Source: Jiella endophytica
Lineage (GTDB): Bacteria; Pseudomonadota; Alphaproteobacteria; Rhizobiales; Rhizobiaceae
DNA length: 64,000 bases
Assembly (NCBI RefSeq): GCF_004519335.1
Contig: NZ_SOZD01000001.1
Span: forward strand, 868,001 to 932,000
Direction of reading: 5' to 3'
Shown: piece by piece, positions 1-64,000 of the stretch
Position numbering within the stretch: the first letter of the stretch is position 1
How the letters are laid out: every line of letters starts with the position of its first letter
Position numbers and translations under genes: made by a program
The notes under the pieces: generated by a model
The model's database searches: none
The model's input: the letters and a program-made list of their open reading frames with translations, nothing else
What the model was told of the DNA's origin: nothing

Positions 1-1
1 C

Positions 2-1222
2 CTTGTCGCCCAGAACTCCAACCCCTGGGCCTCTGGCTCGTCGGATGGCGGAAGCTCCGCCGGCGGCGATGCAGCCGGGTCCGCCGCGAGCGGAACCGAT
101 GCCGCGGGTGCTGCCGGTGGCGGCGCGCCGGATGCCGGGGCCGCAGCATCGAACCCTTGGGGCGGCGGCACCGGCGACGCGGCAGGCGCTTCGGGTGGCG
201 GGGGCGCCGATGCCGCCGCGACGCCGGACTGGCTCTCCAACGTCGCGCCTGCGCCGGAGCAGCATTTCCATCCGCTGCATCCGTTCGATCATGCGGTGAT
301 CCCGCTCCAGAGCTGGGTCGAGCATCTCCTCGACTGGGTGGTCACGAACTTCCGGCCGCTGTTCCAGGCGATCCGCTGGCCGATCGACACGGTGCTGTCC
401 GGCGTCAACTCCATCCTGCTCGGTACGCCGTCGCTGCTCATGCTGGCGATCATTGGCCTACTCGCCTGGCAGCTCGCCGGTCCGCGCCTTGCCGTCGGCG
501 CGATCGTGGCGATGACGTTCATTGGGCTGATCGGCGCCTGGAGCCAGGCGATGGTGACGCTTTCGCTGGTGATCACGGCGGTGTTCTTCTGTGCCGTCAT
601 CGGCCTGCCGCTCGGCATCTGGGTCGCCCGGAACGACCGCGTAGCCGGCATCGTGCGGCCGATCCTCGACGCCATGCAGACGACGCCGGCCTTCGTCTAT
701 CTGGTGCCGATCGTCATGCTGTTCGGCATCGGCAACGTTCCAGGCGTCGTGGTGACGATCATCTTCGCCCTGCCGCCGCTGGTCCGCTTGACCAATCTCG
801 GCATCCGCCAGGTGCCGAAGGACCTCATCGAGGCGGCCCGTTCCTTCGGCGCTTCGGACCGCCAGCTGCTCTACAAGGTGCAGCTGCCGATCGCCATGCC
901 GACGATCATGGCAGGGCTCAACCAGACCCTCATGCTGGGCCTGTCGATGGTGGTGATCGCCTCGATGATCGCCGTCGGCGGCCTCGGACAGATGGTGCTG
1001 CGCGGCATCGGCCGGCTCGACATGGGCCTCGCCACCGTCGGCGGCATCGGAATCGTCATCCTGGCGATCATCATCGACCGGATGACGCAGTCGCTGGGCG
1101 TCTCGCGCCGCGAGCGCGGCAATATCGCCTGGCACGACACGGGGCCGATCGGCCTCGTCAAGCGGCTCACCGGCCGCGCCGCGAGCAGCAGCAAGACCGC
1201 CGGCGCAGCCAGGCAGGCCTGA
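2..1222 (+). CDS. proW: Glycine betaine/proline ABC transporter permease (ProW-like), 5' truncated by window edge
   Basis: Inner-membrane permease of a type I ABC importer for compatible solutes. The conserved core begins near the GTG at 296 and has about six to seven membrane segments plus the EAA loop ([20 protein letters not shown]) that contacts the ATPase. The reading frame stays open without a stop to position 2, giving 406 visible residues. The first 98 are Gly/Ala/Ser/Asp-rich and contain two Asn-Pro-Trp motifs (SNPWASG and SNPWGGG), so the true start lies outside the window. A short form starting at GTG 296 cannot be excluded. proX follows about 100 bases downstream, consistent with a proVWX operon whose ATPase gene would lie upstream. 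Core identity is secure; the extension as translated sequence is inference from the open frame and its non-random motif. Confidence 0.88.
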
Positions 1223-1325
1223 GACTTCACGGCGGCCGGCACAACAGCCGGTCGCGCATCGAAGGTGACCGTGGCCGACCGTTCCGGCGCCGCGGACACA
1301 TGCATCACAGACAAGGAGATCGTAG

Positions 1326-2375
1326 ATGACCAAGCCGATCCGCAAATCCCGTCTCAAGGCGCTCGCCGCCTCCGCCGGCCTCGCCGCGATGCTCGCCAGC
1401 GGCGCCGCCAGCGCCCAGAGCGCCGACAAGCCGGGCGAAGGCGTCACCGTCGTGCCGCTGAAATCCTCGCTCGCCGGCGAGACCTTCCAGACCGAACTGG
1501 TGATGAAGGCGCTCGAGGCGCTCGGCTACGACGTTCAGGACATCAAGGAGCTGGAATATGCGACGGGCTACGTCGCGCTCGCCAATGGCGACGGCACATT
1601 CATGGCCGACAGCTGGGATCCGCTTCACGAGGACTTCTTCCAGGAAGCCGGCGGCAAGGACAAGATCTTCCGCAAGGGCGTCTTTTCCGACAACGCGCTG
1701 CAGGGCTATCTCATCGACAAGAAGACGGCCGAGGCGAACGGCATCACCAATCTCGGCCAGCTGAAGGATCCGAAGATCGCCAAGCTGTTCGACACCAATG
1801 GCGACGGCAAGGCCGATCTCGCCGGCTGCACCCCCGGCTGGGGCTGCGAGAAGGTGATCGAGCACCAGCTCGACGCCTTCGACCTGCGCGACACGGTGAC
1901 CCACAATCAGGGTTCCTATTCGGCGATCATCGCCGACACCATCGCGCGCTACAAGGAAGGCAAGCCGATCCTCTACTACACCTGGACCCCCTACTGGGTT
2001 TCGGGCGTGCTCGTCCCGGGCAAGGACACGGTCTGGCTGAACGTGCCGCATTCCGCCCTGCCCGGCTCGCGCAAGGACGTCGACACCGCGCTGCCGGACG
2101 GCTCGAACTACGGCTTCCAGGTCAACGAGCAGAAGATCGCCGCCAACAAGGAGTTCACCGACTCCAACCCGGCGGCCGCCGAGCTGTTCTCGATCATGAA
2201 GGTGCCGGCCAACGACATCAGCGCCGAGAACCTTCTGATCCAGAAGGGCGAGGACAGCGAGGCCGACATCGAGCGGCACGCCGACGCCTGGATCAAGGGC
2301 CACCAGGACACCTGGGATGGTTGGCTGAAGCAGGCCCGCGACGCCGCCGACGGCGACAGCGCCTCGGCCGAGTGA
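1326..2375 (+). CDS. proX: Glycine betaine/proline ABC transporter substrate-binding protein (ProX-like)
   Basis: Periplasmic binding protein (349 aa) that would deliver glycine betaine, proline betaine or a related quaternary amine to the ProW permease just upstream. The N-terminus is a clear Sec signal peptide: a basic start ([11 protein letters not shown]), a hydrophobic Ala/Leu stretch, and a probable cleavage after ASAQS near residue 32. The mature part has the OpuAC/ProX look, with scattered Trp and Tyr residues (for example [12 protein letters not shown] and [10 protein letters not shown]) of the kind that form the aromatic cage. The start is supported by an AAGGAG ribosome site just before ATG 1326. 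A strong hairpin terminator follows the stop, so proX is the last gene of its operon. Osmotic regulation is typical of the family but no element is visible here. Confidence 0.93.
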
Positions 2376-2403
2376 TGCGGGCCGCAAGGACCTGAAAATG
2401 CAG

Positions 2404-2433
2404 CGGGCGGCCCTTGGGCCGCCCGTTTCATTT
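2404..2433 (+). terminator. Rho-independent terminator after proX
   Basis: A perfect 10-bp inverted repeat (CGGGCGGCCC / GGGCCGCCCG, 2404-2413 and 2416-2425) with a TT centre is followed by TTTCATTTC. It lies 29 bases after the proX stop and ends the betaine transport operon. Confidence 0.8.
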
Positions 2434-2583
2434 CAACCCGCGGGCCTACATCGCGACGCCGGTGTCAGTAGCCTTGCTTCGGGATAGATGCGTTCGGGCT
2501 GCCGCGACCAGCATAGGTGTGACTTTCATTTTCCTGTCCACCTGACCGCGCCGCGTTGAAACTTCGTGCATAAATTCGCGGCT

Positions 2584-3345
2584 CTAGGAAACGCATATAT
2601 TCTTGATCACCCGCGTTGCGATTGTCTGCAGTTGGTCCTGAGCGAAAGCGAACTGATCGTGACAGACGTCCAACAATCCGATCTTGTCTTTGAAGTCGAA
2701 CTCGTCACTGTGTTCCGCAACCTTTTGAAGAAAAACGGGGCAATGAGTAGGAAGAAAACAGGTCACACTATCGCTTTGAGTTAGTATGGATCCACGTATA
2801 ATTCGTTCCGCCTCGCGCATTTTAAGACCTGTGATCAGTCGCACGGACCCTTGATATATTGTTACAAAGTGAAGCAAGTTCGTGTAAGCGCTAAAGCAAA
2901 CAGGTCCAGAATAGCTCTCATTCTGCGCCTTTTCGCTGTCAAAGTACTCTGAAAACCTAAGGCAGCTTTCGGCGTCGCTCCAATGAATCTTTACGACAGT
3001 ACGAAATATCTTGTCTTCGGATTGAAACGCAAAGCGATAAAGGAGGTAATATCCAGCGTAGTTGCCATGGCTCAGATAAGAATAGCCGCCATAATCTGCC
3101 GCATTCCAAACCGAGAGCGGCTGCATGTCGTCGAAATGTGCCGGATTCACATCGAGCGCTTGGCAGATATCACCGATTGTTCGATCTCGTGCACCCGCTC
3201 CAGACAGGACGTTACGGATTGTTTTTTCATCATATCCCGTCCTCTTCGCCAGTTCCGACTGAGACCAACGCTTGCATCGCCGAGCTTGGTCCAAGGCCAG
3301 CCCGATCCGCTGCCGCGCTTCCAGAGCTGCCGAGCGTTGCAACAT
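2584..3345 (-). CDS. XRE-family helix-turn-helix transcriptional regulator with unknown C-terminal sensor-like domain
   Basis: Predicted cytoplasmic DNA-binding regulator, 253 aa. Residues about 12-67 form a Cro/C1-type helix-turn-helix (WSQSELAKRTGYDEKTIRNV). The remaining ~185 residues are rich in aromatics (GGYSYLSHGNYAGYYLLYRF) and resemble, from memory, a recurrent C-terminal module joined to XRE domains in rhizobial regulators; its ligand is unknown. GGAGG seven bases before ATG 3345 supports the start. Base composition is clearly more AT-rich than the flanking genes, suggesting recent acquisition. The gene is divergent from a 55-codon hydrophobic peptide gene, the natural candidate for its regulon, and its own 5' region carries repeated TTCCGGA boxes that may be operators. 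The target and signal are unknown. Confidence 0.75.
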   Translation of the reverse strand: MLQRSAALEARQRIGLALDQARRCKRWSQSELAKRTGYDEKTIRNVLSGAGARDRTIGDICQALDVNPAHFDDMQPLSVWNAADYGGYSYLSHGNYAGYYLLYRFAFQSEDKIFRTVVKIHWSDAESCLRFSEYFDSEKAQNESYSGPVCFSAYTNLLHFVTIYQGSVRLITGLKMREAERIIRGSILTQSDSVTCFLPTHCPVFLQKVAEHSDEFDFKDKIGLLDVCHDQFAFAQDQLQTIATRVIKNICVS

Positions 3346-3646
3346 GAGATGCCTCCGCGGACATTCCGGATTTTTTTATACCGTTCCGGAAGAATTCGGA
3401 CTTTATCTTCCCACAATTTCCCGAAAACGCAACGCCGAAATCCGAATCCGGTTTTCTCTTGGCGGTTTGAAGGATTTTGCCGTTCGATTATGCGGCGATT
3501 TTCCGAAAATCTCCAACGGAATATCCTGATTTTCCGCTGTGAACTCTGAGGGTCATAAATATCTCTAGACTTAGCCTCACGAGTACGAGGGAAACCGTTA
3601 GCCCGTGGCAGCCAACCGAAGGCTAACTTCGACAGTGGAGGAAGAA
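3346..3646. promoter_or_regulatory. AT-rich divergent promoter region of the XRE locus, with TTCCGGA repeats
   Basis: This 301-base gap separates the XRE regulator from the small peptide gene. TTCCGGA occurs at 3364-3370 and 3384-3390, exactly 20 bases apart (two helical turns), and a related ATTCGGA sits at 3394-3400. This arrangement suits cooperative binding by a Cro-like dimer, but that is inference. Further right, GTTAGCC (3597-3603) and GGCTAAC (3621-3627) can form a hairpin in the leader of the small gene. No protein-coding signal is convincing in this interval. Confidence 0.4.
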
Positions 3647-3814
3647 ATGACTAGATCGCTCGGAATCGCTGCAAATATTGCGACGATCGCAGCAGTGTTT
3701 TTGCCAATTTTTTTGCCGACCGCAAAAAATCCGACGAATATCTACAACGAATACAAGATCTGTACACCGTACCGCCCTTCAGAGAGCGGCTGGCTACCCT
3801 ACACGGTTGTTTGA
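3647..3814 (+). CDS. Small hydrophobic peptide, unknown function
   Basis: A 55-codon frame starting at ATG 3647, preceded by GGAGG at 3637-3641. An upstream GTG (3605) would add 14 residues but lacks a comparable ribosome site. Residues about 5-20 (LGIAANIATIAAVFLPIFLP) form one hydrophobic segment that could be a transmembrane helix or an uncleaved signal, followed by a polar, Tyr/Pro-containing tail. It is divergent from the XRE regulator and is followed by a perfect palindromic terminator, which supports it being a real transcript. I do not recognise a family. Options are a small membrane effector, a toxin-like peptide, or the remnant of a larger gene. Confidence 0.45.
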   Translation: MTRSLGIAANIATIAAVFLPIFLPTAKNPTNIYNEYKICTPYRPSESGWLPYTVV

Positions 3815-3848
3815 TCGCAAAATTGCCTCAAACCTATCGTTGAAGCGA

Positions 3849-3874
3849 AAGGACGGCTACATGTAGCCGTCCTT
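3849..3874. terminator. Perfect 26-bp palindrome, probable bidirectional terminator
   Basis: The sequence AAGGACGGCTACA is followed immediately by its exact reverse complement, then CTTGG. It lies 34 bases after the small peptide stop and about 140 bases past the end of pyk (which runs on the other strand), so it could terminate either convergent transcript. The T-tract is weak on both sides. Confidence 0.6.
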
Positions 3875-4012
3875 CTTGGTGCTGACCGGGGGCGTTTGTC
3901 AGATGTCCAAGCTTTCGTTTCGCTAAAAGACAATCGGCGGAAACTCCACTTCCGTTGGCTTCCCCGGTCGGCGCCAATAATATTTGGCGTGACGAAACTG
4001 CTTTCGGAGTGA

Positions 4013-5449
4013 CTATACCGCCGACAGGCCGTCGGAGCCGATATAGGCGATCCGCAGCATGTTGGTCGCGCCGGGCGTCCTCAGCGGCACGCCGGCGGTG
4101 ACGATGACCCGCTCGCCGGACTTGGCATAGCCTTCCTCCACCGCGATGCGGCAGGCCCTGTCGACCATGTCGTCGAGATCCTGCGCGTCCTCGGTGACAA
4201 CGCAATGCATTCCCCAGACCAGCGACAGCCGCCTGGCAGTTGCAAGCACCGGCGACAGCGCGATGATCGGCGTCTGCGGGCGCTCGCGGGCGGTGCGAAG
4301 GCCCGTGGTGCCGGTGGCGGTGTAGGTGACGATCGCCGCGACGCCGAGCGTCTCGGCCATCTGCCTTGCCGCGAGCGAGACGGCATCGGCGCCGGTCGGC
4401 TCGGGCTCCGGCCGCTGGGCGAAGATGATGCCCGGATAGAGCGGATCCTTTTCGACCCGCTGGGCGATCCTGTCCATCATCGCGACCGATTCGATCGGAT
4501 ACTGGCCGGCGGCCGATTCCGCCGACAGCATGATCGCGTCGGCGCCCTCATAGACGGCGATCGAGACGTCGGAAACCTCGGCTCTCGTCGGGACCGGCGC
4601 GGAGATCATCGATTCGAGCATCTGCGTCGCGACGACCACCGGCTTGCCGGCACGCCGGGCGGCGCGGGTGATCCGCTTCTGGATGCCGGGCACAGCCTCC
4701 AGCGGCAGTTCGACGCCGAGATCGCCGCGCGCCACCATGATCGCGTCGGAGAGCTCGATGATCTCGTCGAGCCGCTCGACCGCCTGGGGCTTTTCGATCT
4801 TCGACAGGAGGAAGGCGCGGCCGCGGGCGATCTTGCGCGCCTCGGCGAGATCGTCCGGCCGCTGGATGAAGGACAGCGCCACCCAGTCGACGTTTTCCGC
4901 CAGCACCGCGTCGAGATCGGCGCGGTCCTTGTCGGTCAGCGCCCCGGTGGACAGCGTCGTGTCGGGCAGCGATACGCCCTTGCGGTCGGAGATCCGGCTG
5001 CCGGCGACGACCTTGCACTCGATATGGTGCTTGTCGGTGGCGGTGCATTCGAGCTGCAGCCGGCCGTCGTCAATCAGCAGCCGGTGGCCGACCTCGACCG
5101 CCTCCAAGATCTCGGGATGCGGCAGCTGCACGCGGGTCTTGTCGCCCGGCGCCGGATTGTCGTCGAGGGTGAAGGTCTGGCCGAGTTCGAGATCGACCTT
5201 GCCGTCGGAAAACTTGCCGACGCGCAGCTTCGGGCCCTGCAGATCGGCGAGGATGCCGATCGGCCGCCCGAGATCGGCCTCGACCTTGCGGATCCGCTGC
5301 ACCAGCGAGCGCATCAGATCGTGGTCGGCGTGGCTCATATTGATGCGGAAGACGTCGGTCCCCGCCTCGTGCAGCTTGCGGATCATCTCCTCGGACGAGG
5401 AGGCAGGCCCCAAGGTCGCGAGGATCTTGACCCTTCGGTTGCGTCTCAT
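4013..5449 (-). CDS. pyk: Pyruvate kinase
   Basis: Cytosolic glycolytic enzyme (478 aa, usual length) that transfers phosphate from phosphoenolpyruvate to ADP. The N-terminus (RRNRRVKILATLGPAS) and the NMSH substrate motif are typical. The active-site signature FLLSKIEKPQAV contains the catalytic Lys, RGDLGVELP contributes metal ligands, and ATQMLESMISAPVPTRAEV is the standard family block. The C-terminal allosteric domain is present (residues about 350-478). The start overlaps the stop of the DUF1036 gene by four bases (ATGA), so the two are translationally coupled, an arrangement common in rhizobia. Confidence 0.97.
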   Translation of the reverse strand: MRRNRRVKILATLGPASSSEEMIRKLHEAGTDVFRINMSHADHDLMRSLVQRIRKVEADLGRPIGILADLQGPKLRVGKFSDGKVDLELGQTFTLDDNPAPGDKTRVQLPHPEILEAVEVGHRLLIDDGRLQLECTATDKHHIECKVVAGSRISDRKGVSLPDTTLSTGALTDKDRADLDAVLAENVDWVALSFIQRPDDLAEARKIARGRAFLLSKIEKPQAVERLDEIIELSDAIMVARGDLGVELPLEAVPGIQKRITRAARRAGKPVVVATQMLESMISAPVPTRAEVSDVSIAVYEGADAIMLSAESAAGQYPIESVAMMDRIAQRVEKDPLYPGIIFAQRPEPEPTGADAVSLAARQMAETLGVAAIVTYTATGTTGLRTARERPQTPIIALSPVLATARRLSLVWGMHCVVTEDAQDLDDMVDRACRIAVEEGYAKSGERVIVTAGVPLRTPGATNMLRIAYIGSDGLSAV

Positions 5450-5919
5450 TCTTTCCCCGATTCGCTTCTGGGTGCTTCGGTGAGCTGCACCATCCAGCTC
5501 GCCTGTTCACCGGTGTCGTATTCCCGGAACCCCATGCGCTGATAGCCGCGCTTCAGGCAGTCCTTGCGGCCGGTGATCTTGAACTCGTTCTCGGCGATGC
5601 AGAGGTTGATCTGGCCGGCCCAGCGGCTGCGGCCGTCGGCGTCCTCGGCATAGACATAGTAGTAGCGCGAGGAGAGAGGCCCCTCGATGATCGACTTGCA
5701 GGTGGTCGCCGGTATGCGCCACCAGCCCTCCGTCGTCCAGCCGGACTCAGCGCGATAGCCGATGGCGACGCCGACCAGCGACTGGGTGCCGTTGCACACC
5801 CGGAAGTCGGCCCGGGCCGCGACGGCGGTCAGCGGCGCGCCGAGCGCGAAGAGGCCGGCGGCCATCATGGCCAGGCGAATGGTCTTCGGCATCGCCCGGA
5901 ACACGCCTGCTAATGTCAT
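5446..5919 (-). CDS. DUF1036 domain-containing exported protein
   Basis: Predicted exported protein of 157 aa with unknown function. From ATG 5919 (AGGA nine bases upstream) the protein begins with a short basic region and a hydrophobic signal segment (IRLAMMAAGLFALGAPLTAV), then a compact domain with several cysteines. The opening FRVCNGTQSLVGVAIGYR, the GWW motif, YYYVYAEDADG and CIAENEF are hallmarks of the DUF1036 family as I know it. A start at 5892 is possible; an in-frame start further upstream at 5985 would add 22 residues and bury the signal peptide. Coupled to pyk by an ATGA overlap. Its job beside pyruvate kinase is not known. Confidence 0.85.
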   Translation of the reverse strand: MTLAGVFRAMPKTIRLAMMAAGLFALGAPLTAVAARADFRVCNGTQSLVGVAIGYRAESGWTTEGWWRIPATTCKSIIEGPLSSRYYYVYAEDADGRSRWAGQINLCIAENEFKITGRKDCLKRGYQRMGFREYDTGEQASWMVQLTEAPRSESGKE

Positions 5920-5981
5920 CTTGGATTTTCCTGCCTCGAACGGATTTCGAATCCGCAGTGTTTGCGCTGGACCGGGCGGTG

Positions 5982-7040
5982 TCAACGACCGGCACCAAGT
6001 GTCGCATGGTGCCCGTCACCGTTCGATGACGCCGCGATCGGGCGACGCGGGCTGGCGAGATAGATGCCGAAGAGGATCAGGCACCCGCCGGCGACCTGCG
6101 CGAGGGCCGGCGTCTCGCCGGCGAAGATCCAGGCGAACAGGGCCGCCGCCACCGCCTCGACGAAGATCACCAGCGACGAGAAGGACGCCGATAGCACACC
6201 GAGCGCGACCGACAGAAGCCCCTGCCCGCCGGCATGGCTGACGAGGCCGAGTGCGGCGATGCTGAAGGCGCCGGTGGCTGAATGCGGCAGCAGCCCCTCG
6301 CCCGAGACGATCGCGACCGGCAGGAGGATCGCCGCCGTCACGACGGTCGAGACGAGCGTCGTCGTTCCGGCGCCGAGCGCTGCCCGGGCCTGGCGCACGG
6401 CGAGGAAGTAAAGGCCGAAGAACAGCGAGGTGACGAGACCGTAGAAATCGCCGAGCGGCGAGCCTTCGCCATTGCCGGAATGAAGGATCAGCAGCGCCGC
6501 GCCGGGCACGCAGACGAGCAGGCCGAGGAAGGTCGTCTTCGCCACCGCCTCGCCGATCGTGACGCGGGACAGAAGCGCCACCCACAGCGGCGCGAGGCAG
6601 GCGAAGAAGGTCGCGTTGGCGATCGTCGTGTGCATGATGGCGAGGTGCCAGAAGGCAAGATCGCCGGCAAAGAACAGCCCGGCGAGGGCCACCGCCCGCG
6701 GGTCGACACGCGGGCGCGCAGAGCCGCCGCGTCGCTGCGGCCGGCGCTCGGCCAGCGACCAGACGGCGAGCAGCGGCAGCGCCGCGAAGACCCGCCAGAA
6801 GGCGCTGGCGAAAGGCCCGACCTCGGCGTTCCTGACGAAGATCGGCGAGATCCCCATGGCGGCGGCGCCGAGGACCAGCAGGCCGAGGGCGACGCCGGCG
6901 CCCATCGCGACACGGCTTGCCGAGACCTCTTCCGGGGCCGGCAGGACGGCCGCCTGCGCGCTGGCGACGGCAGGCGCACCGTCGCGGGAGGTCCCGCCCG
7001 GCGAATCGGCCATGGCTTCGTCAGCGGATTCGGTCGACAC
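5982..7040 (-). CDS. EamA-family (DMT superfamily) transporter
   Basis: Inner-membrane protein of the drug/metabolite exporter superfamily with about ten hydrophobic helices in two EamA repeats; the first begins near SRVAMGAGVALGLLVLGAAA. Substrates are unpredictable and may be amino acids or other small metabolites. The start is uncertain. GTG 7040 has an AGGG six bases upstream and gives 352 aa with a polar, Ala-rich cytoplasmic tail of about 45 residues. ATG 7013 lacks a ribosome site but would give a more usual length. The gene is divergent from the DUF1244 gene and is not in an obvious operon with pyk. Confidence 0.85.
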   Translation of the reverse strand: MSTESADEAMADSPGGTSRDGAPAVASAQAAVLPAPEEVSASRVAMGAGVALGLLVLGAAAMGISPIFVRNAEVGPFASAFWRVFAALPLLAVWSLAERRPQRRGGSARPRVDPRAVALAGLFFAGDLAFWHLAIMHTTIANATFFACLAPLWVALLSRVTIGEAVAKTTFLGLLVCVPGAALLILHSGNGEGSPLGDFYGLVTSLFFGLYFLAVRQARAALGAGTTTLVSTVVTAAILLPVAIVSGEGLLPHSATGAFSIAALGLVSHAGGQGLLSVALGVLSASFSSLVIFVEAVAAALFAWIFAGETPALAQVAGGCLILFGIYLASPRRPIAASSNGDGHHATLGAGR

Positions 7041-7245
7041 GAGAGGCCCTGAGATGCGGGTGGAACTGCGGTGTGGCGCAGCCCTCCTTAGGCCGCTTTG
7101 CCGCCGAGCGCAAAGGTCTGCGGGCGCTGCGGCCAGGAGGCCGTTCGTTTGGTTCGCCCGAAGCCGCGAACCTTTGCGTCCTTGATGCGGAGGCATCGAG
7201 GATCGATATCGGTGCGACGAACAAGAGCGCCAGAGGCAAACCACC

Positions 7246-7557
7246 ATGACCGAGCTATCAGAAGAACAGCGCATTGCCCTCGAGGCTGCGGCCTTCCGCC
7301 GGCTGCGCGATCACCTCCGCCAGCGCACCGACGTCCAGAACATCGATCTGATGAATCTCGCCGGCTTCTGCAGAAACTGCCTGTCGAACTGGTACCGCGA
7401 GGCTGCCGAAGAGCGGGGAATCGCCATCGACAAGGACGAATCCCGCGAGATCGTCTACGGCATGCCCTATGACGAATGGCGGGAAAAGCACCAGCGCGAA
7501 GCCTCGCCCGATGCGCAGGCGGCGTTTGCCACCTCGGCGACGCGCGGCCGCCACTGA
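7246..7557 (+). CDS. DUF1244 family protein
   Basis: Small soluble protein of 103 aa. The block AAFRRLRDHLRQRTDVQNID, then LMNLAGFCRNCLSNWYREAA, and GMPYDEWREKHQ match the DUF1244 family of alpha- and gammaproteobacteria. Two cysteines in a CxxC arrangement (FCRNCL) might bind metal, but the function is unestablished. It is followed after 142 bases by the GapR-like gene, a neighbourhood common in Hyphomicrobiales. Confidence 0.88.
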   Translation: MTELSEEQRIALEAAAFRRLRDHLRQRTDVQNIDLMNLAGFCRNCLSNWYREAAEERGIAIDKDESREIVYGMPYDEWREKHQREASPDAQAAFATSATRGRH

Positions 7558-7699
7558 CCCGCCGAATTCCTCGCTTTCCACATCCGGAGGCCCTTGCGCT
7601 CGCCGACATGGCGGGTGCATCGGCATGGTAACGAAAGCCTTAGGAAAGCCCGCTAAAGGCTGGCGATCGATTGAAGTCCCATGAACACGGAGTGCCCAC

Positions 7700-7963
7700 A
7701 TGTCTGACGCCAACGGGGTCGCGCAGGATCAGCTTCGCTCCTTCGTCGAGCGGATCGAGCGGCTCGAGGAAGAAAAGAAGACCATCGGCGACGACATCAA
7801 GGACGTCTATGCCGAAGCCAAGGGCAACGGTTTCGACACCAAGATCCTGCGCCGGGTCATCTCGCTGCGCAAGCAGGACGCCGACGAGCGCCAGGAGCAG
7901 GAAGCGATCCTCGACCTCTATCTCCAGGCCCTCGGCATGGCGCCGAGCATGCCGGACGAATAG
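7700..7963 (+). CDS. DUF2312 / GapR-family DNA-binding protein
   Basis: Small, highly charged protein of 87 aa, very probably helical. The sequence [20 protein letters not shown] followed by [16 protein letters not shown] and [13 protein letters not shown] is the GapR/DUF2312 signature. In Caulobacter, GapR is an essential nucleoid-associated protein that encircles overtwisted DNA and stimulates topoisomerases; a similar role is the best inference here. Length and motif match the family fully. It lies alone downstream of DUF1244 and ends before the convergent sulfotransferase gene. Confidence 0.9.
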
Positions 7964-8017
7964 GCTGCATTCGCAGGTCCATTTCCCGGACTATCTGGCT
8001 CGGCGCGGAGCCGAGCC

Positions 8018-8977
8018 TCAGGCGCGAAAGGCCGACAGGACGGTTCGTCGCGCTTTCGACATGGCCTCCCAGGCGCTCGACGAGACCCTTGACGGGCTTT
8101 CATGCTCCGCCGGTTTCGTCGGAAGGGGTGACAGCCATTCCCTTGGCGCTTCGATGCCCTGTTCGGCGAGTTCCGCCACGACTCGCTCGAGATCTGACTG
8201 AAACAATTCGGGAAGCCAGTCCGGCATCGGCCTTTCGACAGACTGAGCAAACCGCTTGGTCAATCCGTCCGTCGAATAGTCGTGGCGTCTGATCCCGAGG
8301 TGGTCTTCCACCTCACGGAGCCACCTGGCCGGATCGCGATGGATGTCCTCGAAGAAGCTGATCTTCAGCTCCTCTTCCGAGAGCGATTCGCGCAGCCGTC
8401 GCACCGCGGAACCATATTCACCGTTCATCCAGATCGACGGCGTCCTGACCAGAGTTTCAAAGGTTTCGGGGGTCCACGTCGCGATTTCGGCGGTTCTGCC
8501 GGTCTTCAGCGCGCTGAACCGGGCATGCGACCACAATCGGGTGCGCGGATCGCGCATGGTGAAGATCACCCGTACTTTCCCGCATATTCTGCGGACATGG
8601 TGCCACCCGGGCGCTCCCATCAAACAGTAGAGATTGCTGAAATCGGCGCAGTAGGCGTCCTGCGGGCACGGGGCGAACAGGTTCGCATACCAGCGATCAT
8701 CCGTCGGCTCGGCGAGAAACTTCGCAGTCCAGAGAAGGCGGCTGCGAACGGCCATCGGCTTGTTCTTCTTCGGGTCGATCGCCGTCAGGGGGGTCGCCGT
8801 GGCGAGCTTGCGGACGGGCGCGAGATCCGCATGACCCGGCAGATGGAGATGCGAAAAGTAATGAATCTCCTTGACCGGCGTCGAGCGGATCTGGGGGTGC
8901 TGGCTGAGCATGCGGTGGATCCAGGTGGTTCCAGCCTTCATCACGCCAACGCTCAGAAACAGCCTGTCGATTTGCAA
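8018..8977 (-). CDS. PAPS-dependent sulfotransferase family protein
   Basis: Predicted cytosolic enzyme transferring sulfate from PAPS to a carbohydrate or lipid acceptor. The 5'-phosphosulfate loop is LFLSVGVMKAGTTWIHRML near the N-terminus, and IFTMRDPRTRLWSHARF supplies the 3'-phosphate site with its Arg. A helical C-terminal half is present. The start is a choice between two TTG codons. TTG 8977 has GAGGG just upstream and begins right before the P-loop (319 aa), whereas TTG 9073 would add 32 residues but has no ribosome site. The gene stands alone next to the 3' end of a tRNA-Leu, suggesting an acquired gene. In rhizobia such enzymes modify surface polysaccharides or signals; the acceptor cannot be told here. 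Confidence 0.8.
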   Translation of the reverse strand: MQIDRLFLSVGVMKAGTTWIHRMLSQHPQIRSTPVKEIHYFSHLHLPGHADLAPVRKLATATPLTAIDPKKNKPMAVRSRLLWTAKFLAEPTDDRWYANLFAPCPQDAYCADFSNLYCLMGAPGWHHVRRICGKVRVIFTMRDPRTRLWSHARFSALKTGRTAEIATWTPETFETLVRTPSIWMNGEYGSAVRRLRESLSEEELKISFFEDIHRDPARWLREVEDHLGIRRHDYSTDGLTKRFAQSVERPMPDWLPELFQSDLERVVAELAEQGIEAPREWLSPLPTKPAEHESPSRVSSSAWEAMSKARRTVLSAFRA

Positions 8978-9316
8978 GTGCCCTCGCAGCGACGTCGATC
9001 CGGACAGCGGTTCCGCACGACATGGGTGGGCCGCCAGATCTGCTACGTTGCCATGTAGATCGGGCGCTTGCAATTCTGGATAACAATTTGCGATTTACAA
9101 CTGCAGCATCATCCCGAGGATTGGTCAGACGGTCGTCCGCAGCGTTGTCCGGCAAAGCTGTGCTGAAACTATAGGCCACACGGAGGCTGCGCGCGGTCGG
9201 ATAGACCAGACGGGCGATGAACACGGCGGATGTCTTGCGCCTGCCCACAGGAGGGCGATCGCCGATCGTTCAGGATGTCGGTGAGGATAGGATTGGCGTC
9301 GCTATCGGGAAGCGAC

Positions 9317-9401
9317 TGGTGCGGTCGAGAAGACTCGAACTTCCACGGGTTGCCCCACAGCGACCTCAACGCTGCGCGTCTACCAATTCCGCCACGACCG
9401 C
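9317..9401 (-). tRNA. tRNA-Leu (anticodon GAG)
   Basis: Reading the minus strand from 9401, the acceptor arm GCGGTCG pairs with CGACCGC. The anticodon stem CAGCG/CGCTG holds the loop TTGAGGT (anticodon GAG). A variable arm is present, as expected for a class II tRNA. The T loop GTTCGAGTC is present, and discriminator A plus encoded CCA end at 9317. Length is 85 nt. Confidence 0.96.
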
Positions 9402-9659
9402 ACGCCGTGTTGCCGAGGGCCGTTCGCCATCGGTGGCGGGCGTGTAACAAGACTTCTCCGGCGGCACAAGGCCAAACTTCGCCGCGCCGCGCAATTCGTC
9501 AGGGCCTGTGCCCAGGTGAGGCTGCGCAGTCGCGGCAGAGGGACGGGCGGATGGCCTCCAGCAGCCGAAATGCGCCTCCTGCGCCCGTCGTCGCACGCCC
9601 CGCCCCGCGGCATGTGGCGGCCGTTTCCGGGCCAGGCTGGAATCGCTATATGCAAGGCC

Positions 9660-10394
9660 ATGACGATCCAGGACCTTGCCGCCCCCCGCCTCCACACCGC
9701 GACCGACCGCTTTCGCCCGCTTGCCGGGTCGCCGCCCGTCGACTGGCTGGTGATCAACGGGCTGACACCCTATCCGGAGGCGCTCGAAGCGATGGAGACC
9801 CGCGTCGGCGCGATCGCCGAGGGGACGGCCCGCGAGGCGGTTTTCCTCGTCGAGCATCCGCCGCTCTATACGGCAGGCACCGGGTCAAAGGAGGCAGACC
9901 TCCTCGACAGCCGGTTTCCGGTCTTTCCGGCCGGGCGCGGCGGCCAGTACACCTATCACGGGCCCGGCCAGCGGGTGGCCTATGTCCTCCTCGATCTCAA
10001 GCGCCGGCGGCAGGATGTGCGCGCCTTCGTCGCGGCGCTGGAGGCCTGGATCATCGCGACTCTCGCCGAGTTCCAGGTGACCGGCGAGCGGCGGGAGGAC
10101 AGGGTCGGCGTCTGGGTGCGGCGGCCGGAGCGCAGCCCGACGCCTGACGGCTCCATCGCCGAGGATAAGATCGCCGCGATCGGCATTCGGGTGCGCCGCT
10201 GGGTGACCTTCCACGGGATCTCGCTCAACGTCGATCCCGATCTCGACCATTTCTCCGGGATCGTGCCCTGCGGCATCCGCGGCCACGGCGTCACCAGCCT
10301 CGCCGATCTCGGCATCGTCGTTTCCATGCCGGAAGTCGATGCCCTGCTTCGCCGCAATTTCGAGGCGGTGTTCGGCGAAACGCGGGACAGTTGA
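9660..10394 (+). CDS. lipB: Octanoyltransferase (lipoate biosynthesis)
   Basis: LipB moves the octanoyl group from acyl-carrier protein to lipoyl domains, the first step of lipoate synthesis. From ATG 9660 (preceded by AAGG) the protein has 244 aa, the usual length. The signature [12 protein letters not shown] is at residues about 93-104. The catalytic pair is visible: Lys170 in [11 protein letters not shown] and Cys204 in [14 protein letters not shown] longer frame reaching 9516 adds 48 arginine-rich residues unlike the family, so I reject it. It converges with the acylphosphatase gene. Confidence 0.95.
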
Positions 10395-10438
10395 GCAAAG
10401 GCCCGCGCCGAGGCGGTGACGCGGCTGCCTCGCGCACT

Positions 10439-10717
10439 TCACTCCGTCGGCCGGACCTCGAACTCACTGTCGTAGCTTTCCACCTCCCCCAGTATGTCGA
10501 CCTTGCCGACATGGCTGCAGGGCGGGCCTTCTTCAGCCTTTTGCAGCATCGCGTCGACCGCCTCCGGCTCGCCGCTGAAGACCGCCTCGACCGCGCCGGA
10601 TCGCCGGTTGCGCACCCAGCCGGACAGGCCGAGGCCTCGAGCCTCCTCCTCGCACCAGGCACGATAGCCGACCCCCTGGACGCGGCCGGTGATCTCGACG
10701 TGAACGCTTTTCGCCAT
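10439..10717 (-). CDS. acyP: Acylphosphatase
   Basis: Small cytosolic hydrolase of acyl phosphates (92 aa). GRVQGVGYRAW carries the phosphate-binding Arg and GWVRNRRSG carries the catalytic Asn, both at standard positions. ATG 10717 is preferred because AGGGG is seven bases upstream; the in-frame ATG at 10723 abuts that site. Its metabolic role in bacteria is not well defined. It is convergent with lipB and lies about 100 bases from the next minus-strand gene (EamA). Confidence 0.94.
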   Translation of the reverse strand: MAKSVHVEITGRVQGVGYRAWCEEEARGLGLSGWVRNRRSGAVEAVFSGEPEAVDAMLQKAEEGPPCSHVGKVDILGEVESYDSEFEVRPTE

Positions 10718-10819
10718 GCGCATCCCCTGCTCCGCTGCGGCAAGACCTCGCCGCTGTCCCCTCGATGGTAGCGTAGGGGAAGGGAGTTGCGAATCGGCGA
10801 CTGAGCGTTCCGGCGCGGC

Positions 10820-11770
10820 TCAGTGAGGCGGCGGGACGCGGCTGGCGCCTTTAGTCTGGCGTTCGCGCAGGAAGACGAAGAGACCCGATCCGACGATGAT
10901 CGCCATGCCGATCCATTTGGCGAAATCCGGCAGGTCGCCGAAGAAGACGTAACCGAAGCCGATCGCCGAGACGATCTCGACATAGCCGAAGGGCGCCAGA
11001 ATCGAGGCCGGCGTCAGCCGGTAGGCGAGGATGAACAGCAGATGCCCGGCCGTGCCGACGACACCGGCGAGAGCGAGCAGCGCCCAGGCGGTCGCGGTGT
11101 GCGGCCAGGCGAAGCTGAGCTCCGCAATCCCCTGGCCGTGGCCGACCGCCATCGCGGCAGCAAGCGCGATGCCACCGACGAAGCCGGCATGGACCATCAT
11201 CGCCAGCGAACTGGTGCCGCGCGAAACGATGCGGCTGAGGATCAGGTAGAGGGCGACGGCGACGGCGGCCATCAGCGGCAGGAGCGAGGCGAGGCCGAAG
11301 ACGGCGTAGCTCGGACGGATGATGATCAACGCCCCGACGAAGCCGACCGCCACCGCGGCGATGCGCCGCCAGCCGATCGTCTCCTTCAAAAACAGCGCCG
11401 AAAACAGCGTGACGATCAGCGGCTCGACCAGGAAGACCGCGGTGGAGTCGGCGAGCGGCATGAAGCGCAGCGCCGCGAAGAAGGAAATGCTGCCAAGGGC
11501 GAGCAGCAGGCCGCGAAGGATGTTGAGGCCCGGCCGCGTCGTCTTCAGCCCGTCGCGGCCGTCGACGAGAAAGACGATCGGCAGCGTCACCAGCGCCTGG
11601 ACGAAGAGCCGGACCATGCCCACCTCCCCCGGCGACAGCTCGTGGGTCGTGACCAGCATCTTGCCGAACACGTCGAGAAGCGGAATGAAGGCCGCGGCGA
11701 AGATCATGATCGCCATGCCCTTCAGCGTCTCGCCGGGCGTATTGTCGTAGGTGTGGGTCGTTTCGGCCAT
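10820..11770 (-). CDS. EamA-family (DMT superfamily) transporter
   Basis: Ten-helix inner-membrane exporter (316 aa) with two EamA repeats. The first includes GLLLALGSISFFAALRFMPL and the second ends in FGYVEIVSAIGFGYVFFGD; both are family-typical. ATG 11770 is chosen because GGAG is close upstream; a GTG five codons earlier is less likely. The substrate is unknown. It is divergent from the DUF188 gene across about 107 bases. It is a second, distinct EamA protein in this window, not a duplicate of the one at 5982-7040. Confidence 0.88.
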   Translation of the reverse strand: MAETTHTYDNTPGETLKGMAIMIFAAAFIPLLDVFGKMLVTTHELSPGEVGMVRLFVQALVTLPIVFLVDGRDGLKTTRPGLNILRGLLLALGSISFFAALRFMPLADSTAVFLVEPLIVTLFSALFLKETIGWRRIAAVAVGFVGALIIIRPSYAVFGLASLLPLMAAVAVALYLILSRIVSRGTSSLAMMVHAGFVGGIALAAAMAVGHGQGIAELSFAWPHTATAWALLALAGVVGTAGHLLFILAYRLTPASILAPFGYVEIVSAIGFGYVFFGDLPDFAKWIGMAIIVGSGLFVFLRERQTKGASRVPPPH

Positions 11771-11877
11771 GCCGCTCCATGGCACGCTTTGCCGCGAACC
11801 GCCATCGCCGTGGCCCCGGCCCGACGCGTTCGGCCGGAAAGCGCGGCCGAACGAACTGCAAGCAAGCGAGGAAGCCC

Positions 11878-12324
11878 ATGACCACCGTCTATGTCGATGC
11901 CGATGCCTGCCCGGTGAAGGACGAGGCGATCGACGTCGCGGTGCGGCGGGGCGCAGCGGCGGTGCTGGTCTCGAACGGCGGCATGCGGCCCTCGCGCTTT
12001 CCCGAAGCGCGGATCGTCGTCGTGCCGGAGGGGGCGGACGCCGCCGACGACTGGATCGTCGAGGCCTGCACCCGTGACGACGTCGTCATCACGGCGGACA
12101 TCCCGCTGGCCGCCCGCGCGCTCGACAAGGGCGCGGCGGTGCTCGGGCCGACAGGGCGGGAATTTACCGCCGAGACCATCGGCACGGCGCTGTCGATGCG
12201 CGCCTTCAAGCAGCATCTGCGCGAGACCGGCGAATCGAAGGGCTACAATGCCAGCTTTTCGGCCGCCGACCGCTCGCGCTTCCTGCAGGCGCTGGACCGC
12301 ATACTCAACCGGACCGGCCGTTAG
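11878..12324 (+). CDS. YaiI/YqxD (DUF188) family protein
   Basis: Soluble protein of 148 aa with a PIN-like fold predicted for the family. The family-defining start TVYVDADACPVKDEA is intact, followed by VVPEGADAADDWIVEAC and DVVITADIPLAARAL with conserved acidic residues, which suggest a metal-dependent nuclease-like site. ATG 11878 is chosen because the motif begins right after it; the extension to 11779 is Arg-rich and probably untranslated. No operon partner is evident. Confidence 0.9.
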   Translation: MTTVYVDADACPVKDEAIDVAVRRGAAAVLVSNGGMRPSRFPEARIVVVPEGADAADDWIVEACTRDDVVITADIPLAARALDKGAAVLGPTGREFTAETIGTALSMRAFKQHLRETGESKGYNASFSAADRSRFLQALDRILNRTGR

Positions 12325-12433
12325 TTGGCCTTCTTCACGTTCAGGAGAGCGGCTTGAAACCTCCGCGGCGACTGCGACGAATAGGCGAGTGACGGCGCAG
12401 GCAGCGCCAAGTGGCGCTTCGACGGAGAGTATC

Positions 12434-13312
12434 ATGGCGACGACCACCAGGGCCGAGCCCGGGCAGGAGCTCGCGCGCAGCGAGACCGCCGGGGAACACG
12501 AACTCGCGAGCGGCGAGACGGCCGGCCTCGTCTATCGCCAGAGGCTGGCGACGCGGCTCACCCACTGGGTCTGGGCGATCAGCCTGTTCTTCATGCTGCT
12601 CTCCGGCCTGCAGATCTTCATGGCCCGGCCGGATCTTTATATCGGCCAGCAGTCGGGCTTCGGCTTCGACAACAGCGTGCTTTCCATCGGCGCCCGCCGG
12701 GTCGACGGCGCGATGGCCGGCGTCACCACGGTGTTCGGCCACAGCTTCGACACCACCGGCTGGCTCGGCGTCGTGCCGCAGGGCGACGGCCAGGCAGCGA
12801 AGAGCTTTCCCGGCTGGCTGACGATCCCCGGCTACCGCGACCTTGCCACCGGTCGCATCGTGCATTTCTTTTTCGCCTGGGTGCTGGTGACGACGCTTTT
12901 CGTCTGGCTCGCCGCCAGCGCGGTCAACGGCCATCTGAGGGACCTCGTGCCGACCGGCCGCGACCTAAGGCACCTGCCCGGCGACGTGCTCGACCATCTG
13001 CGGCTGCGCTTTGCCCATGACGGGCGCTACAACGTCCTGCAGAAGCTCTCCTATGCCGGCGTGCTCTTCGTGGCGCTGCCGGTGATGATCCTTACCGGGC
13101 TGACGATGTCGCCGGGCGTCGTCGCGAAGTTCCCCTTCCTGATCGACCTCTTCGGCGGCCGCCAGACGGCGCGGACGATCCACTTCGTCGTCATGCTCGC
13201 CCTCGTCCTGTTCTTCCTCGTCCATATCCTGATGGTCGTCCTCGCCGGCCCGCTCAACGAGCTGCGGTCGATGATCACCGGCTGGTACCGCACTTCGGAG
13301 AAAAGCCGATGA
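12434..13312 (+). CDS. Cytochrome b561-type membrane subunit, partner of a molybdoenzyme
   Basis: Diheme-type membrane cytochrome b (292 aa) predicted to link the quinone pool to a periplasmic molybdoprotein. Four membrane segments fall at about residues 44-62, 142-161, 207-226 and 251-271. His44 (RLTHWVW), His144 (RIVHFFFAW), His250 (TIHFVVM) and His264 (LVHILMV) are candidate heme ligands. A large periplasmic loop of about 80 residues lies between helices 1 and 2. The stop overlaps the start of the molybdoenzyme gene (ATGA at 13309), so they are co-translated. It resembles thiosulfate-reductase cytochrome b subunits. Direction of electron flow cannot be decided from sequence. Confidence 0.85.
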   Translation: MATTTRAEPGQELARSETAGEHELASGETAGLVYRQRLATRLTHWVWAISLFFMLLSGLQIFMARPDLYIGQQSGFGFDNSVLSIGARRVDGAMAGVTTVFGHSFDTTGWLGVVPQGDGQAAKSFPGWLTIPGYRDLATGRIVHFFFAWVLVTTLFVWLAASAVNGHLRDLVPTGRDLRHLPGDVLDHLRLRFAHDGRYNVLQKLSYAGVLFVALPVMILTGLTMSPGVVAKFPFLIDLFGGRQTARTIHFVVMLALVLFFLVHILMVVLAGPLNELRSMITGWYRTSEKSR

Positions 13313-14091
13313 GCCGCTTCACCCTGTCGCGCCGCTCCTTCCTGACCGGCTCAGCCGTCGCCTCGACATCGGCTCTCGCCGGCTGCTTCGATCCGCTCGG
13401 CGACGGCGATTCGAAGGTGCGCGGCGTTCTCGAGAGCACCAATTCCCTCACCTACCGGGTGCAGCGGATGCTGCTCGGCAGCGACGACCTGGCGCGGGAA
13501 TATTCCGAAAGCGAGATCCGCCAGCCGCAGCGGCCGAACGGCACGACGAGCCCGAGCGATGCCGACTACCAGCAGCTGGCGAACGAAAACTTTGCGTCCT
13601 ATCGCCTGAAACTCGACGGCCTCGTCGAAAAGCCGCTGGAGGTCAGTCTGGACGAGATCCGGGCGATGCCGAGCCGCACCCAGATCACCCGCCACGACTG
13701 CGTCGAGGGGTGGAGCTGCATTGCCAAGTGGACCGGCGTGCCGCTGGCGCTGCTGCTCGACGAGGCAAAGGTAAAGCCCTCGGCCCGCTTCGTCGTCTTC
13801 GGTTGCTTCGACACGATGGAGAACAGCTTCGACGGTCCGGTCAAGTATTACGAGTCGATCGACCTCATCGATGCCCGCCACCCGCAGACGATCCTCGCCT
13901 ACGGGCTCGACGGCAAGCCCCTGCCCGTCTCCAACGGCGCACCGCTCCGCGTCCGTGTCGAGCGCCAGCTCGGCTACAAGATGGCGAAATACATCCGTAC
14001 AATTACATTGACCGATAGCCTCTCCGGCTATGGCACCGGTAGTGGCGGCTACTGGGAGGACAGAGGCTACGAATGGTTCGCCGGGATCTGA
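13309..14091 (+). CDS. Tat-exported molybdopterin-dependent oxidoreductase (sulfite-oxidase/MsrP-like), possible lipoprotein
   Basis: Periplasmic molybdenum enzyme of the sulfite-oxidase fold (260 aa). A twin-arginine signal (SRRSFLTG) is followed by LAGC at residues 23-26, a possible lipobox, so the mature protein may be membrane-anchored. The molybdenum ligand is Cys131 in RHDCVEGWSCIAKW. FDGPVKYYESI and SNGAPLRVRVERQLGYK are conserved cofactor-binding segments. It is translationally coupled to the upstream cytochrome b, its likely electron partner. Family members oxidise sulfite or reduce methionine sulfoxide and other S- or N-oxides; I cannot tell which applies. Confidence 0.88.
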   Translation: MSRFTLSRRSFLTGSAVASTSALAGCFDPLGDGDSKVRGVLESTNSLTYRVQRMLLGSDDLAREYSESEIRQPQRPNGTTSPSDADYQQLANENFASYRLKLDGLVEKPLEVSLDEIRAMPSRTQITRHDCVEGWSCIAKWTGVPLALLLDEAKVKPSARFVVFGCFDTMENSFDGPVKYYESIDLIDARHPQTILAYGLDGKPLPVSNGAPLRVRVERQLGYKMAKYIRTITLTDSLSGYGTGSGGYWEDRGYEWFAGI

Positions 14092-14213
14092 CCCTGCGTC
14101 GACGATGATATATCTTGCAAACTTGCAATTCTCTCGGAAGCGGATGCTTGAATTAAGTATATCTTATAGAACGTCTGCTTCGATGATCGGGACAGGTTGG
14201 GAGACCGTTCCGG

Positions 14214-15185
14214 ATGAAAGCGACGAGAAAACACCGAGATTTCGCGGTCCGCCTGATGGAGCATCTGGTCGTGCCGACCTTCGTCCTCGACGGTACCGGC
14301 CATGTCCTGATCTGGAACCGGTCCTGTGAGCGGCTGACCGGGATCAGCGCCGACGACGTCATCGGCACGAAGCATCACTGGAAGGGCTTCTACACCGAGG
14401 AGCGGGCCTGCCTCGCCGACCTGGTGATCCGCAACGCCGCCGCCGACATTTCCGGCCTCTACACCGTCGACTGCTCGTCCGATCCCGACCGCGGAATCTA
14501 TTCGGCGGAGAACTGGTGCCATCTTCCCCGCGTCGGCGGGCTTCGCTATCTCGCCATCGACGCCGGGCCGATCCATGACGAGGACGGCAATCTGATCGCC
14601 GTGGTCGAGACGCTGCGCGACATCACCGTCCAGAAGGAAGCGCAGGACAAGCTTGAGGTCCTCGCCCGGCAGGATTCCTTGACCGGCATCCCCAACCGCC
14701 GGCTGTTCGACGAATATCTCGAAGGCGAATGGCAGATCGCCACGGCGACCGGGCGCGACCTGGCGCTGCTGATGATCGATATCGACCACTTCAAGGCCTA
14801 CAACGACACGCTCGGCCATCTGGCTGGCGACAAGTGCCTGCAGCGGATCGCCAGGCTCGTCGCCGACGAGACGCGGCGCGAATGCGACGTCTGCGCGCGC
14901 TTCGGCGGCGAGGAATTCGCCGTCATCCTGCCGCGCACCGGCCTCGCCGGCGCGATCGCCGTCGCGAGGCGCATCACCCGGGCCGTCGCAAGGGCGCAGA
15001 TCCCCAATCCCGGCCTCGGTGCCGGTGCCAAGCTGACGCTCAGCATCGGCGTTGCCGCCTGCGACGATGTCGACCGGCCCGAAACGCCGACCGACCTCCT
15101 GGCCGCGGCGGATGCGGCGCTCTACGCCGCCAAGGATTCCGGCCGCGCCAGGGTCTACCCGCCCCGCCAGGTCATGGCGGCCTGA
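14214..15185 (+). CDS. PAS-GGDEF diguanylate cyclase
   Basis: Cytosolic c-di-GMP synthase of 323 aa. An N-terminal PAS fold (residues about 12-140, with VVPTFVLDGTGHVLIWNRS) is joined by a short helix to a GGDEF domain. The active site reads GGEEF (231-235), a functional variant. An intact inhibitory site RECD (222-225) lies exactly five residues before it, so product inhibition is expected. DIDHFKAYNDTLGHLAGD is the nucleotide/metal loop. The PAS ligand is unknown. GGGAG lies about nine bases before ATG 14214. It is not coupled to the upstream molybdoenzyme gene; the 120-base gap is AT-rich. Confidence 0.93.
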   Translation: MKATRKHRDFAVRLMEHLVVPTFVLDGTGHVLIWNRSCERLTGISADDVIGTKHHWKGFYTEERACLADLVIRNAAADISGLYTVDCSSDPDRGIYSAENWCHLPRVGGLRYLAIDAGPIHDEDGNLIAVVETLRDITVQKEAQDKLEVLARQDSLTGIPNRRLFDEYLEGEWQIATATGRDLALLMIDIDHFKAYNDTLGHLAGDKCLQRIARLVADETRRECDVCARFGGEEFAVILPRTGLAGAIAVARRITRAVARAQIPNPGLGAGAKLTLSIGVAACDDVDRPETPTDLLAAADAALYAAKDSGRARVYPPRQVMAA

Positions 15186-15458
15186 ACGCGTCTGTCCGGC
15201 ACCGCCTCGTCGTCCACGGCGTCGCCGGTGCCATTCGAGAGGCTGGGGGGAAACCGCCGGGAACACCCATCCGCGTAGCAGCGGCCGGCACTCAGGGCCG
15301 AGGCTCAACGATCACCACGGTTTCTCGACCTCAGTCCTTCCGTAAAGGCCGGCTCCCGTTCTTTTGTCTGGCCAAGCCGTTTGACACCCGTCAGTCGCCA
15401 CTGCAAACTGAAGCTGCAGCGGCGAGACATAGCGTTATGTTGGGTCGGAGGCTTTCGG

Positions 15459-16235
15459 ATGGGGAGTACGGGCCGCTTTTTCTACCGAGAAATCAAGCAG
15501 TTTTTCTCGAGTGGCATCTTCTTCATGCTCGTCGGCTCGGTGTTTCTTTACGCATCCTACCGGACGATGTTCGGCACGCATTCCGGCCTCACCTTCATCC
15601 TCGTCGTCATAGGTGTTGCGCTGGTACTCTACGGCTCGGGTACCCAGAGCTTCGGCGAGTTTTCCGGGACGCAATCCGAGGTCTACAGCGCCAAGGTCTA
15701 TCTCGCCGGAGGCGCCGGCGCCCTGTCGATCGTCATCTCCGGCCTGTTCATCTTCTTTTACTCGGATATCGACAAGGCATTCGACCTGCAGCGGAAATAT
15801 CTCGAATTCCGCATCCTGCCAAAGGACCCGGCCGGACGCCCGGTGCCCTATGACGACCTCGTCGGCTTCGTACGGATGAACGGCGTCGACCTGCCGACAT
15901 TCCGGCGAGGCGACAGTTTCGTGGTGCTGATCCCGTTTCCGCAGGCCTTCGAGGGGACGCGGACGCTGGAAGCCTATTTCTTCTCGACCGACCCGCTCTC
16001 CGCCGAGAAGATCAAGAGCGGTGTGCCGAACGAGATCGTCGTTCCGTTCCATGCCGAAAGCAGCATCTCGACACCCGATGGTGGGGAAACGCTCGTCTAT
16101 CAGCCGCAGTCGGACGACATCGGCGTCATCAGCATCCTGCGAGAAAACGACTATGAGCAGATTCCCGTGGTGCCGGACACGCCGCAGCCGGGTAGTGTCC
16201 CCGCAGAAGCTTCGATCTCGTTCCAGCCGAGCTGA
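15459..16235 (+). CDS. Conserved-looking membrane protein, unknown function
   Basis: Not recognised. From ATG 15459 (GGAGG eight bases upstream) the 258-aa protein has three hydrophobic segments in the first ~105 residues (GIFFMLVGSVFLYASY, LTFILVVIGVALVLYG and LSIVISGLFIFFYSD). A soluble, probably periplasmic, domain of about 150 residues follows, with many acidic and aromatic residues and no obvious motif. An upstream in-frame ATG (15381) would add 26 residues but lacks a ribosome site. The 3' end overlaps the next gene by 41 bases, so the two probably act together. Possibly a cell-envelope protein. Confidence 0.6.
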   Translation: MGSTGRFFYREIKQFFSSGIFFMLVGSVFLYASYRTMFGTHSGLTFILVVIGVALVLYGSGTQSFGEFSGTQSEVYSAKVYLAGGAGALSIVISGLFIFFYSDIDKAFDLQRKYLEFRILPKDPAGRPVPYDDLVGFVRMNGVDLPTFRRGDSFVVLIPFPQAFEGTRTLEAYFFSTDPLSAEKIKSGVPNEIVVPFHAESSISTPDGGETLVYQPQSDDIGVISILRENDYEQIPVVPDTPQPGSVPAEASISFQPS

Positions 16236-16968
16236 CGGTTCGTTCCGCGTCGCCCTGCCGTTCGTCCTTCTGGCTTTCGCCGGTGGACAGACCAAGGCTG
16301 CCATCTCTGCCGCTGCAGAGGATAGTCGCTGCGTGCTGATCCAGGAGAGCATCGGCACGCTCAAATCTTCCGTCGACCGCAAGACGCTCTCTTATGACGG
16401 CGCCATAGACTGCCTCATCAAGCTCCTGCGGGAGGACTATCCGGATTACGACATCGAGCAGAAGATCCTTCTGACCGGTGCAATCAGGGCGCGGCTCGTC
16501 GATGGTGGCGCCGAGGCAATCCGGAGCTTCCGCCTCCAGGACGACCTGGAGATCATCCGCCGCCTGTCGCAGGACGCCATCGGTGACGACGCGGCCTTAC
16601 GCGTCAACGCCACCATCATCCTCGCTTCAGTGGTCGACAATTCGACGATCTGCGTTCCGATCGACGCGCTCTATTCGCTGCGGGGAAAATACGACGAGAC
16701 CAGCGACAACGGCCGCTTCAACATGGTCGGCGTCATCGGCACGGTCGCGCCGTGGTCCTATCAGGAGAATTTCGCCGAAATCACACGGGCCCTCGGTGAG
16801 GTGTCGACGGAACTCGAGGGGCAGAAGCAGTATGCGCGGACCCTTGCTCTGGTCGATCAGGTCACCCGCCGAACCAATAGCTCCGCGGTCGGAGCCGAGA
16901 ATCGGCACGAGCCCGCCCCTTCGGGCCTCGACAACTGCAAGACCTACGAGTTCAAGTACCGCCAGTGA
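16195..16968 (+). CDS. Predicted secreted protein, unknown function
   Basis: Not recognised. The most plausible start is GTG 16195, inside the end of the preceding gene. It gives 257 aa with a basic N-terminus, a hydrophobic segment (VALPFVLLAFAGG) and a likely signal cleavage near residue 33. The mature part is mainly helical in appearance, with four cysteines (SRCVLIQ, DCLIKLL, STICVPID, DNCKTYEF) that could form disulfides in the periplasm. The open frame extends upstream to 16021, but that part is a shadow of the membrane gene. The pair looks like a two-gene envelope module. Confidence 0.55.
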   Translation: MSPQKLRSRSSRADGSFRVALPFVLLAFAGGQTKAAISAAAEDSRCVLIQESIGTLKSSVDRKTLSYDGAIDCLIKLLREDYPDYDIEQKILLTGAIRARLVDGGAEAIRSFRLQDDLEIIRRLSQDAIGDDAALRVNATIILASVVDNSTICVPIDALYSLRGKYDETSDNGRFNMVGVIGTVAPWSYQENFAEITRALGEVSTELEGQKQYARTLALVDQVTRRTNSSAVGAENRHEPAPSGLDNCKTYEFKYRQ

Positions 16969-17102
16969 GGCCCGGCGCATGGCCATGCCGGGTCTTGAGG
17001 TGGCAGACGGAGGCAAGCAGAGCCACGGCGGTCTGAGCCATCAGCAAGCTCGGCCCATGGCTGCGCATTGGCAGCCCGGGGCCACGTCCCTATAAACAGG
17101 CG

Positions 17103-17294
17103 ATGTTTCCGATCCAGCTGTTCGTCCGCATGGCCTACTGGCTGCGCCGTCCGCCCAGCCGTCGCTGGCTGATCGCCGCCGGCGCCGTGGTCGTGCTCTC
17201 GGCCACCATCGTCATCATCGAGAACACGGTCGGCTGGCCCGATTGGGCGAAGACCCAGCGGGTTCCGCGCCACGCCATCCATCTGATGCGCTGA
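17103..17294 (+). CDS. Small single-pass membrane protein
   Basis: A 63-codon frame. Residues about 22-40 (WLIAAGAVVVLSATIVIIE) form one transmembrane helix. It is preceded by a basic, Trp-rich segment (YWLRRPPSRRW) and followed by a short tail with WPDWAKTQRVPR. From memory, similar short proteins occur in other Hyphomicrobiales, which together with a positive-inside N-terminus favours a real gene. CAGG lies just before the ATG. Function unknown. A partial RIME-like repeat follows the stop. Confidence 0.6.
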   Translation: MFPIQLFVRMAYWLRRPPSRRWLIAAGAVVVLSATIVIIENTVGWPDWAKTQRVPRHAIHLMR

Positions 17295-17300
17295 GCCTCG

Positions 17301-17367
17301 GCATCCTCGCAGCATAGTCCCGAAAATCGCAATCGATCTCCGAAAAGCACGATGCCTGGATTCAATG
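17301..17367 (-). repeat. Partial RIME-like intergenic repeat (copy C)
   Basis: On the minus strand this stretch reads ATTGAATCCAGGCATCGTGC, then TTTTCGGAGATCGATTGCG and ATTTTCGGGACTATGCTG. It closely matches the right half (second palindrome) of the elements at 37711-37810 and 44988-45086. The first palindrome is missing. It lies just past the end of rnj. Confidence 0.7.
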
Positions 17368-17419
17368 ACCGAAAGCGCCGCCCGGCCCGATATCGGATTT
17401 CGTGCTCAGCCCCGAAGCC

Positions 17420-19096
17420 TCAGGGCTTCGAGACGAAGACGGTGACGATCGGCTTCTTGCCCCAGGCGTCGGCGGCGGCAAAACGCACGGCCCGGCGCAC
17501 CGCCTCGCGGACGGTCTCGACGTCGCCGCGCCGCTTCGGCGGAATGCTCTCGAAGGCGTCGACGGCGGCGTCGATGAGGATGTCCTCCATCTCGTCCCCC
17601 TCCTCGTCCTCCTGCGGCAGGCCGAGGATCACCATGTCCGGATCGTCGCGCAGCGCCAGCTTCGCCGTCATCTCGACATGGACGGCGATGTGGCCGACGA
17701 AGGAGAGCCGACGGCGCTCGACGATGCCGGTTTCCTCCGGCGTGCCGATCAGCCGGCCATCCTTGTACAGCCGCCCGACCGGCACCTCGTCGACCACCAT
17801 TGCGGGGCCGGGAGCAAGCTGCACCATCGCACCGTTGCGCACCGACAGAACCGTCTTCACCCCGGCCTCGCGGGCGAGCGCGGCATGGGCGACGAGATGC
17901 GCCGCCTCGCCATGGGCGGGCACCGCGATCTGGGGGCGCACCCACTCGTACATTTCCTTCATCTCGCGGCGGCGCGGATGGCCGGAGACGTGGACCAGCG
18001 CCTCGCCGTCTTCCAGCACCCTGATGCCGCGATCGATGAGGGCGTTCTTGATCTCGATGATGCCCTTCTCGTTGCCCGGGATCGAGCGGGAGGAGAAGAT
18101 CACCATGTCGCCCTTCGACAGGCTGACCGCCGGATGCTCGTCGCGCGACAGCCGCGCCAGCGCGGCGCGGGGCTCGCCCTGGCTGCCGGTCAGGATGATC
18201 ACCGCCTTCTCGCGCGGAATGTAGCCGAAGTCCTGCTCGCTGAGGAACGGCGGCAGGCCCTCCAGATATTCGAGCTCGTCGGCGACCTCGACGACCCGGC
18301 GCATCGACCGGCCCATCAGGAGAACCTGGCGTCCGGCGTCCCGGGCGGCCTCCGCCACCGCGCGGATGCGGCCGACATTGGAGGAAAAGGTCGTCACGGC
18401 GACCCGGCCCGGCGCCTCGGCGATGATCTTCGCCAGCGACGCCGAAACCTCGCGCTCGGACGGGCTGATGCCGTCGCGCATCGCATTGGTCGAGTCGGCG
18501 ATCATCGCCAACACACCCTCGTCTCCGATCGCCCGCAGGCGCGCCTCGTCAGTCGGCGCGCCGAGAACCGGCGTCGCGTCGATCTTCCAGTCGCCGGTGT
18601 GGAGGACCGTGCCGGCGGGCGAGCGGATCGCGAGCGCCACGGGCTCGGGGATCGAATGCGTGACGTTGATCGCCTCGATCTCGAAGGGACCGACGCTAAA
18701 ACGGTCGCCCGCCTTGAACAGCGTCACCGGGATGTCCGGCGCCCCCGGCTCGCCCTCGCGCTTGGCGGCGAGCAGCGATGCGGTGAAGGCGGTGGCATAG
18801 ACCGGCGCCTTCAGCCGCGGCCACAGGTCGAGCAACGCGCCGTAGTGATCCTCATGGGCATGGGTAATGACGATGCCCTTCAGCCTCAGCCGCTGTTCCT
18901 CGATGAAGCGGATGTCCGGCAGGACGAGGTCGACCCCCGGCATCTCCGGGCCGGCGAAGGAGACGCCGCAATCGACGACGATCCATTCGCGGCTGTCTTC
19001 CGGGCCGTAGCCATAGAGGGCGAAATTCATGCCGATCTCGCCGAGGCCGCCCAACGGGCAAAAGAGCAGTTCGGCGTCTTTATCGTGAGTCATCAA
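17420..19096 (-). CDS. rnj: Ribonuclease J
   Basis: Cytosolic metallo-beta-lactamase/beta-CASP ribonuclease (558 aa) with 5'-to-3' exo- and endonuclease activity in rRNA and mRNA processing. The zinc motif THAHEDH is at residues 78-84. HTGDWKID supplies another ligand, and the RNase J C-terminal motifs SGHPRRREM and VPAHGEAAHLVAH are present. Length is typical of alphaproteobacterial RNase J. It is the last gene of the nuo-birA-rnj transcription unit, and its start overlaps the birA stop by four bases. Confidence 0.95.
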   Translation of the reverse strand: MMTHDKDAELLFCPLGGLGEIGMNFALYGYGPEDSREWIVVDCGVSFAGPEMPGVDLVLPDIRFIEEQRLRLKGIVITHAHEDHYGALLDLWPRLKAPVYATAFTASLLAAKREGEPGAPDIPVTLFKAGDRFSVGPFEIEAINVTHSIPEPVALAIRSPAGTVLHTGDWKIDATPVLGAPTDEARLRAIGDEGVLAMIADSTNAMRDGISPSEREVSASLAKIIAEAPGRVAVTTFSSNVGRIRAVAEAARDAGRQVLLMGRSMRRVVEVADELEYLEGLPPFLSEQDFGYIPREKAVIILTGSQGEPRAALARLSRDEHPAVSLSKGDMVIFSSRSIPGNEKGIIEIKNALIDRGIRVLEDGEALVHVSGHPRRREMKEMYEWVRPQIAVPAHGEAAHLVAHAALAREAGVKTVLSVRNGAMVQLAPGPAMVVDEVPVGRLYKDGRLIGTPEETGIVERRRLSFVGHIAVHVEMTAKLALRDDPDMVILGLPQEDEEGDEMEDILIDAAVDAFESIPPKRRGDVETVREAVRRAVRFAAADAWGKKPIVTVFVSKP

Positions 19097-19938
19097 GCTC
19101 TTGCCTCAAAATTCTTGACCGACGCGACAGCGCCGAAATGGACGTCGCCCGCTGCGATCCTGGTCACTTGGCCATTGCCCTCCCGGATCACCAGATGGCA
19201 GTCGGCATCGATGGTTTCAAATACGCCGCGAACGATCGTGCCGCCGGTGTCGACGGCGATCTCGGAGCCGATTCCCGCCGCGCCGGCAAGCCATTTGTGG
19301 CGGATCGCCGCAAGACCGCGCCCACCCTGCCAGAGCCGCAGATTGTCGACGAAGGCATCGCTGAGGGCGAAGAACAGATCCGCCGCCGTAGCAGTGGCGC
19401 CCATCGCCCCGAGATCGGTGGCGGGATAGGGCGTTGCCTCCGGATGGGCGACGACGTTGACGCCGATGCCGATGGCAACGGCGAGATCGTCGCTTCCCGC
19501 CCCGGCGGTCTCGAGCAGGATGCCGGAGAGCTTCGCACCGTCGGCAAGAACGTCGTTCGGCCATTTCAGCGCGAAGCGGCCGCCTCTGGCGAGGTCGCCG
19601 GCATCTGGCGCAACGGCGATGGCGCCTTCCGGCAGCACCGCCAGGAGCGCGTCACGCAACGCCAAAGCGGCGACGAATCCGAGGGTGGCGGCGACCGAGA
19701 GCTCGACCTTCGGCTGCAGGAGAAGCGTCGCCGCGAGATTGCCGGGCGGCCCTTCCCAGGCCCTGCCCCGCCTGCCGCGGCCGCCGGTCTGGTGGCCGGT
19801 GACGAGCCACAGCCCGCCGGGATCGCCGGCCCTGGCGCGCTCCAGCGCCAGCTGGTTGGTCGAGCCGATCTCGGCGAAGGATTCGAGCCGGAAGCCGTCC
19901 GCAACTGCCGTTGGTGAAAGGTTGAAGCCCGATGCCAC
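19093..19938 (-). CDS. birA: Biotin--[acetyl-CoA-carboxylase] ligase (group I, no DNA-binding domain)
   Basis: Attaches biotin to carboxylase carrier domains. The GTG at 19938, two bases after the nuoN stop, gives 281 aa that begin directly at the catalytic domain. GSTN, the biotinyl-AMP loop GGRGRRGRAW and KWPNDV are all present. There is no N-terminal helix-turn-helix, so it should not act as a repressor. A longer open frame to 20094 lies inside nuoN and is rejected. Sandwiched between nuoN and rnj with minimal spacing, a conserved rhizobial order. Confidence 0.94.
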   Translation of the reverse strand: MASGFNLSPTAVADGFRLESFAEIGSTNQLALERARAGDPGGLWLVTGHQTGGRGRRGRAWEGPPGNLAATLLLQPKVELSVAATLGFVAALALRDALLAVLPEGAIAVAPDAGDLARGGRFALKWPNDVLADGAKLSGILLETAGAGSDDLAVAIGIGVNVVAHPEATPYPATDLGAMGATATAADLFFALSDAFVDNLRLWQGGRGLAAIRHKWLAGAAGIGSEIAVDTGGTIVRGVFETIDADCHLVIREGNGQVTRIAAGDVHFGAVASVKNFEARA

Positions 19939-19940
19939 CG

Positions 19941-21383
19941 TCAGAAGAAGGTCTTGGCAGCGGCCTCGGCCGCGTCGAAAACCGGGCCTCCAACGAAGAT
20001 GTAGACCGGGAAGACGATGAGGCCGGTGATCCACAGGACGGCGCGCAGTTCGATCGCCATCGGCACGAAGGCCTCGGCCGGCTCGTCGAACCACATCGTC
20101 TTGACGATCCTCAGATAGTAGAAGAGGCCGACGACCGAGGCGAGAACGCCGATGATGGCGAGCGGCCAGAGCCCCGCATGCACCGCCGCCATGAAGACGA
20201 AGTACTTGCCGATGAAGCCGACGAGCGGCGGCAGCCCGGCGAGCGACAGCATCATCGCCGTTAGGAACAGCGCCATCACCGGATTGGTCTGGGACAGGCC
20301 GGCGAGATCGTCGATGTCCTCAACCATGCCGTCGCGGCGGCGCATCGCCAGGATCACCGCGAAGGTGCCGAGGGTCATGGCGAGATAGACCGCCATGTAG
20401 ATCAGGACGCCGCGCACGCCTTCGACGCTTGCTGGGGCAAGGCCCACCAGCGCGTAGCCCATATGGGCGATCGAAGAATAGGCCATCAGCCGCTTGATGT
20501 TGCGCTGCCCGATGGCGGCAAACGCACCGAACACCATCGAGGCGATGGAGATGAAGACGATGACCTGCTGCCACTGGCCGGACAGAGGCTCGAAGCCCTG
20601 GACGGTGAAGCGGGTGAGCAGCGCCATCGCGGCGACCTTCGGCGCCCCCGCGAGGAAGGCGGTGATCGGCGTCGGCGCGCCCTCGTAGACGTCCGGCGTC
20701 CACATGTGGAACGGCACTGCGGAGATCTTGAAAGCGAGACCGGCGAGGACGAAGACGATGCCGACGACGAGGCCGAGGGAGCGGCCGCTTTCGGCGACGA
20801 CGGCCGAGATCGCGGTGAACTCGATGTGGCCGGTGAAGCCGTAGACCATCGAGGCGCCGTAGAGCAGCATGCCCGAGGACAACGCGCCGAGGACAAAATA
20901 TTTCAGGCCGGCCTCGGTGGAACGGACCGAGTCACGGTTGATCGCTGCGAGGACGTAGATCGCCAGCGACTGCAGTTCGAGGCCGAGATAGAGGGCGATC
21001 ATGTCGCCCGCCGAGACCATCATCATCATGCCGGTGGTCGACAGGAGAACGAGAACCGGGAATTCGAAGCGGTTGAACCGCTCGCTTTCGGCAAAGCCGA
21101 CCGACATCACCACCGCCGCCGCCGAGCCGATGAGGACGAGGATCTTCATGAAACGGGCGAAGGGGTCGAGGATGAAGGAGCCGCCGAAGGCAGAACCGAG
21201 CGGCGTGATCAGGGTCAGCCACAGCGCCGCGATGATGATCACCGCCACCGCAAGTCCCGTCACCGTCTGCGAGCTCTTCTCGCCGATGAAGACGCCGACC
21301 ATCAGGAGGATCATCGCGCCCACCGACATGATCAGTTCCGGCGCGGCGATCGCGAGGCTGCTGGAGAGCAAATCGGGCATCAT
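19941..21383 (-). CDS. nuoN: NADH-quinone oxidoreductase subunit N
   Basis: Antiporter-like membrane subunit of complex I (480 aa, about 14 helices) that takes part in proton pumping. The family motif [20 protein letters not shown] and conserved Lys/Glu residues inside helices are present. Start choice is between ATG 21383 and the next codon ATG 21380; GAGG upstream favours 21383. It is separated from nuoM by 122 bases without an evident gene. Confidence 0.97.
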
Positions 21384-21505
21384 GGGCGGCTGGCCTCAAA
21401 ACCTGAAAGTTTAACGCCCTTTGCGGGATATCCCCGGCGGCGGACGTTGGAAATGTCATCATGCGGACGGGGCGGCGCGCGCCGCCCCCTGTTACGCGGT
21501 CACAC

Positions 21506-23020
21506 TCAATGGAGCGCGGCGACCGCACCGTGGCCGGCGGCCTCGAGTGCCGCCGTATAGCTGTTGACGAGCGTCTCCACCGAAGCCGCCGTCACGTCGA
21601 AGACCGGCATCGGATAGAAGCCGAAGAAGATCACCAGGACGACCAGCGGGTAGAGCAGCAGCTTCTCGCGGCCGGTGAGATCGAGGATCTGGCGAAGGCT
21701 CTCCTTCTCCAGCGCGCCGAAGATCACCTTGCGATAGAGCCAGAGCGCGTAGCCGGCGGAGAGGATGACGCCGGTGGTGGCGAAGATCGCGACCCAGGTG
21801 TTGACCTGGTAGACCGCGAGCAGCGTCAGGAACTCGCCGACGAAGCCGGAGGTGCCCGGCAGGCCGACATTCGCCATGGTGAAGATCAGCATCACGGTGG
21901 CGTAGTGCGGCATGCGGTTGACCAGCCCGCCATAGGCGGCGATCTCGCGGGTGTGCATGCGGTCGTAGACGACGCCGACGCAGAGGAACAGCGCGCCGGA
22001 GACCAGGCCGTGGGAGAGCATCTGGAAGATCGCGCCCTGCACGCCCTGCTGGTTGGCGGCGAAGATGCCCATGGTCACGAAGCCCATGTGGGCGACGGAG
22101 GAATAGGCGATCAGCTTCTTGATGTCCTCCTGCATCAGCGCGACCAGCGAGGTGTAGATGATCGCGACGACCGACAGGGTGAAGACGAAGGGCGCGAAGT
22201 CGGCCGAGGCGAGCGGGAACATCGGCAGCGAGAAGCGCAGGAAGCCGTAGCCGCCGAGCTTCAGGAGGATGCCCGCCAGGATCACCGAGCCGGCGGTCGG
22301 CGCTTCGACGTGGGCGTCCGGCAGCCAGGTATGCACCGGCCACATCGGCATCTTCACCGCGAAGGAGGCGAAGAAGGCGAGCCACAGCCAGGTCTGCATC
22401 TCGGCCGGGAACTTGTGCTGCAGGAGCTCCGGGATCGAGGTGGTGCCGGCGTTCCAGTACATCGCCATGATGGCGATCAGCATCAGCACCGAGCCGAGGA
22501 AGGTGTAGAGGAAAAACTTGTAGCTCGCATAGATGCGGCGCTTGCCGCCCCACACGCCGATGATCAGGAACATCGGGATGAGGCCGCCCTCGAAGAAGAT
22601 GTAGAAAAGGACGAGATCGAGCGCGCAGAAGACGCCGATGACCAGCGTTTCCAGGAGCAGGAACGCGATCATGTAGTCCTTCACCCGCATCTTGACGGAT
22701 TCGAAGCTCGCCAGGATGCAGAGGGGCATCAGGAAGGTCGTCAGGATGACGAACAGCATCGAGATGCCGTCGACGCCCATGTGATAGGTGATCGAGCCGC
22801 CGATCCAGTCCGCCTTCTCGACCATCTGGAAGCCGGGATTGGAGGAATCGAAGTCGATCCAGATCCACAGCGACACGATGAAGGTGAAGGCCGTCGTCAG
22901 AAGCGCGACATTGCGCACGTTGCGGCGGGCGAGCTCGGTATCGTCCTTGATGAAGAGGATGAGGAGCGCCCCGACCAGCGGCAGGAAGGTGACGGTCGAG
23001 AGGATCGGCCAGTCGGTCAT
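21506..23020 (-). CDS. nuoM: NADH-quinone oxidoreductase subunit M
   Basis: Antiporter-like proton-pumping subunit (504 aa, about 14 helices). [19 protein letters not shown] and the conserved membrane Glu and Lys residues match NuoM. The start codon overlaps the nuoL stop by one base (TGATG), so translation is coupled. It sits in the membrane arm between NuoN and NuoL. Confidence 0.98.
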
Positions 23021-25035
23021 CAGTTCGCTCCCCCGAGCATCATCCAGGTGACCAGCGCGGCAACGCCGATCAGCATCGCGAATGCATAGTGATAGAGATA
23101 TCCGCTCTGTAGCCGCACGACGCGCCCGGTGACGTCGATGACCCGGGCCGAGACGCCGTCAGGCCCGAACCCGTCGATCACCTTGCCGTCGCCGGTCTTC
23201 CACAGGAAGCGGCCGAGCCGCTGGGCGGGCTTCACGAACAGGAATTCGTAGAGCTCGTCGAAGTACCACTTGTTCAAAAGGAACAGGTAGAGGCCGCGAT
23301 TGCGCTGGGCCGTCTCCTTGGGAAGGCTCGGCCGCGAGATGTAGAACATGTAGGCGACGACAAAGCCGAGGACCATCGCAATGGTCGGCAGGAAGGCGAT
23401 CCAGAACGGGATCTCGTGCATGTCGTGCAGGACGTGGTTCTCGGCGCCGGTGAACACCGCGGCGTGCCAGAATTCGTCATAGCCCTCGCCGATGAAGGAG
23501 TGCTCGAAGACGATGCCGGCTAACAGCGCCCCGGCAGCGAGCACGAAGAGCGGCACCAGCATCACCGGCGGCGACTCGTGGATGTGGTGCATCACGTCGG
23601 CGGAGGCCCGCGGCTTGCCGTGGAAGGTCATGAAGATCAGCCGCCAGGAATAGAAGCTGGTCAGGCAGGCGGCGAGGACGGTCATCCCCCAGCCGTAAAG
23701 GGCGAAGGAATTGTGGCCGACAAAGGCCGCCTCGATGATCGCGTCCTTGGAATAATAGCCGGCGGTGAACGGAAAGCCGGTCAGCGCCAGGGTGCCGATC
23801 ACCATCATCCAGTAGGTCTTCGGGATGTGGTTCTTCAGCCCGCCCATGCGGCGCATGTCCTGCTCGTCGGAGACCGCATGGATCACCGAGCCGGCGCCGA
23901 GGAACAGCAGCGCCTTGAAGAAGGCGTGGGTGAACAGGTGGAAGATCGCCGGGCCATAGGCGCCGACGCCGAGCGCCACGAACATGTAGCCGAGCTGCGA
24001 GCAGGTCGAATAGGCGATGACGCGCTTGATGTCGTTCTGGACGAGGCCGACCGTCGCGGCGAAGAACGCCGTCGTCGCGCCGATGAAGGTGACGAAGGTC
24101 AGCGCCGAGGGCGACAGCTCGAACAGCGGCGACATGCGGGCCAGCATGAAGACGCCGGCGGTCACCATCGTCGCGGCATGGATCAGCGCCGAGACCGGGG
24201 TCGGTCCTTCCATGGCATCAGGAAGCCAGGTGTGAAGGCCGATCTGCGCCGACTTGCCCATCGCGCCCATGAACAGCAGCAGGCAGACGACCGTCAGCGC
24301 CGCAGCCATGGTGAGCGGGTAGCCGGCGAAGTTGAGGACGACGTCGCCGGCGGCGTGCGTCGCGGCTTCGGCGCCGGCGGCGGCCGCGTCGTGCCCTGCC
24401 CCGCCGCCGAGCGTCGCGGCGACGTCGGCTGCACCGGAAAAGATCGTGTCGAGATTGACCGAGCCGAACAGCGCGAAGACGCCGAAGATGCCGAGGGCGA
24501 AGCCGAAGTCACCGACGCGGTTGACGATGAAGGCCTTCATCGCCGCGGCGTTGGCCGACGGCTTCTTGTACCAGAAACCGATCAGCAGATAGGAGGCGAG
24601 GCCGACGCCCTCCCAGCCGAAGAACATCTGCACGAGGTTGTTCGAGGTCACCAGCATCAGCATGGCGAAGGTGAACAGCGACAGATAGGCGAAGAAGCGC
24701 GGCCGATGCGGATCGTGGTGCATGTAGCCGATCGAATAGACATGCACGAGGCAGGAGACGGTGTTGACGACGATCAGCATCACCAGCGTCAGCCGGTCGA
24801 TCCGCAGCGACCAGGCGACGTCGAGCCCGCCCGACTGCATCCACTGGAACAGCGGCACGCGGACCGTCTCGCCCTCGCCGAAGCCGAAGGAGATGAAGGC
24901 GATCCAGGACAGGATCGCGGCCACCACCATGAAGCCGGACAGCGTGTATTCGCAGGCCTTGGCGCCGATCGACTTGCCGAACAGCCCGGCAATCAGGAAG
25001 CCCGCGAGCGGCAGGAGGACGATGATCGTGTACAC
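23020..25035 (-). CDS. nuoL: NADH-quinone oxidoreductase subunit L
   Basis: The distal antiporter-like subunit of complex I (671 aa). [20 protein letters not shown] is the NuoL signature. The extra C-terminal region, with the long lateral amphipathic helix and final membrane helix ([20 protein letters not shown]), is present. An Ala/Gly-rich insertion lies around residues 190-225. Five bases separate it from nuoK and it overlaps nuoM by one base. Confidence 0.98.
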
Positions 25036-25040
25036 CGCGA

Positions 25041-25349
25041 TCAGCCTTTCATCGTGTTGACGTCGTCGACGGCGATCGAGCCGCGATTGCGGAAGAAGAC
25101 GACCAGGATCGCCAAGCCAATGGCGGCCTCGGCGGCAGCGACCGTCAGGATGAACAGCGCGAAGACCTGGCCGACGAGATCGCCGAGGAAGGCCGAGAAG
25201 GCCACCATGTTGATGTTCACCGCAAGGAGGATCAGCTCCACCGACATCAGGATGGTGATGATGTTCTTGCGGTTCATAAAGATGCCGAAGACCCCCGTGA
25301 CGAAGAGGATCGCGGCGACAGTCAGGTAATGGCCGAGACCGATTTCCAT
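25041..25349 (-). CDS. nuoK: NADH-quinone oxidoreductase subunit K
   Basis: Three-helix membrane subunit of complex I (102 aa). The two proton-path glutamates are visible in [17 protein letters not shown] and [16 protein letters not shown]. Length and order between nuoJ and nuoL are standard. Confidence 0.97.
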
Positions 25350-25369
25350 GGTTTCCGGTTCCTTGTCGC

Positions 25370-25987
25370 TCAGATGCCTCGGCCGCTCTCGACCTTGCGG
25401 ATCTCGATGGCGGTGGCGGGGTTTCTCGCCACCTGGGCGGGGATGGACTGGCGCTTCAGCCCCTGCTTGTGGCGCAGCGTCAGAACGATGGCGCCGACCA
25501 TGGCGACGAAGAGGATCAGGCCCGCCAGCTGGAAGAACAGGATGTAGCGGGTGTAGAGCACGCTGCCGAGCGCCCGGATGTTGGACATCTCGTAGAGCGG
25601 CTGCATCGGCAGCGCCGTCGCCTTGGCGAGCTCGGGATGATAGGCGCTGCCGGTGCCGGCGATGATCAGCTCGGCGAGCAGCACGAGACCGATGATCAGG
25701 CCGAAGGGCGCGTATTTCAGCGCTCCCTTCTTCATCTGGCCGAAATCGAGATCGAGCATCATGACGACGAAGAGGAAGAGGATCGCGACGGCGCCGACAT
25801 AGACGACGATCAGGATCAGCGCCAGGAACTCGGCTCCCGCGAGGAGGAACAGGCCCGCCGCCGCCACGAAGGTGAGGATCAGGAACAGCACCGAGTGGAC
25901 CGGGTTGCGGGCCAGCACGACCATCAGCGCCCCGCCGACCGCGATGAACGCAAAGATATAGAAAAACAGTGCCTGAAGGCCGAGCAT
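25370..25987 (-). CDS. nuoJ: NADH-quinone oxidoreductase subunit J
   Basis: Five-helix membrane subunit of complex I (205 aa). [20 protein letters not shown] and [20 protein letters not shown] match the conserved helices, including the pi-bulge helix next to the proton path. The C-terminal 35 residues are polar and basic, as in other alphaproteobacteria. A gap of 104 bases precedes it after nuoI. Confidence 0.97.
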
Positions 25988-26091
25988 TCTCGGGCTCCCC
26001 TCGTGTTCCGGTCAGCGGCGACGAGGCCGCATCGTTCGTTCGTTACCGGCCGACTCGCGGCGCGGCCTTGGCTGACGCGACGCCCGCCCGA

Positions 26092-26583
26092 TTAGCGGTA
26101 GGGCGCGTCGAGCGCAATGTTGCGGGCCAGCTCGCGCTCCCAGCGGTCGCCGTTCGCGAGCAGCTTGGCCTTGTCGTAGTAGAGTTCCTCACGGGTTTCC
26201 GTGGCGAACTCGAAATTCGGCCCCTCGACAATGGCATCGACCGGGCAGGCCTCCTGGCAGAAGCCGCAATAGATGCACTTCACCATGTCGATGTCGTAAC
26301 GGATCGTCCGGCGCGTCCCGTCGTTGCGGCGCGGGCCGGCCTCGATGGTGATCGCCTGGGCCGGGCAGATCGCCTCGCAGAGCTTGCAGGCGATGCAGCG
26401 CTCCTGGCCGTTGGGATAGCGGCGCAGCGCGTGCTCGCCGCGGAAGCGCGGCGACACCGGACCCTTTTCGAAGGGATAGTTCACCGTCGCCTTCGGCTTG
26501 AAGAAGTAGCGCATCGACAGGCCGAGCGCCTTGACGAACTCGACAAGGAACAGCGAGCGAACGGTCTGGGCAATCTGGGACAT
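26092..26583 (-). CDS. nuoI: NADH-quinone oxidoreductase subunit I
   Basis: Peripheral-arm iron-sulfur subunit (163 aa, TYKY homologue). Two ferredoxin motifs are intact, [16 protein letters not shown] and [16 protein letters not shown], each binding one [4Fe-4S] cluster (N6a and N6b). The N-terminus contains an amphipathic segment that docks on the membrane. It is preceded by a small membrane-protein gene rather than directly by nuoH. Confidence 0.97.
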
Positions 26584-26607
26584 GGGCTCTGCCCTCCCCT
26601 TGTCGTC

Positions 26608-26820
26608 TCAGGAGGCGATGGTCTGGCCGACGAACCAGCCCATCACCGGAAAAAGAATCAGTTGCGAGATCCGGGCGACGTTCAGCGCCGCCATCGCGCC
26701 GAGCCGTTCCGACGGCCGCTCCTTCCGCATCTGCTCCATGACGTAGCCGATGAGGAAAAAGTCCAAGACGCCGATGGCAAGGCCGACGAGACCGCCGAGG
26801 AGACCCGGATCGATCGTCAT
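26608..26820 (-). CDS. Small two-helix membrane protein embedded between nuoH and nuoI
   Basis: Short protein of 70 aa whose start overlaps the nuoH stop (ATGA at 26817-26820) and whose stop lies 24 bases before nuoI. Residues about 6-27 ([20 protein letters not shown]) and 51-68 ([18 protein letters not shown]) are hydrophobic, joined by a charged loop ([12 protein letters not shown]). I do not recognise a family. Position and coupling suggest co-expression with complex I, perhaps as a small accessory or assembly subunit, but that is inference. Confidence 0.7.
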
Positions 26821-27872
26821 GCGCCCGGCGCGCCCCATCCGGAGATCTGCAGGACGAAGGCGACGATCACGACCATCGCCAGCGACAGCGGCAGGAAGAC
26901 CTTCCAGCCGAGGCGCATGAGCTGGTCGTAGCGGTAGCGGGGCACGAAGGCCTTCACCATCGCGAACATGAAGAAGACGAGGCCGGCCTTCAGGACGAAC
27001 CAGATGACGCCCGGCACCCAGGTGAAGGGCACGAAGTCGAAGGGAGGCAGCCAGCCGCCGAGGAAGAGGATCGTCGTCAGGCAGCACATCAGCGTGATGG
27101 CCGCATATTCGCCGAGCATGAACATCATGTACGGGGTCGAGCCATATTCGACCATGAAGCCGGCGACGAGTTCGGACTCGGCTTCCGGCAGGTCGAAGGG
27201 CGGCCGGTTCGTCTCGGCGAGCGCCGAGATGAAGAACACGATGAACATCGGGAAGAGGCTCAGCCAGTGCCAGTCGAGGAAGCTGTTCGGCAAGCCGATC
27301 ATCGTGCCGAGCCCCGCCGACTGCGAGATCACGATGTCGGTGAGGTTGAGCGAGCCGACGCAGAGCAGCACGGTGACGATGACGAAGCCGATCGACACCT
27401 CGTAGGACACCATCTGCGCCGCCGAGCGGAGCGCGCCGAGAAAGGCGTATTTCGAATTCGACGCCCAGCCGCCCATGATGACGCCGTAGACCTCGAGCGA
27501 GGAGATCGCGAAGACATAGAGGACGCCGATATTGATGTCGGCGATCACCCAGCCGTTGGCGACCGGGATCACCGCGAAGGTCGCGAGCGCCAGCGTCACG
27601 GCGATCAGCGGCGCCAGCAGGAAGACGATTTTGTCGGAACTCGCCGGAACGACCGGCTCCTTCAGGACGAACTTCAGAAGATCGGCAAAGGACTGGAACA
27701 GCCCCCAGGGACCGACGACATTCGGGCCGCGACGCAGCTGCACGGCCGCCCAGATCTTGCGGTCGGCGAGCAGGATGTAGGCGATCAGGACGAGGAGAAC
27801 GACCAGGAACAGGACGCTCTGGCCGAGAATGATCAGCGCCGGCCAGACATAGGTGGAGAAGAAGTCCGTCAC
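26817..27872 (-). CDS. nuoH: NADH-quinone oxidoreductase subunit H
   Basis: Membrane subunit joining the peripheral and membrane arms and forming part of the quinone chamber (351 aa, eight helices). [19 protein letters not shown] is the NuoH signature with key acidic residues. A gap of 12 bases follows nuoG. Its stop overlaps the following small membrane gene. Confidence 0.98.
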
Positions 27873-27884
27873 GGTTGCCGGTCC

Positions 27885-29966
27885 CTATTCCGCTGCTTCG
27901 AGTTTGTCGGCACTGGCGAGGCGCGAGCACTCCGCCATCACCTTGGACGCCCGGGCGATCGGGTTGGTCAGGTAGAAGTCGCCGAGCTTCGAGCCGAGAC
28001 GCAGATCGCCGAGGGAGCCGGCCCGCTCGGCCAGCCGCAGGATGTCGTCATGGGCGGCAGGCTCGATGCGGTCGGTCCGCATCCACGGGTGCGACTGATA
28101 CAGATCGCGCCGCAGTGCGGCAAGCGAGTCGAAGGGCAGCGTCTTGCCGAGAACCGCCGACAGTGCCCGCACGATCGCCCAGTCCTCGCGGGCGTCGCCT
28201 GGAGGGAAGGCGGCGCGCGAGGCGACCTGCGCCCTGCCCTCGAGATTGACGAAGGTGCCGTCCTTCTCGGTGTAGGCCGCACCCGGCAGGATGACGTCGG
28301 CGCGGTGAGCGCCGCGATCGCCATGGGTGCCGACATAGACGACGAAGGCGCCCGGCGCGATCTCCACCTCGTCGGCACCGAGATTGAACAGGAGGTCGAC
28401 ACCGCCCGCGGCCATTTCGCCGAAGGTCTTGCCGCTCGTCCCCGGCGTGAAGCCGATGTCGAGACCGCCGACGCGGGACGCAGCGGTGTGGAGGACGTTG
28501 AAACCGTTCCAGCCCTCGGCGAAGGCGCCGATCTCGCGGGCGAGCGCCGCGGCGGCCGACAGGACGCCGGGGCCGTTGTCGCCGGCGAGCGCACCGGAGC
28601 CGACGATGATCATCGGCCGGGCCGCGTTATTCAGAGCGTCGAAGAAGCCCTGGCTCGCCCTTGCGACGTCGGTGAGCGTGTCGGTGCCGGCGCCGAGATA
28701 GGTGTAGTCGTAGCGCAGGTTGGCGTTTTCGCCGATCACCCCGATCGGGAAGCCGCCCATCCGCCAGCGTTTACGGATGCGGGCATTGAGCACCGCCGCC
28801 TCGAAGCGCGGATTGGCACCGATGATGAGCAGCGCATCGGCCTCCTCGATCCCGGCAATGGTGGTATTGAAGAGGTAGCTGCTGCGGCCCGCGGCGGGGT
28901 CGAGCATGGCGCCGTCCTGACGGCAATCGAGCGAGGTCGAGCCGAGCCCGGCCATCAGCTGCTTCAGCGCCCACATCTCCTCGACCGCGACGAGATCGCC
29001 GGCAACCGCGCCGATCCTTTCGGGCGCCGTCGCGTCGACCTTGGCCTTGATCGCGCCGAAGGCCTCCTGCCAGCTCGCCGGCTGCAGCTTGCCGTCGCGG
29101 CGAACATATGGACGATCGAGGCGCTGGGTGCGCAGACCATCCCAGACGAAGCGGGTCTTGTCGGAGATCCACTCCTCGTTCACCGCCTCGTTGACCCGCG
29201 GCAGGATGCGCAGCACCTCGCGTCCGCGGGTGTCGACGCGGATCGCCGAGCCGACGGCGTCCATCACGTCGATCGACTGGGTCTTGGTCAGCTCCCAGGG
29301 CCGAGCCTGGAAGGCGTAGGGCCGCGACGTCAGCGCGCCGACCGGGCAGAGATCGATGACGTTGCCCTGCAGCTCGGAGGTCATCGCCTGCTCGAGGAAG
29401 GTAGTGATCTCGGCGTCCTCGCCGCGGCCGACCAGGCCGAGCTCGGAGATGCCGGCGACCTCGGTGGTGAAGCGGACGCAGCGCGTGCAGTGGATGCAGC
29501 GCGTCATGATCGTCTTCACCAGCGGGCCGATATACTTGTCCTCGACGGCGCGCTTGTTCTCCTTGTAGCGCGAGGAGTCGACGCCATAGGCCATCGCCTG
29601 GTCCTGCAGGTCGCACTCGCCGCCCTGATCGCAGATCGGGCAGTCGAGCGGATGGTTGATCAGCAGGAACTCCATCACGCCCTCGCGGGCCTTCTTCACC
29701 ATCGGCGTGTTGGTGAAGATCTCCGGCAGCTGGCCTTCCGGCCCCGGACGCAGATCCCGGACGCCCATGGCGCAGGAGGCGGCGGGCTTCGGCGGTCCGC
29801 CCTTCACCTCGATCAGGCACATGCGGCAGTTGCCGGCGATCGACAGACGCTCGTGGAAGCAGAAGCGTGGAATCTCGGCACCGGCCTCCTCCGCCGCCTG
29901 CAGCAGCGTGTAGTGGTCCGGGACCTCGATCTCGTTGCCATCGACTTTCAGCTTCGTCATCGTCAA
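27885..29966 (-). CDS. nuoG: NADH-quinone oxidoreductase subunit G
   Basis: The large iron-sulfur subunit of complex I (693 aa). The N-terminal [2Fe-2S] ligands lie in [21 protein letters not shown] His/Cys cluster motif [19 protein letters not shown] is present, then [10 protein letters not shown] with further cysteines for [4Fe-4S]. The C-terminal two-thirds is a molybdopterin-oxidoreductase-like domain without cofactor, as in the family. Start overlaps the stop of a small coiled-coil gene (ATGA at 29963). Confidence 0.98.
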
Positions 29967-30214
29967 GCCTTCTCTTCCAGGCGGGAGACGCGCTCTTCCA
30001 GCGTCTTCAACCGCTCCGCCACCGTGTCGTGGCGGACATTTGCGTGCACGGCGGCACCGGCAACCGTGTAGAGCGTCTCGTGCACCTCTTCGAGCCGCTG
30101 GTCGATGTGATCGAGCCGTTCACCGTGCTTCTGCAGCGTCGCCTTGACATCGACGACGTCCGCGCGGATCTCCCGCAAAAGCTGCAGCACCAGATTGTCC
30201 GGCTCGTCCGCCAT
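29963..30214 (-). CDS. Small coiled-coil protein between nuoF and nuoG
   Basis: Predicted soluble protein of 83 aa, almost entirely helical. Two heptad-rich stretches are obvious: residues about 8-50 ([20 protein letters not shown] and following) and 62-83 ([18 protein letters not shown]). It starts 11 bases after nuoF and its stop overlaps nuoG, so it is translated with complex I. I believe comparable small genes occur at this place in some rhizobial nuo operons. Function unknown; an assembly or oligomerisation role is a guess. Confidence 0.75.
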
Positions 30215-30225
30215 CGTGACAGTCC

Positions 30226-31533
30226 TTACTCCGCCGCCTCGAGCACCGGCCGCACCTCGTGGGCGTTGTGCGAATATTCGTCGATGCGGCGCTCGATCTC
30301 GGCGCGGAAATGCCGCACCAGACCCTGGATCGGCCAGGCCGCCGCGTCGCCGAGGGCGCAGATCGTGTGGCCCTCGACCTGCTTGGTCACGTCGAGCAGC
30401 ATGTCGATCTCGCGCTTCTGGGCATGGCCGGTGGCCATCCGCTCCATCACGCGCCACATCCAGCCGGTGCCCTCGCGGCAGGGCGTGCACTGACCGCAGC
30501 TCTCGTGCTTGTAGAAATAGGAGATGCGGGAGATCGCCTTCACGATGTCGGTGGACTTGTCCATGACGATGACGGCCGCGGTGCCGAGCGAGGTCTTGAT
30601 GTCCCGCAGGCCATCGAAGTCCATCGGCGCGTCGACGATGTCGGCGCCCGGCACCAGCGGCACCGAGGAGCCGCCCGGGATGACGGCGAGAAGATTGTCC
30701 CAGCCGCCGCGGATGCCGCCGCAATGCTTCTCGATCAGCTCGCGGAAGGAGATGCCCATCGCCTCTTCGACGGTGCAGGGCTGCTCGACATGGCCGGAGA
30801 CGCAGAAAAGCTTGGTGCCGGTGTTGTTCTGGCGGCCGATGCCGGCGAACCAGGAGCCGCCGCGGCGCAGGATCGTCGGAGCGACGGCGATCGACTCGAC
30901 GTTGTTGACCGTCGTTGGGCAGCCATAGAGGCCGACATTCGCCGGGAACGGCGGCTTCAGCCGCGGCTGGCCCTTCTTGCCTTCCAGGCTTTCAAGGAGT
31001 GCCGTTTCCTCGCCGCAGATATAGGCGCCGGCACCGTGATGGACGATGATGTCGTAGTCCCAGCCGCATTTGTTGCCCGCGCCGAGATAGCCCTGCTCGT
31101 AGCACTCGTCGATCGCCCGCTGCAGCGCCTGGCGTTCCCGGACATACTCGCCGCGGACATAGATATAGCAGGTATGCGCCAGCATCGAGAAACCGGCGAT
31201 GATGCAGCCTTCGATCAGCGTGAACGGGTCGTTGCGCATGATCTCCCGGTCCTTGCAGGTCCCGGGTTCGGATTCGTCGGCATTGATGACGAGGAAATGC
31301 GGCCGCTCGCCGACTTCCTTCGGCATGAACGACCATTTGAGACCGGTCGGGAAGCCCGCACCGCCGCGACCCCTCAGGCCCGAGGCCTTCATCTCGTTGA
31401 TGATCCAGTCGCGGCCCTTGCCGATGATGTCGGCGGTGCCGTCGAAATGGCCACGCTTCAGCGCCGCTTTCAGACTCTTGTCGCGAAGGCCATAGATGTT
31501 GGTGAAGATCCGGTCCTTGTCCTGGAGCATCAC
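30226..31533 (-). CDS. nuoF: NADH-quinone oxidoreductase subunit F
   Basis: NADH- and FMN-binding subunit (435 aa), the electron entry point of complex I. The [20 protein letters not shown] glycine loop binds nucleotide and FMN, and [20 protein letters not shown] supplies ligands for cluster N3. Start overlaps the nuoE stop by four bases, consistent with NuoE-NuoF pairing. Confidence 0.98.
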
Positions 31534-32993
31534 GCCTCTCCCTCACCTTCGCCGACCGCTCTGCCTGCCTGGAGTTCGCCGGCCTGCTCGATCCACTTCT
31601 CGCGCACCGCACGGCCGCGGAAATTCAGGAAGTCGTCGATCCAGATCAGCTCGGTCTCGCGCCACTTGGCGATCTGCCAGAAATGGAAGACGCCGAGATC
31701 GTTGAGCTTGCCCTCGATCACCGGGCCGATGCCGCGGATCCGCTTCAGATCGTCCTTGTCGCCCTGCGGCGCGGCAAGAAGGTCGGAGGGCTTGTCACCG
31801 GGCCGGCTCTCGAGGGGCGTCTCCTCGGCACTGCTCTCGAAGTGATCGCCATGGGCAGGTCCTGGCCGGGTGTCCGACGTCGCAGTGCGATTGCCCTCGA
31901 CAGGATCGTTGCCCTGGCGGTTGGCGAGAACCTCGCCGACCGCCTCGTCATTCGCCAGTCGGGACGGTTGACCGCCGGTGCCGTCGTCGAGCTGGCGGTC
32001 GTCCGGGATCACCGCATCCTCGGCCGCCGCTTCGGCCTTGCGGAAATCGCCGCCGGTCTTCGTATCGACCTTGTCCGGCACGTTGCCGACCTCGGCGTCG
32101 GTCGAGCCCTGGCGCGAACCGCCCTCCTGGCCGGAGCCGGGGCGATGGCCCTCGGCGGTCAGCTGTGCGCTCTCGTCCTTTTCCTGCGACTGATCGGCAT
32201 TGCCGTCGGCCGCCTTGCCCGGAGAAACCAGCGACGGATCGCTTTCGGCAGCCTCGGTGTCGGGACGGCCGGCCTTCGAGGGCGGCGTCGAGGCGGTCTT
32301 TCCGGCACCGATGCCCTGATAGGAGGCGCCGTTCGCCGGCCCGTGGCCGGACGAGCGATCCTGCTCCGTGACGATGTCGTCATAGTCGCCGGTGAGCGAG
32401 GTCAGGCCGCCGATCGGCACCGACTGATGCCGGCCGTTCTGCGGACCGGGCCGCACCTCTTCGCCGCGGCCGGCATCGAAGAGATCGATGATCTCCTCCA
32501 GCCGCTCCGGCGTCAGATCCTCGTAGGTGTCGGAGAAGATCATCACCATCGGCGCGTTGACGCAGGCGCCGAGGCACTCGACCTCTTCCCAGGAGAGCGT
32601 TCCCGACTCGTTGCGGTGGAACTGCTCGGCATTGATCTTCTTGCGGCAGACCGCCTTCAGGTCTTCGGCGCCGCGCAGCATGCATGGCGTCGTGCCGCAG
32701 ACCTGGACATGCGCCTTGGTGCCGACGGGATTGAGCTGGAACTGCGTGTAGAACGTCGCGACCTCGAGCACCCGGATCAGCGGCATGTCAAGCATGTCGG
32801 CGACACGCTCGATGGCCGCCTTGGTCACCCAGCCGTCCTGCTCCTGCGCACGCATCAGCAGGGGGATCACGGCGGACTGCTGACGGCCCTCGGGATATTT
32901 CTTGATCGTCGCTTCAGCCCAAGCGGCGTTCTCTTCGGTAAACGCGAAACCGGCCGGTTGGACGGTTGCTTCCGCGAGACGTCTGACAGACAT
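31530..32993 (-). CDS. nuoE: NADH-quinone oxidoreductase subunit E with long disordered linker and C-terminal helix-hairpin domain
   Basis: The first ~175 residues are the normal thioredoxin-like NuoE, with [2Fe-2S] ligands Cys99, Cys104, Cys140 and Cys144 ([11 protein letters not shown] and [10 protein letters not shown]). A highly polar linker follows (about residues 180-400, rich in Asp, Glu, Gly, Gln and Ser). The C-terminal domain has [20 protein letters not shown], a helix-hairpin-helix motif, and [17 protein letters not shown]. Total 487 aa against about 160-180 in enterobacteria. C-terminal extensions with this hairpin occur in rhizobial NuoE, but the linker here is notably long. The frame is open throughout and the stop overlaps nuoF, so the extension is real. 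Confidence 0.95.
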
Positions 32994-33117
32994 CGGACCT
33001 CTATCTTAGAGCGGTTCAACACGCGATGTTGCGGCGCGTTCTATCACAAGACGGACAAAAGGCCAGTGGCCGATGACCGCAGCTTCGGAATGGCGGACAT
33101 GCCTTGTCAGGCAGGGC

Positions 33118-33678
33118 TCAGCCGGCGAAAAACGCCTCGACGGCAAGGGTTATGCCGGGAGGCGAAAGGTCGATCGTGGCGTCCCTGCCGACGATCCGCG
33201 TGGTGATCTCGTCCGGTGAGTCCGAGCGATGGTGATGCAGCACCCGGCCCTCGGCGGGCAGGACGATCAGGTAATGCTGGACCGATTCCAGCGAGAAGTA
33301 GTCGAGCGACTTCCTGACGCCGGGGCTCTGCGGCGAGGCGACCTCGACGATGACGACGGGGTTTTCCGCGACGATGGAATCGGGGTCGTAGGGCCCGCAG
33401 TGGATGAGGGCGTCCGGCTCGCGCAGTGTCGTCTCGTCGATGCGCACGCTGACGCCGTCGATGAAGGCCTGACACTCGGAACGGCCAGCGGACTGCAGCG
33501 CAGTCCGCAGTTCCAGCCAGACCCGCGCCTTCGTCTCGGCATGGATGATCCGCTCGGACTGCATCCGCTCGATCCTGCCGTCGACCAGTTCGTACCGCTC
33601 CCCTTCCGGCAGGCCTTGCGACCAGACCAGAAACTCGTCGACGCTCATCGGGGCCGTTGGCAGGGCTCGGGTGTTCAT
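33118..33678 (-). CDS. Uma2 family (DUF820, PD-(D/E)XK-like) protein inside the nuo operon
   Basis: Soluble protein of 186 aa. MSVDEFLVWSQGLPEGERYE, LVDGRI, the candidate metal ligands Asp89 (REPDALI) and Glu112 (VVIVEVASPQS), and QHYLIVLP are typical of Uma2 proteins, which have a restriction-nuclease-like fold and unknown function. It lies between nuoD (37 bases away) and nuoE (124 bases), on the same strand. These genes are frequent in cyanobacteria and multicellular bacteria and move often, so I read it as an insertion into the operon. ATG 33678 is taken as start; an in-frame ATG at residue 11 is possible. Confidence 0.85.
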   Translation of the reverse strand: MNTRALPTAPMSVDEFLVWSQGLPEGERYELVDGRIERMQSERIIHAETKARVWLELRTALQSAGRSECQAFIDGVSVRIDETTLREPDALIHCGPYDPDSIVAENPVVIVEVASPQSPGVRKSLDYFSLESVQHYLIVLPAEGRVLHHHRSDSPDEITTRIVGRDATIDLSPPGITLAVEAFFAG

Positions 33679-33715
33679 GGCCTCAGTCTAGCATTTCAGG
33701 GTTGCGGCGACCAAC

Positions 33716-34906
33716 TCAGCGATCGACCTCGCCGAAAACGATGTCGAGCGTGCCGAGGATCGCCGAGACGTCCGCCAGCATGTGGCCCTTGCAGATGACG
33801 TCCATCGCCTGCAGATGGGCAAAGCCCGGCGCCTTGATCTTGCAGCGGTGCGGCTTGTTGGTGCCGTCGGAGACGAGATAGACGCCGAACTCGCCCTTCG
33901 GCGCCTCGACCGCGGCGTAGACCTCGCCCTCGGGCAGGTGGAAGCCTTCGGTATAGAGCTTGAAGTGATGGATGAGCGCTTCCATCGAGCGCTTCATCTG
34001 GCCGCGCTTCGGCGGCACCACCTTGCCTTCCGTCGCCGAGACCGGACCCTGCCCTTCCGGGCTCGACAGCTTCTCGATGCATTGCTTCATAATCTTGGCG
34101 GCTTCGCGCATCTCGACCATGCGGATCAGGTAGCGGTCGTAGCAGTCGCCGTTCTTGCCGATCGGAATGTCGAATTCCATCTCGTCGTAGCATTCGTAGG
34201 GCTGCGACTTGCGCAGGTCCCAGGCGGCGCCGGAGCCGCGCACCATCACGCCGGAAAAGCCCATCGCCCACGCATCCTCCAGCGTCACAACGCCGATGTC
34301 GACATTGCGCTGCTTGAAGATGCGGTTCTCGGTGAGCAACCCCTCGATGTCGTCGCAGACCTCGAGGAACGGATCGCACCAGGCGCCGATGTCGTCGATG
34401 AGCTTCTGGGTGAGATCCTGATGGACGCCGCCCGGCCGGAAATAGGCCGCATGCATGCGCGAGCCCGAGGCGCGCTCGTAGAAGACCATCAGCTTCTCGC
34501 GCTCCTCGAAACCCCAGAGCGGCGGCGTCAGCGCGCCGACGTCCATCGCCTGGGTGGTGACGTTGAGGAGATGCGAGAGGATGCGGCCGATCTCGGAATA
34601 GAGCACGCGGATCAGCTGGCCGCGCTTCGGAACATCGACCCCTGCGAGGCGCTCGATCGCCATGCAGAAGGCATGTTCCTGATTCATCGGCGCGACATAG
34701 TCGAGCCGGTCGAAATAGGGAATCGCCTGCAGATAGGTCTTGTGCTCGATCAGCTTCTCGGTGCCGCGATGCAGAAGGCCGATATGCGGATCGACGCGCT
34801 CGACGATCTCGCCGTCCAGCTCGAGAACGAGCCGCAAAACGCCATGGGCAGCAGGATGTTGCGGCCCGAAATTGATGTTGAAGTTGCGGACGTCGATCTC
34901 AGCCAT
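33716..34906 (-). CDS. nuoD: NADH-quinone oxidoreductase subunit D
   Basis: The 49-kDa subunit (396 aa) forming the quinone site with NuoB; related to NiFe-hydrogenase large subunits. [33 protein letters not shown] and [14 protein letters not shown] are family-typical, and the C-terminus ends in the usual DIVFGEVDR. Its start overlaps the end of a GFA-family gene by eight bases instead of following nuoC directly. Confidence 0.98.
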
Positions 34907-35336
34907 TCGGCTTGTCCTCTCCGGAGGCGAACTGCGCGAGGAACTCGGCCCCGGTCATCTTCGTCGTCTGCTCGGCGAAGGAATACCAGTCGGGCTTGGA
35001 GTCGATGAAAATCTCTTTGGTCAGGACGGCCTCGGTGAGATCGTCGAAGGCCATCGCCGAGATGGCGTAGTGGGCGGCGTCCTTGGAGCGCCAGAACAGC
35101 GTCGATCCGCAGGCGTTGCAGAAGCCGCGCTCGCCCCATTCGGACGATCCGTAGATGCCGAGGAGATCGGTGCCGGCGACGACGACGTTTTCCGAGGCCT
35201 CGACCGCGGTGAACGGCCCGCCCGCCCAGCGGCGGCAAATGTCGCAGTGACAGACGCCGACCTCCTGCTCGGCGATGTCGGCATCGATCCGGACACCGCC
35301 GCACAGGCACTTGGCTTGAAGTCGCTTCATCGCCAT
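34899..35336 (-). CDS. GFA / glutathione-dependent formaldehyde-activating-like zinc protein between nuoC and nuoD
   Basis: Soluble zinc-binding protein of about 145 aa. The cysteine set is complete: Cys10 and Cys12 (KCLCGGV), Cys29/31/34 ([11 protein letters not shown]) and Cys73/76 (GFCNACGS), as in the GFA/CENP-V family. FASGED at the end runs into nuoD with an eight-base overlap, so it is co-translated. ATG 35336 is favoured; ATG 35330 is equally possible. Family members bind glutathione adducts but most have no assigned reaction. Its placement within the complex I operon is unusual. Confidence 0.9.
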
Positions 35337-35353
35337 GGCGCTCTCCCCGAACC

Positions 35354-35962
35354 TTACTGACGCTTGGCCTTCTCGTCGCCCGGCAGCACGTATTCGGTGC
35401 CCTCCCACGGCGACAGGAAGTCGAAATTGCGGAATTCCTGGCGAAGCTCGACCGGCTCGTAGACCACCTGCTTCTTCTCTTCGTCGTAATGGACCTCGAC
35501 GAAGCCGGTCAGCGGGAAGTCCTTGCGCATCGGATGCCCCTCGAAACCGTAGTCGGTCAGGATGCGGCGCAGGTCCGGATGGCCGGTGAACAGGATGCCG
35601 TAGAAGTCATAGGCCTCGCGCTCGTACCAGTCGGCGGCCGGAAAGACGTCGGAGATCGACGGCACCGGATCGTCCTCGGCAGTCCGCACCTTGACGCGGA
35701 TGCGCTGGTTCTGGCGCGGCGAAAGGAGGTGATAGACGACCTCGAAGCGCTTCTCGCGGGCCGGATAGTCGACGCCGCAAAGATCGGTGAGGTTGACGAA
35801 CTGAGTCTGCGGATCGTCGCGCAGCACCGTCATCACCTTGACGATATCCTCGGCGCCGACGACGAGGGTCAGCTCGCCAAACCGGTGCTCGCTCGAGGCG
35901 ATCCGCTCGCCGAGCGTTTCGGCCAGATAGTCGGCCATGTCCCTGGTTGCGAAATCGCGCAT
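35354..35962 (-). CDS. nuoC: NADH-quinone oxidoreductase subunit C
   Basis: The 30-kDa peripheral-arm subunit (202 aa). [37 protein letters not shown] and [20 protein letters not shown] are the conserved blocks. The open frame extends upstream into nuoB, but ATG 35962 gives the normal N-terminus and a 10-base gap to nuoB. It is separate from nuoD, unlike the enterobacterial fusion. Confidence 0.97.
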
Positions 35963-35972
35963 GGCAGGCCTT

Positions 35973-36563
35973 CTATCGTTCGATCGTACCGGTGCGGCGG
36001 ATCTTCTTCTGCAGGAGAAGAATGCCGTAGAGCAGCGCCTCGGCGGTCGGCGGGCAGCCGGGAACGTAGATGTCCACCGGCACGACGCGATCGCAGCCGC
36101 GCACCACCGCATAGGAATAGTGGTAGTAGCCGCCGCCATTGGCGCAGGAGCCCATGGAGATGACGTAGCGCGGCTCCGGCATCTGGTCGTAGACCTTGCG
36201 AAGCGCCGGAGCCATCTTGTTGGTCAGGGTGCCGGCGACGATCATCACGTCGGACTGGCGCGGCGAGGCGCGCGGCGCAAAACCGAATCGCTCGACGTCG
36301 TAGCGCGGCATCGACACCTGCATCATCTCGACCGCGCAGCAGGCGAGGCCGAAGGTCATCCACATGAGCGAGCCGGTGCGCGCCCACTGGATCAGCTCGT
36401 CGGTCGAGGTGACGAGGAAACCCTTGTCGGCGAGTTCCTCGTTGATTTCGGTGACGAAGGGGTCCTGCCTCTGGGCGATGGGCTGGCCGGGAGTGGCGGC
36501 CGCTCCCGTCCCCGCTTCCGGAGCCAGCGATGCGAAGGGCTTGTCGCCGATGATCAATCCCAT
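35973..36563 (-). CDS. nuoB: NADH-quinone oxidoreductase subunit B
   Basis: Carries cluster N2, the last iron-sulfur centre before quinone (196 aa). The tandem cysteines in [18 protein letters not shown], the Cys in [15 protein letters not shown] and the Cys in [15 protein letters not shown] are the four ligands. ATG 36563 overlaps the nuoA 3' end by 10 bases. The N-terminal ~45 residues form a polar tail longer than in E. coli. Confidence 0.97.
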
Positions 36564-36919
36564 TCCAGTGCGCCTTTCTTCCATTCGTAGATGAAGCCGA
36601 CCGTCAGGACGCCGAGAAACACCATCATCGACCAGAAGCCGAACCAGCCGAGGGTTCCGAAGCTCGCCGCCCAGGGAAACAGGAAGGCGACCTCGAGGTC
36701 GAAGATGATGAAGAGGATCGAGACCAGATAGAACCGGACGTCGAACTTCATGCGCGAATCGTCGAAGGCGTCGAAGCCGCACTCATAGGCGGAGAGCTTC
36801 TCGTCGTCCGGCGCCTTGAAGGCGAGCAGGAAGGGCGAAACGAGAAGCGCCAGGCCGAGGATCAGCGCGACGCCCACGAAAATCACGATCGGCAGGTAGG
36901 ATGCGAGGAGTTCGCTCAT
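36554..36919 (-). CDS. nuoA: NADH-quinone oxidoreductase subunit A
   Basis: Three-helix membrane subunit (121 aa) and first gene of the complex I operon. [20 protein letters not shown] contains the quinone-loop Cys and conserved acidic residues, and [20 protein letters not shown] is the second helix. The 309 bases upstream should hold the operon promoter. Confidence 0.97.
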
Positions 36920-37228
36920 CGGACCATTTCATCCAGCGTGACGGTCTTTGCTGCGGACGTTGGCGTCCGCGCCGCAAGGCAAAGCGGGCTTGAAGAAAGC
37001 CGTCTTGCCGCAATGCGGCGAGGGTTATCCGCTTCTTGGAATCTGTGCAAGGCGTTCTCTGCTGCAAGGCACCGGGGCTCGGCGCAAGGCTCGCAGCCTC
37101 GGGCCGACATGGCGCACCGGCCCGTATCCGCCAGGCGTTTGTGGCGCGCCTTGCCACGGGCGGCACATCGCCGCAAGGATACCGGACGAGCGAAAAAGTT
37201 CGACCGCGGAGATCAGGGAGGAACGGTC
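36920..37228. promoter_or_regulatory. Divergent intergenic region upstream of nuoA
   Basis: This 309-base gap lies between nuoA (minus) and the small gene at 37229 (plus). It must contain the promoter of the whole nuo unit. I see GCCGCAAGGCAAAG-type and GCAATGCGGCGAGG-type repetitive GC-rich words but no clear -35/-10 pair or palindromic operator. The open frames across it lack ribosome sites and family resemblance. Confidence 0.35.
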
Positions 37229-37543
37229 ATGGCGGGATCGGAAAAGGGTGGCTGGCTGCCGATGGCGGACGCCCGGCGGAACGGCGAGCGAATCCTGGTG
37301 ACGGTGCGCGGCGGCGAACAGGGGCCGGCGGAGGTCGATACCGTGCGTTTCCAGGCGCCGCGGGGATCGGGCGAGAAGGCCTGGATGGCGACGGACATGG
37401 GGCCGGACGGGCTCGTGACCTATGACGAGGACGAACTCGTCGCCTGGATGCCATGGCCCGAGCCGACGCCCGAGAGCGCAGGATCGCCCCTTCCCGCCCC
37501 CGCCGACGAAGCCGACTTCGAAGAGCAGGGTTCAGGCATCTGA
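37229..37543 (+). CDS. Small conserved-type hypothetical protein
   Basis: From ATG 37229, preceded by GGGAGG, the protein has 104 aa. GWLPMADARRNGERILVTVR, then AWMATDMGP and DEDELVAWMPWPEP resemble the loose family of short proteins built around W-x-P-x-x-x-A...G-x-R-I-L-V and a closing Trp-Met-Pro, similar to DUF551-like proteins. Function unknown. The C-terminal 25 residues are Pro/Ala/Glu-rich. A longer frame from 36938 is not supported. Confidence 0.65.
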   Translation: MAGSEKGGWLPMADARRNGERILVTVRGGEQGPAEVDTVRFQAPRGSGEKAWMATDMGPDGLVTYDEDELVAWMPWPEPTPESAGSPLPAPADEADFEEQGSGI

Positions 37544-37710
37544 CCAGTCGCGATCTGCGCCGGCAACCGTCCCTGAGACCGGTTCGCCGGTCAGCGGGCC
37601 CGATTGCCGCGAATCGCACTGCGGTCGAGATCGATGCACCGCCGAGCGGCATGTATCCGACGCGAGACAACGGCCTGGCGGCAAAGGCCGACTCAGAGCA
37701 GTTTTGTCGT

Positions 37711-37810
37711 AGAGCGCCTGCGTCCCAACGGACGCACAAGGGACGCTCTCATTTACTGAATCAAAGCATCGTGCTTTCCGAAAATCGATGACGATTTTCG
37801 GGCCGATGCT
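37711..37810 (+). repeat. RIME-like palindromic intergenic element (copy A)
   Basis: Two stem-loops in tandem. The first has outer arms GAGCG/CGCTC (37712-37716, 37744-37748) and inner arms TGCGTCC/GGACGCA (37719-37725, 37730-37736). The second has CCGAAAATCG/CGATTTTCGG (37778-37787, 37792-37801) inside GCATCG/CGATGC. The same two-palindrome layout recurs at 44988-45086 and, in part, at 17301-17367. It resembles the rhizobium-specific intergenic mosaic elements. Confidence 0.8.
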
Positions 37811-37849
37811 GCAGGCATCGACATTCGAGTTGGTGACCGAACGGAAAAA

Positions 37850-37926
37850 TGGCGCGAGTGACGGGGCTCGAACCCGCGACCTCCGGCGTGACAGGCCGGC
37901 ACTCTAACCGACTGAGCTACACCCGC
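37850..37926 (-). tRNA. tRNA-Asp (anticodon GTC)
   Basis: On the minus strand from 37926, acceptor GCGGGTG pairs with CACTCGC (one G-T pair). The D arm is GTAGCTCAGTCGGTTAGAGT, and the anticodon stem CCGGC/GCCGG holds loop CTGTCAC (GTC). The T arm is GCGGGTTCGAGCCCCGT. Discriminator G and encoded CCA end at 37850. Length is 77 nt. Confidence 0.97.
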
Positions 37927-38252
37927 GCTTCGCCGCCGCAGCGGCTTGTGTGGCGGTCGTTTACGGAGAAGGTCGGGCCGTGTCAAGCGCCGGATTTGCG
38001 AACGCGTCGCGGCGCAGCACGTGCTGACACGAAACCATCATGAAACACCGCCGAGCCACCCGAAACCGCCCCGCGCACGCCGCGAAATTGAGGCGTCTGA
38101 GATCGGCGAGCGGAGGCATGGGTCGGGTGCGGGACGACGGAATCACCCTGCACCACGGCGCGAGGTCCACCCTGCTCCAGACCAGCCCGAGCGGCCCTGC
38201 CCGCACAACGCCTGAAAGACCCGGCCCTTGCGAATTCGGCTGAGACGTCCGG
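37927..38252. other. Gene-free interval
   Basis: A 326-base stretch between tRNA-Asp and the 3' end of the TPP-enzyme gene. Short open frames exist on both strands, but none has a ribosome site plus family-like sequence. The first bases presumably hold the tRNA promoter (minus strand). I see no repeat or convincing terminator. Confidence 0.4.
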
Positions 38253-39962
38253 TCAGTCGACGAGGACAAGGTCGAGCAGGGCCTGCCTGCCCGAGCCGAT
38301 CGCGTCGAGGCCGCGGTCGATGGCTGCCGGCAGATCGGCGATGTCGGCGACGGTGATTCCCTCGCCGCCATGCGCCCGGCAGATCGCCGCATAGTCGGGG
38401 CTCGGCGACAGGTCGGCGAGCATCATGCCGTTGCCGGCAGCCGCAGCGCCCTGCGGATACATCGCCAGGGTCGAATTGCGCACGGCGCCCCAGCGCCGGT
38501 TGTTGAAGATGATGGCCAGAACCGGCAGCCCGTGGGCCGCCGAGGCCCAATGGCAGGCGACGGGATTGTTGAACATGTAGGCGCCGTCGCCGAGGGTCAC
38601 GACGACCGGCCGGTTGCTCCCCTCGCGGGTCTCTGCCGCGGCGATGCCGAGGGCGGCTCCGAAGCCGAGCCCGAGGCCGCCTGCTGGCGAGATGCCGTAG
38701 AACTGCCCCGGCCGGTCGAAATGGGCGTAGTCGGTGCGGAAGGAGTATTCGTTCACCAGCGCCGCTTCGGACGGGATCCGGTCGGCGATGACGACGCTCG
38801 CGGTCTCGGCGGTCAGCCGGCTCATGTCGAGCGCTGCGGCGGACGCGCGCTTCTGGCGTTCGCGGGCGACCGCGGCACGCCGCCGCGCGATCCTCGGCGC
38901 ATCGTCACGGCTTGGCGCGCCGAGCGCTTCGGCGAGCGCCGCAAGCCCAGCCGCCGGGCCGGCGACGATCGATTCGACGGCGGGGAAGCTGCGCAGCGGA
39001 TAGCGCGAGAAGAGCGGGTCGTGGTCGATCTCCCAGAGGGCGCCTTGCGGGCGGGGCCTGGTGACACTCGGCACATAGGGAACGTCGCAGGCGATCGAGA
39101 GGACGAGGTCGGCCGCGCCGAAGGCGTTCCTCGTGTCGAAGCCGACCGCCATCTCGTGGTCGAAGGGCAGGCTGACCGAACGGGCGTTGAACTGCGCCAC
39201 CGGCAGCGCCCATGCCTCGCAGAGCTCGGTGAGGATCGCCAGCGCCCGCGGCTCGCGCCCGGCATTGGAGGTGACGATCAGCGGATAGTCCGCCGCGCGG
39301 ATCGCTGCGGCGAGACGGTCGATCGCGGCGGGATCGGGGGCCGGTGCGGAGACGCGGCTGCGTTGGCGCGGCGGCCCCGCCTTTGGAACCCGTCTGGCCA
39401 GGAGTTCGCGCGGCAGCGACAGATAGACCGGCCCCGGCGGCGGCGCCGCGGCGATATCGAGGGCGCGCCTCGTGACATCCTCGACCTGTTCGGCGGCGCG
39501 GAGCTCATAGTCCCACTTCACCGCCTCGCGGATCATGCCGCCCTGGTCGAACATTTCCTGCGCCCAGTGGATATAGCGGCTGCGGGTGCCTTCGGGCCCG
39601 TCCTCGGTGAGCGGCGTGCGGCCGGCCGACAGGACGAGCGGCACCCCGTCGCGGGAGGCGTTCATGGCGCCGCAGATCATGTTGGCGGTGCCGACGCTGA
39701 CATGCACCATCGCCGCCTGCGGACGCCCGGTGCGCAGCGCGTCGCCATGGGCCATCGACACGGCGAGATTCTCGTGCGCCACAGTATAGGGCTTCGGCAA
39801 AGCCACCCCGCCGGCGAGCGCTGCGGCGTAGGCCTCGACGATCGACGGAAAGTCGGTGCCGGCGACGGCGTAGAGCGCGTCGACCCCGCCCCTCGAAAGC
39901 GTCGTCAGATAGGCCTCGGCAGCGAGCACGCCGCGGCCGTCGTCGTCGGGATTCGCAGTCAT
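38253..39962 (-). CDS. Thiamine-diphosphate-dependent enzyme (acetolactate synthase-like superfamily)
   Basis: Cytosolic TPP enzyme, about 569 aa, with the three-domain layout of the acetolactate-synthase/benzoylformate-decarboxylase superfamily. The PYR domain has the catalytic Glu in VAHENLAVSMAHGDALRTGR, the middle domain is near residues 195-340, and the C-terminal PP domain has the GDG...N cofactor motif (LGDGAYMFNNPVACHWA). It is unlikely to be acetolactate synthase itself: there is no small subunit, and the neighbours are uptake genes. Decarboxylase, lyase or sulfoacetaldehyde-type activity is possible. ATG 39962 is preferred; ATG 39998 would place an operator-like motif over the start. 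Divergent from the TAXI binding protein. Confidence 0.85.
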   Translation of the reverse strand: MTANPDDDGRGVLAAEAYLTTLSRGGVDALYAVAGTDFPSIVEAYAAALAGGVALPKPYTVAHENLAVSMAHGDALRTGRPQAAMVHVSVGTANMICGAMNASRDGVPLVLSAGRTPLTEDGPEGTRSRYIHWAQEMFDQGGMIREAVKWDYELRAAEQVEDVTRRALDIAAAPPPGPVYLSLPRELLARRVPKAGPPRQRSRVSAPAPDPAAIDRLAAAIRAADYPLIVTSNAGREPRALAILTELCEAWALPVAQFNARSVSLPFDHEMAVGFDTRNAFGAADLVLSIACDVPYVPSVTRPRPQGALWEIDHDPLFSRYPLRSFPAVESIVAGPAAGLAALAEALGAPSRDDAPRIARRRAAVARERQKRASAAALDMSRLTAETASVVIADRIPSEAALVNEYSFRTDYAHFDRPGQFYGISPAGGLGLGFGAALGIAAAETREGSNRPVVVTLGDGAYMFNNPVACHWASAAHGLPVLAIIFNNRRWGAVRNSTLAMYPQGAAAAGNGMMLADLSPSPDYAAICRAHGGEGITVADIADLPAAIDRGLDAIGSGRQALLDLVLVD

Positions 39963-39988
39963 GGGTGGGGTCCGATCGGGCTGGTATA

Positions 39989-40004
39989 ATTTGTCCATAC
40001 AATG
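39989..40004. promoter_or_regulatory. Operator-like half-conserved palindrome upstream of the TPP enzyme
   Basis: ATTTGTCCATACAATG matches the left arm of the ATTTGTC-NN-GACAAAT motif seen at 40134 and 55028, with a degenerate right arm. It overlaps the likely promoter of the minus-strand TPP gene. Confidence 0.35.
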
Positions 40005-40133
40005 AGCGATCGATCATCCCGCGGCAAGCCATCACGTCGCCATAGCGGCTGCGACACAAAAAGCGCAGATGTCGGCTCCCAGCCTGTCACGGCGACGGAT
40101 TGTCCCTCACCTGGTCGCAAAGTGCGATATAGA

Positions 40134-40149
40134 ATTTGTCATGACAAAA
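40134..40149. promoter_or_regulatory. Operator-like palindrome in the TPP/TAXI intergenic region
   Basis: ATTTGTCATGACAAAA includes a perfect 14-bp palindrome (40135-40148). It is nearly identical in layout to the site upstream of the GntR/UTRA regulator at 55028. It lies 84 bases before the TAXI binding-protein start. Confidence 0.45.
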
Positions 40150-40232
40150 GCGATGTGGTTTCCTGCGCCGGGCTCTATCGCCGCCATCCGGGCCGACCCT
40201 CCGGCCGCCTTTCGGGAACCCAAGGACCCTCG

Positions 40233-41198
40233 ATGACACGGACCGCCTTCTCCAGACGCGCCTTGCTGCGCAATTCTGCCGCCGTCGCCGGCATGATCTT
40301 CGCCCTGAGCGGCCCCGCCGCCGCCCAGACCCTCGGTCTCGGCACCACCCAGGGCGGCGCGACCGGCCAGATCGGCACCGCGCTCGCCCAGGTGATCTCG
40401 ACGAAGTCGGACCTTCAGGTGATCCCCCAGGTCAGCGCAAACACCTCGCAATATATCCCGCTGCTCGACACCGGCCGGCTGGAGCTCGCGATCGCCAACT
40501 ATCCGCAGACCTATTACGCGATGACCGGCACCGGTATGTCGACCCGGCCGGCGAAGAACCTCCGTTTGGTGGCGACGCTGATGCCGTTTCTCGCGGCCCT
40601 GGTTTCCTCGGAGAAGAGCGGCATCGACAGCTATGCCGCGATCAAGGGCCACAAGGTGCCGCGCTATCCGGAAAACTCGCTCGGCGACTTCGTCGTGCGG
40701 GCCTGCCTTGCCGCCGGCGGGCTCACCTATGACGACGTGACCAGCGTTCCGATCGCCAATTTTCCGCAGCAGTATCAGGCCTTCAAGGACGGCCGCATCG
40801 ACGTGTCGATCGCCACGGTCGGCTCCGAGCCGACCTTCGACCTCGAGGCTTCCGTCGGCGACATCCAGTTTCTGAAGGTGCCGGCGGAGGCGCTGCCCAA
40901 GGTGCAGGAATCCTTGCCCGGCGCCTATCTGGAAGACGTGCCTGCCAACGACAAGCTGCCCGGACTCGACAAGCCGACGACGGTGCTCGCCTATGACTAT
41001 CTGCTGTTTGCCAATGCCGATGTCGACGATGCGACCGTCGGCAAGGTCGCCAAGGCGATCTATGAGGGCGGCGACTATCTGAAGAGCACCGGCCCGCTCT
41101 GGAAGGACTTCGACCCCAAGCAAATCGGCAAGAAGGCCGACATTCCCTATCATCCCGGCGCCATCGCCTTCTTCAAGGAAGCCGGCATCGCAGAGTGA
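40233..41198 (+). CDS. TAXI-family TRAP transporter solute-binding protein
   Basis: Periplasmic binding protein (321 aa) of a TAXI-type TRAP transporter. An N-terminal export signal with paired Arg (FSRRALLRNSAAVAGMIFAL) is followed by the mature start QTLGLGTTQGGATGQIGTAL, the glycine-rich TAXI opening. NYPQTYYAM, LVATLMPFLAALVSSEKSG and PRYPENSLGDFVVR fit the family. ATG 40233 is chosen; the upstream frame from 40002 is Arg-rich and not protein-like. It is divergent from the TPP enzyme, whose substrate or product may be the solute. The matching permease is 300 bases downstream but on the opposite strand. Confidence 0.88.
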   Translation: MTRTAFSRRALLRNSAAVAGMIFALSGPAAAQTLGLGTTQGGATGQIGTALAQVISTKSDLQVIPQVSANTSQYIPLLDTGRLELAIANYPQTYYAMTGTGMSTRPAKNLRLVATLMPFLAALVSSEKSGIDSYAAIKGHKVPRYPENSLGDFVVRACLAAGGLTYDDVTSVPIANFPQQYQAFKDGRIDVSIATVGSEPTFDLEASVGDIQFLKVPAEALPKVQESLPGAYLEDVPANDKLPGLDKPTTVLAYDYLLFANADVDDATVGKVAKAIYEGGDYLKSTGPLWKDFDPKQIGKKADIPYHPGAIAFFKEAGIAE

Positions 41199-41229
41199 CG
41201 TCGCGGCTTCGGGTTGCGATCAACGTGAT

Positions 41230-41388
41230 CTCCCCCCTTGAGGGGGAGATGCCGCCCTTCGACAGGCTCAGGAGGCAGAGGGTGGCGAGCCGCGTCCACC
41301 CCTGACGATGTCGCCGCTGCGCGCTCTTTGGCCATGTCGGCGTCGCCCCCCCTCTGGGTTGCCACCCATCTCCCCCGCAAGGGGGGAG
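41230..41388. repeat. MITE-like intergenic element with 22-bp inverted ends
   Basis: CTCCCCCCTTGAGGGGGAGA (continuing TG, 41230-41251) is matched by its reverse complement at 41367-41388 with one mismatch. Each end is also a hairpin by itself. The 159-base unit fills most of the 307-base gap between the TAXI binding protein and the convergent TRAP permease. No coding frame is convincing inside it. Confidence 0.7.
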
Positions 41389-41505
41389 GTCGAGGCGTCG
41401 GCCACGGCGTCTGCCTGCGAGCGGTCGCCCAAGCCGTTGGAGTCTGCGATCGTTGTTGCTGGTCCTGTGTGGATGAAGACTTTCCCGCCCGCTGCTTCGC
41501 GATGG

Positions 41506-43452
41506 CTATCTTCCGGTCGCGCCCGGCGCGTCCGTTTGGGGCTGTGACGACGGACGAGCCGTTGCCCCGCGGGCCGCGATCCCGTGAAGCACCAGCAGCG
41601 CGATGCCCCCCGCCGAGACGCCGAATTCCAGGAGCGGTGGGCCGAACTGGCGCAGCGGCGCAATGATCAGCAGCCCGATCAGCACGAAGAGCAGCCGCTG
41701 GGCAAGGCCGAGCGGCGTCAGCCCGTGGCCGATCATGCCGCCGGCAACCAGGATCAGCGCCACCAGCGAGCTGGCGAAGACATAGAGGTTTTCCCACCAC
41801 GGCCCGGCCATCAGCAGGCCCGGCTTGTAGATGAACAGGAACGGCAGGAGATAGGCGACCCAGCCGAAGCGGAAGGCCTGGATGCCGGTCTTCAGCTGCG
41901 GCGCCTCGGCGATCGAGGCGGCGGCGAAGGCGGCGAGCGCGATCGGCGGCGTGATCATCGACAGCATGCCGTAATAGAAGACGAACATGTGGGCGGCGAG
42001 CGGCGGAATGCCGAGCTGCACGAGCGCCGGCGCCGCCATCGAGGCGAGCAGCAGATAGACGCCGGTGGTCGGCAGGCCGAGACCGAGCACGATGCCGACG
42101 ACCGCCGTGATCAGCAGCAGGCCGAAGAGGTTCTGGCCGCCGAAGCCGATCAGGAAGAAGGACAGCTGGAAGCCGAGCCCGGTGGTCGAGAGAAGGCCGA
42201 TGATCATGCCGGCGGCGGCGGTGATCAGCAGGATGTCGCAGGTCTGGCCGCCGGCCCGGGCGATCGCCGCGACGATCTCGCGGGGGGAAAGCTGCGGGCC
42301 GCCGCGACCAAAGGCCCAGGCCGCAAGCGCGATTACCACGAGGACGAGCAGGGCCCAGATCGCCGCGACCTCGGCCTCGGCATTGCGGAAGAAGATCAGG
42401 CCGATCAGCACCAGAAAGGCGACGAGGGTCGGCCAGCCCTTGGTGAACACAGCCGCAAGCGTGTCGCGTTCCAGCCAGTTGGCGGCGCCGAACCCCTCGC
42501 GCCGGGCGATGAAGTCGATCTGGGCATAGAGCGAGAGGTAATAGATCAGCGCCGGAAACAGCGCCGCGAGCAGGATCTCGCGATAGGGGATCTGCAGGAT
42601 CTCGGCCATCAGGAAGGCTGCGGCGCCCATGACCGGCGGCGCCAGCTGGCCGCCGGTGGAGGCGACGGCCTCGATGGCGCCGGCCTGCTCGGGGCGAAAG
42701 CCCGAGCGCTTCATCATCGGGATGGTCAGGACGCCGGTCGACATGACGTTGGAGACGGCGCTGCCGGAGATCGAGCCGAACAGGCCGGAGGCGACGATGG
42801 CGATCTTGGCGGTGTTGCCGGGCCCCGAGCCGGCGACGCGCATGGCGAGCTGGGTGAAGAACTCGCCGCCGCCGATGGCCAGAAGCAGGCCGCCGAAGAG
42901 CACGAAGACGACGACGACGAAGGCGGCGATCTGCAGCGCGGCCCCCCAGGTGGCGGAGGAATCGGTGCCGACGAACATCATCACGTCGCCGAAGGGCAGC
43001 CCCCTGCCCCTCAGCGGCCCGGGCACCAGGTCGCCGAAGAGCGCATAGAGGAACATCGCCAGGGTGATGACCACCAGCGTCCAGCCGACGACCCGTCGCA
43101 GACCTTCGAGGACGAGGACCGAGACGACGACGCCGAGGATCGAGGATTCCGTCGGATGATAGAAGGCGCCCTCCGAGAGCACCGGAAAGCGCAGATAGAC
43201 GTAGATGCCGAGCACCAGCGAGGCGAGGCTCAAAACCGCGTCGATGGTTGCAACGAGCGGACCCTTGCCGGCCATGTCGCGGCCGTAGACGGCGGCGAGC
43301 GAGGCGCCCAGCATGAAGGCCGCGACCTGTTCGGGATAGATCAGGAGGCCGAGCCGCTGGGGAACCGCCATCACCCAGACGACCGCGGTCATCGGCACGA
43401 CGAAGGCGAGAACGGCGCCAAGAAGTGCGAAGGCGGTTGTGAGTTTCGACAT
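41506..43452 (-). CDS. TRAP transporter fused permease (TAXI type, DctQ-DctM fusion)
   Basis: Inner-membrane permease of about 648 aa with some 16-18 helices, fusing the small and large TRAP subunits. LFGSISGSAVSNVMSTGVLT and PEQAGAIEAVASTGGQLAPP are the conserved ion/substrate-site blocks, and a second copy of the fold includes GIVLGLGLPTTGVYLLLASM and FVFYYGMLSMITPPIALAAF. It pairs functionally with TAXI binding proteins; the likely partner ends 307 bases away but is convergent. ATG 43452 is favoured over 43467. Inverted-repeat elements lie on both sides of the gene. Confidence 0.9.
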   Translation of the reverse strand: MSKLTTAFALLGAVLAFVVPMTAVVWVMAVPQRLGLLIYPEQVAAFMLGASLAAVYGRDMAGKGPLVATIDAVLSLASLVLGIYVYLRFPVLSEGAFYHPTESSILGVVVSVLVLEGLRRVVGWTLVVITLAMFLYALFGDLVPGPLRGRGLPFGDVMMFVGTDSSATWGAALQIAAFVVVVFVLFGGLLLAIGGGEFFTQLAMRVAGSGPGNTAKIAIVASGLFGSISGSAVSNVMSTGVLTIPMMKRSGFRPEQAGAIEAVASTGGQLAPPVMGAAAFLMAEILQIPYREILLAALFPALIYYLSLYAQIDFIARREGFGAANWLERDTLAAVFTKGWPTLVAFLVLIGLIFFRNAEAEVAAIWALLVLVVIALAAWAFGRGGPQLSPREIVAAIARAGGQTCDILLITAAAGMIIGLLSTTGLGFQLSFFLIGFGGQNLFGLLLITAVVGIVLGLGLPTTGVYLLLASMAAPALVQLGIPPLAAHMFVFYYGMLSMITPPIALAAFAAASIAEAPQLKTGIQAFRFGWVAYLLPFLFIYKPGLLMAGPWWENLYVFASSLVALILVAGGMIGHGLTPLGLAQRLLFVLIGLLIIAPLRQFGPPLLEFGVSAGGIALLVLHGIAARGATARPSSQPQTDAPGATGR

Positions 43453-43495
43453 CTGACGCGATCCCAAATGTGGCAGTCGGCTAAACCCCGAAGCC

Positions 43496-43638
43496 TCGTC
43501 ATCCCGGCCGTCGAGCCGGGATCCATTCCAAACCGCCGATCGACGGGCAATTCGGCATCCATCGCAACCGTTTCTCTCTAGCGGAGAGGGACTTCACCCT
43601 CGGAGGAATGGATCCCGGGTCAAGCCCGGGATGACGAC
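43496..43638. repeat. MITE-like intergenic element with ~31-bp imperfect inverted ends
   Basis: The left end TCGTCATCCCGG...GGGATCCATT (43496-43527) is mirrored by AATGGATCCCGG...CCGGGATGACGA (43607-43637). Each end is also palindromic about its centre. The element fills much of the 311-base gap between the TRAP permease and the next binding-protein gene. No gene is visible in this gap. Confidence 0.7.
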
Positions 43639-43763
43639 CGCGATGGGTGTCGCCGGGCTCCAGCGGCGTAGTCGGCGACTGCGTTTCACGCGCCCGGATT
43701 TTTGCGAGCCAAGCCGATGCAAATGACGCATCGGCAAGGTGCGGCTGGTCTGTCGCCAACCGG

Positions 43764-44963
43764 TCACTCGCACTTGTCGGCCGGAACCTCGCCGAACTTC
43801 GTCCACTCGCCGTTCTTGATCTGGATGATGTAGGCGGGGAGCTCGGCGTCGTGGCCGGCAAAGCAGACGTCGTCGCCGACGACGCCGGAGAAGCGGATCC
43901 CGTCCATCCCATCGACGATCGCCTGGCGCTCTTCCTCGAGCTTGTCCGGATCGCCGGTGACGCCCGCCTTCTCCATCGCCTGCTTGATGAGATAGACGGT
44001 GTCGTAGGCCTGGGCGTCGGAGTGGTGGGCGCCCAGCTTATGGATGCCGCGCTTCTTCGCCTCGGCGACGAATTTGTCGTTGAAGGCCTCAGACTGCCGC
44101 GTGCGGCCCTTCCAGAAGCTCGCGACCACCAGCGTCCCCTCACCCGCCGGGCCGAACAGCTCGACGACATTCGGATCGGCGAAGATCTGCGAGCCGATGA
44201 CCTGGCCCTCGAAGCCCTGGCGGCGCAGTTCCTTGATGACCTTCGAGGCCTGGTCGGGCAGCGCCGCGATGGCGACGAAATCCGGCTTGTTCTGGAGGAT
44301 CTTCGCGGCCTGGGCCGACATGTCGAAGCTCTTCAGCTGAACGGCGATCGAATCCTTCACCTCGATGCCGGCCTTTTCCAGAAGCGCCGGATAGACCTTG
44401 GTGCCGGTGACGTTCGAGACGACGTCGTCGGAGATGTAGACGATGTCGGCGCTCTTGGCCTCGATGCCCTTCGCCTTGATGGTGTCGAGCAGCCGGCTGA
44501 ACTGCTTCTGCTCGTCCTCGGTGAGGCGGTAGCTGTATTTCTTGCCTTCGGTCAGCCCCGGTGCCGAGGAGGAGGTCGGCATCATCAGCGTCTTCAGCCG
44601 TTCGGCGTCGTTGAGAGCGATCCGCGCCTCGCCGGAAGAGAACGGCCCGACGATTGCCAGCACGCCGTCATCCTGGATCAGCTTGCGCGCCGCGACGGAC
44701 GCCTGCTTGGGATCGGAGCCGGTGTCGTAGCGGATCAGCTCGATCTTCTTGCCGTCGATGCCGCCCTCGGCATTGATCTCGTCGACGGCGATGTCGACGG
44801 CGACAACCGTCGGCTCGCCCGGCCCCTTCAGCGGCCCGGATGCGGCGACGATGTTGCCGATCTTGATCGTCCCCTCGGCCAGGCCCGGCGCGGCCGAGAC
44901 GAGAAGCGCCGTCGCGGCGGCAAGGCCGACGGCGAGGCGGGAGCGAAGCGTTGTCATGGTCAT
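43764..44963 (-). CDS. Branched-chain-type ABC transporter substrate-binding protein
   Basis: Periplasmic type I binding protein (399 aa) of the Leu/Ile/Val family. The signal peptide runs from MTMTTLRSRLAVGLAAATAL to a likely cleavage after GLAEG. IKIGNIVAASGPLKGPGEPT, AIVGPFSSGEARIALNDAER and LTEGKKYSYRLTEDEQKQFS are typical. The Ser pair after GPFS fits amino-acid-like ligand binding, but the ligand could be another carboxylate or amide. ATG 44963 (or 44957) is chosen because the open frame beyond it enters a RIME-like repeat. It lies 153 bases after livF, so it may have its own promoter. Confidence 0.9.
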   Translation of the reverse strand: MTMTTLRSRLAVGLAAATALLVSAAPGLAEGTIKIGNIVAASGPLKGPGEPTVVAVDIAVDEINAEGGIDGKKIELIRYDTGSDPKQASVAARKLIQDDGVLAIVGPFSSGEARIALNDAERLKTLMMPTSSSAPGLTEGKKYSYRLTEDEQKQFSRLLDTIKAKGIEAKSADIVYISDDVVSNVTGTKVYPALLEKAGIEVKDSIAVQLKSFDMSAQAAKILQNKPDFVAIAALPDQASKVIKELRRQGFEGQVIGSQIFADPNVVELFGPAGEGTLVVASFWKGRTRQSEAFNDKFVAEAKKRGIHKLGAHHSDAQAYDTVYLIKQAMEKAGVTGDPDKLEEERQAIVDGMDGIRFSGVVGDDVCFAGHDAELPAYIIQIKNGEWTKFGEVPADKCE

Positions 44964-44987
44964 GGCGCGCAGATTCCCTCTCTTTTG

Positions 44988-45086
44988 GAGCGCCGTGCGT
45001 CCGAATGGACGCACAAACAACGCTCTAACCCATTGAACTCCCGCATCGAGCGTTCCGAAAATCCGTCCCGATTTTCGGGCCGATGC
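44988..45086 (-). repeat. RIME-like palindromic intergenic element (copy B)
   Basis: The first stem-loop has outer arms GAGCG/CGCTC (44988-44992, 45021-45025) and inner arms GTGCGTCC/GGACGCAC (44995-45002, 45007-45014). The second has CCGAAAAT/ATTTTCGG (45055-45062, 45071-45078) inside GCATCG/CGATGC. It is the same element as at 37711-37810, here between livF and the binding-protein gene. Confidence 0.8.
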
Positions 45087-45116
45087 CGTAGCAGCGGTGG
45101 CGGACCGGCGACGTCG

Positions 45117-45857
45117 TCACGGGCCGGGATGGTTCGGCGGCGGCAAAGGCGCGGCGCCGCCGAGATAGGCGGCCACCAGCGCCTCGTCGCCGAGAAGCCT
45201 GTCGGACGAGCCCTCCAGCACGACTTCGCCGAGCTCGAAGACGTAGCCGCGGGAGGCAAGCTCGAGGGCCATCGTGGTGTTCTGCTCGACGAGCAGGATG
45301 GCGATGCCGTCGCGGTTGAGATCGCGCAGCAGGGAAAACAGCTGCTCGACGAAGAGCGGCGAGAGGCCGAGGGACGGCTCGTCCAGCATGACCAGGCGGG
45401 GTCTTGCGACGAGTGCCCGGCCGATCGCCAGCATCTGCTGCTCGCCGCCGGACAGGACGCTGGCCTTCATGTCGCGGCGGCGGGCGAGATTGGGAAAGCG
45501 CTCGTAGATCGCCGCGATGTCGGCATCGGCGGAGCCGTCACGGCGCAGATACGCGCCCATCAGAAGGTTTTCGTGAACGCTCATCGAGACGAAGATCTGC
45601 CGGCCTTCGGGAACCAGCACCATGCCGCCGCGCACCCTCGCGGCAGAGCTTTGGGCGGTGACGTCACGCCCGCCGAGCACGATCCGGCCGCGCGACGGCT
45701 TCACCGCTCCCTGCAAGGCGCGTAGGAGCGAGGTCTTGCCGGCACCGTTGGCGCCGAGGACGGTGACGATTTCGCCCTCGCCGACCGCAAGGTCGACCGA
45801 GGCGACGGCGCGGGTGCGCCCATAGGTGACCGACAGGCCTTCCGCCTCAAGCAGCAT
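45117..45857 (-). CDS. livF: Branched-chain-type ABC transporter ATP-binding protein (LivF-like)
   Basis: Cytosolic ATPase subunit of 246 aa. Walker A is LGANGAGKTS, the signature is LSGGEQQML, and Walker B is LVMLDEPSLGLSP; VPEGRQIFVSMSVHENLLMG is typical of LivF. Start ATG 45857 overlaps the end of the livG-like gene by 11 bases. A Pro-rich tail (APLPPPNHPGP) ends the protein. The symbol reflects family, not proven substrate. Confidence 0.93.
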   Translation of the reverse strand: MLLEAEGLSVTYGRTRAVASVDLAVGEGEIVTVLGANGAGKTSLLRALQGAVKPSRGRIVLGGRDVTAQSSAARVRGGMVLVPEGRQIFVSMSVHENLLMGAYLRRDGSADADIAAIYERFPNLARRRDMKASVLSGGEQQMLAIGRALVARPRLVMLDEPSLGLSPLFVEQLFSLLRDLNRDGIAILLVEQNTTMALELASRGYVFELGEVVLEGSSDRLLGDEALVAAYLGGAAPLPPPNHPGP

Positions 45858-46641
45858 GGGCGCCCTCCCCGGCAGCGGCAGGCGCATGACGCGGACCGAG
45901 ATAAGCCTCGAGGACGTCCGGATCGTCCTGCACCCTTGCCGTCGGACCGTCATAGATCTTGCGGCCGAAATTGAGGACGACGGCGTGATCGCAGAGGCTG
46001 CGCACGAAACCCATATCGTGCTCGACGACCAGCAGTGTGACGCCGCCATCGGCGATCTCGACGAGGAAATCCCTGAGATTGGCGGTCTCCGACGGGTTGA
46101 GGCCGGCGGCCGGCTCGTCGAGCAGCAACAGCTTCGGCGAGGCGGCGAGCGCCCGCACCACCTCGATCTTCTTGCGGATGCCATAGGGCAGCGTTGCCAC
46201 CACCTCGCAGGGATAGGTGCCGAGCCCCATGCTGGCGAGGAGCGCTTCGGCCTCGACGCGCCATTTCGTCCGACCGAACAGCGACAGCGGCGTCAGCATG
46301 GCGCCAAGGCCGTTCGCCCGCGCCTGCTGGCCGAGCATGATGTTCTCGATGACCGAGAGATGCGGCATCAGCCGGATGTTCTGGAAGCTGCGGGCCATGC
46401 CGAGGCCGATGCGCCGTCGCGATGGCACGGTCGAAATGTCCCGGCCTTCGAGGCGGATGGCGCCGCTGTCCTGGCGATAGACGCCGAAGATCAGGTTGAA
46501 CAGCGTCGTCTTGCCGGCACCGTTCGGGCCGATCAGCGCCGTGCGACCGCCGGCGGCGACATCGAAGCCGACATTGGAAATGACGTCGAGCCCGCCGAAG
46601 CTCTTGGAGACACCGTCGAGGGAAAGGATGGGCGCGGTCAT
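45847..46641 (-). CDS. livG: Branched-chain-type ABC transporter ATP-binding protein (LivG-like)
   Basis: Second ATPase subunit, 264 aa. Walker A is IGPNGAGKTT. The LivG-type degenerate signature is LPYGIRKKIEVVRAL, and Walker B is LLLLDEPAAGLNPSE. The insert MARSFQNIRLMPHLSVIENI is usual for LivG. It overlaps livM by four bases (ATGA) and livF by 11, giving a tightly coupled operon. Confidence 0.94.
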   Translation of the reverse strand: MTAPILSLDGVSKSFGGLDVISNVGFDVAAGGRTALIGPNGAGKTTLFNLIFGVYRQDSGAIRLEGRDISTVPSRRRIGLGMARSFQNIRLMPHLSVIENIMLGQQARANGLGAMLTPLSLFGRTKWRVEAEALLASMGLGTYPCEVVATLPYGIRKKIEVVRALAASPKLLLLDEPAAGLNPSETANLRDFLVEIADGGVTLLVVEHDMGFVRSLCDHAVVLNFGRKIYDGPTARVQDDPDVLEAYLGPRHAPAAAGEGAHAA

Positions 46642-47564
46642 GCGGCCACCTCCCCGCCCGCAAGCCGTGCCCTGCGGCGCGGCCGCAGCTTCTCGGTCAG
46701 GGGGCGGGTGACGAGACCTTCCGGACGGAACACCATCATCAGAACGGTGACGAGGCCGAGGATGACGAAGCGCCAGGAATCGTCCGGCGCGCGCACTTCG
46801 CCCTTTATCCCAAACAGGCTTGCGACCGCCTGCTGGAGGTCCGGCAGGAGAATCCGCAGCGCCTCCGGCAACAGCGTGAAGAAGGCGGCGCCGAAGAGCG
46901 GCCCGAAGGCGGTCTGGGTGCCGCCGAGCAGGACAAAGAGCAGGACGTTGATCGATACGAGCGCGTTGAAGGCCTGGATCTCGACATAGGTGAAGGTGTG
47001 GGCATAGAGCCCGCCGGCCAGACCGCAGAGCCCCGCGCCGATCGCGAAGGCCGCGACCTTCACGCCGCGGATATCGACGCCCATCAGATCGGAGACCACC
47101 TCGTCGTCGTGGACGGCGCGCATGACGAGGCCGAAGCGCGTCGACATCAGAAAGAAGACGAAGAGCGTCACGAGGGCGGCGAGGACGATCGGCACGCCGT
47201 AGTCGACGAAGGCCGGCACCGGCAGCCCCATCGCCCCGCCGAGGGTTTCGGAATTGAGGATCAGCCCGGCGACGACTTCGGCAAAGGCGAAGGTGCCGAG
47301 GACGAGATAGACGCCGCGCAGCCTGAGGATCGGAAAGGCGACCAGAAAGCCGACGACACCGGCGACGAGAATCGCCAGCGGCAGGGTCGCGCCGACCGGC
47401 CAGTCGTAATTGTAGGAGAGATAGGCGGCGACATAGGCGCCGAGCGCCTGGAAGCCGGCGCCGCCGAGGTTGAGCTGACCCGTCGCGACCGGCAGGAAGA
47501 TGCCATAGGCGAAGATGACGTTGATCGCCAGAATCGACAGGATGCCCGACCAGTAGCCGCCCAT
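46638..47564 (-). CDS. livM: Branched-chain-type ABC transporter permease (LivM-like)
   Basis: Inner-membrane permease of 308 aa with about nine to ten helices. ATGQLNLGGAGFQALGAYVA and VSDLMGVDIRGVKVAAFAIG fit the LivM family; the latter is the coupling region to the ATPase. LLGGTQTAFGPLFGAAFFTL is the conserved late segment. It shares one base with livH and overlaps livG by four. Confidence 0.93.
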   Translation of the reverse strand: MGGYWSGILSILAINVIFAYGIFLPVATGQLNLGGAGFQALGAYVAAYLSYNYDWPVGATLPLAILVAGVVGFLVAFPILRLRGVYLVLGTFAFAEVVAGLILNSETLGGAMGLPVPAFVDYGVPIVLAALVTLFVFFLMSTRFGLVMRAVHDDEVVSDLMGVDIRGVKVAAFAIGAGLCGLAGGLYAHTFTYVEIQAFNALVSINVLLFVLLGGTQTAFGPLFGAAFFTLLPEALRILLPDLQQAVASLFGIKGEVRAPDDSWRFVILGLVTVLMMVFRPEGLVTRPLTEKLRPRRRARLAGGEVAA

Positions 47565-48481
47565 CAGAGCTTCCCCTTGCCGATGGCGTTATGGCCGAAA
47601 AGCCCCTGCGGACGGACGAACAGGACCAGCAGCAACAGGCCCCACACGGCGACCTGGACGGTGTCGGCGCCGAAATAGTTGATCGTCATCGTCTCGGTGA
47701 GGCCGACGATCAGCCCGCCGGCCACCGCGCCCCAGATCGAGCCGAGGCCGCCGACCACCATGCCGGCGATCGCCTTGGTGCCGACATCGTCGCCCATCGC
47801 CGGCGAGACCTCGCCGTAGTTGATGGCGAAGAGCACCCCGGCCAGCCCGCAGAGGAGGCCGGTGAGGACGAAGACCACCGGTACGATGCGGTTGACGTCG
47901 ACGCCGAGAATGGTGGCGGCATCGGGGTTTTCCGCGATCGCCCGAAGGCCGCGGCCGATGCGGCTGCGCTTCAGGAGAAGGCTGAGCGCGGCGACGATCG
48001 CCAGCACCGCGACGAGACTGACGATTTGCGGCAGCCGCACGAAGAGCCCGCCGATCTCGACGGTGAGATTGGCCTCGGGACCCGGAAAGCGCTGGGAATC
48101 GGTGCCATAGGCGATGCGGACGAGGTTCTCGATGATCAGGAGAAAGCCGAGCGAGGAGACCAGCGGGATCGCATGCTCGGTCGCGTCGCCGTAGCGGGCC
48201 TTGAGATATCGGAAGGTGAAGCGCTCGACGACGAGCGAGGCGAGGATCGCGACGGCGACCGCGACGAGAAGGGCCAGCGGCCAGGGCAGCGGGCCGGACA
48301 GGCCGAATGGCAGACCGCGCTCGGCGAGCGCCCAACCGATCATGCCGGCCAGCATGAACAGCGTCGGGATGGTGAAGTTGAGGAAGTTCAGGATGCCGAT
48401 GGTCAGCGTGAATGCGACGGCAACGGTCACATAGACGCTGCCGAGCATGACGGAATTGACGAGTTGCTGAAGCAGCAGCAT
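47564..48481 (-). CDS. livH: Branched-chain-type ABC transporter permease (LivH-like)
   Basis: Inner-membrane permease of 305 aa and first gene of the livHMGF set. LLLQQLVNSVMLGSVYVTVA starts the typical LivH fold, and AAAILGVDVNRIV-like residues (DAATILGVDVNRIVPVVFVL) form the ATPase contact. GLGSIWGAVAGGLIVGLTE closes the conserved core. Its promoter must lie in the 307-base region shared with the monooxygenase operon, where a TTGTACACAA box is 22 bases upstream of the start. Confidence 0.93.
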   Translation of the reverse strand: MLLLQQLVNSVMLGSVYVTVAVAFTLTIGILNFLNFTIPTLFMLAGMIGWALAERGLPFGLSGPLPWPLALLVAVAVAILASLVVERFTFRYLKARYGDATEHAIPLVSSLGFLLIIENLVRIAYGTDSQRFPGPEANLTVEIGGLFVRLPQIVSLVAVLAIVAALSLLLKRSRIGRGLRAIAENPDAATILGVDVNRIVPVVFVLTGLLCGLAGVLFAINYGEVSPAMGDDVGTKAIAGMVVGGLGSIWGAVAGGLIVGLTETMTINYFGADTVQVAVWGLLLLVLFVRPQGLFGHNAIGKGKL

Positions 48482-48788
48482 CAGCGGGTTCCGCCCGTAC
48501 CATTGTACACAAATTGATCAGACTGCCTTGCCGTTGAGCAATAGGTCCGGACAAGCTGGCAGCCCTGCGGGACGAACCCCAGGCGGCCTTGCCGCCGACA
48601 ACGCAAAACCCCTATCATCGCGGGCATAGCGACATTCTCCATCACGGGTCATCGCCGACATCCGGCGCGGATGTCTGATTATTTGACCAGCCCTAATCAG
48701 AAATCATTTGTTGATTTGACCGGATGTTTTGTACACAATCCGAGTCATCGAGTGGCTTGTCAAGTGGATTGCCGGAGGTGCGGGGACG
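48482..48788. promoter_or_regulatory. Divergent control region of the liv transporter and catabolic operon 1, with two TTGTACACAA boxes
   Basis: TTGTACACAA occurs at 48503-48512 (ATTGTACACAAAT in context) near livH and at 48729-48738 (TTTTGTACACAAT) near the monooxygenase gene, same orientation and 226 bases apart. The box is close to the TTGTATACAA-type palindromes bound by GntR regulators of the FadR/FCD group, and such a regulator is encoded in the rightward operon (51756-52478). The rest of the interval shows an AT-richer stretch around 48680-48740 and no gene. Confidence 0.5.
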
Positions 48789-49991
48789 ATGTCTGACAAT
48801 GCGGAGCGCGTGATCGTCGTGGGCGCCGGCCCGGTCGGGCTGGTGGCCGCCGCCTGCCTCGGCAGCGCCGGGATCCCGGTCACCGTGATCGAGACCAGCG
48901 ACGCCCTGCCGAAGGATCTTCGCGCTTCCACCTTCCACCCGCCGACGCTCGACATGCTCGACCGCTTCGGCCTGTCGAGAAAGCTCGTCGCCCGCGGTCT
49001 CGTCTGCCCGAAATGGCAGTTCCGCGACCGAAAGGAGGGGGTCATCGCCGAATTCGACCTCGGCCGCCTGGAAGGTGAGACCAACCACCCCTACCGGCTG
49101 CAATGCGAGCAGTGGAAGCTGACCGAGCATCTGCGCGAGATGTTCGAGGCGAGCGATGCGGTGGAGCTGCTCTACGGCGTCGAGGGCCTGTCGGTCGAAC
49201 AGTCCGACGACGGCGTGACGCTGAGCGTGCGCCATCCGGACGGCTCGACCGGAGAGATGAAGGCGCGCTACCTGATCGCCTGCGACGGCGCCCGCAGCAA
49301 TGTCCGCAAATCCCTCGGCATTGCCTTCGATGGCCTGACCATTCCGGAGATCTTCCTGTCGATGTCGACGGAGTTCGCCTTCGACGAGGCGATCCCGGAT
49401 CTCGCGCCGATCGCCTATCTCACCGATCCGAGCGAATGGGCGGTGCTCTTGCGCACGCCCTCGCTCTGGCGGGTGCTGCTGCCCACCGATCCCGGCCTCA
49501 CCGATGCCGAGATCAAGGCCCCGGAGGTGATGGAGGCCCGGCTGCAGAAGCTCTGTCCCAAGCCCGGCGCCTACGACGTCGTCCATGCGACCGCCTACCG
49601 GGTGCATCAGCGCGTCGCCGCCTCCTATGTCGCCGGCCGGGTGTTCCTTGCCGGCGATTCCGCCCATCTCAACAATCCGCTCGGCGGCATGGGCATGAAT
49701 GGCGGCATCCACGACGCGGTGAACCTCACCGACAAGCTCGCCGCCGTCTGGCACGGCGCGCCGCTGGAGACGCTCGGCCGCTACGAGCGCCAGCGCCGCA
49801 AGGTGGCGATCGACACGGTGCAGGCGCAGTCGCTGCGCAACCGGGCGATCATGGCCGAGAACGACCCGGAAGCCCGCAGGGCCCATCACGACGACCTGCG
49901 CGCCATCGCCGCCGATCCTGAGCGCCACAAGGCCTATGTCATGCGCTCGTCGATGCTGCAGTCGCTGAAGGAGCTCGAAGAGGTCGCCTGA
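48789..49991 (+). CDS. FAD-dependent class A monooxygenase
   Basis: Flavoprotein hydroxylase of 400 aa, first gene of catabolic operon 1. The FAD fingerprints are all present: VIVVGAGPVGLVAAACLGSA (dinucleotide fold), the DG motif in LIACDGARSNVRKSLGI, and the GD motif in VFLAGDSAHLNNPLGGMGMN. This group adds an OH to (hetero)aromatic rings using NAD(P)H and oxygen, and a few members also open N-heterocyclic rings. Its opening resembles the MhpA/hydroxyphenylpropionate hydroxylase branch, though it is shorter at the C-terminus. The 20-codon extension to 48729 lacks a ribosome site and is rejected. Substrate unknown. Confidence 0.88.
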   Translation: MSDNAERVIVVGAGPVGLVAAACLGSAGIPVTVIETSDALPKDLRASTFHPPTLDMLDRFGLSRKLVARGLVCPKWQFRDRKEGVIAEFDLGRLEGETNHPYRLQCEQWKLTEHLREMFEASDAVELLYGVEGLSVEQSDDGVTLSVRHPDGSTGEMKARYLIACDGARSNVRKSLGIAFDGLTIPEIFLSMSTEFAFDEAIPDLAPIAYLTDPSEWAVLLRTPSLWRVLLPTDPGLTDAEIKAPEVMEARLQKLCPKPGAYDVVHATAYRVHQRVAASYVAGRVFLAGDSAHLNNPLGGMGMNGGIHDAVNLTDKLAAVWHGAPLETLGRYERQRRKVAIDTVQAQSLRNRAIMAENDPEARRAHHDDLRAIAADPERHKAYVMRSSMLQSLKELEEVA

Positions 49992-50051
49992 CCGCCCGGC
50001 CGTCTTCCGGCTCCGGCCTCATTCCACCCTCGTCTCGAAGGATCCTGAACA

Positions 50052-50798
50052 ATGACGGACAGCCTCGGCTATCGAATGAAATTCGGCGTCATCGCGCCCT
50101 CGACCAACACCTCGGTGCAGCCGGAATTCGACGCCATGCGCCCGGTCGGCGTCACCAACCACTTCTCACGCATCATCATCCCGGACGATCCGGTGAATTC
50201 CGACGAGGACTTCAACGAACTCGTCATGCGCATCCGCGCCGCGACCATGGACGCGATCGACGCGGTGAAGACCTGCTCGCCCGGCGCAATGATCATGGGC
50301 ATGTCGGCCGAGACCTTCTGGGACGGCAAGGAGCGCGCCGATACGCTCAAGGCCCAGGTGGAGGAACGCGCCGGCATGAACGTCGCGATGGGCTCGGATG
50401 CCTGCCAGGCGGCGCTGTCGAAGTTCGGCGACATCAAGCGCATCGCCGTCGTCACCCCCTACATGCCGATCGGCGACGAACAGGTCCGCAAGTTCTTTAC
50501 CGACTGCGGCTACGAGGTCGTCCAGGTGCTCGGGCTGAAATGCAAGAGCCCGATGCTGATCGCCCACGAGACCGAGCAGACGCTGCGCGACGCCATCATC
50601 GCGGTGAACGACCCGTCGGTGGAGGCGATCGTCCAGGCCGGCACCAATCTCGCCATGGCCCGGGTCGGCGCCATCGCCGAGTTCTGGCTGGACAAGCCGG
50701 TGATCGCCATCAACACCGCGACCTACTGGCATGCGCTCAGGATGAACGGCATCGAGGACAAGGTGCAGGGCTTCGGCTCGCTCCTCACCCATCACTGA
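50052..50798 (+). CDS. Asp/Glu racemase-superfamily (maleate isomerase/arylmalonate decarboxylase-like) protein lacking both catalytic cysteines
   Basis: Soluble protein of 248 aa with the two-domain Asp/Glu racemase fold. KFGVIAPSTNTSVQPEFDAM is the family N-terminus. At the two active-site positions, where isomerases and racemases have Cys, it has MIMGMSAETFWDG (residues 81-92) and IVQAGTNLAMA (194-204), so neither Cys is present. The first site resembles the Gly-Thr-Ser oxyanion loop of arylmalonate decarboxylase (MGTSxSF type), but that enzyme keeps the second Cys. A proton-transfer isomerase is therefore unlikely; a decarboxylase, hydrolase or binding role is open. The Cys-containing paralogue at 55094 makes the contrast clear. 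Confidence 0.82.
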   Translation: MTDSLGYRMKFGVIAPSTNTSVQPEFDAMRPVGVTNHFSRIIIPDDPVNSDEDFNELVMRIRAATMDAIDAVKTCSPGAMIMGMSAETFWDGKERADTLKAQVEERAGMNVAMGSDACQAALSKFGDIKRIAVVTPYMPIGDEQVRKFFTDCGYEVVQVLGLKCKSPMLIAHETEQTLRDAIIAVNDPSVEAIVQAGTNLAMARVGAIAEFWLDKPVIAINTATYWHALRMNGIEDKVQGFGSLLTHH

Positions 50799-50814
50799 GC
50801 GGCGGGCAGATCCC

Positions 50815-51762
50815 ATGCGTTACGACTACGTCTCCTTCCCCGCCCGCAAGCCGCTCGTCTGGCCGAACGGCAAGCGGCTCGCCGTCATCCTGACGATCAA
50901 TTTCGAATATTGGGACAAGGTCCAGGATTCCGAAAAGCCCTACTATCCCGGCGGCCCCGGCATCGTCGGCGGCAATCTGCCCGGCAATGTCTATGACAAT
51001 CCCAACTTCACTTGGCGCGAATACGGCCAAAGGGTCGGCGTCTGGCGGATGCTCGACGTCTTCGACCAGGAGAACGTTCCGGCGAGCTGCACCATGAACG
51101 CCAAGATGGCGGTCGAGCGGCCGGAGGTGATCCGTGCCGCAATCGACCGGGGCTGGGAGATCGTCGCCCACAACTACGTCCAGGACGAGCTTCTCACCGA
51201 CTACATGTTCGACGAGGCGGCCGAGCGCGACGTCATCCGCCGGACCCTCGACATCTACGCGGAGAGCGTCGGCAGGAAGGCCAGAGGCTGGCTGTCGAGC
51301 TCGCTCCGCTCGACGCTGAACACCATCGACATCCTCGCCGAGGAAGGCCTTCTGTTCATCACCGACCTTCTCAACGACGACCAGCCCTATCTGGTCGAGA
51401 CGCGCTCAGGAAAACCCATGGTGTCGGTCTCCTATACCTCCGAGGTCAACGACTTCTCGTTCCTGCGCCAGGGGCTGACGGCGGAAACCGGCCTTGAGAT
51501 GTTCAAGGAGGGCTTCGACTGGCTGCGGGAGGAAAGCCGGTCCAGCGGCCGATTCATGAATATCGGCCTGCATCCGCATGTCATCGGCCAGCCCTTCCGG
51601 ATCCGGGCGCTGCGCGACTTCATCCGCTATGCCAAACAGTTCGACGACGTCTGGTTCGCGACACGGGAGGAGATCGCGGCGTGGTATCTCGACCACCATC
51701 ACGAGCACATCGATCCGCGCGGCCAGGCGGCCGCCGCGGGCCGGGGGAGCGTCTCATGCTGA
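50815..51762 (+). CDS. Polysaccharide-deacetylase-fold hydrolase (PuuE/cyclic-amide hydrolase-like)
   Basis: Soluble NodB-fold protein of 315 aa without a signal peptide, so a cell-wall substrate is unlikely. AVILTINFEYWDKVQ, EYGQRVGVWRMLDVF, MAVERPEVIRAAIDRGWEIV followed by AHNYVQDE, and FMNIGLHPHVIGQPFR match the PuuE allantoinase/peptidoglycan-deacetylase-like branch that hydrolyses cyclic amides or amides in small molecules. It lies 16 bases after the racemase-family gene and overlaps the following GntR gene, so it belongs to the catabolic operon. A role opening a cyclic amide or imide intermediate is inference. Confidence 0.85.
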   Translation: MRYDYVSFPARKPLVWPNGKRLAVILTINFEYWDKVQDSEKPYYPGGPGIVGGNLPGNVYDNPNFTWREYGQRVGVWRMLDVFDQENVPASCTMNAKMAVERPEVIRAAIDRGWEIVAHNYVQDELLTDYMFDEAAERDVIRRTLDIYAESVGRKARGWLSSSLRSTLNTIDILAEEGLLFITDLLNDDQPYLVETRSGKPMVSVSYTSEVNDFSFLRQGLTAETGLEMFKEGFDWLREESRSSGRFMNIGLHPHVIGQPFRIRALRDFIRYAKQFDDVWFATREEIAAWYLDHHHEHIDPRGQAAAAGRGSVSC

Positions 51763-52478
51763 GGCTGGTCGAGCCGGGCGACCCCGGCGGCCGGCGGTCG
51801 CTGGCCGAGGAGCTCGACGGCGAAGGCATCGAACGGCCGGCCGAGCGCGCCTATCAGGGGATCCGCCGGGCGATCCTGCGCGGCGAACTTCCGGCCGGAT
51901 CGCATCTCGGCGAGGAGGCGCTGGCGAAGATGACGGGCACCAGCCGCACGCCGGTGCGCGAGGCGCTGCGCCGGCTGGTCGGCGAGGGTCTCGCCCGGGC
52001 CAACCAGCGGCATCGCTTCGTCGCTGACTTCTCCTTCGAGGAAGTCTCAATCGTCTTCGAGATCCGCGCGAGGCTCGAGAGCTACGCGGCGCGCATCGCC
52101 GCCGCCGCCGTCACTGCCGAGGAGCTCGAACAATTGGAGCGGATCGTCGATGCGATCGACGAGATCGGCCCCGGCGCCGGCGATGCCGGTCTGAAGCGCT
52201 TCGTCGCGCTGAACACCCGCTTCCATGCCGCGATCATCGGCGCCACACACTCCACCCAGATGCAGACGCTCAGCGCCCAGGCGCTGTCCCTGCCGCTCGA
52301 ACTCATCAAGCAGTTCGTCTGGGAGCAGCGGGTCAACATCGCCCGGTCCAACGACCAGCACCGCGACATCGTCGCCGCCCTGCGGGCCCGCAACGCCGAC
52401 TGGGCCGAAGCTGCGATGAGCGGCCATATCCTGTCGACGCGCCCGGCGCCGAAGCCGCAGGGCGGCAGCGGGCGATGA
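51756..52478 (+). CDS. GntR-family regulator, FadR/FCD subgroup
   Basis: Transcription factor of 240 aa from ATG 51756 (GGAG upstream, overlapping the deacetylase gene). The winged helix is AYQGIRRAILRGELPAGSHL through TSRTPVREALRRLVGEGLAR. The C-terminal all-helical FCD domain (IVFEIRARLESYAARIAA, FHAAIIGATHS, DQHRDIVAALRARNADWAEA) binds small organic acids through conserved His and Asp residues. It is encoded inside the operon it probably controls. The TTGTACACAA boxes in the 48482-48788 region are its best candidate operators. Confidence 0.9.
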   Translation: MLRLVEPGDPGGRRSLAEELDGEGIERPAERAYQGIRRAILRGELPAGSHLGEEALAKMTGTSRTPVREALRRLVGEGLARANQRHRFVADFSFEEVSIVFEIRARLESYAARIAAAAVTAEELEQLERIVDAIDEIGPGAGDAGLKRFVALNTRFHAAIIGATHSTQMQTLSAQALSLPLELIKQFVWEQRVNIARSNDQHRDIVAALRARNADWAEAAMSGHILSTRPAPKPQGGSGR

Positions 52479-53299
52479 GCAGCCATCCGTCGCTCGCCGG
52501 CCGTGTCGTCGTCGTCACCGGCAGCTCGCGCGGCCTCGGCCGCGAAATGGCGCTGGAGCTTGCAGGTCACGGCGCGCTGCTGGTCATCACCGGCGCCGCC
52601 GAGACGCCGGAACTCGCGGCCACGGCCGAGGAGATCGGCGCGGACCGGGCGCTGGCGCTCGCCGCCGACGTCTGCGACCCCGCCGCCGCCGAAGCTGTCG
52701 TCGCGGCGGCCGAAGCGCGCTTCGGCCGGGTCGACGTCCTCGTCAACAATGCCGGGCGCGGCATGCGGCTCGTCAGCGAGACCTTCAACAGCCAGCCGAC
52801 GAACTTCTGGGAGGTCTCGCCCGAGGCCTGGAAGACGATCGTCGACATCAATGTCAACGGCGCCTTCAACATGGCGAGGGCCGCAACGCCGGGGATGATC
52901 TCCCGCGGCTTCGGCAGGATCGTCAATATCTCGACCTCGGACATCACCATGGTGCGCCGCGGCTACTCGCCCTACGGCCCATCCAAGGCGGCGCTCGAGG
53001 CGGCATCGCGGGTCTGGGCCGCCGATCTCGCCGGCACCGGCGTCACCGTCAATGTCTATCTGCCGGGCGGCGCGGCAGATACCGACCTGTTGCCGCCCGG
53101 ACCCGGCAAGAAGGGCGCCGACGGCAACCTCCTGCCGGCCGCGATCATGCGGCGGGCAATCTGCTGGCTCGCCTCGGACGCTTCGAGCGCCGTCACCGGC
53201 GCACGCTTCATCGCGCGAAACTGGGACCCGGCGCTGCCGGACGACGAAGCCGCCGCGGCGGCCCGCATTGCCGGCGTCGATCGCCCGGCGATCATGTGA
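52475..53299 (+). CDS. Short-chain dehydrogenase/reductase
   Basis: NAD(P)-dependent oxidoreductase of 274 aa. The cofactor loop is VVVVTGSSRGLGREMAL, NNAG is present at VDVLVNNAGRG, and the catalytic Ser and YxxxK lie in ISTSD and YSPYGPSKAALEA. The protein overlaps the GntR gene by four bases. The C-terminus is slightly extended (RIAGVDRPAIM). It presumably oxidises an alcohol or reduces a ketone intermediate of operon 1. Confidence 0.92.
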   Translation: MSSHPSLAGRVVVVTGSSRGLGREMALELAGHGALLVITGAAETPELAATAEEIGADRALALAADVCDPAAAEAVVAAAEARFGRVDVLVNNAGRGMRLVSETFNSQPTNFWEVSPEAWKTIVDINVNGAFNMARAATPGMISRGFGRIVNISTSDITMVRRGYSPYGPSKAALEAASRVWAADLAGTGVTVNVYLPGGAADTDLLPPGPGKKGADGNLLPAAIMRRAICWLASDASSAVTGARFIARNWDPALPDDEAAAAARIAGVDRPAIM

Positions 53300-53307
53300 G
53301 GAGAACG

Positions 53308-54183
53308 ATGCTCAATCTCGGCGCCGCGACCCTCGAGAAGATCGTCGATATCGATCCCTTCGTCCTGCCTGCCGATCTGCTGTTGCCCGGCTGCGACCTC
53401 CGAGAACTCGCCAACCACGCGGATCTCCTGGCGCCAGATCATGTCGACTTCGCCGCGCCGGCAATCCTCCTTAGCCTGCACAGCTTCGTCCTTCGGATCG
53501 CCGGGCGCATCGTCCTGATCGACAGCTGCGTCGGCGAGGACAAGCCGCGCCCCCGCCGCGCCGACTGGCACCAACGCAAGGGCACCGGTTATCTCGACCG
53601 CCTCGGGGCGGCGGGGCTGACGCCGGCCGATGTCGACATCGTCCTATGCACCCATCTTCATGCCGATCACGTCGGCTGGAACACAAAACGCGAGGACGGC
53701 CGCTGGGTGCCGACCTTTCCGAATGCCCGTTATGTCATCGGCCGTCGCGAGCTCGACCACTGGGAAGCGGCCGAGCGCGAGGCGCCCGGCAGCCACAATC
53801 ATGGTGCCTTTGCCGACAGCGTGCTGCCGGTGATCGAGGCCGGGCTGGTCGAGCGGGTCGATGACGGTGTCTCGCTGTTTTCAGGCGCCGAGATCGTGCC
53901 TCTCGCCGGCCATTCGCCGGGGCAGATCGGCCTCGACCTTCGCTCTCGCGACGGCCATCACGCGCTGTTCTGCGGCGACGCGATCCACTCGCCGGTCCAG
54001 GTGTTCCGTCCGCACTGGAGCAGCCGCTTCTGTTTCGACAAGGCCGCTGCGGGACGGCTGCGCCAGTCCCTTCTCGAACGCGCGGCAGAGGACGATACGC
54101 TCCTTCTGCCCGCCCATCTTCGCGGCGCCTGCGGCATGCGGATCGTGCCGGACAGAGATGGCTTCCGCCCGCTGATGGTGTGA
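53308..54183 (+). CDS. Metallo-beta-lactamase-fold hydrolase (lactonase-like)
   Basis: Soluble zinc hydrolase of 291 aa from ATG 53308 (GAGGAG upstream); a GTG at 53296 overlapping the SDR stop is less likely. The metal motif is THLHADHVGW (His116, His118, Asp120, His121), followed by LAGHSPGQIGLDLRS and FCGDAIHSPVQVF, as in dinuclear zinc lactonases such as AHL lactonase and 4-pyridoxolactonase. There is no export signal. As the last gene of operon 1 it may hydrolyse a lactone or ester intermediate. It converges with the GntR/UTRA regulator. Confidence 0.88.
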   Translation: MLNLGAATLEKIVDIDPFVLPADLLLPGCDLRELANHADLLAPDHVDFAAPAILLSLHSFVLRIAGRIVLIDSCVGEDKPRPRRADWHQRKGTGYLDRLGAAGLTPADVDIVLCTHLHADHVGWNTKREDGRWVPTFPNARYVIGRRELDHWEAAEREAPGSHNHGAFADSVLPVIEAGLVERVDDGVSLFSGAEIVPLAGHSPGQIGLDLRSRDGHHALFCGDAIHSPVQVFRPHWSSRFCFDKAAAGRLRQSLLERAAEDDTLLLPAHLRGACGMRIVPDRDGFRPLMV

Positions 54184-54189
54184 GAGGTC

Positions 54190-54978
54190 TCACTCCTGCG
54201 GCTGGCGGCCGCGGCGGATGCGCATCTTGTAGGTCATCTGGTCGGCCGAGTGCCAGTTGAACGAGGCGATCAGCACGCCGGCGGCGGTGACGTAGCGGCG
54301 CAGCAGCTGCAGCGACAACGCGCCGTTCGGGAGGCCAAGCTGGCGGGAGATCGCCTGCGGCATCACCAAAGCGCGGATCTCCTGCTGTGTCTCCTCGATC
54401 GCCTCGCGCGAATGCCTCTCGAGAAGATCGAAAAACGGCCCCTGATGGTCGGAAAACTGCGGGATCAGCGCCTCGAAACGCTCCGGCACGAAGCTCTCGA
54501 TATAGCAGATCGGCCGCCCGCCCGGCCCCGTCCAGCGGACGCCGTCGACGCGGATCCAGCGCTCCCCGGCCCTGCCGCCGACCCGCTCCGCCAGTTCGGC
54601 GTCGAGGCTCACCGGCTGATGGCCGAGGACCACCATGTAGGTGTCGACGGCGACCTGGAAGAGCTCCTGCAGCGACTCGAAGGACTGGTAGTAGCGCACC
54701 TGCGGCCGCGCCGAGACGACCCGTGTCCCCATGCCCTGGCGGCGCTCGACATACCCGTCCTCGGTGAGGCAGCGCAGCGCCTCGCGCACGGTGAAGCGGC
54801 TGGTGGCAAATTCCTGGCCGAGCTCGGTCTCCGTCGGCATCAGTGCCCCGACCGGATAGGTGCCCGCCTCGATCCGGCCGGCGAGTTCGCGGTGGATACG
54901 CAGATAGCGCGGCGCCGCCTCGTCGGGCGAAATCGCCGCCGCTTCCGCCGGTTCGCTCGGTTTCACTGTCCGGGCCAT
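54190..54978 (-). CDS. GntR-family regulator, HutC/UTRA subgroup
   Basis: Transcription factor of about 262 aa. The N-terminal winged helix is YLRIHRELAGRIEAGTYPVG with TSRFTVREALRCLTEDGYVE. The C-terminal UTRA effector domain includes ERWIRVDGVRWTGPGGRPIC and YIESFVPERFEALIP. ATG 54978 is chosen (GGAG eight bases upstream); GTG 55026 would run into the operator-like site at 55028. It is divergent from catabolic operon 2, its obvious target, and a matching site at 40134 suggests a wider regulon. Confidence 0.9.
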   Translation of the reverse strand: MARTVKPSEPAEAAAISPDEAAPRYLRIHRELAGRIEAGTYPVGALMPTETELGQEFATSRFTVREALRCLTEDGYVERRQGMGTRVVSARPQVRYYQSFESLQELFQVAVDTYMVVLGHQPVSLDAELAERVGGRAGERWIRVDGVRWTGPGGRPICYIESFVPERFEALIPQFSDHQGPFFDLLERHSREAIEETQQEIRALVMPQAISRQLGLPNGALSLQLLRRYVTAAGVLIASFNWHSADQMTYKMRIRRGRQPQE

Positions 54979-55027
54979 CGCCTCGCTCTCCGCGCCTTCA
55001 TCCTGTCGCCTGCTCTGCCTCGCCACG

Positions 55028-55043
55028 ATTTATCTGGACAAAT
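55028..55043. promoter_or_regulatory. Operator-like palindrome between GntR/UTRA gene and operon 2
   Basis: ATTTATCTGGACAAAT is a 16-bp palindrome with one arm mismatch (consensus ATTTGTC-NN-GACAAAT). It is placed to control both divergent promoters and allow autoregulation. Related sites lie at 40134 and 39989. Confidence 0.5.
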
Positions 55044-55093
55044 ACGCAAGTGGCGTGGCAACTGGTCTTTAACAACCGTCAGCGTCCAAGCCA

Positions 55094-55840
55094 ATGCCCT
55101 CGCGTCACCAATCGACCTATTCCACCCGCGCCAAGCTCGGGCTGATCGTGCCGCCGACCAACACCGTCAACGAGGCGGAATGGGTCCGCATGGCGCCCGA
55201 GGGCGTCACCATCCACAGCCATCGGGTGCGGCTTCACGCCGATACGGCGAGCCCTGCCGGCCAGGCGGCCCTGCTGAGCGATCTCGACGAAGCCGTCGGC
55301 CTCGTCGCCCAGACCGGCGCCGATGCCGTCGCCTATGCCTGCACAGCCGGGTCGATGGTGACGCCGGCAGCGAGCCTGCAGGACGAACTCACCGAGCGCA
55401 CCGGAACGCCCTGCGTCACCACTTCGGCGGCGATCGTCGCCGCGCTTTCAGCACTCGGCGCCAGGCGCATCTCGGTCGCGACCCCCTATGCCGAAACGCT
55501 CAATGCCCATGAGGCGGAGTTCCTCGCCGTTCACGGCTTCGACGTCCTGTCGATCGCCGGCCTCGGCATCGGCGCCGGTGGCCCGTCGGAATATCCGCGG
55601 ATCGCCAGAACGCCGCTCGACGCCGTCGCGGATCATGCGCGAAACGCCTTCTCGCCGGAGAGCGACGCCCTTCTGATCGCCTGCACCGACTTTCCCACCC
55701 TGCCGCTCGTCGCCCGGCTCGAAGCCGAACTCGGCGTTCCGGTGGTGACGTCCAACCAGGCGACCTTCTGGTCGATGCTGCGCGTTGCCGGGATCGACGA
55801 CCGCTTCGAACGTTTCGGCCGGCTGCTCGCCGAGCATTGA
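55094..55840 (+). CDS. Maleate cis-trans isomerase-like protein (Asp/Glu racemase superfamily)
   Basis: Soluble protein of 248 aa. KLGLIVPPTNTVNEAEW is the typical opening, and both active-site cysteines are present: Cys83 in VAYACTAGSMV and Cys197 in LLIACTDFPTLP. This supports a proton-transfer isomerase or racemase. Maleate isomerase is a reasonable reading because an amidase of the maleamate/carbamoylsarcosine type follows in the same operon, but other 2-substituted dicarboxylates are possible. The end overlaps the region before the lyase gene by a few bases. First gene of catabolic operon 2. Confidence 0.85.
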   Translation: MPSRHQSTYSTRAKLGLIVPPTNTVNEAEWVRMAPEGVTIHSHRVRLHADTASPAGQAALLSDLDEAVGLVAQTGADAVAYACTAGSMVTPAASLQDELTERTGTPCVTTSAAIVAALSALGARRISVATPYAETLNAHEAEFLAVHGFDVLSIAGLGIGAGGPSEYPRIARTPLDAVADHARNAFSPESDALLIACTDFPTLPLVARLEAELGVPVVTSNQATFWSMLRVAGIDDRFERFGRLLAEH

Positions 55841-55869
55841 ATTTCAAACAAAGGGAGAAGACCCGCCCC

Positions 55870-56751
55870 ATGGCCGACAAAGCCCTGAAACAAGCCCTTG
55901 CCGCCGGCACCTTCGTCACCGCCCCCGGCGTGTTCGAACTGATCTCCGCGATGATCGCCGACACGATGGGGTTCAAGGCGCTGTATGTCACCGGCTACGG
56001 GACGGTCGCCTCGCATCTCGGCCTGCCCGATGCCGGCCTTGCCACCTACACCGACATGCTCGGGCGGATCGCCACCATCGTCGAGCGGACGAGGACACCG
56101 GTGATCGCCGATGCCGACACCGGCTATGGCGGCCTCCTCAATGTCCGCCACACGGTGCGGGGCTACGAGCAGGCGGGCGTTTCGGCGATCCAGCTGGAGG
56201 ACCAGGAATTTCCCAAGAAATGCGGCCATACGCCGAACCGCCGGGTGATCCCGCTCAAGGACATGCTGCAGAAGATCGAGGTCGCCGTCGACAGCCGGAG
56301 GAGCGACGACTTCCTGATCATCGCCCGCACCGACTCGCGCACCTCGCTCGGCATCGACGAGGCGATCCGCCGCGGCAAGGCCTTCGCCAAGGCGGGCGCC
56401 GACATCGTCTTCGTGGAATCGCCGGAGAGCGAAGAGGAGATGCAGCGGGTCTGCGAGGCGATCGACGCGCCGCTGCTCGCCAACATGGTCAATGGCGGGC
56501 GCACGCCGCTGCTCTCGGCCGAGCGGCTGCAGTCGCTCGGCTATGCGATCGGCATCCACCCTGCCGTCGGCTTCCTGGCGATGGGCGCTGCGCTGAAGCA
56601 TGCCTATGCCGATCTTGCCGAGAATGGCGAGACGACGAGCGCCGTCGAACTCCACGACTTCTCCCGCTTCAACGAGCTTCTCGGCTTTCCGGAAGTGTGG
56701 GAGTTCGAGAAGCGCTACGCCCGGCAGGAAGCCGCCAACGCGGCCGAATGA
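55870..56751 (+). CDS. Isocitrate lyase/PEP mutase-family lyase
   Basis: TIM-barrel enzyme of 293 aa from ATG 55870 (GGGAGAAG about ten bases upstream). DADTGYGGLLNVRHTVRGYE binds Mg2+ and substrate, and the catalytic loop KKCGH (Cys118 central) is intact, pointing to a C-C bond-cleaving lyase such as methylisocitrate or 2,3-dimethylmalate lyase rather than a phosphonate mutase. IARTDSRTSLGIDEAIRRG is also typical. In this operon it would split a substituted malate-type intermediate into central metabolites. An 11-codon upstream extension is possible but improbable. Confidence 0.88.
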   Translation: MADKALKQALAAGTFVTAPGVFELISAMIADTMGFKALYVTGYGTVASHLGLPDAGLATYTDMLGRIATIVERTRTPVIADADTGYGGLLNVRHTVRGYEQAGVSAIQLEDQEFPKKCGHTPNRRVIPLKDMLQKIEVAVDSRRSDDFLIIARTDSRTSLGIDEAIRRGKAFAKAGADIVFVESPESEEEMQRVCEAIDAPLLANMVNGGRTPLLSAERLQSLGYAIGIHPAVGFLAMGAALKHAYADLAENGETTSAVELHDFSRFNELLGFPEVWEFEKRYARQEAANAAE

Positions 56752-56777
56752 GGCGAAAGAGACGAGGAGCCAGCGCT

Positions 56778-57428
56778 TTGACAGACGACCTTTCCGAGAA
56801 CTATGCGAAGGCCTACGGCCACAAGGCCGGCTTCGGCAAACGCCCGGCGCTGATCCTGATCGATTTCGCCCATGCCTATTTCGACCCGGACTGCGATCTT
56901 TATGCCGGCGTCGACGCGGCGCTCGCCTCGGCGCTGCGGGTGCGAGAGGCGGCTCACGCCGCCCACGTGCCGGTCGTGCTCACCGAGGTGACCTATCAAA
57001 AAGGCGGCAGGAACGGTGGCCGCTTCTTCGAAAAGGCGATGCCGCTGAAAGCCTTCGTCAAGGGCGAGCGGACCGCCGCCTTTGCCGACGGGCTGGTGCC
57101 GCGAGAGGACGAGATCATCGTCTCCAAGCAGTATCCGTCAGCCTTCTTCGGCACCTCCCTCGCCTCCACCCTCACCGCCGGCGGCCATGACAGCGTCATC
57201 CTGACAGGCCTCACCACATCGGGCTGCGTCCGGGCGAGCTGCGTCGACGCGATGTCCCACGGCTTCACCACCATCGTCGTCGCCGATGCCTGCGGCGACA
57301 GGCATCCGGCGCCCCACGAGGCCAACCTGTTCGACATGAACGCCAAATATGCCGACGTCGTCTCGGAGACGGAGATCCTCGCTTATCTGAAGACACTCTC
57401 CGCCAGCCGGGCTGAGGCCCGCGCGTGA
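56778..57428 (+). CDS. Isochorismatase-superfamily amidohydrolase (N-carbamoylsarcosine/maleamate amidase-like)
   Basis: Cysteine hydrolase of 216 aa starting at TTG 56778 (GAGGAG ten bases upstream). The triad is visible: Asp29 (LILIDFAHAYF), Lys117 (VSKQYPSAFF) and Cys150 (TTSGCVRASCVDAMSHGF). The ending GDRHPAPHEANLFDMNAKYA closely follows N-carbamoylsarcosine amidases and maleamate amidases, not isochorismatases proper. It should hydrolyse a primary amide or carbamoyl group and release ammonia. Next to a maleate-isomerase-like gene, maleamate is a plausible substrate, but this is inference. Frame upstream to 55785 is a shadow. Confidence 0.88.
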   Translation: MTDDLSENYAKAYGHKAGFGKRPALILIDFAHAYFDPDCDLYAGVDAALASALRVREAAHAAHVPVVLTEVTYQKGGRNGGRFFEKAMPLKAFVKGERTAAFADGLVPREDEIIVSKQYPSAFFGTSLASTLTAGGHDSVILTGLTTSGCVRASCVDAMSHGFTTIVVADACGDRHPAPHEANLFDMNAKYADVVSETEILAYLKTLSASRAEARA

Positions 57429-58168
57429 GCGGCTTTTCGACGATCGCCATCCTTGGCGCTGCCGGCGGCATCGGCCGCCGGCTTCTCTCCGAGCTCAGGG
57501 ATCGCGGCCACGAGACGATCGCGCTCGACCTGCCGGCCTCCCTCGAGCGGCATCGGCTGGAAGGCCGCAGCATCGCCATCGACATTCTTGACGAAGCCTC
57601 GATCGAAAACGCCTTCGGGGAACTCGCAGGCGACGGCGAAGGGCTCGACGGCTTCGTCAATCTCGCCGGCTACAATGCCAGGCTGACGCCGCTCGCCGCG
57701 ATGGACACAGGCTATTTCGACGACGTCATCGCCGGCAATCTGCGCGGCGCCTTCCTCGCCGCACGTGCCGCAAAGCCGCTGCTCGAGCGCGGCCGCAACG
57801 CCAGCCTGGTGATGGTTTCCTCCGGCCTCGCCGCTCATGTGCGGCCCGGCTACGGGGCCTATTCGGCGGCGAAAGCGGCGATTGTCGCGATGACCAAGAC
57901 GCTGGCGCTGGAATGGGCGCCGACGGTCCGGGTGAATGCCGTGGCGCCGGGCCTCGTCGACACGGCCTTTCTGCGCGGCGGCACGGGACGGTCCGACGAG
58001 GACGGGGCGAGCGTGGTCGATCTCGACGCCTATCGCGGGATGACGCCGCTCGGCCGGATCGCTTTGCCGGACGACGTCACCGGGCCGGTCCGCTTCCTGC
58101 TCGGCGAAGACAGCCGCTTCATGACCGGCCAGGTGCTCTGGGTGAATGGCGGCGGCTACATGCCGTGA
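57425..58168 (+). CDS. Short-chain dehydrogenase/reductase
   Basis: NAD(P)-dependent oxidoreductase of 247 aa. The nucleotide loop is AILGAAGGIGRRLLSEL. NLAG replaces the usual NNAG, the catalytic Ser is in VMVSSGLAAH, and YSAAKAAIVAMTKTLALEW supplies Tyr and Lys. The ending GQVLWVNGGGYMP is classical. GTG start overlaps the amidase stop (GTGA at 57425). Last gene of operon 2, distinct in sequence from the SDR at 52475. Confidence 0.92.
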   Translation: MSGFSTIAILGAAGGIGRRLLSELRDRGHETIALDLPASLERHRLEGRSIAIDILDEASIENAFGELAGDGEGLDGFVNLAGYNARLTPLAAMDTGYFDDVIAGNLRGAFLAARAAKPLLERGRNASLVMVSSGLAAHVRPGYGAYSAAKAAIVAMTKTLALEWAPTVRVNAVAPGLVDTAFLRGGTGRSDEDGASVVDLDAYRGMTPLGRIALPDDVTGPVRFLLGEDSRFMTGQVLWVNGGGYMP

Positions 58169-58216
58169 GGGGCGACGCCTCACCGCTGCGCGGCGCGCCG
58201 TCTTCCATCCGAACGT

Positions 58217-58651
58217 TCACTGCCGGTCGGCGAGGATGCCGCGCAGCAGCTCGCTCAGCCGGGCCGTCTCGCTGTCGCTGAGGCCCTCCGTGACGACCCG
58301 ACGCTCGCTCTCCACCAGCGGCGAGAGCTCGCCGAAATGCGCCCGCCCCTTGTCGGAGAGAAAGACCAGGACGCGGCGGCGGTCGCGGGCATCCGGCGCG
58401 CGGTAGACGAGACCGGCGGCGACCATCCGGTCGACGATCTTGGTCAGCGTCGGCAGATCGACGAAGACCGACGGCGCCAGCTCGCCCATCGCCTGCCCGT
58501 CCTGGCGCATCAGGCTCGCCAGCAGGCGGTATTGCTCGATCCGCGCCCCGGCCGGCTTGAGGCGTGCCTCGACCGCGGTGTCCAACCTCCGGTTGACCCC
58601 GGCAATGAGCTCCGAGAGGCCGTGAGGGTCCTGGTCGGGCGAGGTTTTCAT
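58217..58651 (-). CDS. MarR-family transcriptional regulator
   Basis: Winged-helix regulator of 144 aa. The recognition region is ELAPSVFVDLPTLTKIVDRM, and the wing has DARDRRRVLVFLSDKGR, the MarR hallmark. GGAGG lies seven bases before ATG 58651. It is divergent from the AmiC-like gene across 342 bases. MarR proteins commonly sense aromatic or phenolic acids. A much longer open frame in this reading frame, reaching 60076, is the shadow of the binding-protein gene. Confidence 0.92.
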   Translation of the reverse strand: MKTSPDQDPHGLSELIAGVNRRLDTAVEARLKPAGARIEQYRLLASLMRQDGQAMGELAPSVFVDLPTLTKIVDRMVAAGLVYRAPDARDRRRVLVFLSDKGRAHFGELSPLVESERRVVTEGLSDSETARLSELLRGILADRQ

Positions 58652-58993
58652 GGAATCCTCCGAGATACTGGATTTTTCATATATTCCGGCGATCCCCCGA
58701 AAGGCAATTTCGAATTGTTCGCCTCGGGCCTTCGTCCCCATGACAGGCGAGAGCTGCCGATCACGGTCGGCGACCCGCCGGCTCAGATCTGGTCCTGACC
58801 GACGCTGATCCTGTTGGCAGCGATGCCCATGATTCGCGCATGTCTTCGGCGCCGCAGCCGTGAAAGCACCTTGGCGGCGGCTTTCGGCCGGCCCGGCGGC
58901 TTGCGCCGCAACTGGCACGCGACATGCAGGCGTTGTTCGAATGGGTCGTGACGGAGCCGGAATCCAACGGATCGCCGGCGCTGGGAGTAGCGT
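58652..58993. promoter_or_regulatory. Divergent region between MarR gene and AmiC-like gene
   Basis: The interval is 342 bases long. The part next to MarR is AT-rich (TTTTTCATATATTCC near 58670-58685) and contains CAATTTCGAATTG (58705-58717), a 5-bp inverted repeat around TCG that could be a MarR operator. The remaining 250 bases are GC-rich with no convincing gene or RNA. Confidence 0.35.
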
Positions 58994-60031
58994 ATGCGAC
59001 GTATCGGGCTGTTGATTCAACAAAGCGGACCGGCTGGCATCTGGGCCCCCTCGGCGCAGGCCTGCGCCCGGCTGGCCGTGGAGGAGATCAACGTCGTCTG
59101 CGGCCTGCTCGGTCACGACGTCGACCTCACCGTGATGGACGCCGGCGTCAGCGCCGCAAGCGCCGCCGAGGCGGTGGACTTCTCCATCGACATCGACGAG
59201 ATCGACGCGCTCGTTGGGATGATGCCGAGCTACCAGCGGGCGGCCGTCTCCTCGGCGGTCGGCGGCCGAATCCCCTTCATCTACACCCCGCAATTCGAGG
59301 GGCTGGAGCGCGACCGGGCGATCGTCACCGTCGGCGAAACCTCGCGTGAGCTGCTCGAGCCGGGGATCGACTGGCTGTGGGAAAACAAGGGCGCCCGGCG
59401 CTATTTCCTCGTCGGCAACGACTATGTCTGGCCGCGCGAGACCTTCGCGACGGCGAGCCGCATCGTCGCCGACAAGGGCGGCGAAATCGTCGGCGAGCGG
59501 CTCGTCCCCTTCGGCTATGACGACTACGACCGGCTGTTCGCCGAGATCCGGGCGAGCCGGGCCGATGTGGTGGTGCCCTATTTCCTCGGCGCCGAGGCCG
59601 TGTCCTTCAACCGCAGCTTCGCCGAGGTCGGCCTCGCGGCGAAGCACCTGCGCTTCTCGTCGGCGATCGACGAGACGGTGATCTACGGCATCGGGCCGGA
59701 CGCGACGGAGAACCTCTATCTCTCCTCGGGCTATTTCGCCTGCCTCGATTCCCGCAACAACCGCTCCTTCCTCGAGCGCTACCACACCCGCTTCGGCGAG
59801 ACGCCGCCGCCGGTCAACGCCTTCGGCCAATCCTGCTACGAGGGGATCTACTGTCTGCTGGCGCTTGCCGAGGCGGCCGGCGATCTTGCGGTTCCGGCGG
59901 TCGTCGATCGCCTCGGCCGCACCTGCCAGCGTTACAGCGCGCGCGGATCGAGCGCTCCCTTCGTCGCCGGCGAGCGCCAGCCTATCCATGTCGCGGCGGT
60001 CGACGGCATGGACCTCACCCTGCTGCGCTGA
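58994..60031 (+). CDS. AmiC-like periplasmic-binding-fold protein without signal peptide (predicted cytosolic ligand sensor)
   Basis: Type I binding-protein fold of 345 aa close to AmiC/UrtA. GLLIQQSGPAGIWAPSAQAC opens the first lobe; GERLVPFGYDDYDRLFAEIR and NRSFAEVGLAAKHLRFSS are typical later segments. There is no signal peptide, and an in-frame TAG directly precedes CGT-ATG, so none was missed. GGGAG precedes the start. AmiC in Pseudomonas is a cytosolic amide sensor that restrains the antiterminator AmiR. No AmiR/ANTAR gene is visible here, so the partner is unknown. The adjacent exported binding protein is a relative with different signals. Confidence 0.82.
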   Translation: MRRIGLLIQQSGPAGIWAPSAQACARLAVEEINVVCGLLGHDVDLTVMDAGVSAASAAEAVDFSIDIDEIDALVGMMPSYQRAAVSSAVGGRIPFIYTPQFEGLERDRAIVTVGETSRELLEPGIDWLWENKGARRYFLVGNDYVWPRETFATASRIVADKGGEIVGERLVPFGYDDYDRLFAEIRASRADVVVPYFLGAEAVSFNRSFAEVGLAAKHLRFSSAIDETVIYGIGPDATENLYLSSGYFACLDSRNNRSFLERYHTRFGETPPPVNAFGQSCYEGIYCLLALAEAAGDLAVPAVVDRLGRTCQRYSARGSSAPFVAGERQPIHVAAVDGMDLTLLR

Positions 60032-60075
60032 GGCAGCAGCTATCGACCACGCTGCGGCAATCCTGCTGCGGCGCA

Positions 60076-60101
60076 AAATTTTGTTTGCAATTTCAAAATT
60101 T
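60076..60101. promoter_or_regulatory. Inverted repeat upstream of the amide/urea-type binding-protein gene
   Basis: AAATTTTG (60076-60083) and CAAAATTT (60094-60101) are perfect 8-bp arms separated by 10 bases, in an AT-rich patch 50 bases before ATG 60151. The CAATTTC word inside it recurs at 58705 near the MarR gene. It may be an operator or promoter element. Confidence 0.4.
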
Positions 60102-60150
60102 GTGTTTTCAAATATCCTCCGTACCGCGATCGGTCATGAAGGGGTCCGCA

Positions 60151-61392
60151 ATGACGTTCACTCGCCGCAAGTTCCTGAAGACGACGATGTCCGCCTCCGC
60201 GGCACTGGCGGCTCCTGCCATCTCGACCCGATACGCCTTCGGCGCCGAGGATCCGATCAAGGTCGGCAGCCTGCTCGACCAGTCCGGCGCGATCGCCTCT
60301 TCCGGCGTCACCATGGTCACGGCGATGGAACAGGGCATTGCCGAGATCAACGAGGCCGGCGGCCTGCTCGGACGCCCGCTGCAGCTGATCCAGTACGACA
60401 CCCAGTCAAACATCCAGCTCTATTCGCAATATGCCCAGCAGTTGGCGCTGAAGGACCGGGTCGACGTCGTCCATGGCGGCATCACCTCGGCTTCGCGCGA
60501 GGCGATCCGCCCGACCTTCGACCGCTTCCGCGTGCTTTATTTCTACAACGTTCTTTATGAGGGCGGCGTCTGCGACCGCGATTGCTTCTGCACCGGCACG
60601 ACGCCGGCCCAGACGGTCGAGAAGCTCGTGCCCTATGCCATGAAGAACAGCGGCAAGAAGGCCTACATCCTCGCCGCCGACTACAACTACGGCCAGATCA
60701 CCGCCAAGTGGATGACGAAATACATGCAGGACAACGGCGGCGAGGTGCTCTCCGTCGACTTCTTCCCGCTCGACGTCACCAATTTCGGCTCAACCATCTC
60801 GAAGATCCAGGAGGCCAAGCCCGACCTCATCCTGTCGGCGCTGGTGGGCGGCAACCACGTCTCCTTCTATCGCCAGTGGCAGTCCGCCGGCATGAAGGAC
60901 CAGATTCCCATCGCCTCGACGACCTTCGGCCTCGTCAACGAGCCGTCGACGGTCGACGCCGCGGTCAGCGAAGGGATCTACGGCTGCTACGGCTATTACG
61001 AGGAGCTGGAGACGCCGGAAAGCACCGCCTTCGTCGACAAGCTGAAGAAGCGCTGGCCGCAGATCCCCTATATCAGCGAGCTGACCGCAGCGACCTACGA
61101 GGGGCTCTATCTCTGGGCCGAGGGCGTCAAGAAGGCCGGCTCGATCGACCGGATGAAGGTGATCGAGGCGCTGGAGGGCGGCGTGTCCTTCAAGGGACCG
61201 AGCGGCGAGGTGAAGCTCGACCCCGCCACCCATCACACCGTGCGCAACGCCTATCTGGCGCAGGTGAAGGACCGCAAGTGGAACGTGCTCGAGACCTTCG
61301 ACGCCGTTCCGCCCTCCGATACGGCGATGGTCTGCGACCTCTCCGAGAACCCGGACGACAATCAGCAATACGTCATCGATATCAAATCATAA
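60151..61392 (+). CDS. Amide/urea-type ABC transporter substrate-binding protein
   Basis: Periplasmic type I binding protein of 413 aa with a Tat-like signal (TRRKFLKTTMSASAALAAPA). KVGSLLDQSGAIASSGVTMV, VHGGITSASREAIRPTFDRF, FYNVLYEGGVCDRDCFCTGT and LAADYNYGQITAKWMTKYMQ closely follow the UrtA/FmdD/AmiC group, which binds urea, short amides or related compounds. ATG 60151 (AAGGGG upstream) puts the RR motif near the start; ATG 60136 is possible. Permease genes follow after 176 bases. Confidence 0.9.
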   Translation: MTFTRRKFLKTTMSASAALAAPAISTRYAFGAEDPIKVGSLLDQSGAIASSGVTMVTAMEQGIAEINEAGGLLGRPLQLIQYDTQSNIQLYSQYAQQLALKDRVDVVHGGITSASREAIRPTFDRFRVLYFYNVLYEGGVCDRDCFCTGTTPAQTVEKLVPYAMKNSGKKAYILAADYNYGQITAKWMTKYMQDNGGEVLSVDFFPLDVTNFGSTISKIQEAKPDLILSALVGGNHVSFYRQWQSAGMKDQIPIASTTFGLVNEPSTVDAAVSEGIYGCYGYYEELETPESTAFVDKLKKRWPQIPYISELTAATYEGLYLWAEGVKKAGSIDRMKVIEALEGGVSFKGPSGEVKLDPATHHTVRNAYLAQVKDRKWNVLETFDAVPPSDTAMVCDLSENPDDNQQYVIDIKS

Positions 61393-61568
61393 CGGCGCGT
61401 TCCTGAAGCATCGCATGCAGACGTGAACGGGCCTGAAGGGCGAAGTCACGCCCAACCGCTGGCAGCATGGCCCGGCCGCGGGCCGGTCTGTCGCGCGGCC
61501 ACGACATCAGACGGAACGCGGCGGGCCGACCGCCGCATCCTCCTCTCACCGACCGGAAGCTGACCGAC

Positions 61569-62435
61569 ATGGATCTCGCCGCCCTCGTGGCGCTCAACGT
61601 CGTCAACGGCGCCGCCTCGCTGGTCCTGCTCTGCCTCGGACTGGCGATCATCTTCGGCATGATGCGGATCATCAATCTCGCCCATGGCGAGTTCGTGATG
61701 CTCGGCGCCTATGCTGCGGTGATCTCGGCCAATGCCGGGGTCAACATCTATATCGCCATGCTGATCGTCGCACCGCTCTGCGTCGGCCTCGTCGGCCTGA
61801 TCGTCGAGCGCTGCCTGATCCGCTTCCTCTATGGCCGGCTGGTCGATTCCATGCTTGCCACCTGGGGGCTCAGCCTGCTGATCGTCGGTATCGTCACGAC
61901 GATCTTCGGCAACACCATGCAGGGCGTGCCGACGCCGCTCGGCGGCTTCTCGATCGGCGCCTACCGCACCTCCTGGTACACGATCTTCCTCGCCGCCGTG
62001 GCGCTGGTGGTGCTCGCCGCGATCTACGGCGTGCTGCGCTACACCCGCTTCGGCCTCGTCGCCCGGGCGGTGATGCAGAACCCTGAGATGGCGGCCGTCC
62101 TCGGCGTCAATCCCGCCCGCATCTACATGGCGACCTTCTCCCTCGGCGCCGCCGTCACCGGGCTTGCCGGCGGCGTTCTCGCGCCGGTCTCCGGCATCAC
62201 TCCGGTGATGGGCGGGGCCTATGTCGCCAAGGCCTTCATCACCGTCGTCGGCGGCGGCGCGGCGATCATCTCCGGCACCACCTCGGCCTCGGCGCTGTTC
62301 GGCCTCGTCAACCAGCTCGGCGCCTATTTCACGACGCCCGTCTATGGCGAAGTCATTCTCTTCATCGCTGCGACGGTGCTGATCCGGCTGATGCCGCAGG
62401 GCATTTCCGGCCGCTTCTTCCGGGGGACGATCTGA
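61569..62435 (+). CDS. Amide/urea-type ABC transporter permease (LivH/UrtB-like)
   Basis: Inner-membrane permease of 288 aa, about eight helices. ALVALNVVNGAASLVLLCLG starts the LivH/UrtB fold, IINLAHGEFVMLGAYAAV is the conserved second segment, and ARAVMQNPEMAAVLGVNPAR is the ATPase-contact loop. ATG 61569 is chosen; the frame from 61467 adds an Arg/Pro-rich stretch unlike the family. A two-base gap separates it from the next permease gene. Confidence 0.92.
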   Translation: MDLAALVALNVVNGAASLVLLCLGLAIIFGMMRIINLAHGEFVMLGAYAAVISANAGVNIYIAMLIVAPLCVGLVGLIVERCLIRFLYGRLVDSMLATWGLSLLIVGIVTTIFGNTMQGVPTPLGGFSIGAYRTSWYTIFLAAVALVVLAAIYGVLRYTRFGLVARAVMQNPEMAAVLGVNPARIYMATFSLGAAVTGLAGGVLAPVSGITPVMGGAYVAKAFITVVGGGAAIISGTTSASALFGLVNQLGAYFTTPVYGEVILFIAATVLIRLMPQGISGRFFRGTI

Positions 62436-62437
62436 GC

Positions 62438-63517
62438 ATGACCGAACCCGTCAAGTTGACCCTCCAGTGCGTCGCCGTCCTTTTCGCCTGCGTCGTCGTC
62501 GGCCTCCTGCCCTTCTACATCGATCTCTTCGAGCTGATGCAGTACACGCTGTTCTGCTCGATGGCGGTGCTGGCGCTCAGCCTCGGCTTCATCTGGGGCT
62601 TCGGCGGCATCCTCTCCTTCGGACAGACCGCCTTCTTCGGCCTCGGCGCCTATTCCTACGCGGTGGCGGCGATCAATTTCGGCGATTCCACCCCTGCGAT
62701 CGGGCTCGCCATCCTGATCCCGGCGCTGTTCGCCCTGGCGCTCGGCTATTTCGTCTTCTACGGCCAGATCAGCGACGTCTATCTCGGCGTCATCACCCTC
62801 ACCGTCACGCTGATCCTCTTCAACGTCTTCAACTCGACGGCCGGCGACGCCTACACGATCGGCTCGGCGCGGCTCGGCGGCTTCAACGGCATGCCGGCAG
62901 TGCCGACCTTCAACATGCCCTTCGATCCGTCGAACATCCTGTTCCCCGAACAGTCCTGGTACGTCACCGGCGGCGCGCTGATCGCCATCTATGTCGGGCT
63001 GCGGCTCCTGCTTCGCAGTCCCTTCGGGCGGGTGGCGATCGCCGTCAAGGAAAACGAGACGCGGGCGGCGCTGCTCGGCTACGACCCCCGCCTCGTCAAG
63101 CTGCTCGTCTTCGTCATCGGCGGCGCCATCGCAGGCTTTGCCGGGGCGCTCTACGTCAACTGGGGCGCCTTTGTCGGCCCGACGATCTTCGCGCTGTCGC
63201 TGTCGGCGGAGATCATCATCTGGATCTGCATCGGCGGGCTCGGAACGCTGGTCGGCCCGATCGTCGGCTGCTTCCTGATCGAATATCTGGTCTCGCAGAT
63301 CGGCACCCAGCAGGCGGTCAATTCCAACCTCGTGCTCGGCGCGATCCTCGTCGTCTTCGTCGTCCTCCTGCCGAAGGGTCTGGTGCCGACGATCCGCGAC
63401 GGCCTTTTGGCGCTCGGCCGCCTCGGCGCCGGACGCAGCCGCAGAGGCGATGCTGCGCGAGGGCACGAGATCGTCGACGAAGGCCCGGCCGGTGCTCAGC
63501 CGGCAGGAGCGGAGTGA
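62438..63517 (+). CDS. Amide/urea-type ABC transporter permease (LivM/UrtC-like)
   Basis: Inner-membrane permease of 359 aa, about ten helices. MAVLALSLGFIWGFGGILSF and GQTAFFGLGAYSYAVAAINF are LivM/UrtC blocks. IAVKENETRAALLGYDPRLV is the coupling loop, and CIGGLGTLVGPIVGCFLIEY the conserved late segment. The polar tail of ~40 residues (RSRRGDAARGHEIVDEG) is longer than usual. Four bases separate it from the ATPase gene. Confidence 0.92.
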   Translation: MTEPVKLTLQCVAVLFACVVVGLLPFYIDLFELMQYTLFCSMAVLALSLGFIWGFGGILSFGQTAFFGLGAYSYAVAAINFGDSTPAIGLAILIPALFALALGYFVFYGQISDVYLGVITLTVTLILFNVFNSTAGDAYTIGSARLGGFNGMPAVPTFNMPFDPSNILFPEQSWYVTGGALIAIYVGLRLLLRSPFGRVAIAVKENETRAALLGYDPRLVKLLVFVIGGAIAGFAGALYVNWGAFVGPTIFALSLSAEIIIWICIGGLGTLVGPIVGCFLIEYLVSQIGTQQAVNSNLVLGAILVVFVVLLPKGLVPTIRDGLLALGRLGAGRSRRGDAARGHEIVDEGPAGAQPAGAE

Positions 63518-63521
63518 CCCC

Positions 63522-64000
63522 ATGGCCGAGATCCTGCCGCTCCTCCAGACCAGCCATCTGACCATGCGCTTCGGCGGCGTCGTCGCCAATGACGATGTCA
63601 ACTTCACCCTCGAGGAAATGGAGCTGCGCTGCCTGATCGGCCCGAACGGCGCCGGCAAGAGCACCTTCTTCAAGATGCTGACCGGCCAGCTGACGCCGAG
63701 CGAGGGCACCATCCGCTTCCGCGAAAATCCGATCGCCGGCAACCTGCCCCATCAGATCGCCAGGCTCGGCATCGGCATCAAGACGCAGATCCCCAACGTC
63801 TTCAACGGCCTGTCGGTGCGCGAGAACGTCTGGCTGGCGGCAAGGCGCGCCGCCCGCCGCGACGCCTCGGCCAAGCGCGCGGCGGAAATCGTCGACGAGG
63901 TGCTCCAGCGCATCGTCCTCACCGATCTTGCCGACGCGGTCGTCGGCCAGCTTTCCCACGGCCAGCGCCAGTGGGTGGAGATCGGCACGGTGCTCGCCGC
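63522..64000 (+). CDS. Amide/urea-type ABC transporter ATP-binding protein (LivG/UrtD-like), 3' truncated by window edge
   Basis: Partial cytosolic ATPase; 159 codons are visible. From ATG 63522 the sequence reads MAEILPLLQTSHLTMRFGGV, then Walker A LIGPNGAGKSTFF and, near the edge, the signature LSHGQRQWVEIG. The LSHGQRQW form is typical of UrtD-like proteins. Walker B and the rest, and presumably the second ATPase gene, lie beyond the window. Confidence 0.92.
   Translation, partial: MAEILPLLQTSHLTMRFGGVVANDDVNFTLEEMELRCLIGPNGAGKSTFFKMLTGQLTPSEGTIRFRENPIAGNLPHQIARLGIGIKTQIPNVFNGLSVRENVWLAARRAARRDASAKRAAEIVDEVLQRIVLTDLADAVVGQLSHGQRQWVEIGTVLA

Follow-up and report, generated by a model that had tools for sequence, protein, structure and literature searches.

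Within the window (the entire 64,000-nucleotide stretch analysed), the named enzyme genes are located at 48789-58168, where open reading frames and Pfam and NCBIfam searches place two operons and two GntR regulators. These searches bear out the gene content given in an earlier sequence-only reading, in that the ORFs are open, the positions are right, and the families are as expected. The left border of the island probably lies at about 38253, taking in a TPP enzyme, TAXI-TRAP, and ABC transporters.

38253-39998, minus strand: TPP-dependent enzyme, PRK08327 equivalog (NCBIfam, 574.6 bits, cut-off 456), a probable outer member of the island
40233-41198, plus strand: TAXI-type TRAP solute-binding protein (TIGR02122, 157.7 bits)
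41506-43467, minus strand: fused TRAP permease (TIGR02123, 516 bits)
43764-44963, minus strand: Q, HAAT-type ABC solute-binding protein (profile search; start picked by eye)
45117-48481, minus strand: R, S, T, U, two ABC ATPases and two permeases (ORFs, named by eye)
48503-48512: operator-like motif TTGTACACAA, ABC side (seen by eye, then counted)
48729-48738: operator-like motif TTGTACACAA, operon 1 side (seen by eye, then counted)
48789-49991, plus strand: A, FAD_binding_3 flavin monooxygenase (FMO; Pfam, solved relatives)
50052-50798, plus strand: B, arylmalonate decarboxylase (AMDase)/maleate-isomerase fold, Cys-less (Pfam, alignment, structure model)
50815-51762, plus strand: C, PuuE/cyclic-imide-hydrolase-like protein of the polysaccharide-deacetylase fold (TIGR03212 below cut-off; structure matches)
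51756-52478, plus strand: D, GntR/FCD regulator (PF00392, PF07729)
52475-53299, plus strand: E, short-chain dehydrogenase (SDR) 1 (PF00106; TGSSRGLG, YGPSK)
53308-54183, plus strand: F, lactonase-like hydrolase of the metallo-beta-lactamase (MBL) fold (PF00753; HLHADH)
54190-55026, minus strand: G, GntR/UTRA (HutC-like) regulator (PF00392, PF07702)
55030-55041, plus strand: operator-like motif TTATCTGGACAA in the G-H gap (motif comparison)
55094-55840, plus strand: H, maleate-isomerase/AMDase-like, with C83 and C197 (Pfam, structure match, alignment)
55870-56751, plus strand: I, C-C lyase of the PEP mutase/ICL superfamily, KKCGH (Pfam, structure match, alignment)
56778-57428, plus strand: J, isochorismatase-fold amidohydrolase with a TTG start (Pfam, structure match, D29/K117/C150)
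57425-58168, plus strand: K, short-chain dehydrogenase 2 (PF13561)

For the TAXI protein an ATG was picked by eye within the ORF 40002-41198, and motif TTGTATGGACAA lies at the start of the TPP enzyme. Genes R-U are transcribed divergently from operon 1, in which B sits directly after the flavin hydroxylase A, while H is the first gene of operon 2; overlapping start and stop codons at C/D, D/E, and J/K fit an operon organisation. The sequence-only reading listed a single isomerase, and H is indeed present, but the island holds two proteins of the arylmalonate decarboxylase family, B and H, and B had not been singled out. Its view that the island has no ring-cleaving dioxygenase and no standard pathway stands: profiles find no such dioxygenase among A-K, the TPP enzyme, TAXI, TRAP, and Q (R-U were named by eye), and we recognised no standard gene set of any known pathway.

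Eighty loci anchored on B were collected, 36 with A (FMO-bearing) and 44 without. Operons 1 and 2 are both present in 21 of the 80, contrary to the refuting outcome named in the sequence-only reading, that they never co-occur elsewhere; the gene set is seen again in at least 21 loci from Alphaproteobacteria. Presence in loci with A compared to those without is 30 versus 1 for H, 23 versus 2 for I, 21 versus 4 for J, 17 versus 0 for C, and 27 versus 0 for E; F is likewise found in 17 of the 36 FMO-bearing loci, K in 19, the TAXI solute-binding protein in 21, the fused TRAP permease in 22, and Q, which gives no hint of a ligand, in 16. The joint presence of both operons, and of H, I, J, E, and C with A, exceeds chance. 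Moreover, in a class sample of 289 genomes that excludes the genome itself, B and C occur together in 9 genomes (0.62 expected), B and I in 8 (1.61 expected), and C and I in 8 (1.29 expected), by Fisher tests that ignore relatedness. At the thresholds used, I is missing from 7, and C from 6, of the 16 B-bearing genomes of this class. Among 17 island loci of our own choosing from the 80, which are ranked by B, the genes R, S, T, and U are matched in 15-16. Of 22 further island loci, 8 have a homologue of the TPP enzyme (at least 50% identity), and several of these loci end too early. The ABC/MarR genes L-P on the right-hand side (58217-63517) look separate: of the 17 loci, one has a match to L (38% identity), one a match to N (26%), and none a match to M, O, or P, a weak test given that the loci stop about 1-4 kb past K.

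The arylmalonate decarboxylase/maleate isomerase/hydantoin racemase superfamily supplies the fold of B and the family of H. Protein B scores 56.2 bits against PF17645 (cut-off 25.9), and its AlphaFold2 model (pLDDT 88.6) returns, as the best 28 Foldseek rows, maleate isomerases (TM 0.82-0.87), arylmalonate decarboxylases, and the unnamed structures 4ix1 and 2dgd, with allantoin and hydantoin racemases as more distant fold relatives. Unlike the superfamily, however, B has no cysteine at either of the two positions that we take to be catalytic in the AMDase/maleate isomerase family. This is seen in all 82 aligned rows (80 loci, and the window counted twice), in which position 84 is Met or Ile and position 197 is Gly, and ten of ten plasmid homologues also have neither cysteine; an adjacent cysteine is present at position 196 in 2 of the 82 rows and in locus L084. 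By alignment, B appears to have lost the residues that its relatives need for catalysis. Glu-87, which never varies across the 82 rows, was set aside as a catalytic residue because four of 10 wider homologues replace it, two with Asp and two with Val; Gln-195, Gly-197, and Asn-199, kept in all ten, are the remaining candidates. The median identity of B over the 17 chosen loci (92.3%) is not taken as special, since the search was run with B as query and the ranking of the loci followed it. In locus L085, B is conserved no better (75%) than C (78%) or J (76%). Elsewhere B is accompanied by HyuAB, amidases, and isochorismatases, and B, HyuA, and HyuB are found together in four of the 44 loci that lack A (Pfam was run on L045 only).

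The nearest solved relatives of A, which carries GAGPVG and GDSAH motifs, are PnpA and, second-best, HspB. Protein C matches 1z7a (147 bits) and PuuE 3cl6 (135 bits), but it reaches only 157.7 bits against the PuuE equivalog model TIGR03212 (cut-off 424.6), and a PuuE above the cut-off (526 bits; G000:C21) is encoded elsewhere in the genome, which argues against allantoinase as its function. Relatives of F include lactonases and organophosphorus hydrolases. Protein H matches maleate isomerases among solved structures, and all 31 homologues sharing at least 50% identity keep both Cys-83 and Cys-197; although the cut-offs of the EutA and AMDase equivalog models are not reached, H is predicted to be maleate-isomerase-like with the expected catalytic residues intact. 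The amidase and the malate-type C-C lyase named in the sequence-only reading, J and I, likewise keep their expected residues in alignments. J retains Asp-29 (26/26), Lys-117 (26/26), and Cys-150 (25/25 homologues covering the position), which we take to be the triad of isochorismatase-fold cysteine amidohydrolases, and it matches the solved structure 3ot4, presumably NicF. Lyase I has the KKCGH motif, with Cys-118 in 25 of 25 homologues, and gives 269.5 bits against the methylisocitrate lyase (PrpB) model TIGR02317, short of the 354.4-bit cut-off. In 24 of 24 homologues it has Leu-236 where PrpB has the Arg of the SAFRAMN stretch, and a tricarboxylate substrate like that of methylisocitrate lyases is disfavoured by this leucine. 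It also has GG at the FG position of these enzymes. KKCGH and GG are shared with the petal death protein in the alignment, although two methylisocitrate-lyase-type chains score slightly higher.

Genes D and G likely encode regulators of the island, and we infer which of them binds which of two operator-like motifs, both picked by eye before counting. With at most one mismatch, TTGTACACAA has 2 copies in 64 kb against 0.17 expected; the form TTGTNNACAA is present in 12 of 17 U-A regions, and of its 19 copies across the 515 kb of island loci, 17 lie in these regions. The motif TNYGGACAW is found in 19 of 21 G-H gaps, against about 0.014 expected per 130 bp, having been picked after viewing the same gaps. 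Being shared, the two motifs tie parts of the island together.

LeuC and/or LeuD lie near I in eight related loci (L088, L095, L097, L100, L101, L110, L111, and L116). LeuC is nevertheless present in just 6 of the 36 A-bearing loci, being missing from 30 and from the island in the window, and LeuCD was therefore discarded as a constant member; the genome has two LeuC genes outside the island. In the genome with L116 (G280), B and C are at another place. Parts of the island elsewhere accompany other oxygenases, namely a luciferase-type oxygenase and k24, a 279-residue protein of alternative islands without a Pfam match, which is a putative 2OG/Fe oxygenase from an HxD...H pattern seen by eye.

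This block of about 19 genes, which turns up again here and there among the Alphaproteobacteria, has the appearance of a complete route for import, ring opening, and delivery of carbon to central metabolism. We put at roughly 55% the probability that the genes from 38253 to 58168 form a single catabolic island that breaks down a nitrogen-containing ring compound by the following steps. Once the ABC and TAXI-TRAP transporters have brought the compound in, A would hydroxylate the ring, and Cys-less B with the SDR E would convert the hydroxylated ring to a cyclic amide or imide. C would then open this ring by hydrolysis, with F acting if a lactone intermediate is formed, and J would strip the amide nitrogen to leave a maleic acid that carries a substituent. 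This acid would be isomerised from cis to trans by H, hydrated by an enzyme of the LeuCD type, or both, and I would split the resulting alkyl-malate, releasing a 2-oxo acid together with a small carboxylate. The hydratase, which would fill the missing step ahead of lyase I, is provided in some related islands and might otherwise be the LeuCD of the host. We infer every substrate, the order of steps, and the role of B; hydroxypyridines, pyridones, and cyclic imides or lactams are candidate substrate classes. The single-island reading has its sequence support in the gene families, the catalytic residues kept as expected by H, I, and J, the co-occurrence of the genes, and the shared operator-like motifs, together with LeuCD near I and a cyclic-amide theme suggested by the B/HyuAB loci and by the B homologue IgiC. 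Points against it are that B occurs without A in 44 of 80 loci, that a genome of the same genus (G020) has B, G, I, and J while H is not found at E 1e-40, that LeuC is rare, and that C is absent from 19 of the 36 A-bearing loci (7 of the 36 are shorter than 20 kb), implying that ring opening by C is not general. A more specific proposal is an undescribed aerobic bacterial route that does without a dioxygenase: the N-heterocycle, once hydroxylated, would become a cyclic imide and be opened by hydrolysis, B would catalyse a new reaction, and carbon would leave as alkyl-maleate, alkyl-malate, and 2-oxo acid. This proposal is tentative, with somewhat less than an even chance of being right; alkyl-maleimides from chlorophyll or haem breakdown are one guess at the compound.

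Two separate pathways, the other outcome that would count against the sequence-only reading, might instead adjoin one another, operon 1 and the ABC transporter serving one compound and operon 2 being a general alkyl-maleamate/alkyl-maleate module fed otherwise. Operon 2 does seem to be partly a general module, given that close relatives of I occur with J and/or LeuC(D) in genomes without B at E 1e-30 (L095-L097, L100, and L101; A and C were outside this search), and the operator-like motifs and regulator types differ between the halves. We nevertheless consider this arrangement unlikely in view of the distribution of H, which follows A, the genome-wide co-occurrence of B, C, and I, and loci that unite both halves: L110 and L111 each pack LeuC, LeuD, I, A, B, and C into about 9 kb, and L094 groups J, C, I, A, and B with an SDR. 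The likeness of A to HspB, whose product we take to be 2,5-dihydroxypyridine, of J to 3ot4, and of H to maleate isomerases would suit a variant of the nicotinate/2,5-dihydroxypyridine (maleamate) pathway with its ring-cleaving dioxygenase elsewhere in the genome. A whole-genome search for PF02073, however, the M29-type fold that NicX presumably has, gave no match, which argues against such a dioxygenase at a distance (the same search matched 4 of 14 control genomes, none picked as a known nicotinate degrader). Moreover, a fumarate end product would leave lyase I needless, and C, B, and the two SDRs would have no place, making this variant improbable.

A nitrogen-free lactone or aromatic-acid route, with J acting on another bond and C a deacetylase or esterase, seems similarly doubtful. 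F is lactonase-like, A resembles p-nitrophenol and polyketide hydroxylases, and an ALDH nearest to the HpaE model (below cut-off) is present in 13 of the 36 A-bearing loci, but the J members tested keep the Asp-Lys-Cys of cysteine amidohydrolases, C is PuuE-like, and B elsewhere keeps company with HyuAB and amidases. The ureide (urate/allantoin-like) logic raised in the sequence-only reading is the least credible. In it the FMO, racemase-like B, and C would play the parts of HpxO, HpxA, and PuuE, in keeping with the PuuE-likeness of C and the distant racemase relatives of B; the low TIGR03212 score of C, the separate PuuE, the absence of both racemase cysteines from B, and the presence of LeuCD and lyase I, which such a pathway does not need, all weigh against it.

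Literature searches aimed at the island's gene set listed no description of it. Catabolic islands are common; this one is distinguished by its recurrence and by having no assigned substrate in the literature covered. If the single-island reading is correct, it points to an unrecognised nitrogen compound that diverse bacteria consume, and to a superfamily that contains a Cys-less branch whose chemistry is open to direct testing. The bacterial nicotinate/nicotine route through 2,5-dihydroxypyridine (NicC/HspB, NicX, NicF, and maleate isomerase) shares with the island a flavin hydroxylase, an isochorismatase-fold amidase, and a maleate-isomerase-like enzyme, whereas the island has no detected dioxygenase and has C, B, the SDRs, and the C-C lyase in addition. 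Anaerobic nicotinate fermentation ends with dimethylmaleate hydratase and 2,3-dimethylmalate lyase, a pairing resembled in related islands where a LeuCD-type hydratase is encoded close to a PEPM-family lyase, although the island has a flavin front end and, in the window, no hydratase.

In the hxn nicotinate pathway of Aspergillus nidulans (PMC9304392), a hydroxy-glutarimide is opened by HxnM, a PuuE-related cyclic imide hydrolase, after which an amide hydrolase acts. The likeness extends to flavin monooxygenases, an SDR, and a hydrolytic, non-dioxygenase ring opening (proposed for the island). That pathway is, however, fungal and ends in alpha-hydroxyglutarate, it has no Cys-less AMDase fold, maleate-isomerase-like H, PEPM lyase, or LeuCD, and C is only a fold relative of the fungal imide hydrolase. 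IgiC of the indigoidine operon (PMC5014874) is a homologue of B (42-46% identity in H17-H26) that is also Cys-less, although its operon serves pigment biosynthesis; the operon order in locus L091 agrees with the indigoidine table of that source, and igiB and igiC are reportedly implicated in production (PMC12826045). An ORF cluster, k29, found near B in L041, L049, L066, and L086, belongs to a methyltransferase family, as judged from the one member scanned.

The genes that the sequence-only reading had grouped as a two-operon catabolic island exist where it placed them, as shown by open reading frames, sequence comparison, Pfam and NCBIfam, so that this observation is confirmed and extended. 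The features of the region are as follows.

37850-37926: tRNA-Asp
38253-43467: TAXI-TRAP transporter and a TPP enzyme scoring above its equivalog cut-off
43764-48481, strand opposite to operon 1 and to its left: HAAT-type ABC transporter
48789-54183, operon 1: flavin monooxygenase A, Cys-less maleate-isomerase-fold protein B, PuuE-like protein C, GntR/FCD regulator D, SDR E, metallo-beta-lactamase-fold hydrolase F
Between the operons, divergent: GntR/UTRA regulator G
55094-58168, operon 2: maleate-isomerase-like protein H, C-C lyase I, isochorismatase-fold amidohydrolase J, SDR K

At its left end the island meets the tRNA-Asp gene, which lies immediately before the TPP enzyme and is a possible integration point; no clear step in GC content is seen at the island in the profile of the window. 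To the right, positions 58217-63517 carry a second HAAT-type ABC system and a MarR-type regulator (both named by eye), which are not found in the island loci, themselves stopping soon after K. Relatives of the genome include Jiella pelagia, with protein identities of 74-94%. In its locus (L002), no single match to I between H (15055) and J (16765) exceeds 60% of the length, and the pieces together pass; the gene may be broken or affected by a sequencing error.

Using B as query, we retained the best 80 of 116 relatives in genome records as loci, 36 of which contain A. At the identity thresholds applied, the most frequent companions in these 36 are H (30), E (27), G and I (23 each), TRAP (22), J and TAXI (21 each), D (20) and K (19), followed by C and F (17 each), the ABC binding protein (16), ALDH (13), and the hydratase genes LeuC (6) and LeuD (4); presence is undercounted because some loci are short. 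By comparison, C, D, E, F and K occur in none of the 44 loci without A, where we find J in four, I in two, and H, G, LeuC and LeuD in one each. A locus was counted as holding both operons when it had A, E and three or more of the genes G, H, I, J and K; this is so in 21 of the 80 loci, all of them alphaproteobacterial judging by their record titles. Moreover, when 289 genomes of the class were searched with B, C and I at strict E-values, giving 16, 13 and 32 genomes, respectively, B and I were found together in 8 genomes against 1.61 expected, B and C in 9 against 0.62, and C and I in 8 against 1.29 (own genome excluded), although this statistic ignores relatedness and the shared genomes span four, four and five families, respectively. 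Close linkage is not the whole explanation of this co-occurrence, since the distance between B and I on their common contig is ~86 kb in G280 and ~93 kb in G149, with C on another contig; a split of B, I and C in other genomes, such as G200, could be an effect of draft contigs. In outline, the earlier proposal of an undescribed catabolic route is supported.

Two linked pathways, instead of one, are a possible alternative. Against a single unit, I is missing from 7 and C from 6 of the 16 genomes with B at the thresholds used. The island is patchy within the organism's own family, where 121 genomes include 5 with B, 3 with H and 23 with I. One genome of the same genus (G020) carries B and G together with I and J, whereas H was not found there at E 1e-40. 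In addition, locus L101 places I, J, LeuC and LeuD alongside HyuA/HyuB-like proteins (named by eye); A, B and C are absent from that stretch, and B is not found in that genome at E 1e-30. This grouping implies that a general end module forms part of operon 2. Close relatives of I (75%) and J (68%) also stand beside a luciferase-like monooxygenase and an amidase in L096 (8191-13606), possibly another front end.

Lyase I has a KKCGH motif, shares a GG with petal death protein, and carries Leu236 at the position of an Arg in methylisocitrate lyase. The GG and Leu236, as sequence features, favour a 2-alkylmalate over a tricarboxylate as substrate. By score, two methylisocitrate-lyase-type chains match I slightly better than petal death protein does. 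A maleate-type product would be unable to enter the lyase directly because hydration would be required first. LeuC and/or LeuD genes lie near I in L088, L095, L097, L100, L101, L110, L111 and L116; LeuC is absent from the island in the window, which lies on contig C11, and the same genome has two LeuC genes on contig C23 that match the LeuC of the islands at 57% and 54%. In L110 (7725-15997) and L111 (3439-12789), from genomes of a single genus, LeuC, LeuD, a PEPM lyase, a flavin hydroxylase, B and C lie within ~9 kb, and the L110 cluster additionally holds a cytochrome c as well as a protein of the beta-lactamase fold.

Among the other enzymes, the nearest solved relatives of A are PnpA (230 bits) and HspB (160 bits), and F is of the lactonase/organophosphorus-hydrolase type. 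Both cysteines of H are present in 31/31 homologues. J matches N-carbamoylsarcosine amidohydrolase and 3ot4, its Asp, Lys and Cys being kept in the members tested. The top matches of C are 1z7a (147 bits) and PuuE 3cl6 (135 bits). C is probably not the PuuE of this genome, as it scores far below the PuuE cut-off and a protein above the cut-off is encoded elsewhere. The nearest described logic is that of the fungal hxn pathway (PMC9304392), in which flavin monooxygenases and an SDR are combined with an amide hydrolase and with HxnM, a cyclic imide hydrolase whose relation to PuuE runs through HpPgdA; the likeness is one of working, not of membership. The bacterial 2,5-dihydroxypyridine route has three enzyme types in common with the island, but the dioxygenase that it requires was not found when the genome was searched with PF02073. 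No description of the island gene set was found in the literature searched, which covered few subscription journals.

Operator-like motifs suggest two regulons, one of D with operon 1 and the ABC transporter, the other of G with operon 2, the TPP enzyme and the TAXI-TRAP system. These motifs were spotted by eye and counted afterwards, so that the expected values are after the fact. TTGTACACAA has two copies in the 64-kb window, one towards the ABC genes and one towards operon 1 in the divergent region between them, with 0.17 expected when one mismatch is permitted. Its wider form, TTGTNNACAA, is found in 12 of 17 ABC/operon 1 regions, which contain 17 of the 19 copies in 515 kb from 23 sources. 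TTRTNNNGACAA has three sites (four matches, one palindromic; 0.10 expected), all inside the island: one in the G-H gap, one in the TAXI promoter and one where the TPP gene starts. The related TNYGGACAW is present in 19 of 21 G-H gaps, which are orthologous regions, against ~0.014 expected per 130 bp. A narrower form, taken by itself, is no rarity within the window, with 2 copies against 0.43 expected and 8/100 shuffles reaching 2. TTGTACACAA and the GGACAAATA site are candidate targets of these two regulators, the pairing of protein with motif being inferred.

The most unusual part of the island is the Cys-less branch to which B belongs. Pfam places B in the arylmalonate decarboxylase/maleate isomerase family, and its predicted structure (pLDDT 88.6) has TM scores of 0.82-0.87 to maleate isomerases. 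In all 82 alignment rows (80 loci, with the window entered twice), however, Met or Ile occupies the first catalytic Cys position and Gly the second, and none of 10 further plasmid homologues has Cys at either. The 82 rows show no variation at E87, T88, Q195, T198 or N199; the plasmid homologues keep Q195, G197 and N199 in 10/10 and T198 in 9/10 but E87 in only 6/10. E87 is replaced by Asp in two IgiC-type proteins and by Val in L090 and L094, and, because L094 has A, C, I and J, E87 is dispensable for the role in the pathway. The same Cys-less branch includes IgiC of the indigoidine operon, as do the IgiC-type proteins of indigoidine-like operons in L091 and L092 (8001-8750 in each). The order of the Leisingera operon (L091) agrees with the table in PMC5014874, and PMC12826045 reports that igiB and igiC were implicated in the production of indigoidine. 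Elsewhere, HyuA and HyuB accompany B in 4 of the 44 loci that lack A; other companions are a cupin, an oxygenase-like protein, a CoA-transferase, an HMGL-like lyase and an isochorismatase, and B also adjoins a gene annotated rutA. As a guess, B might act on a cyclic amide by hydrolysing, isomerising or decarboxylating it. Near the Cys-less gene in other pathways we also observe a family of 279 residues (L083, 9020-9859) that has no Pfam match, with homologues in L060, L070, L072, L073, L074, L078 and L088; an HxD...H pattern is visible by eye, and the family is possibly a 2OG/Fe oxygenase substituting for the flavin hydroxylase.
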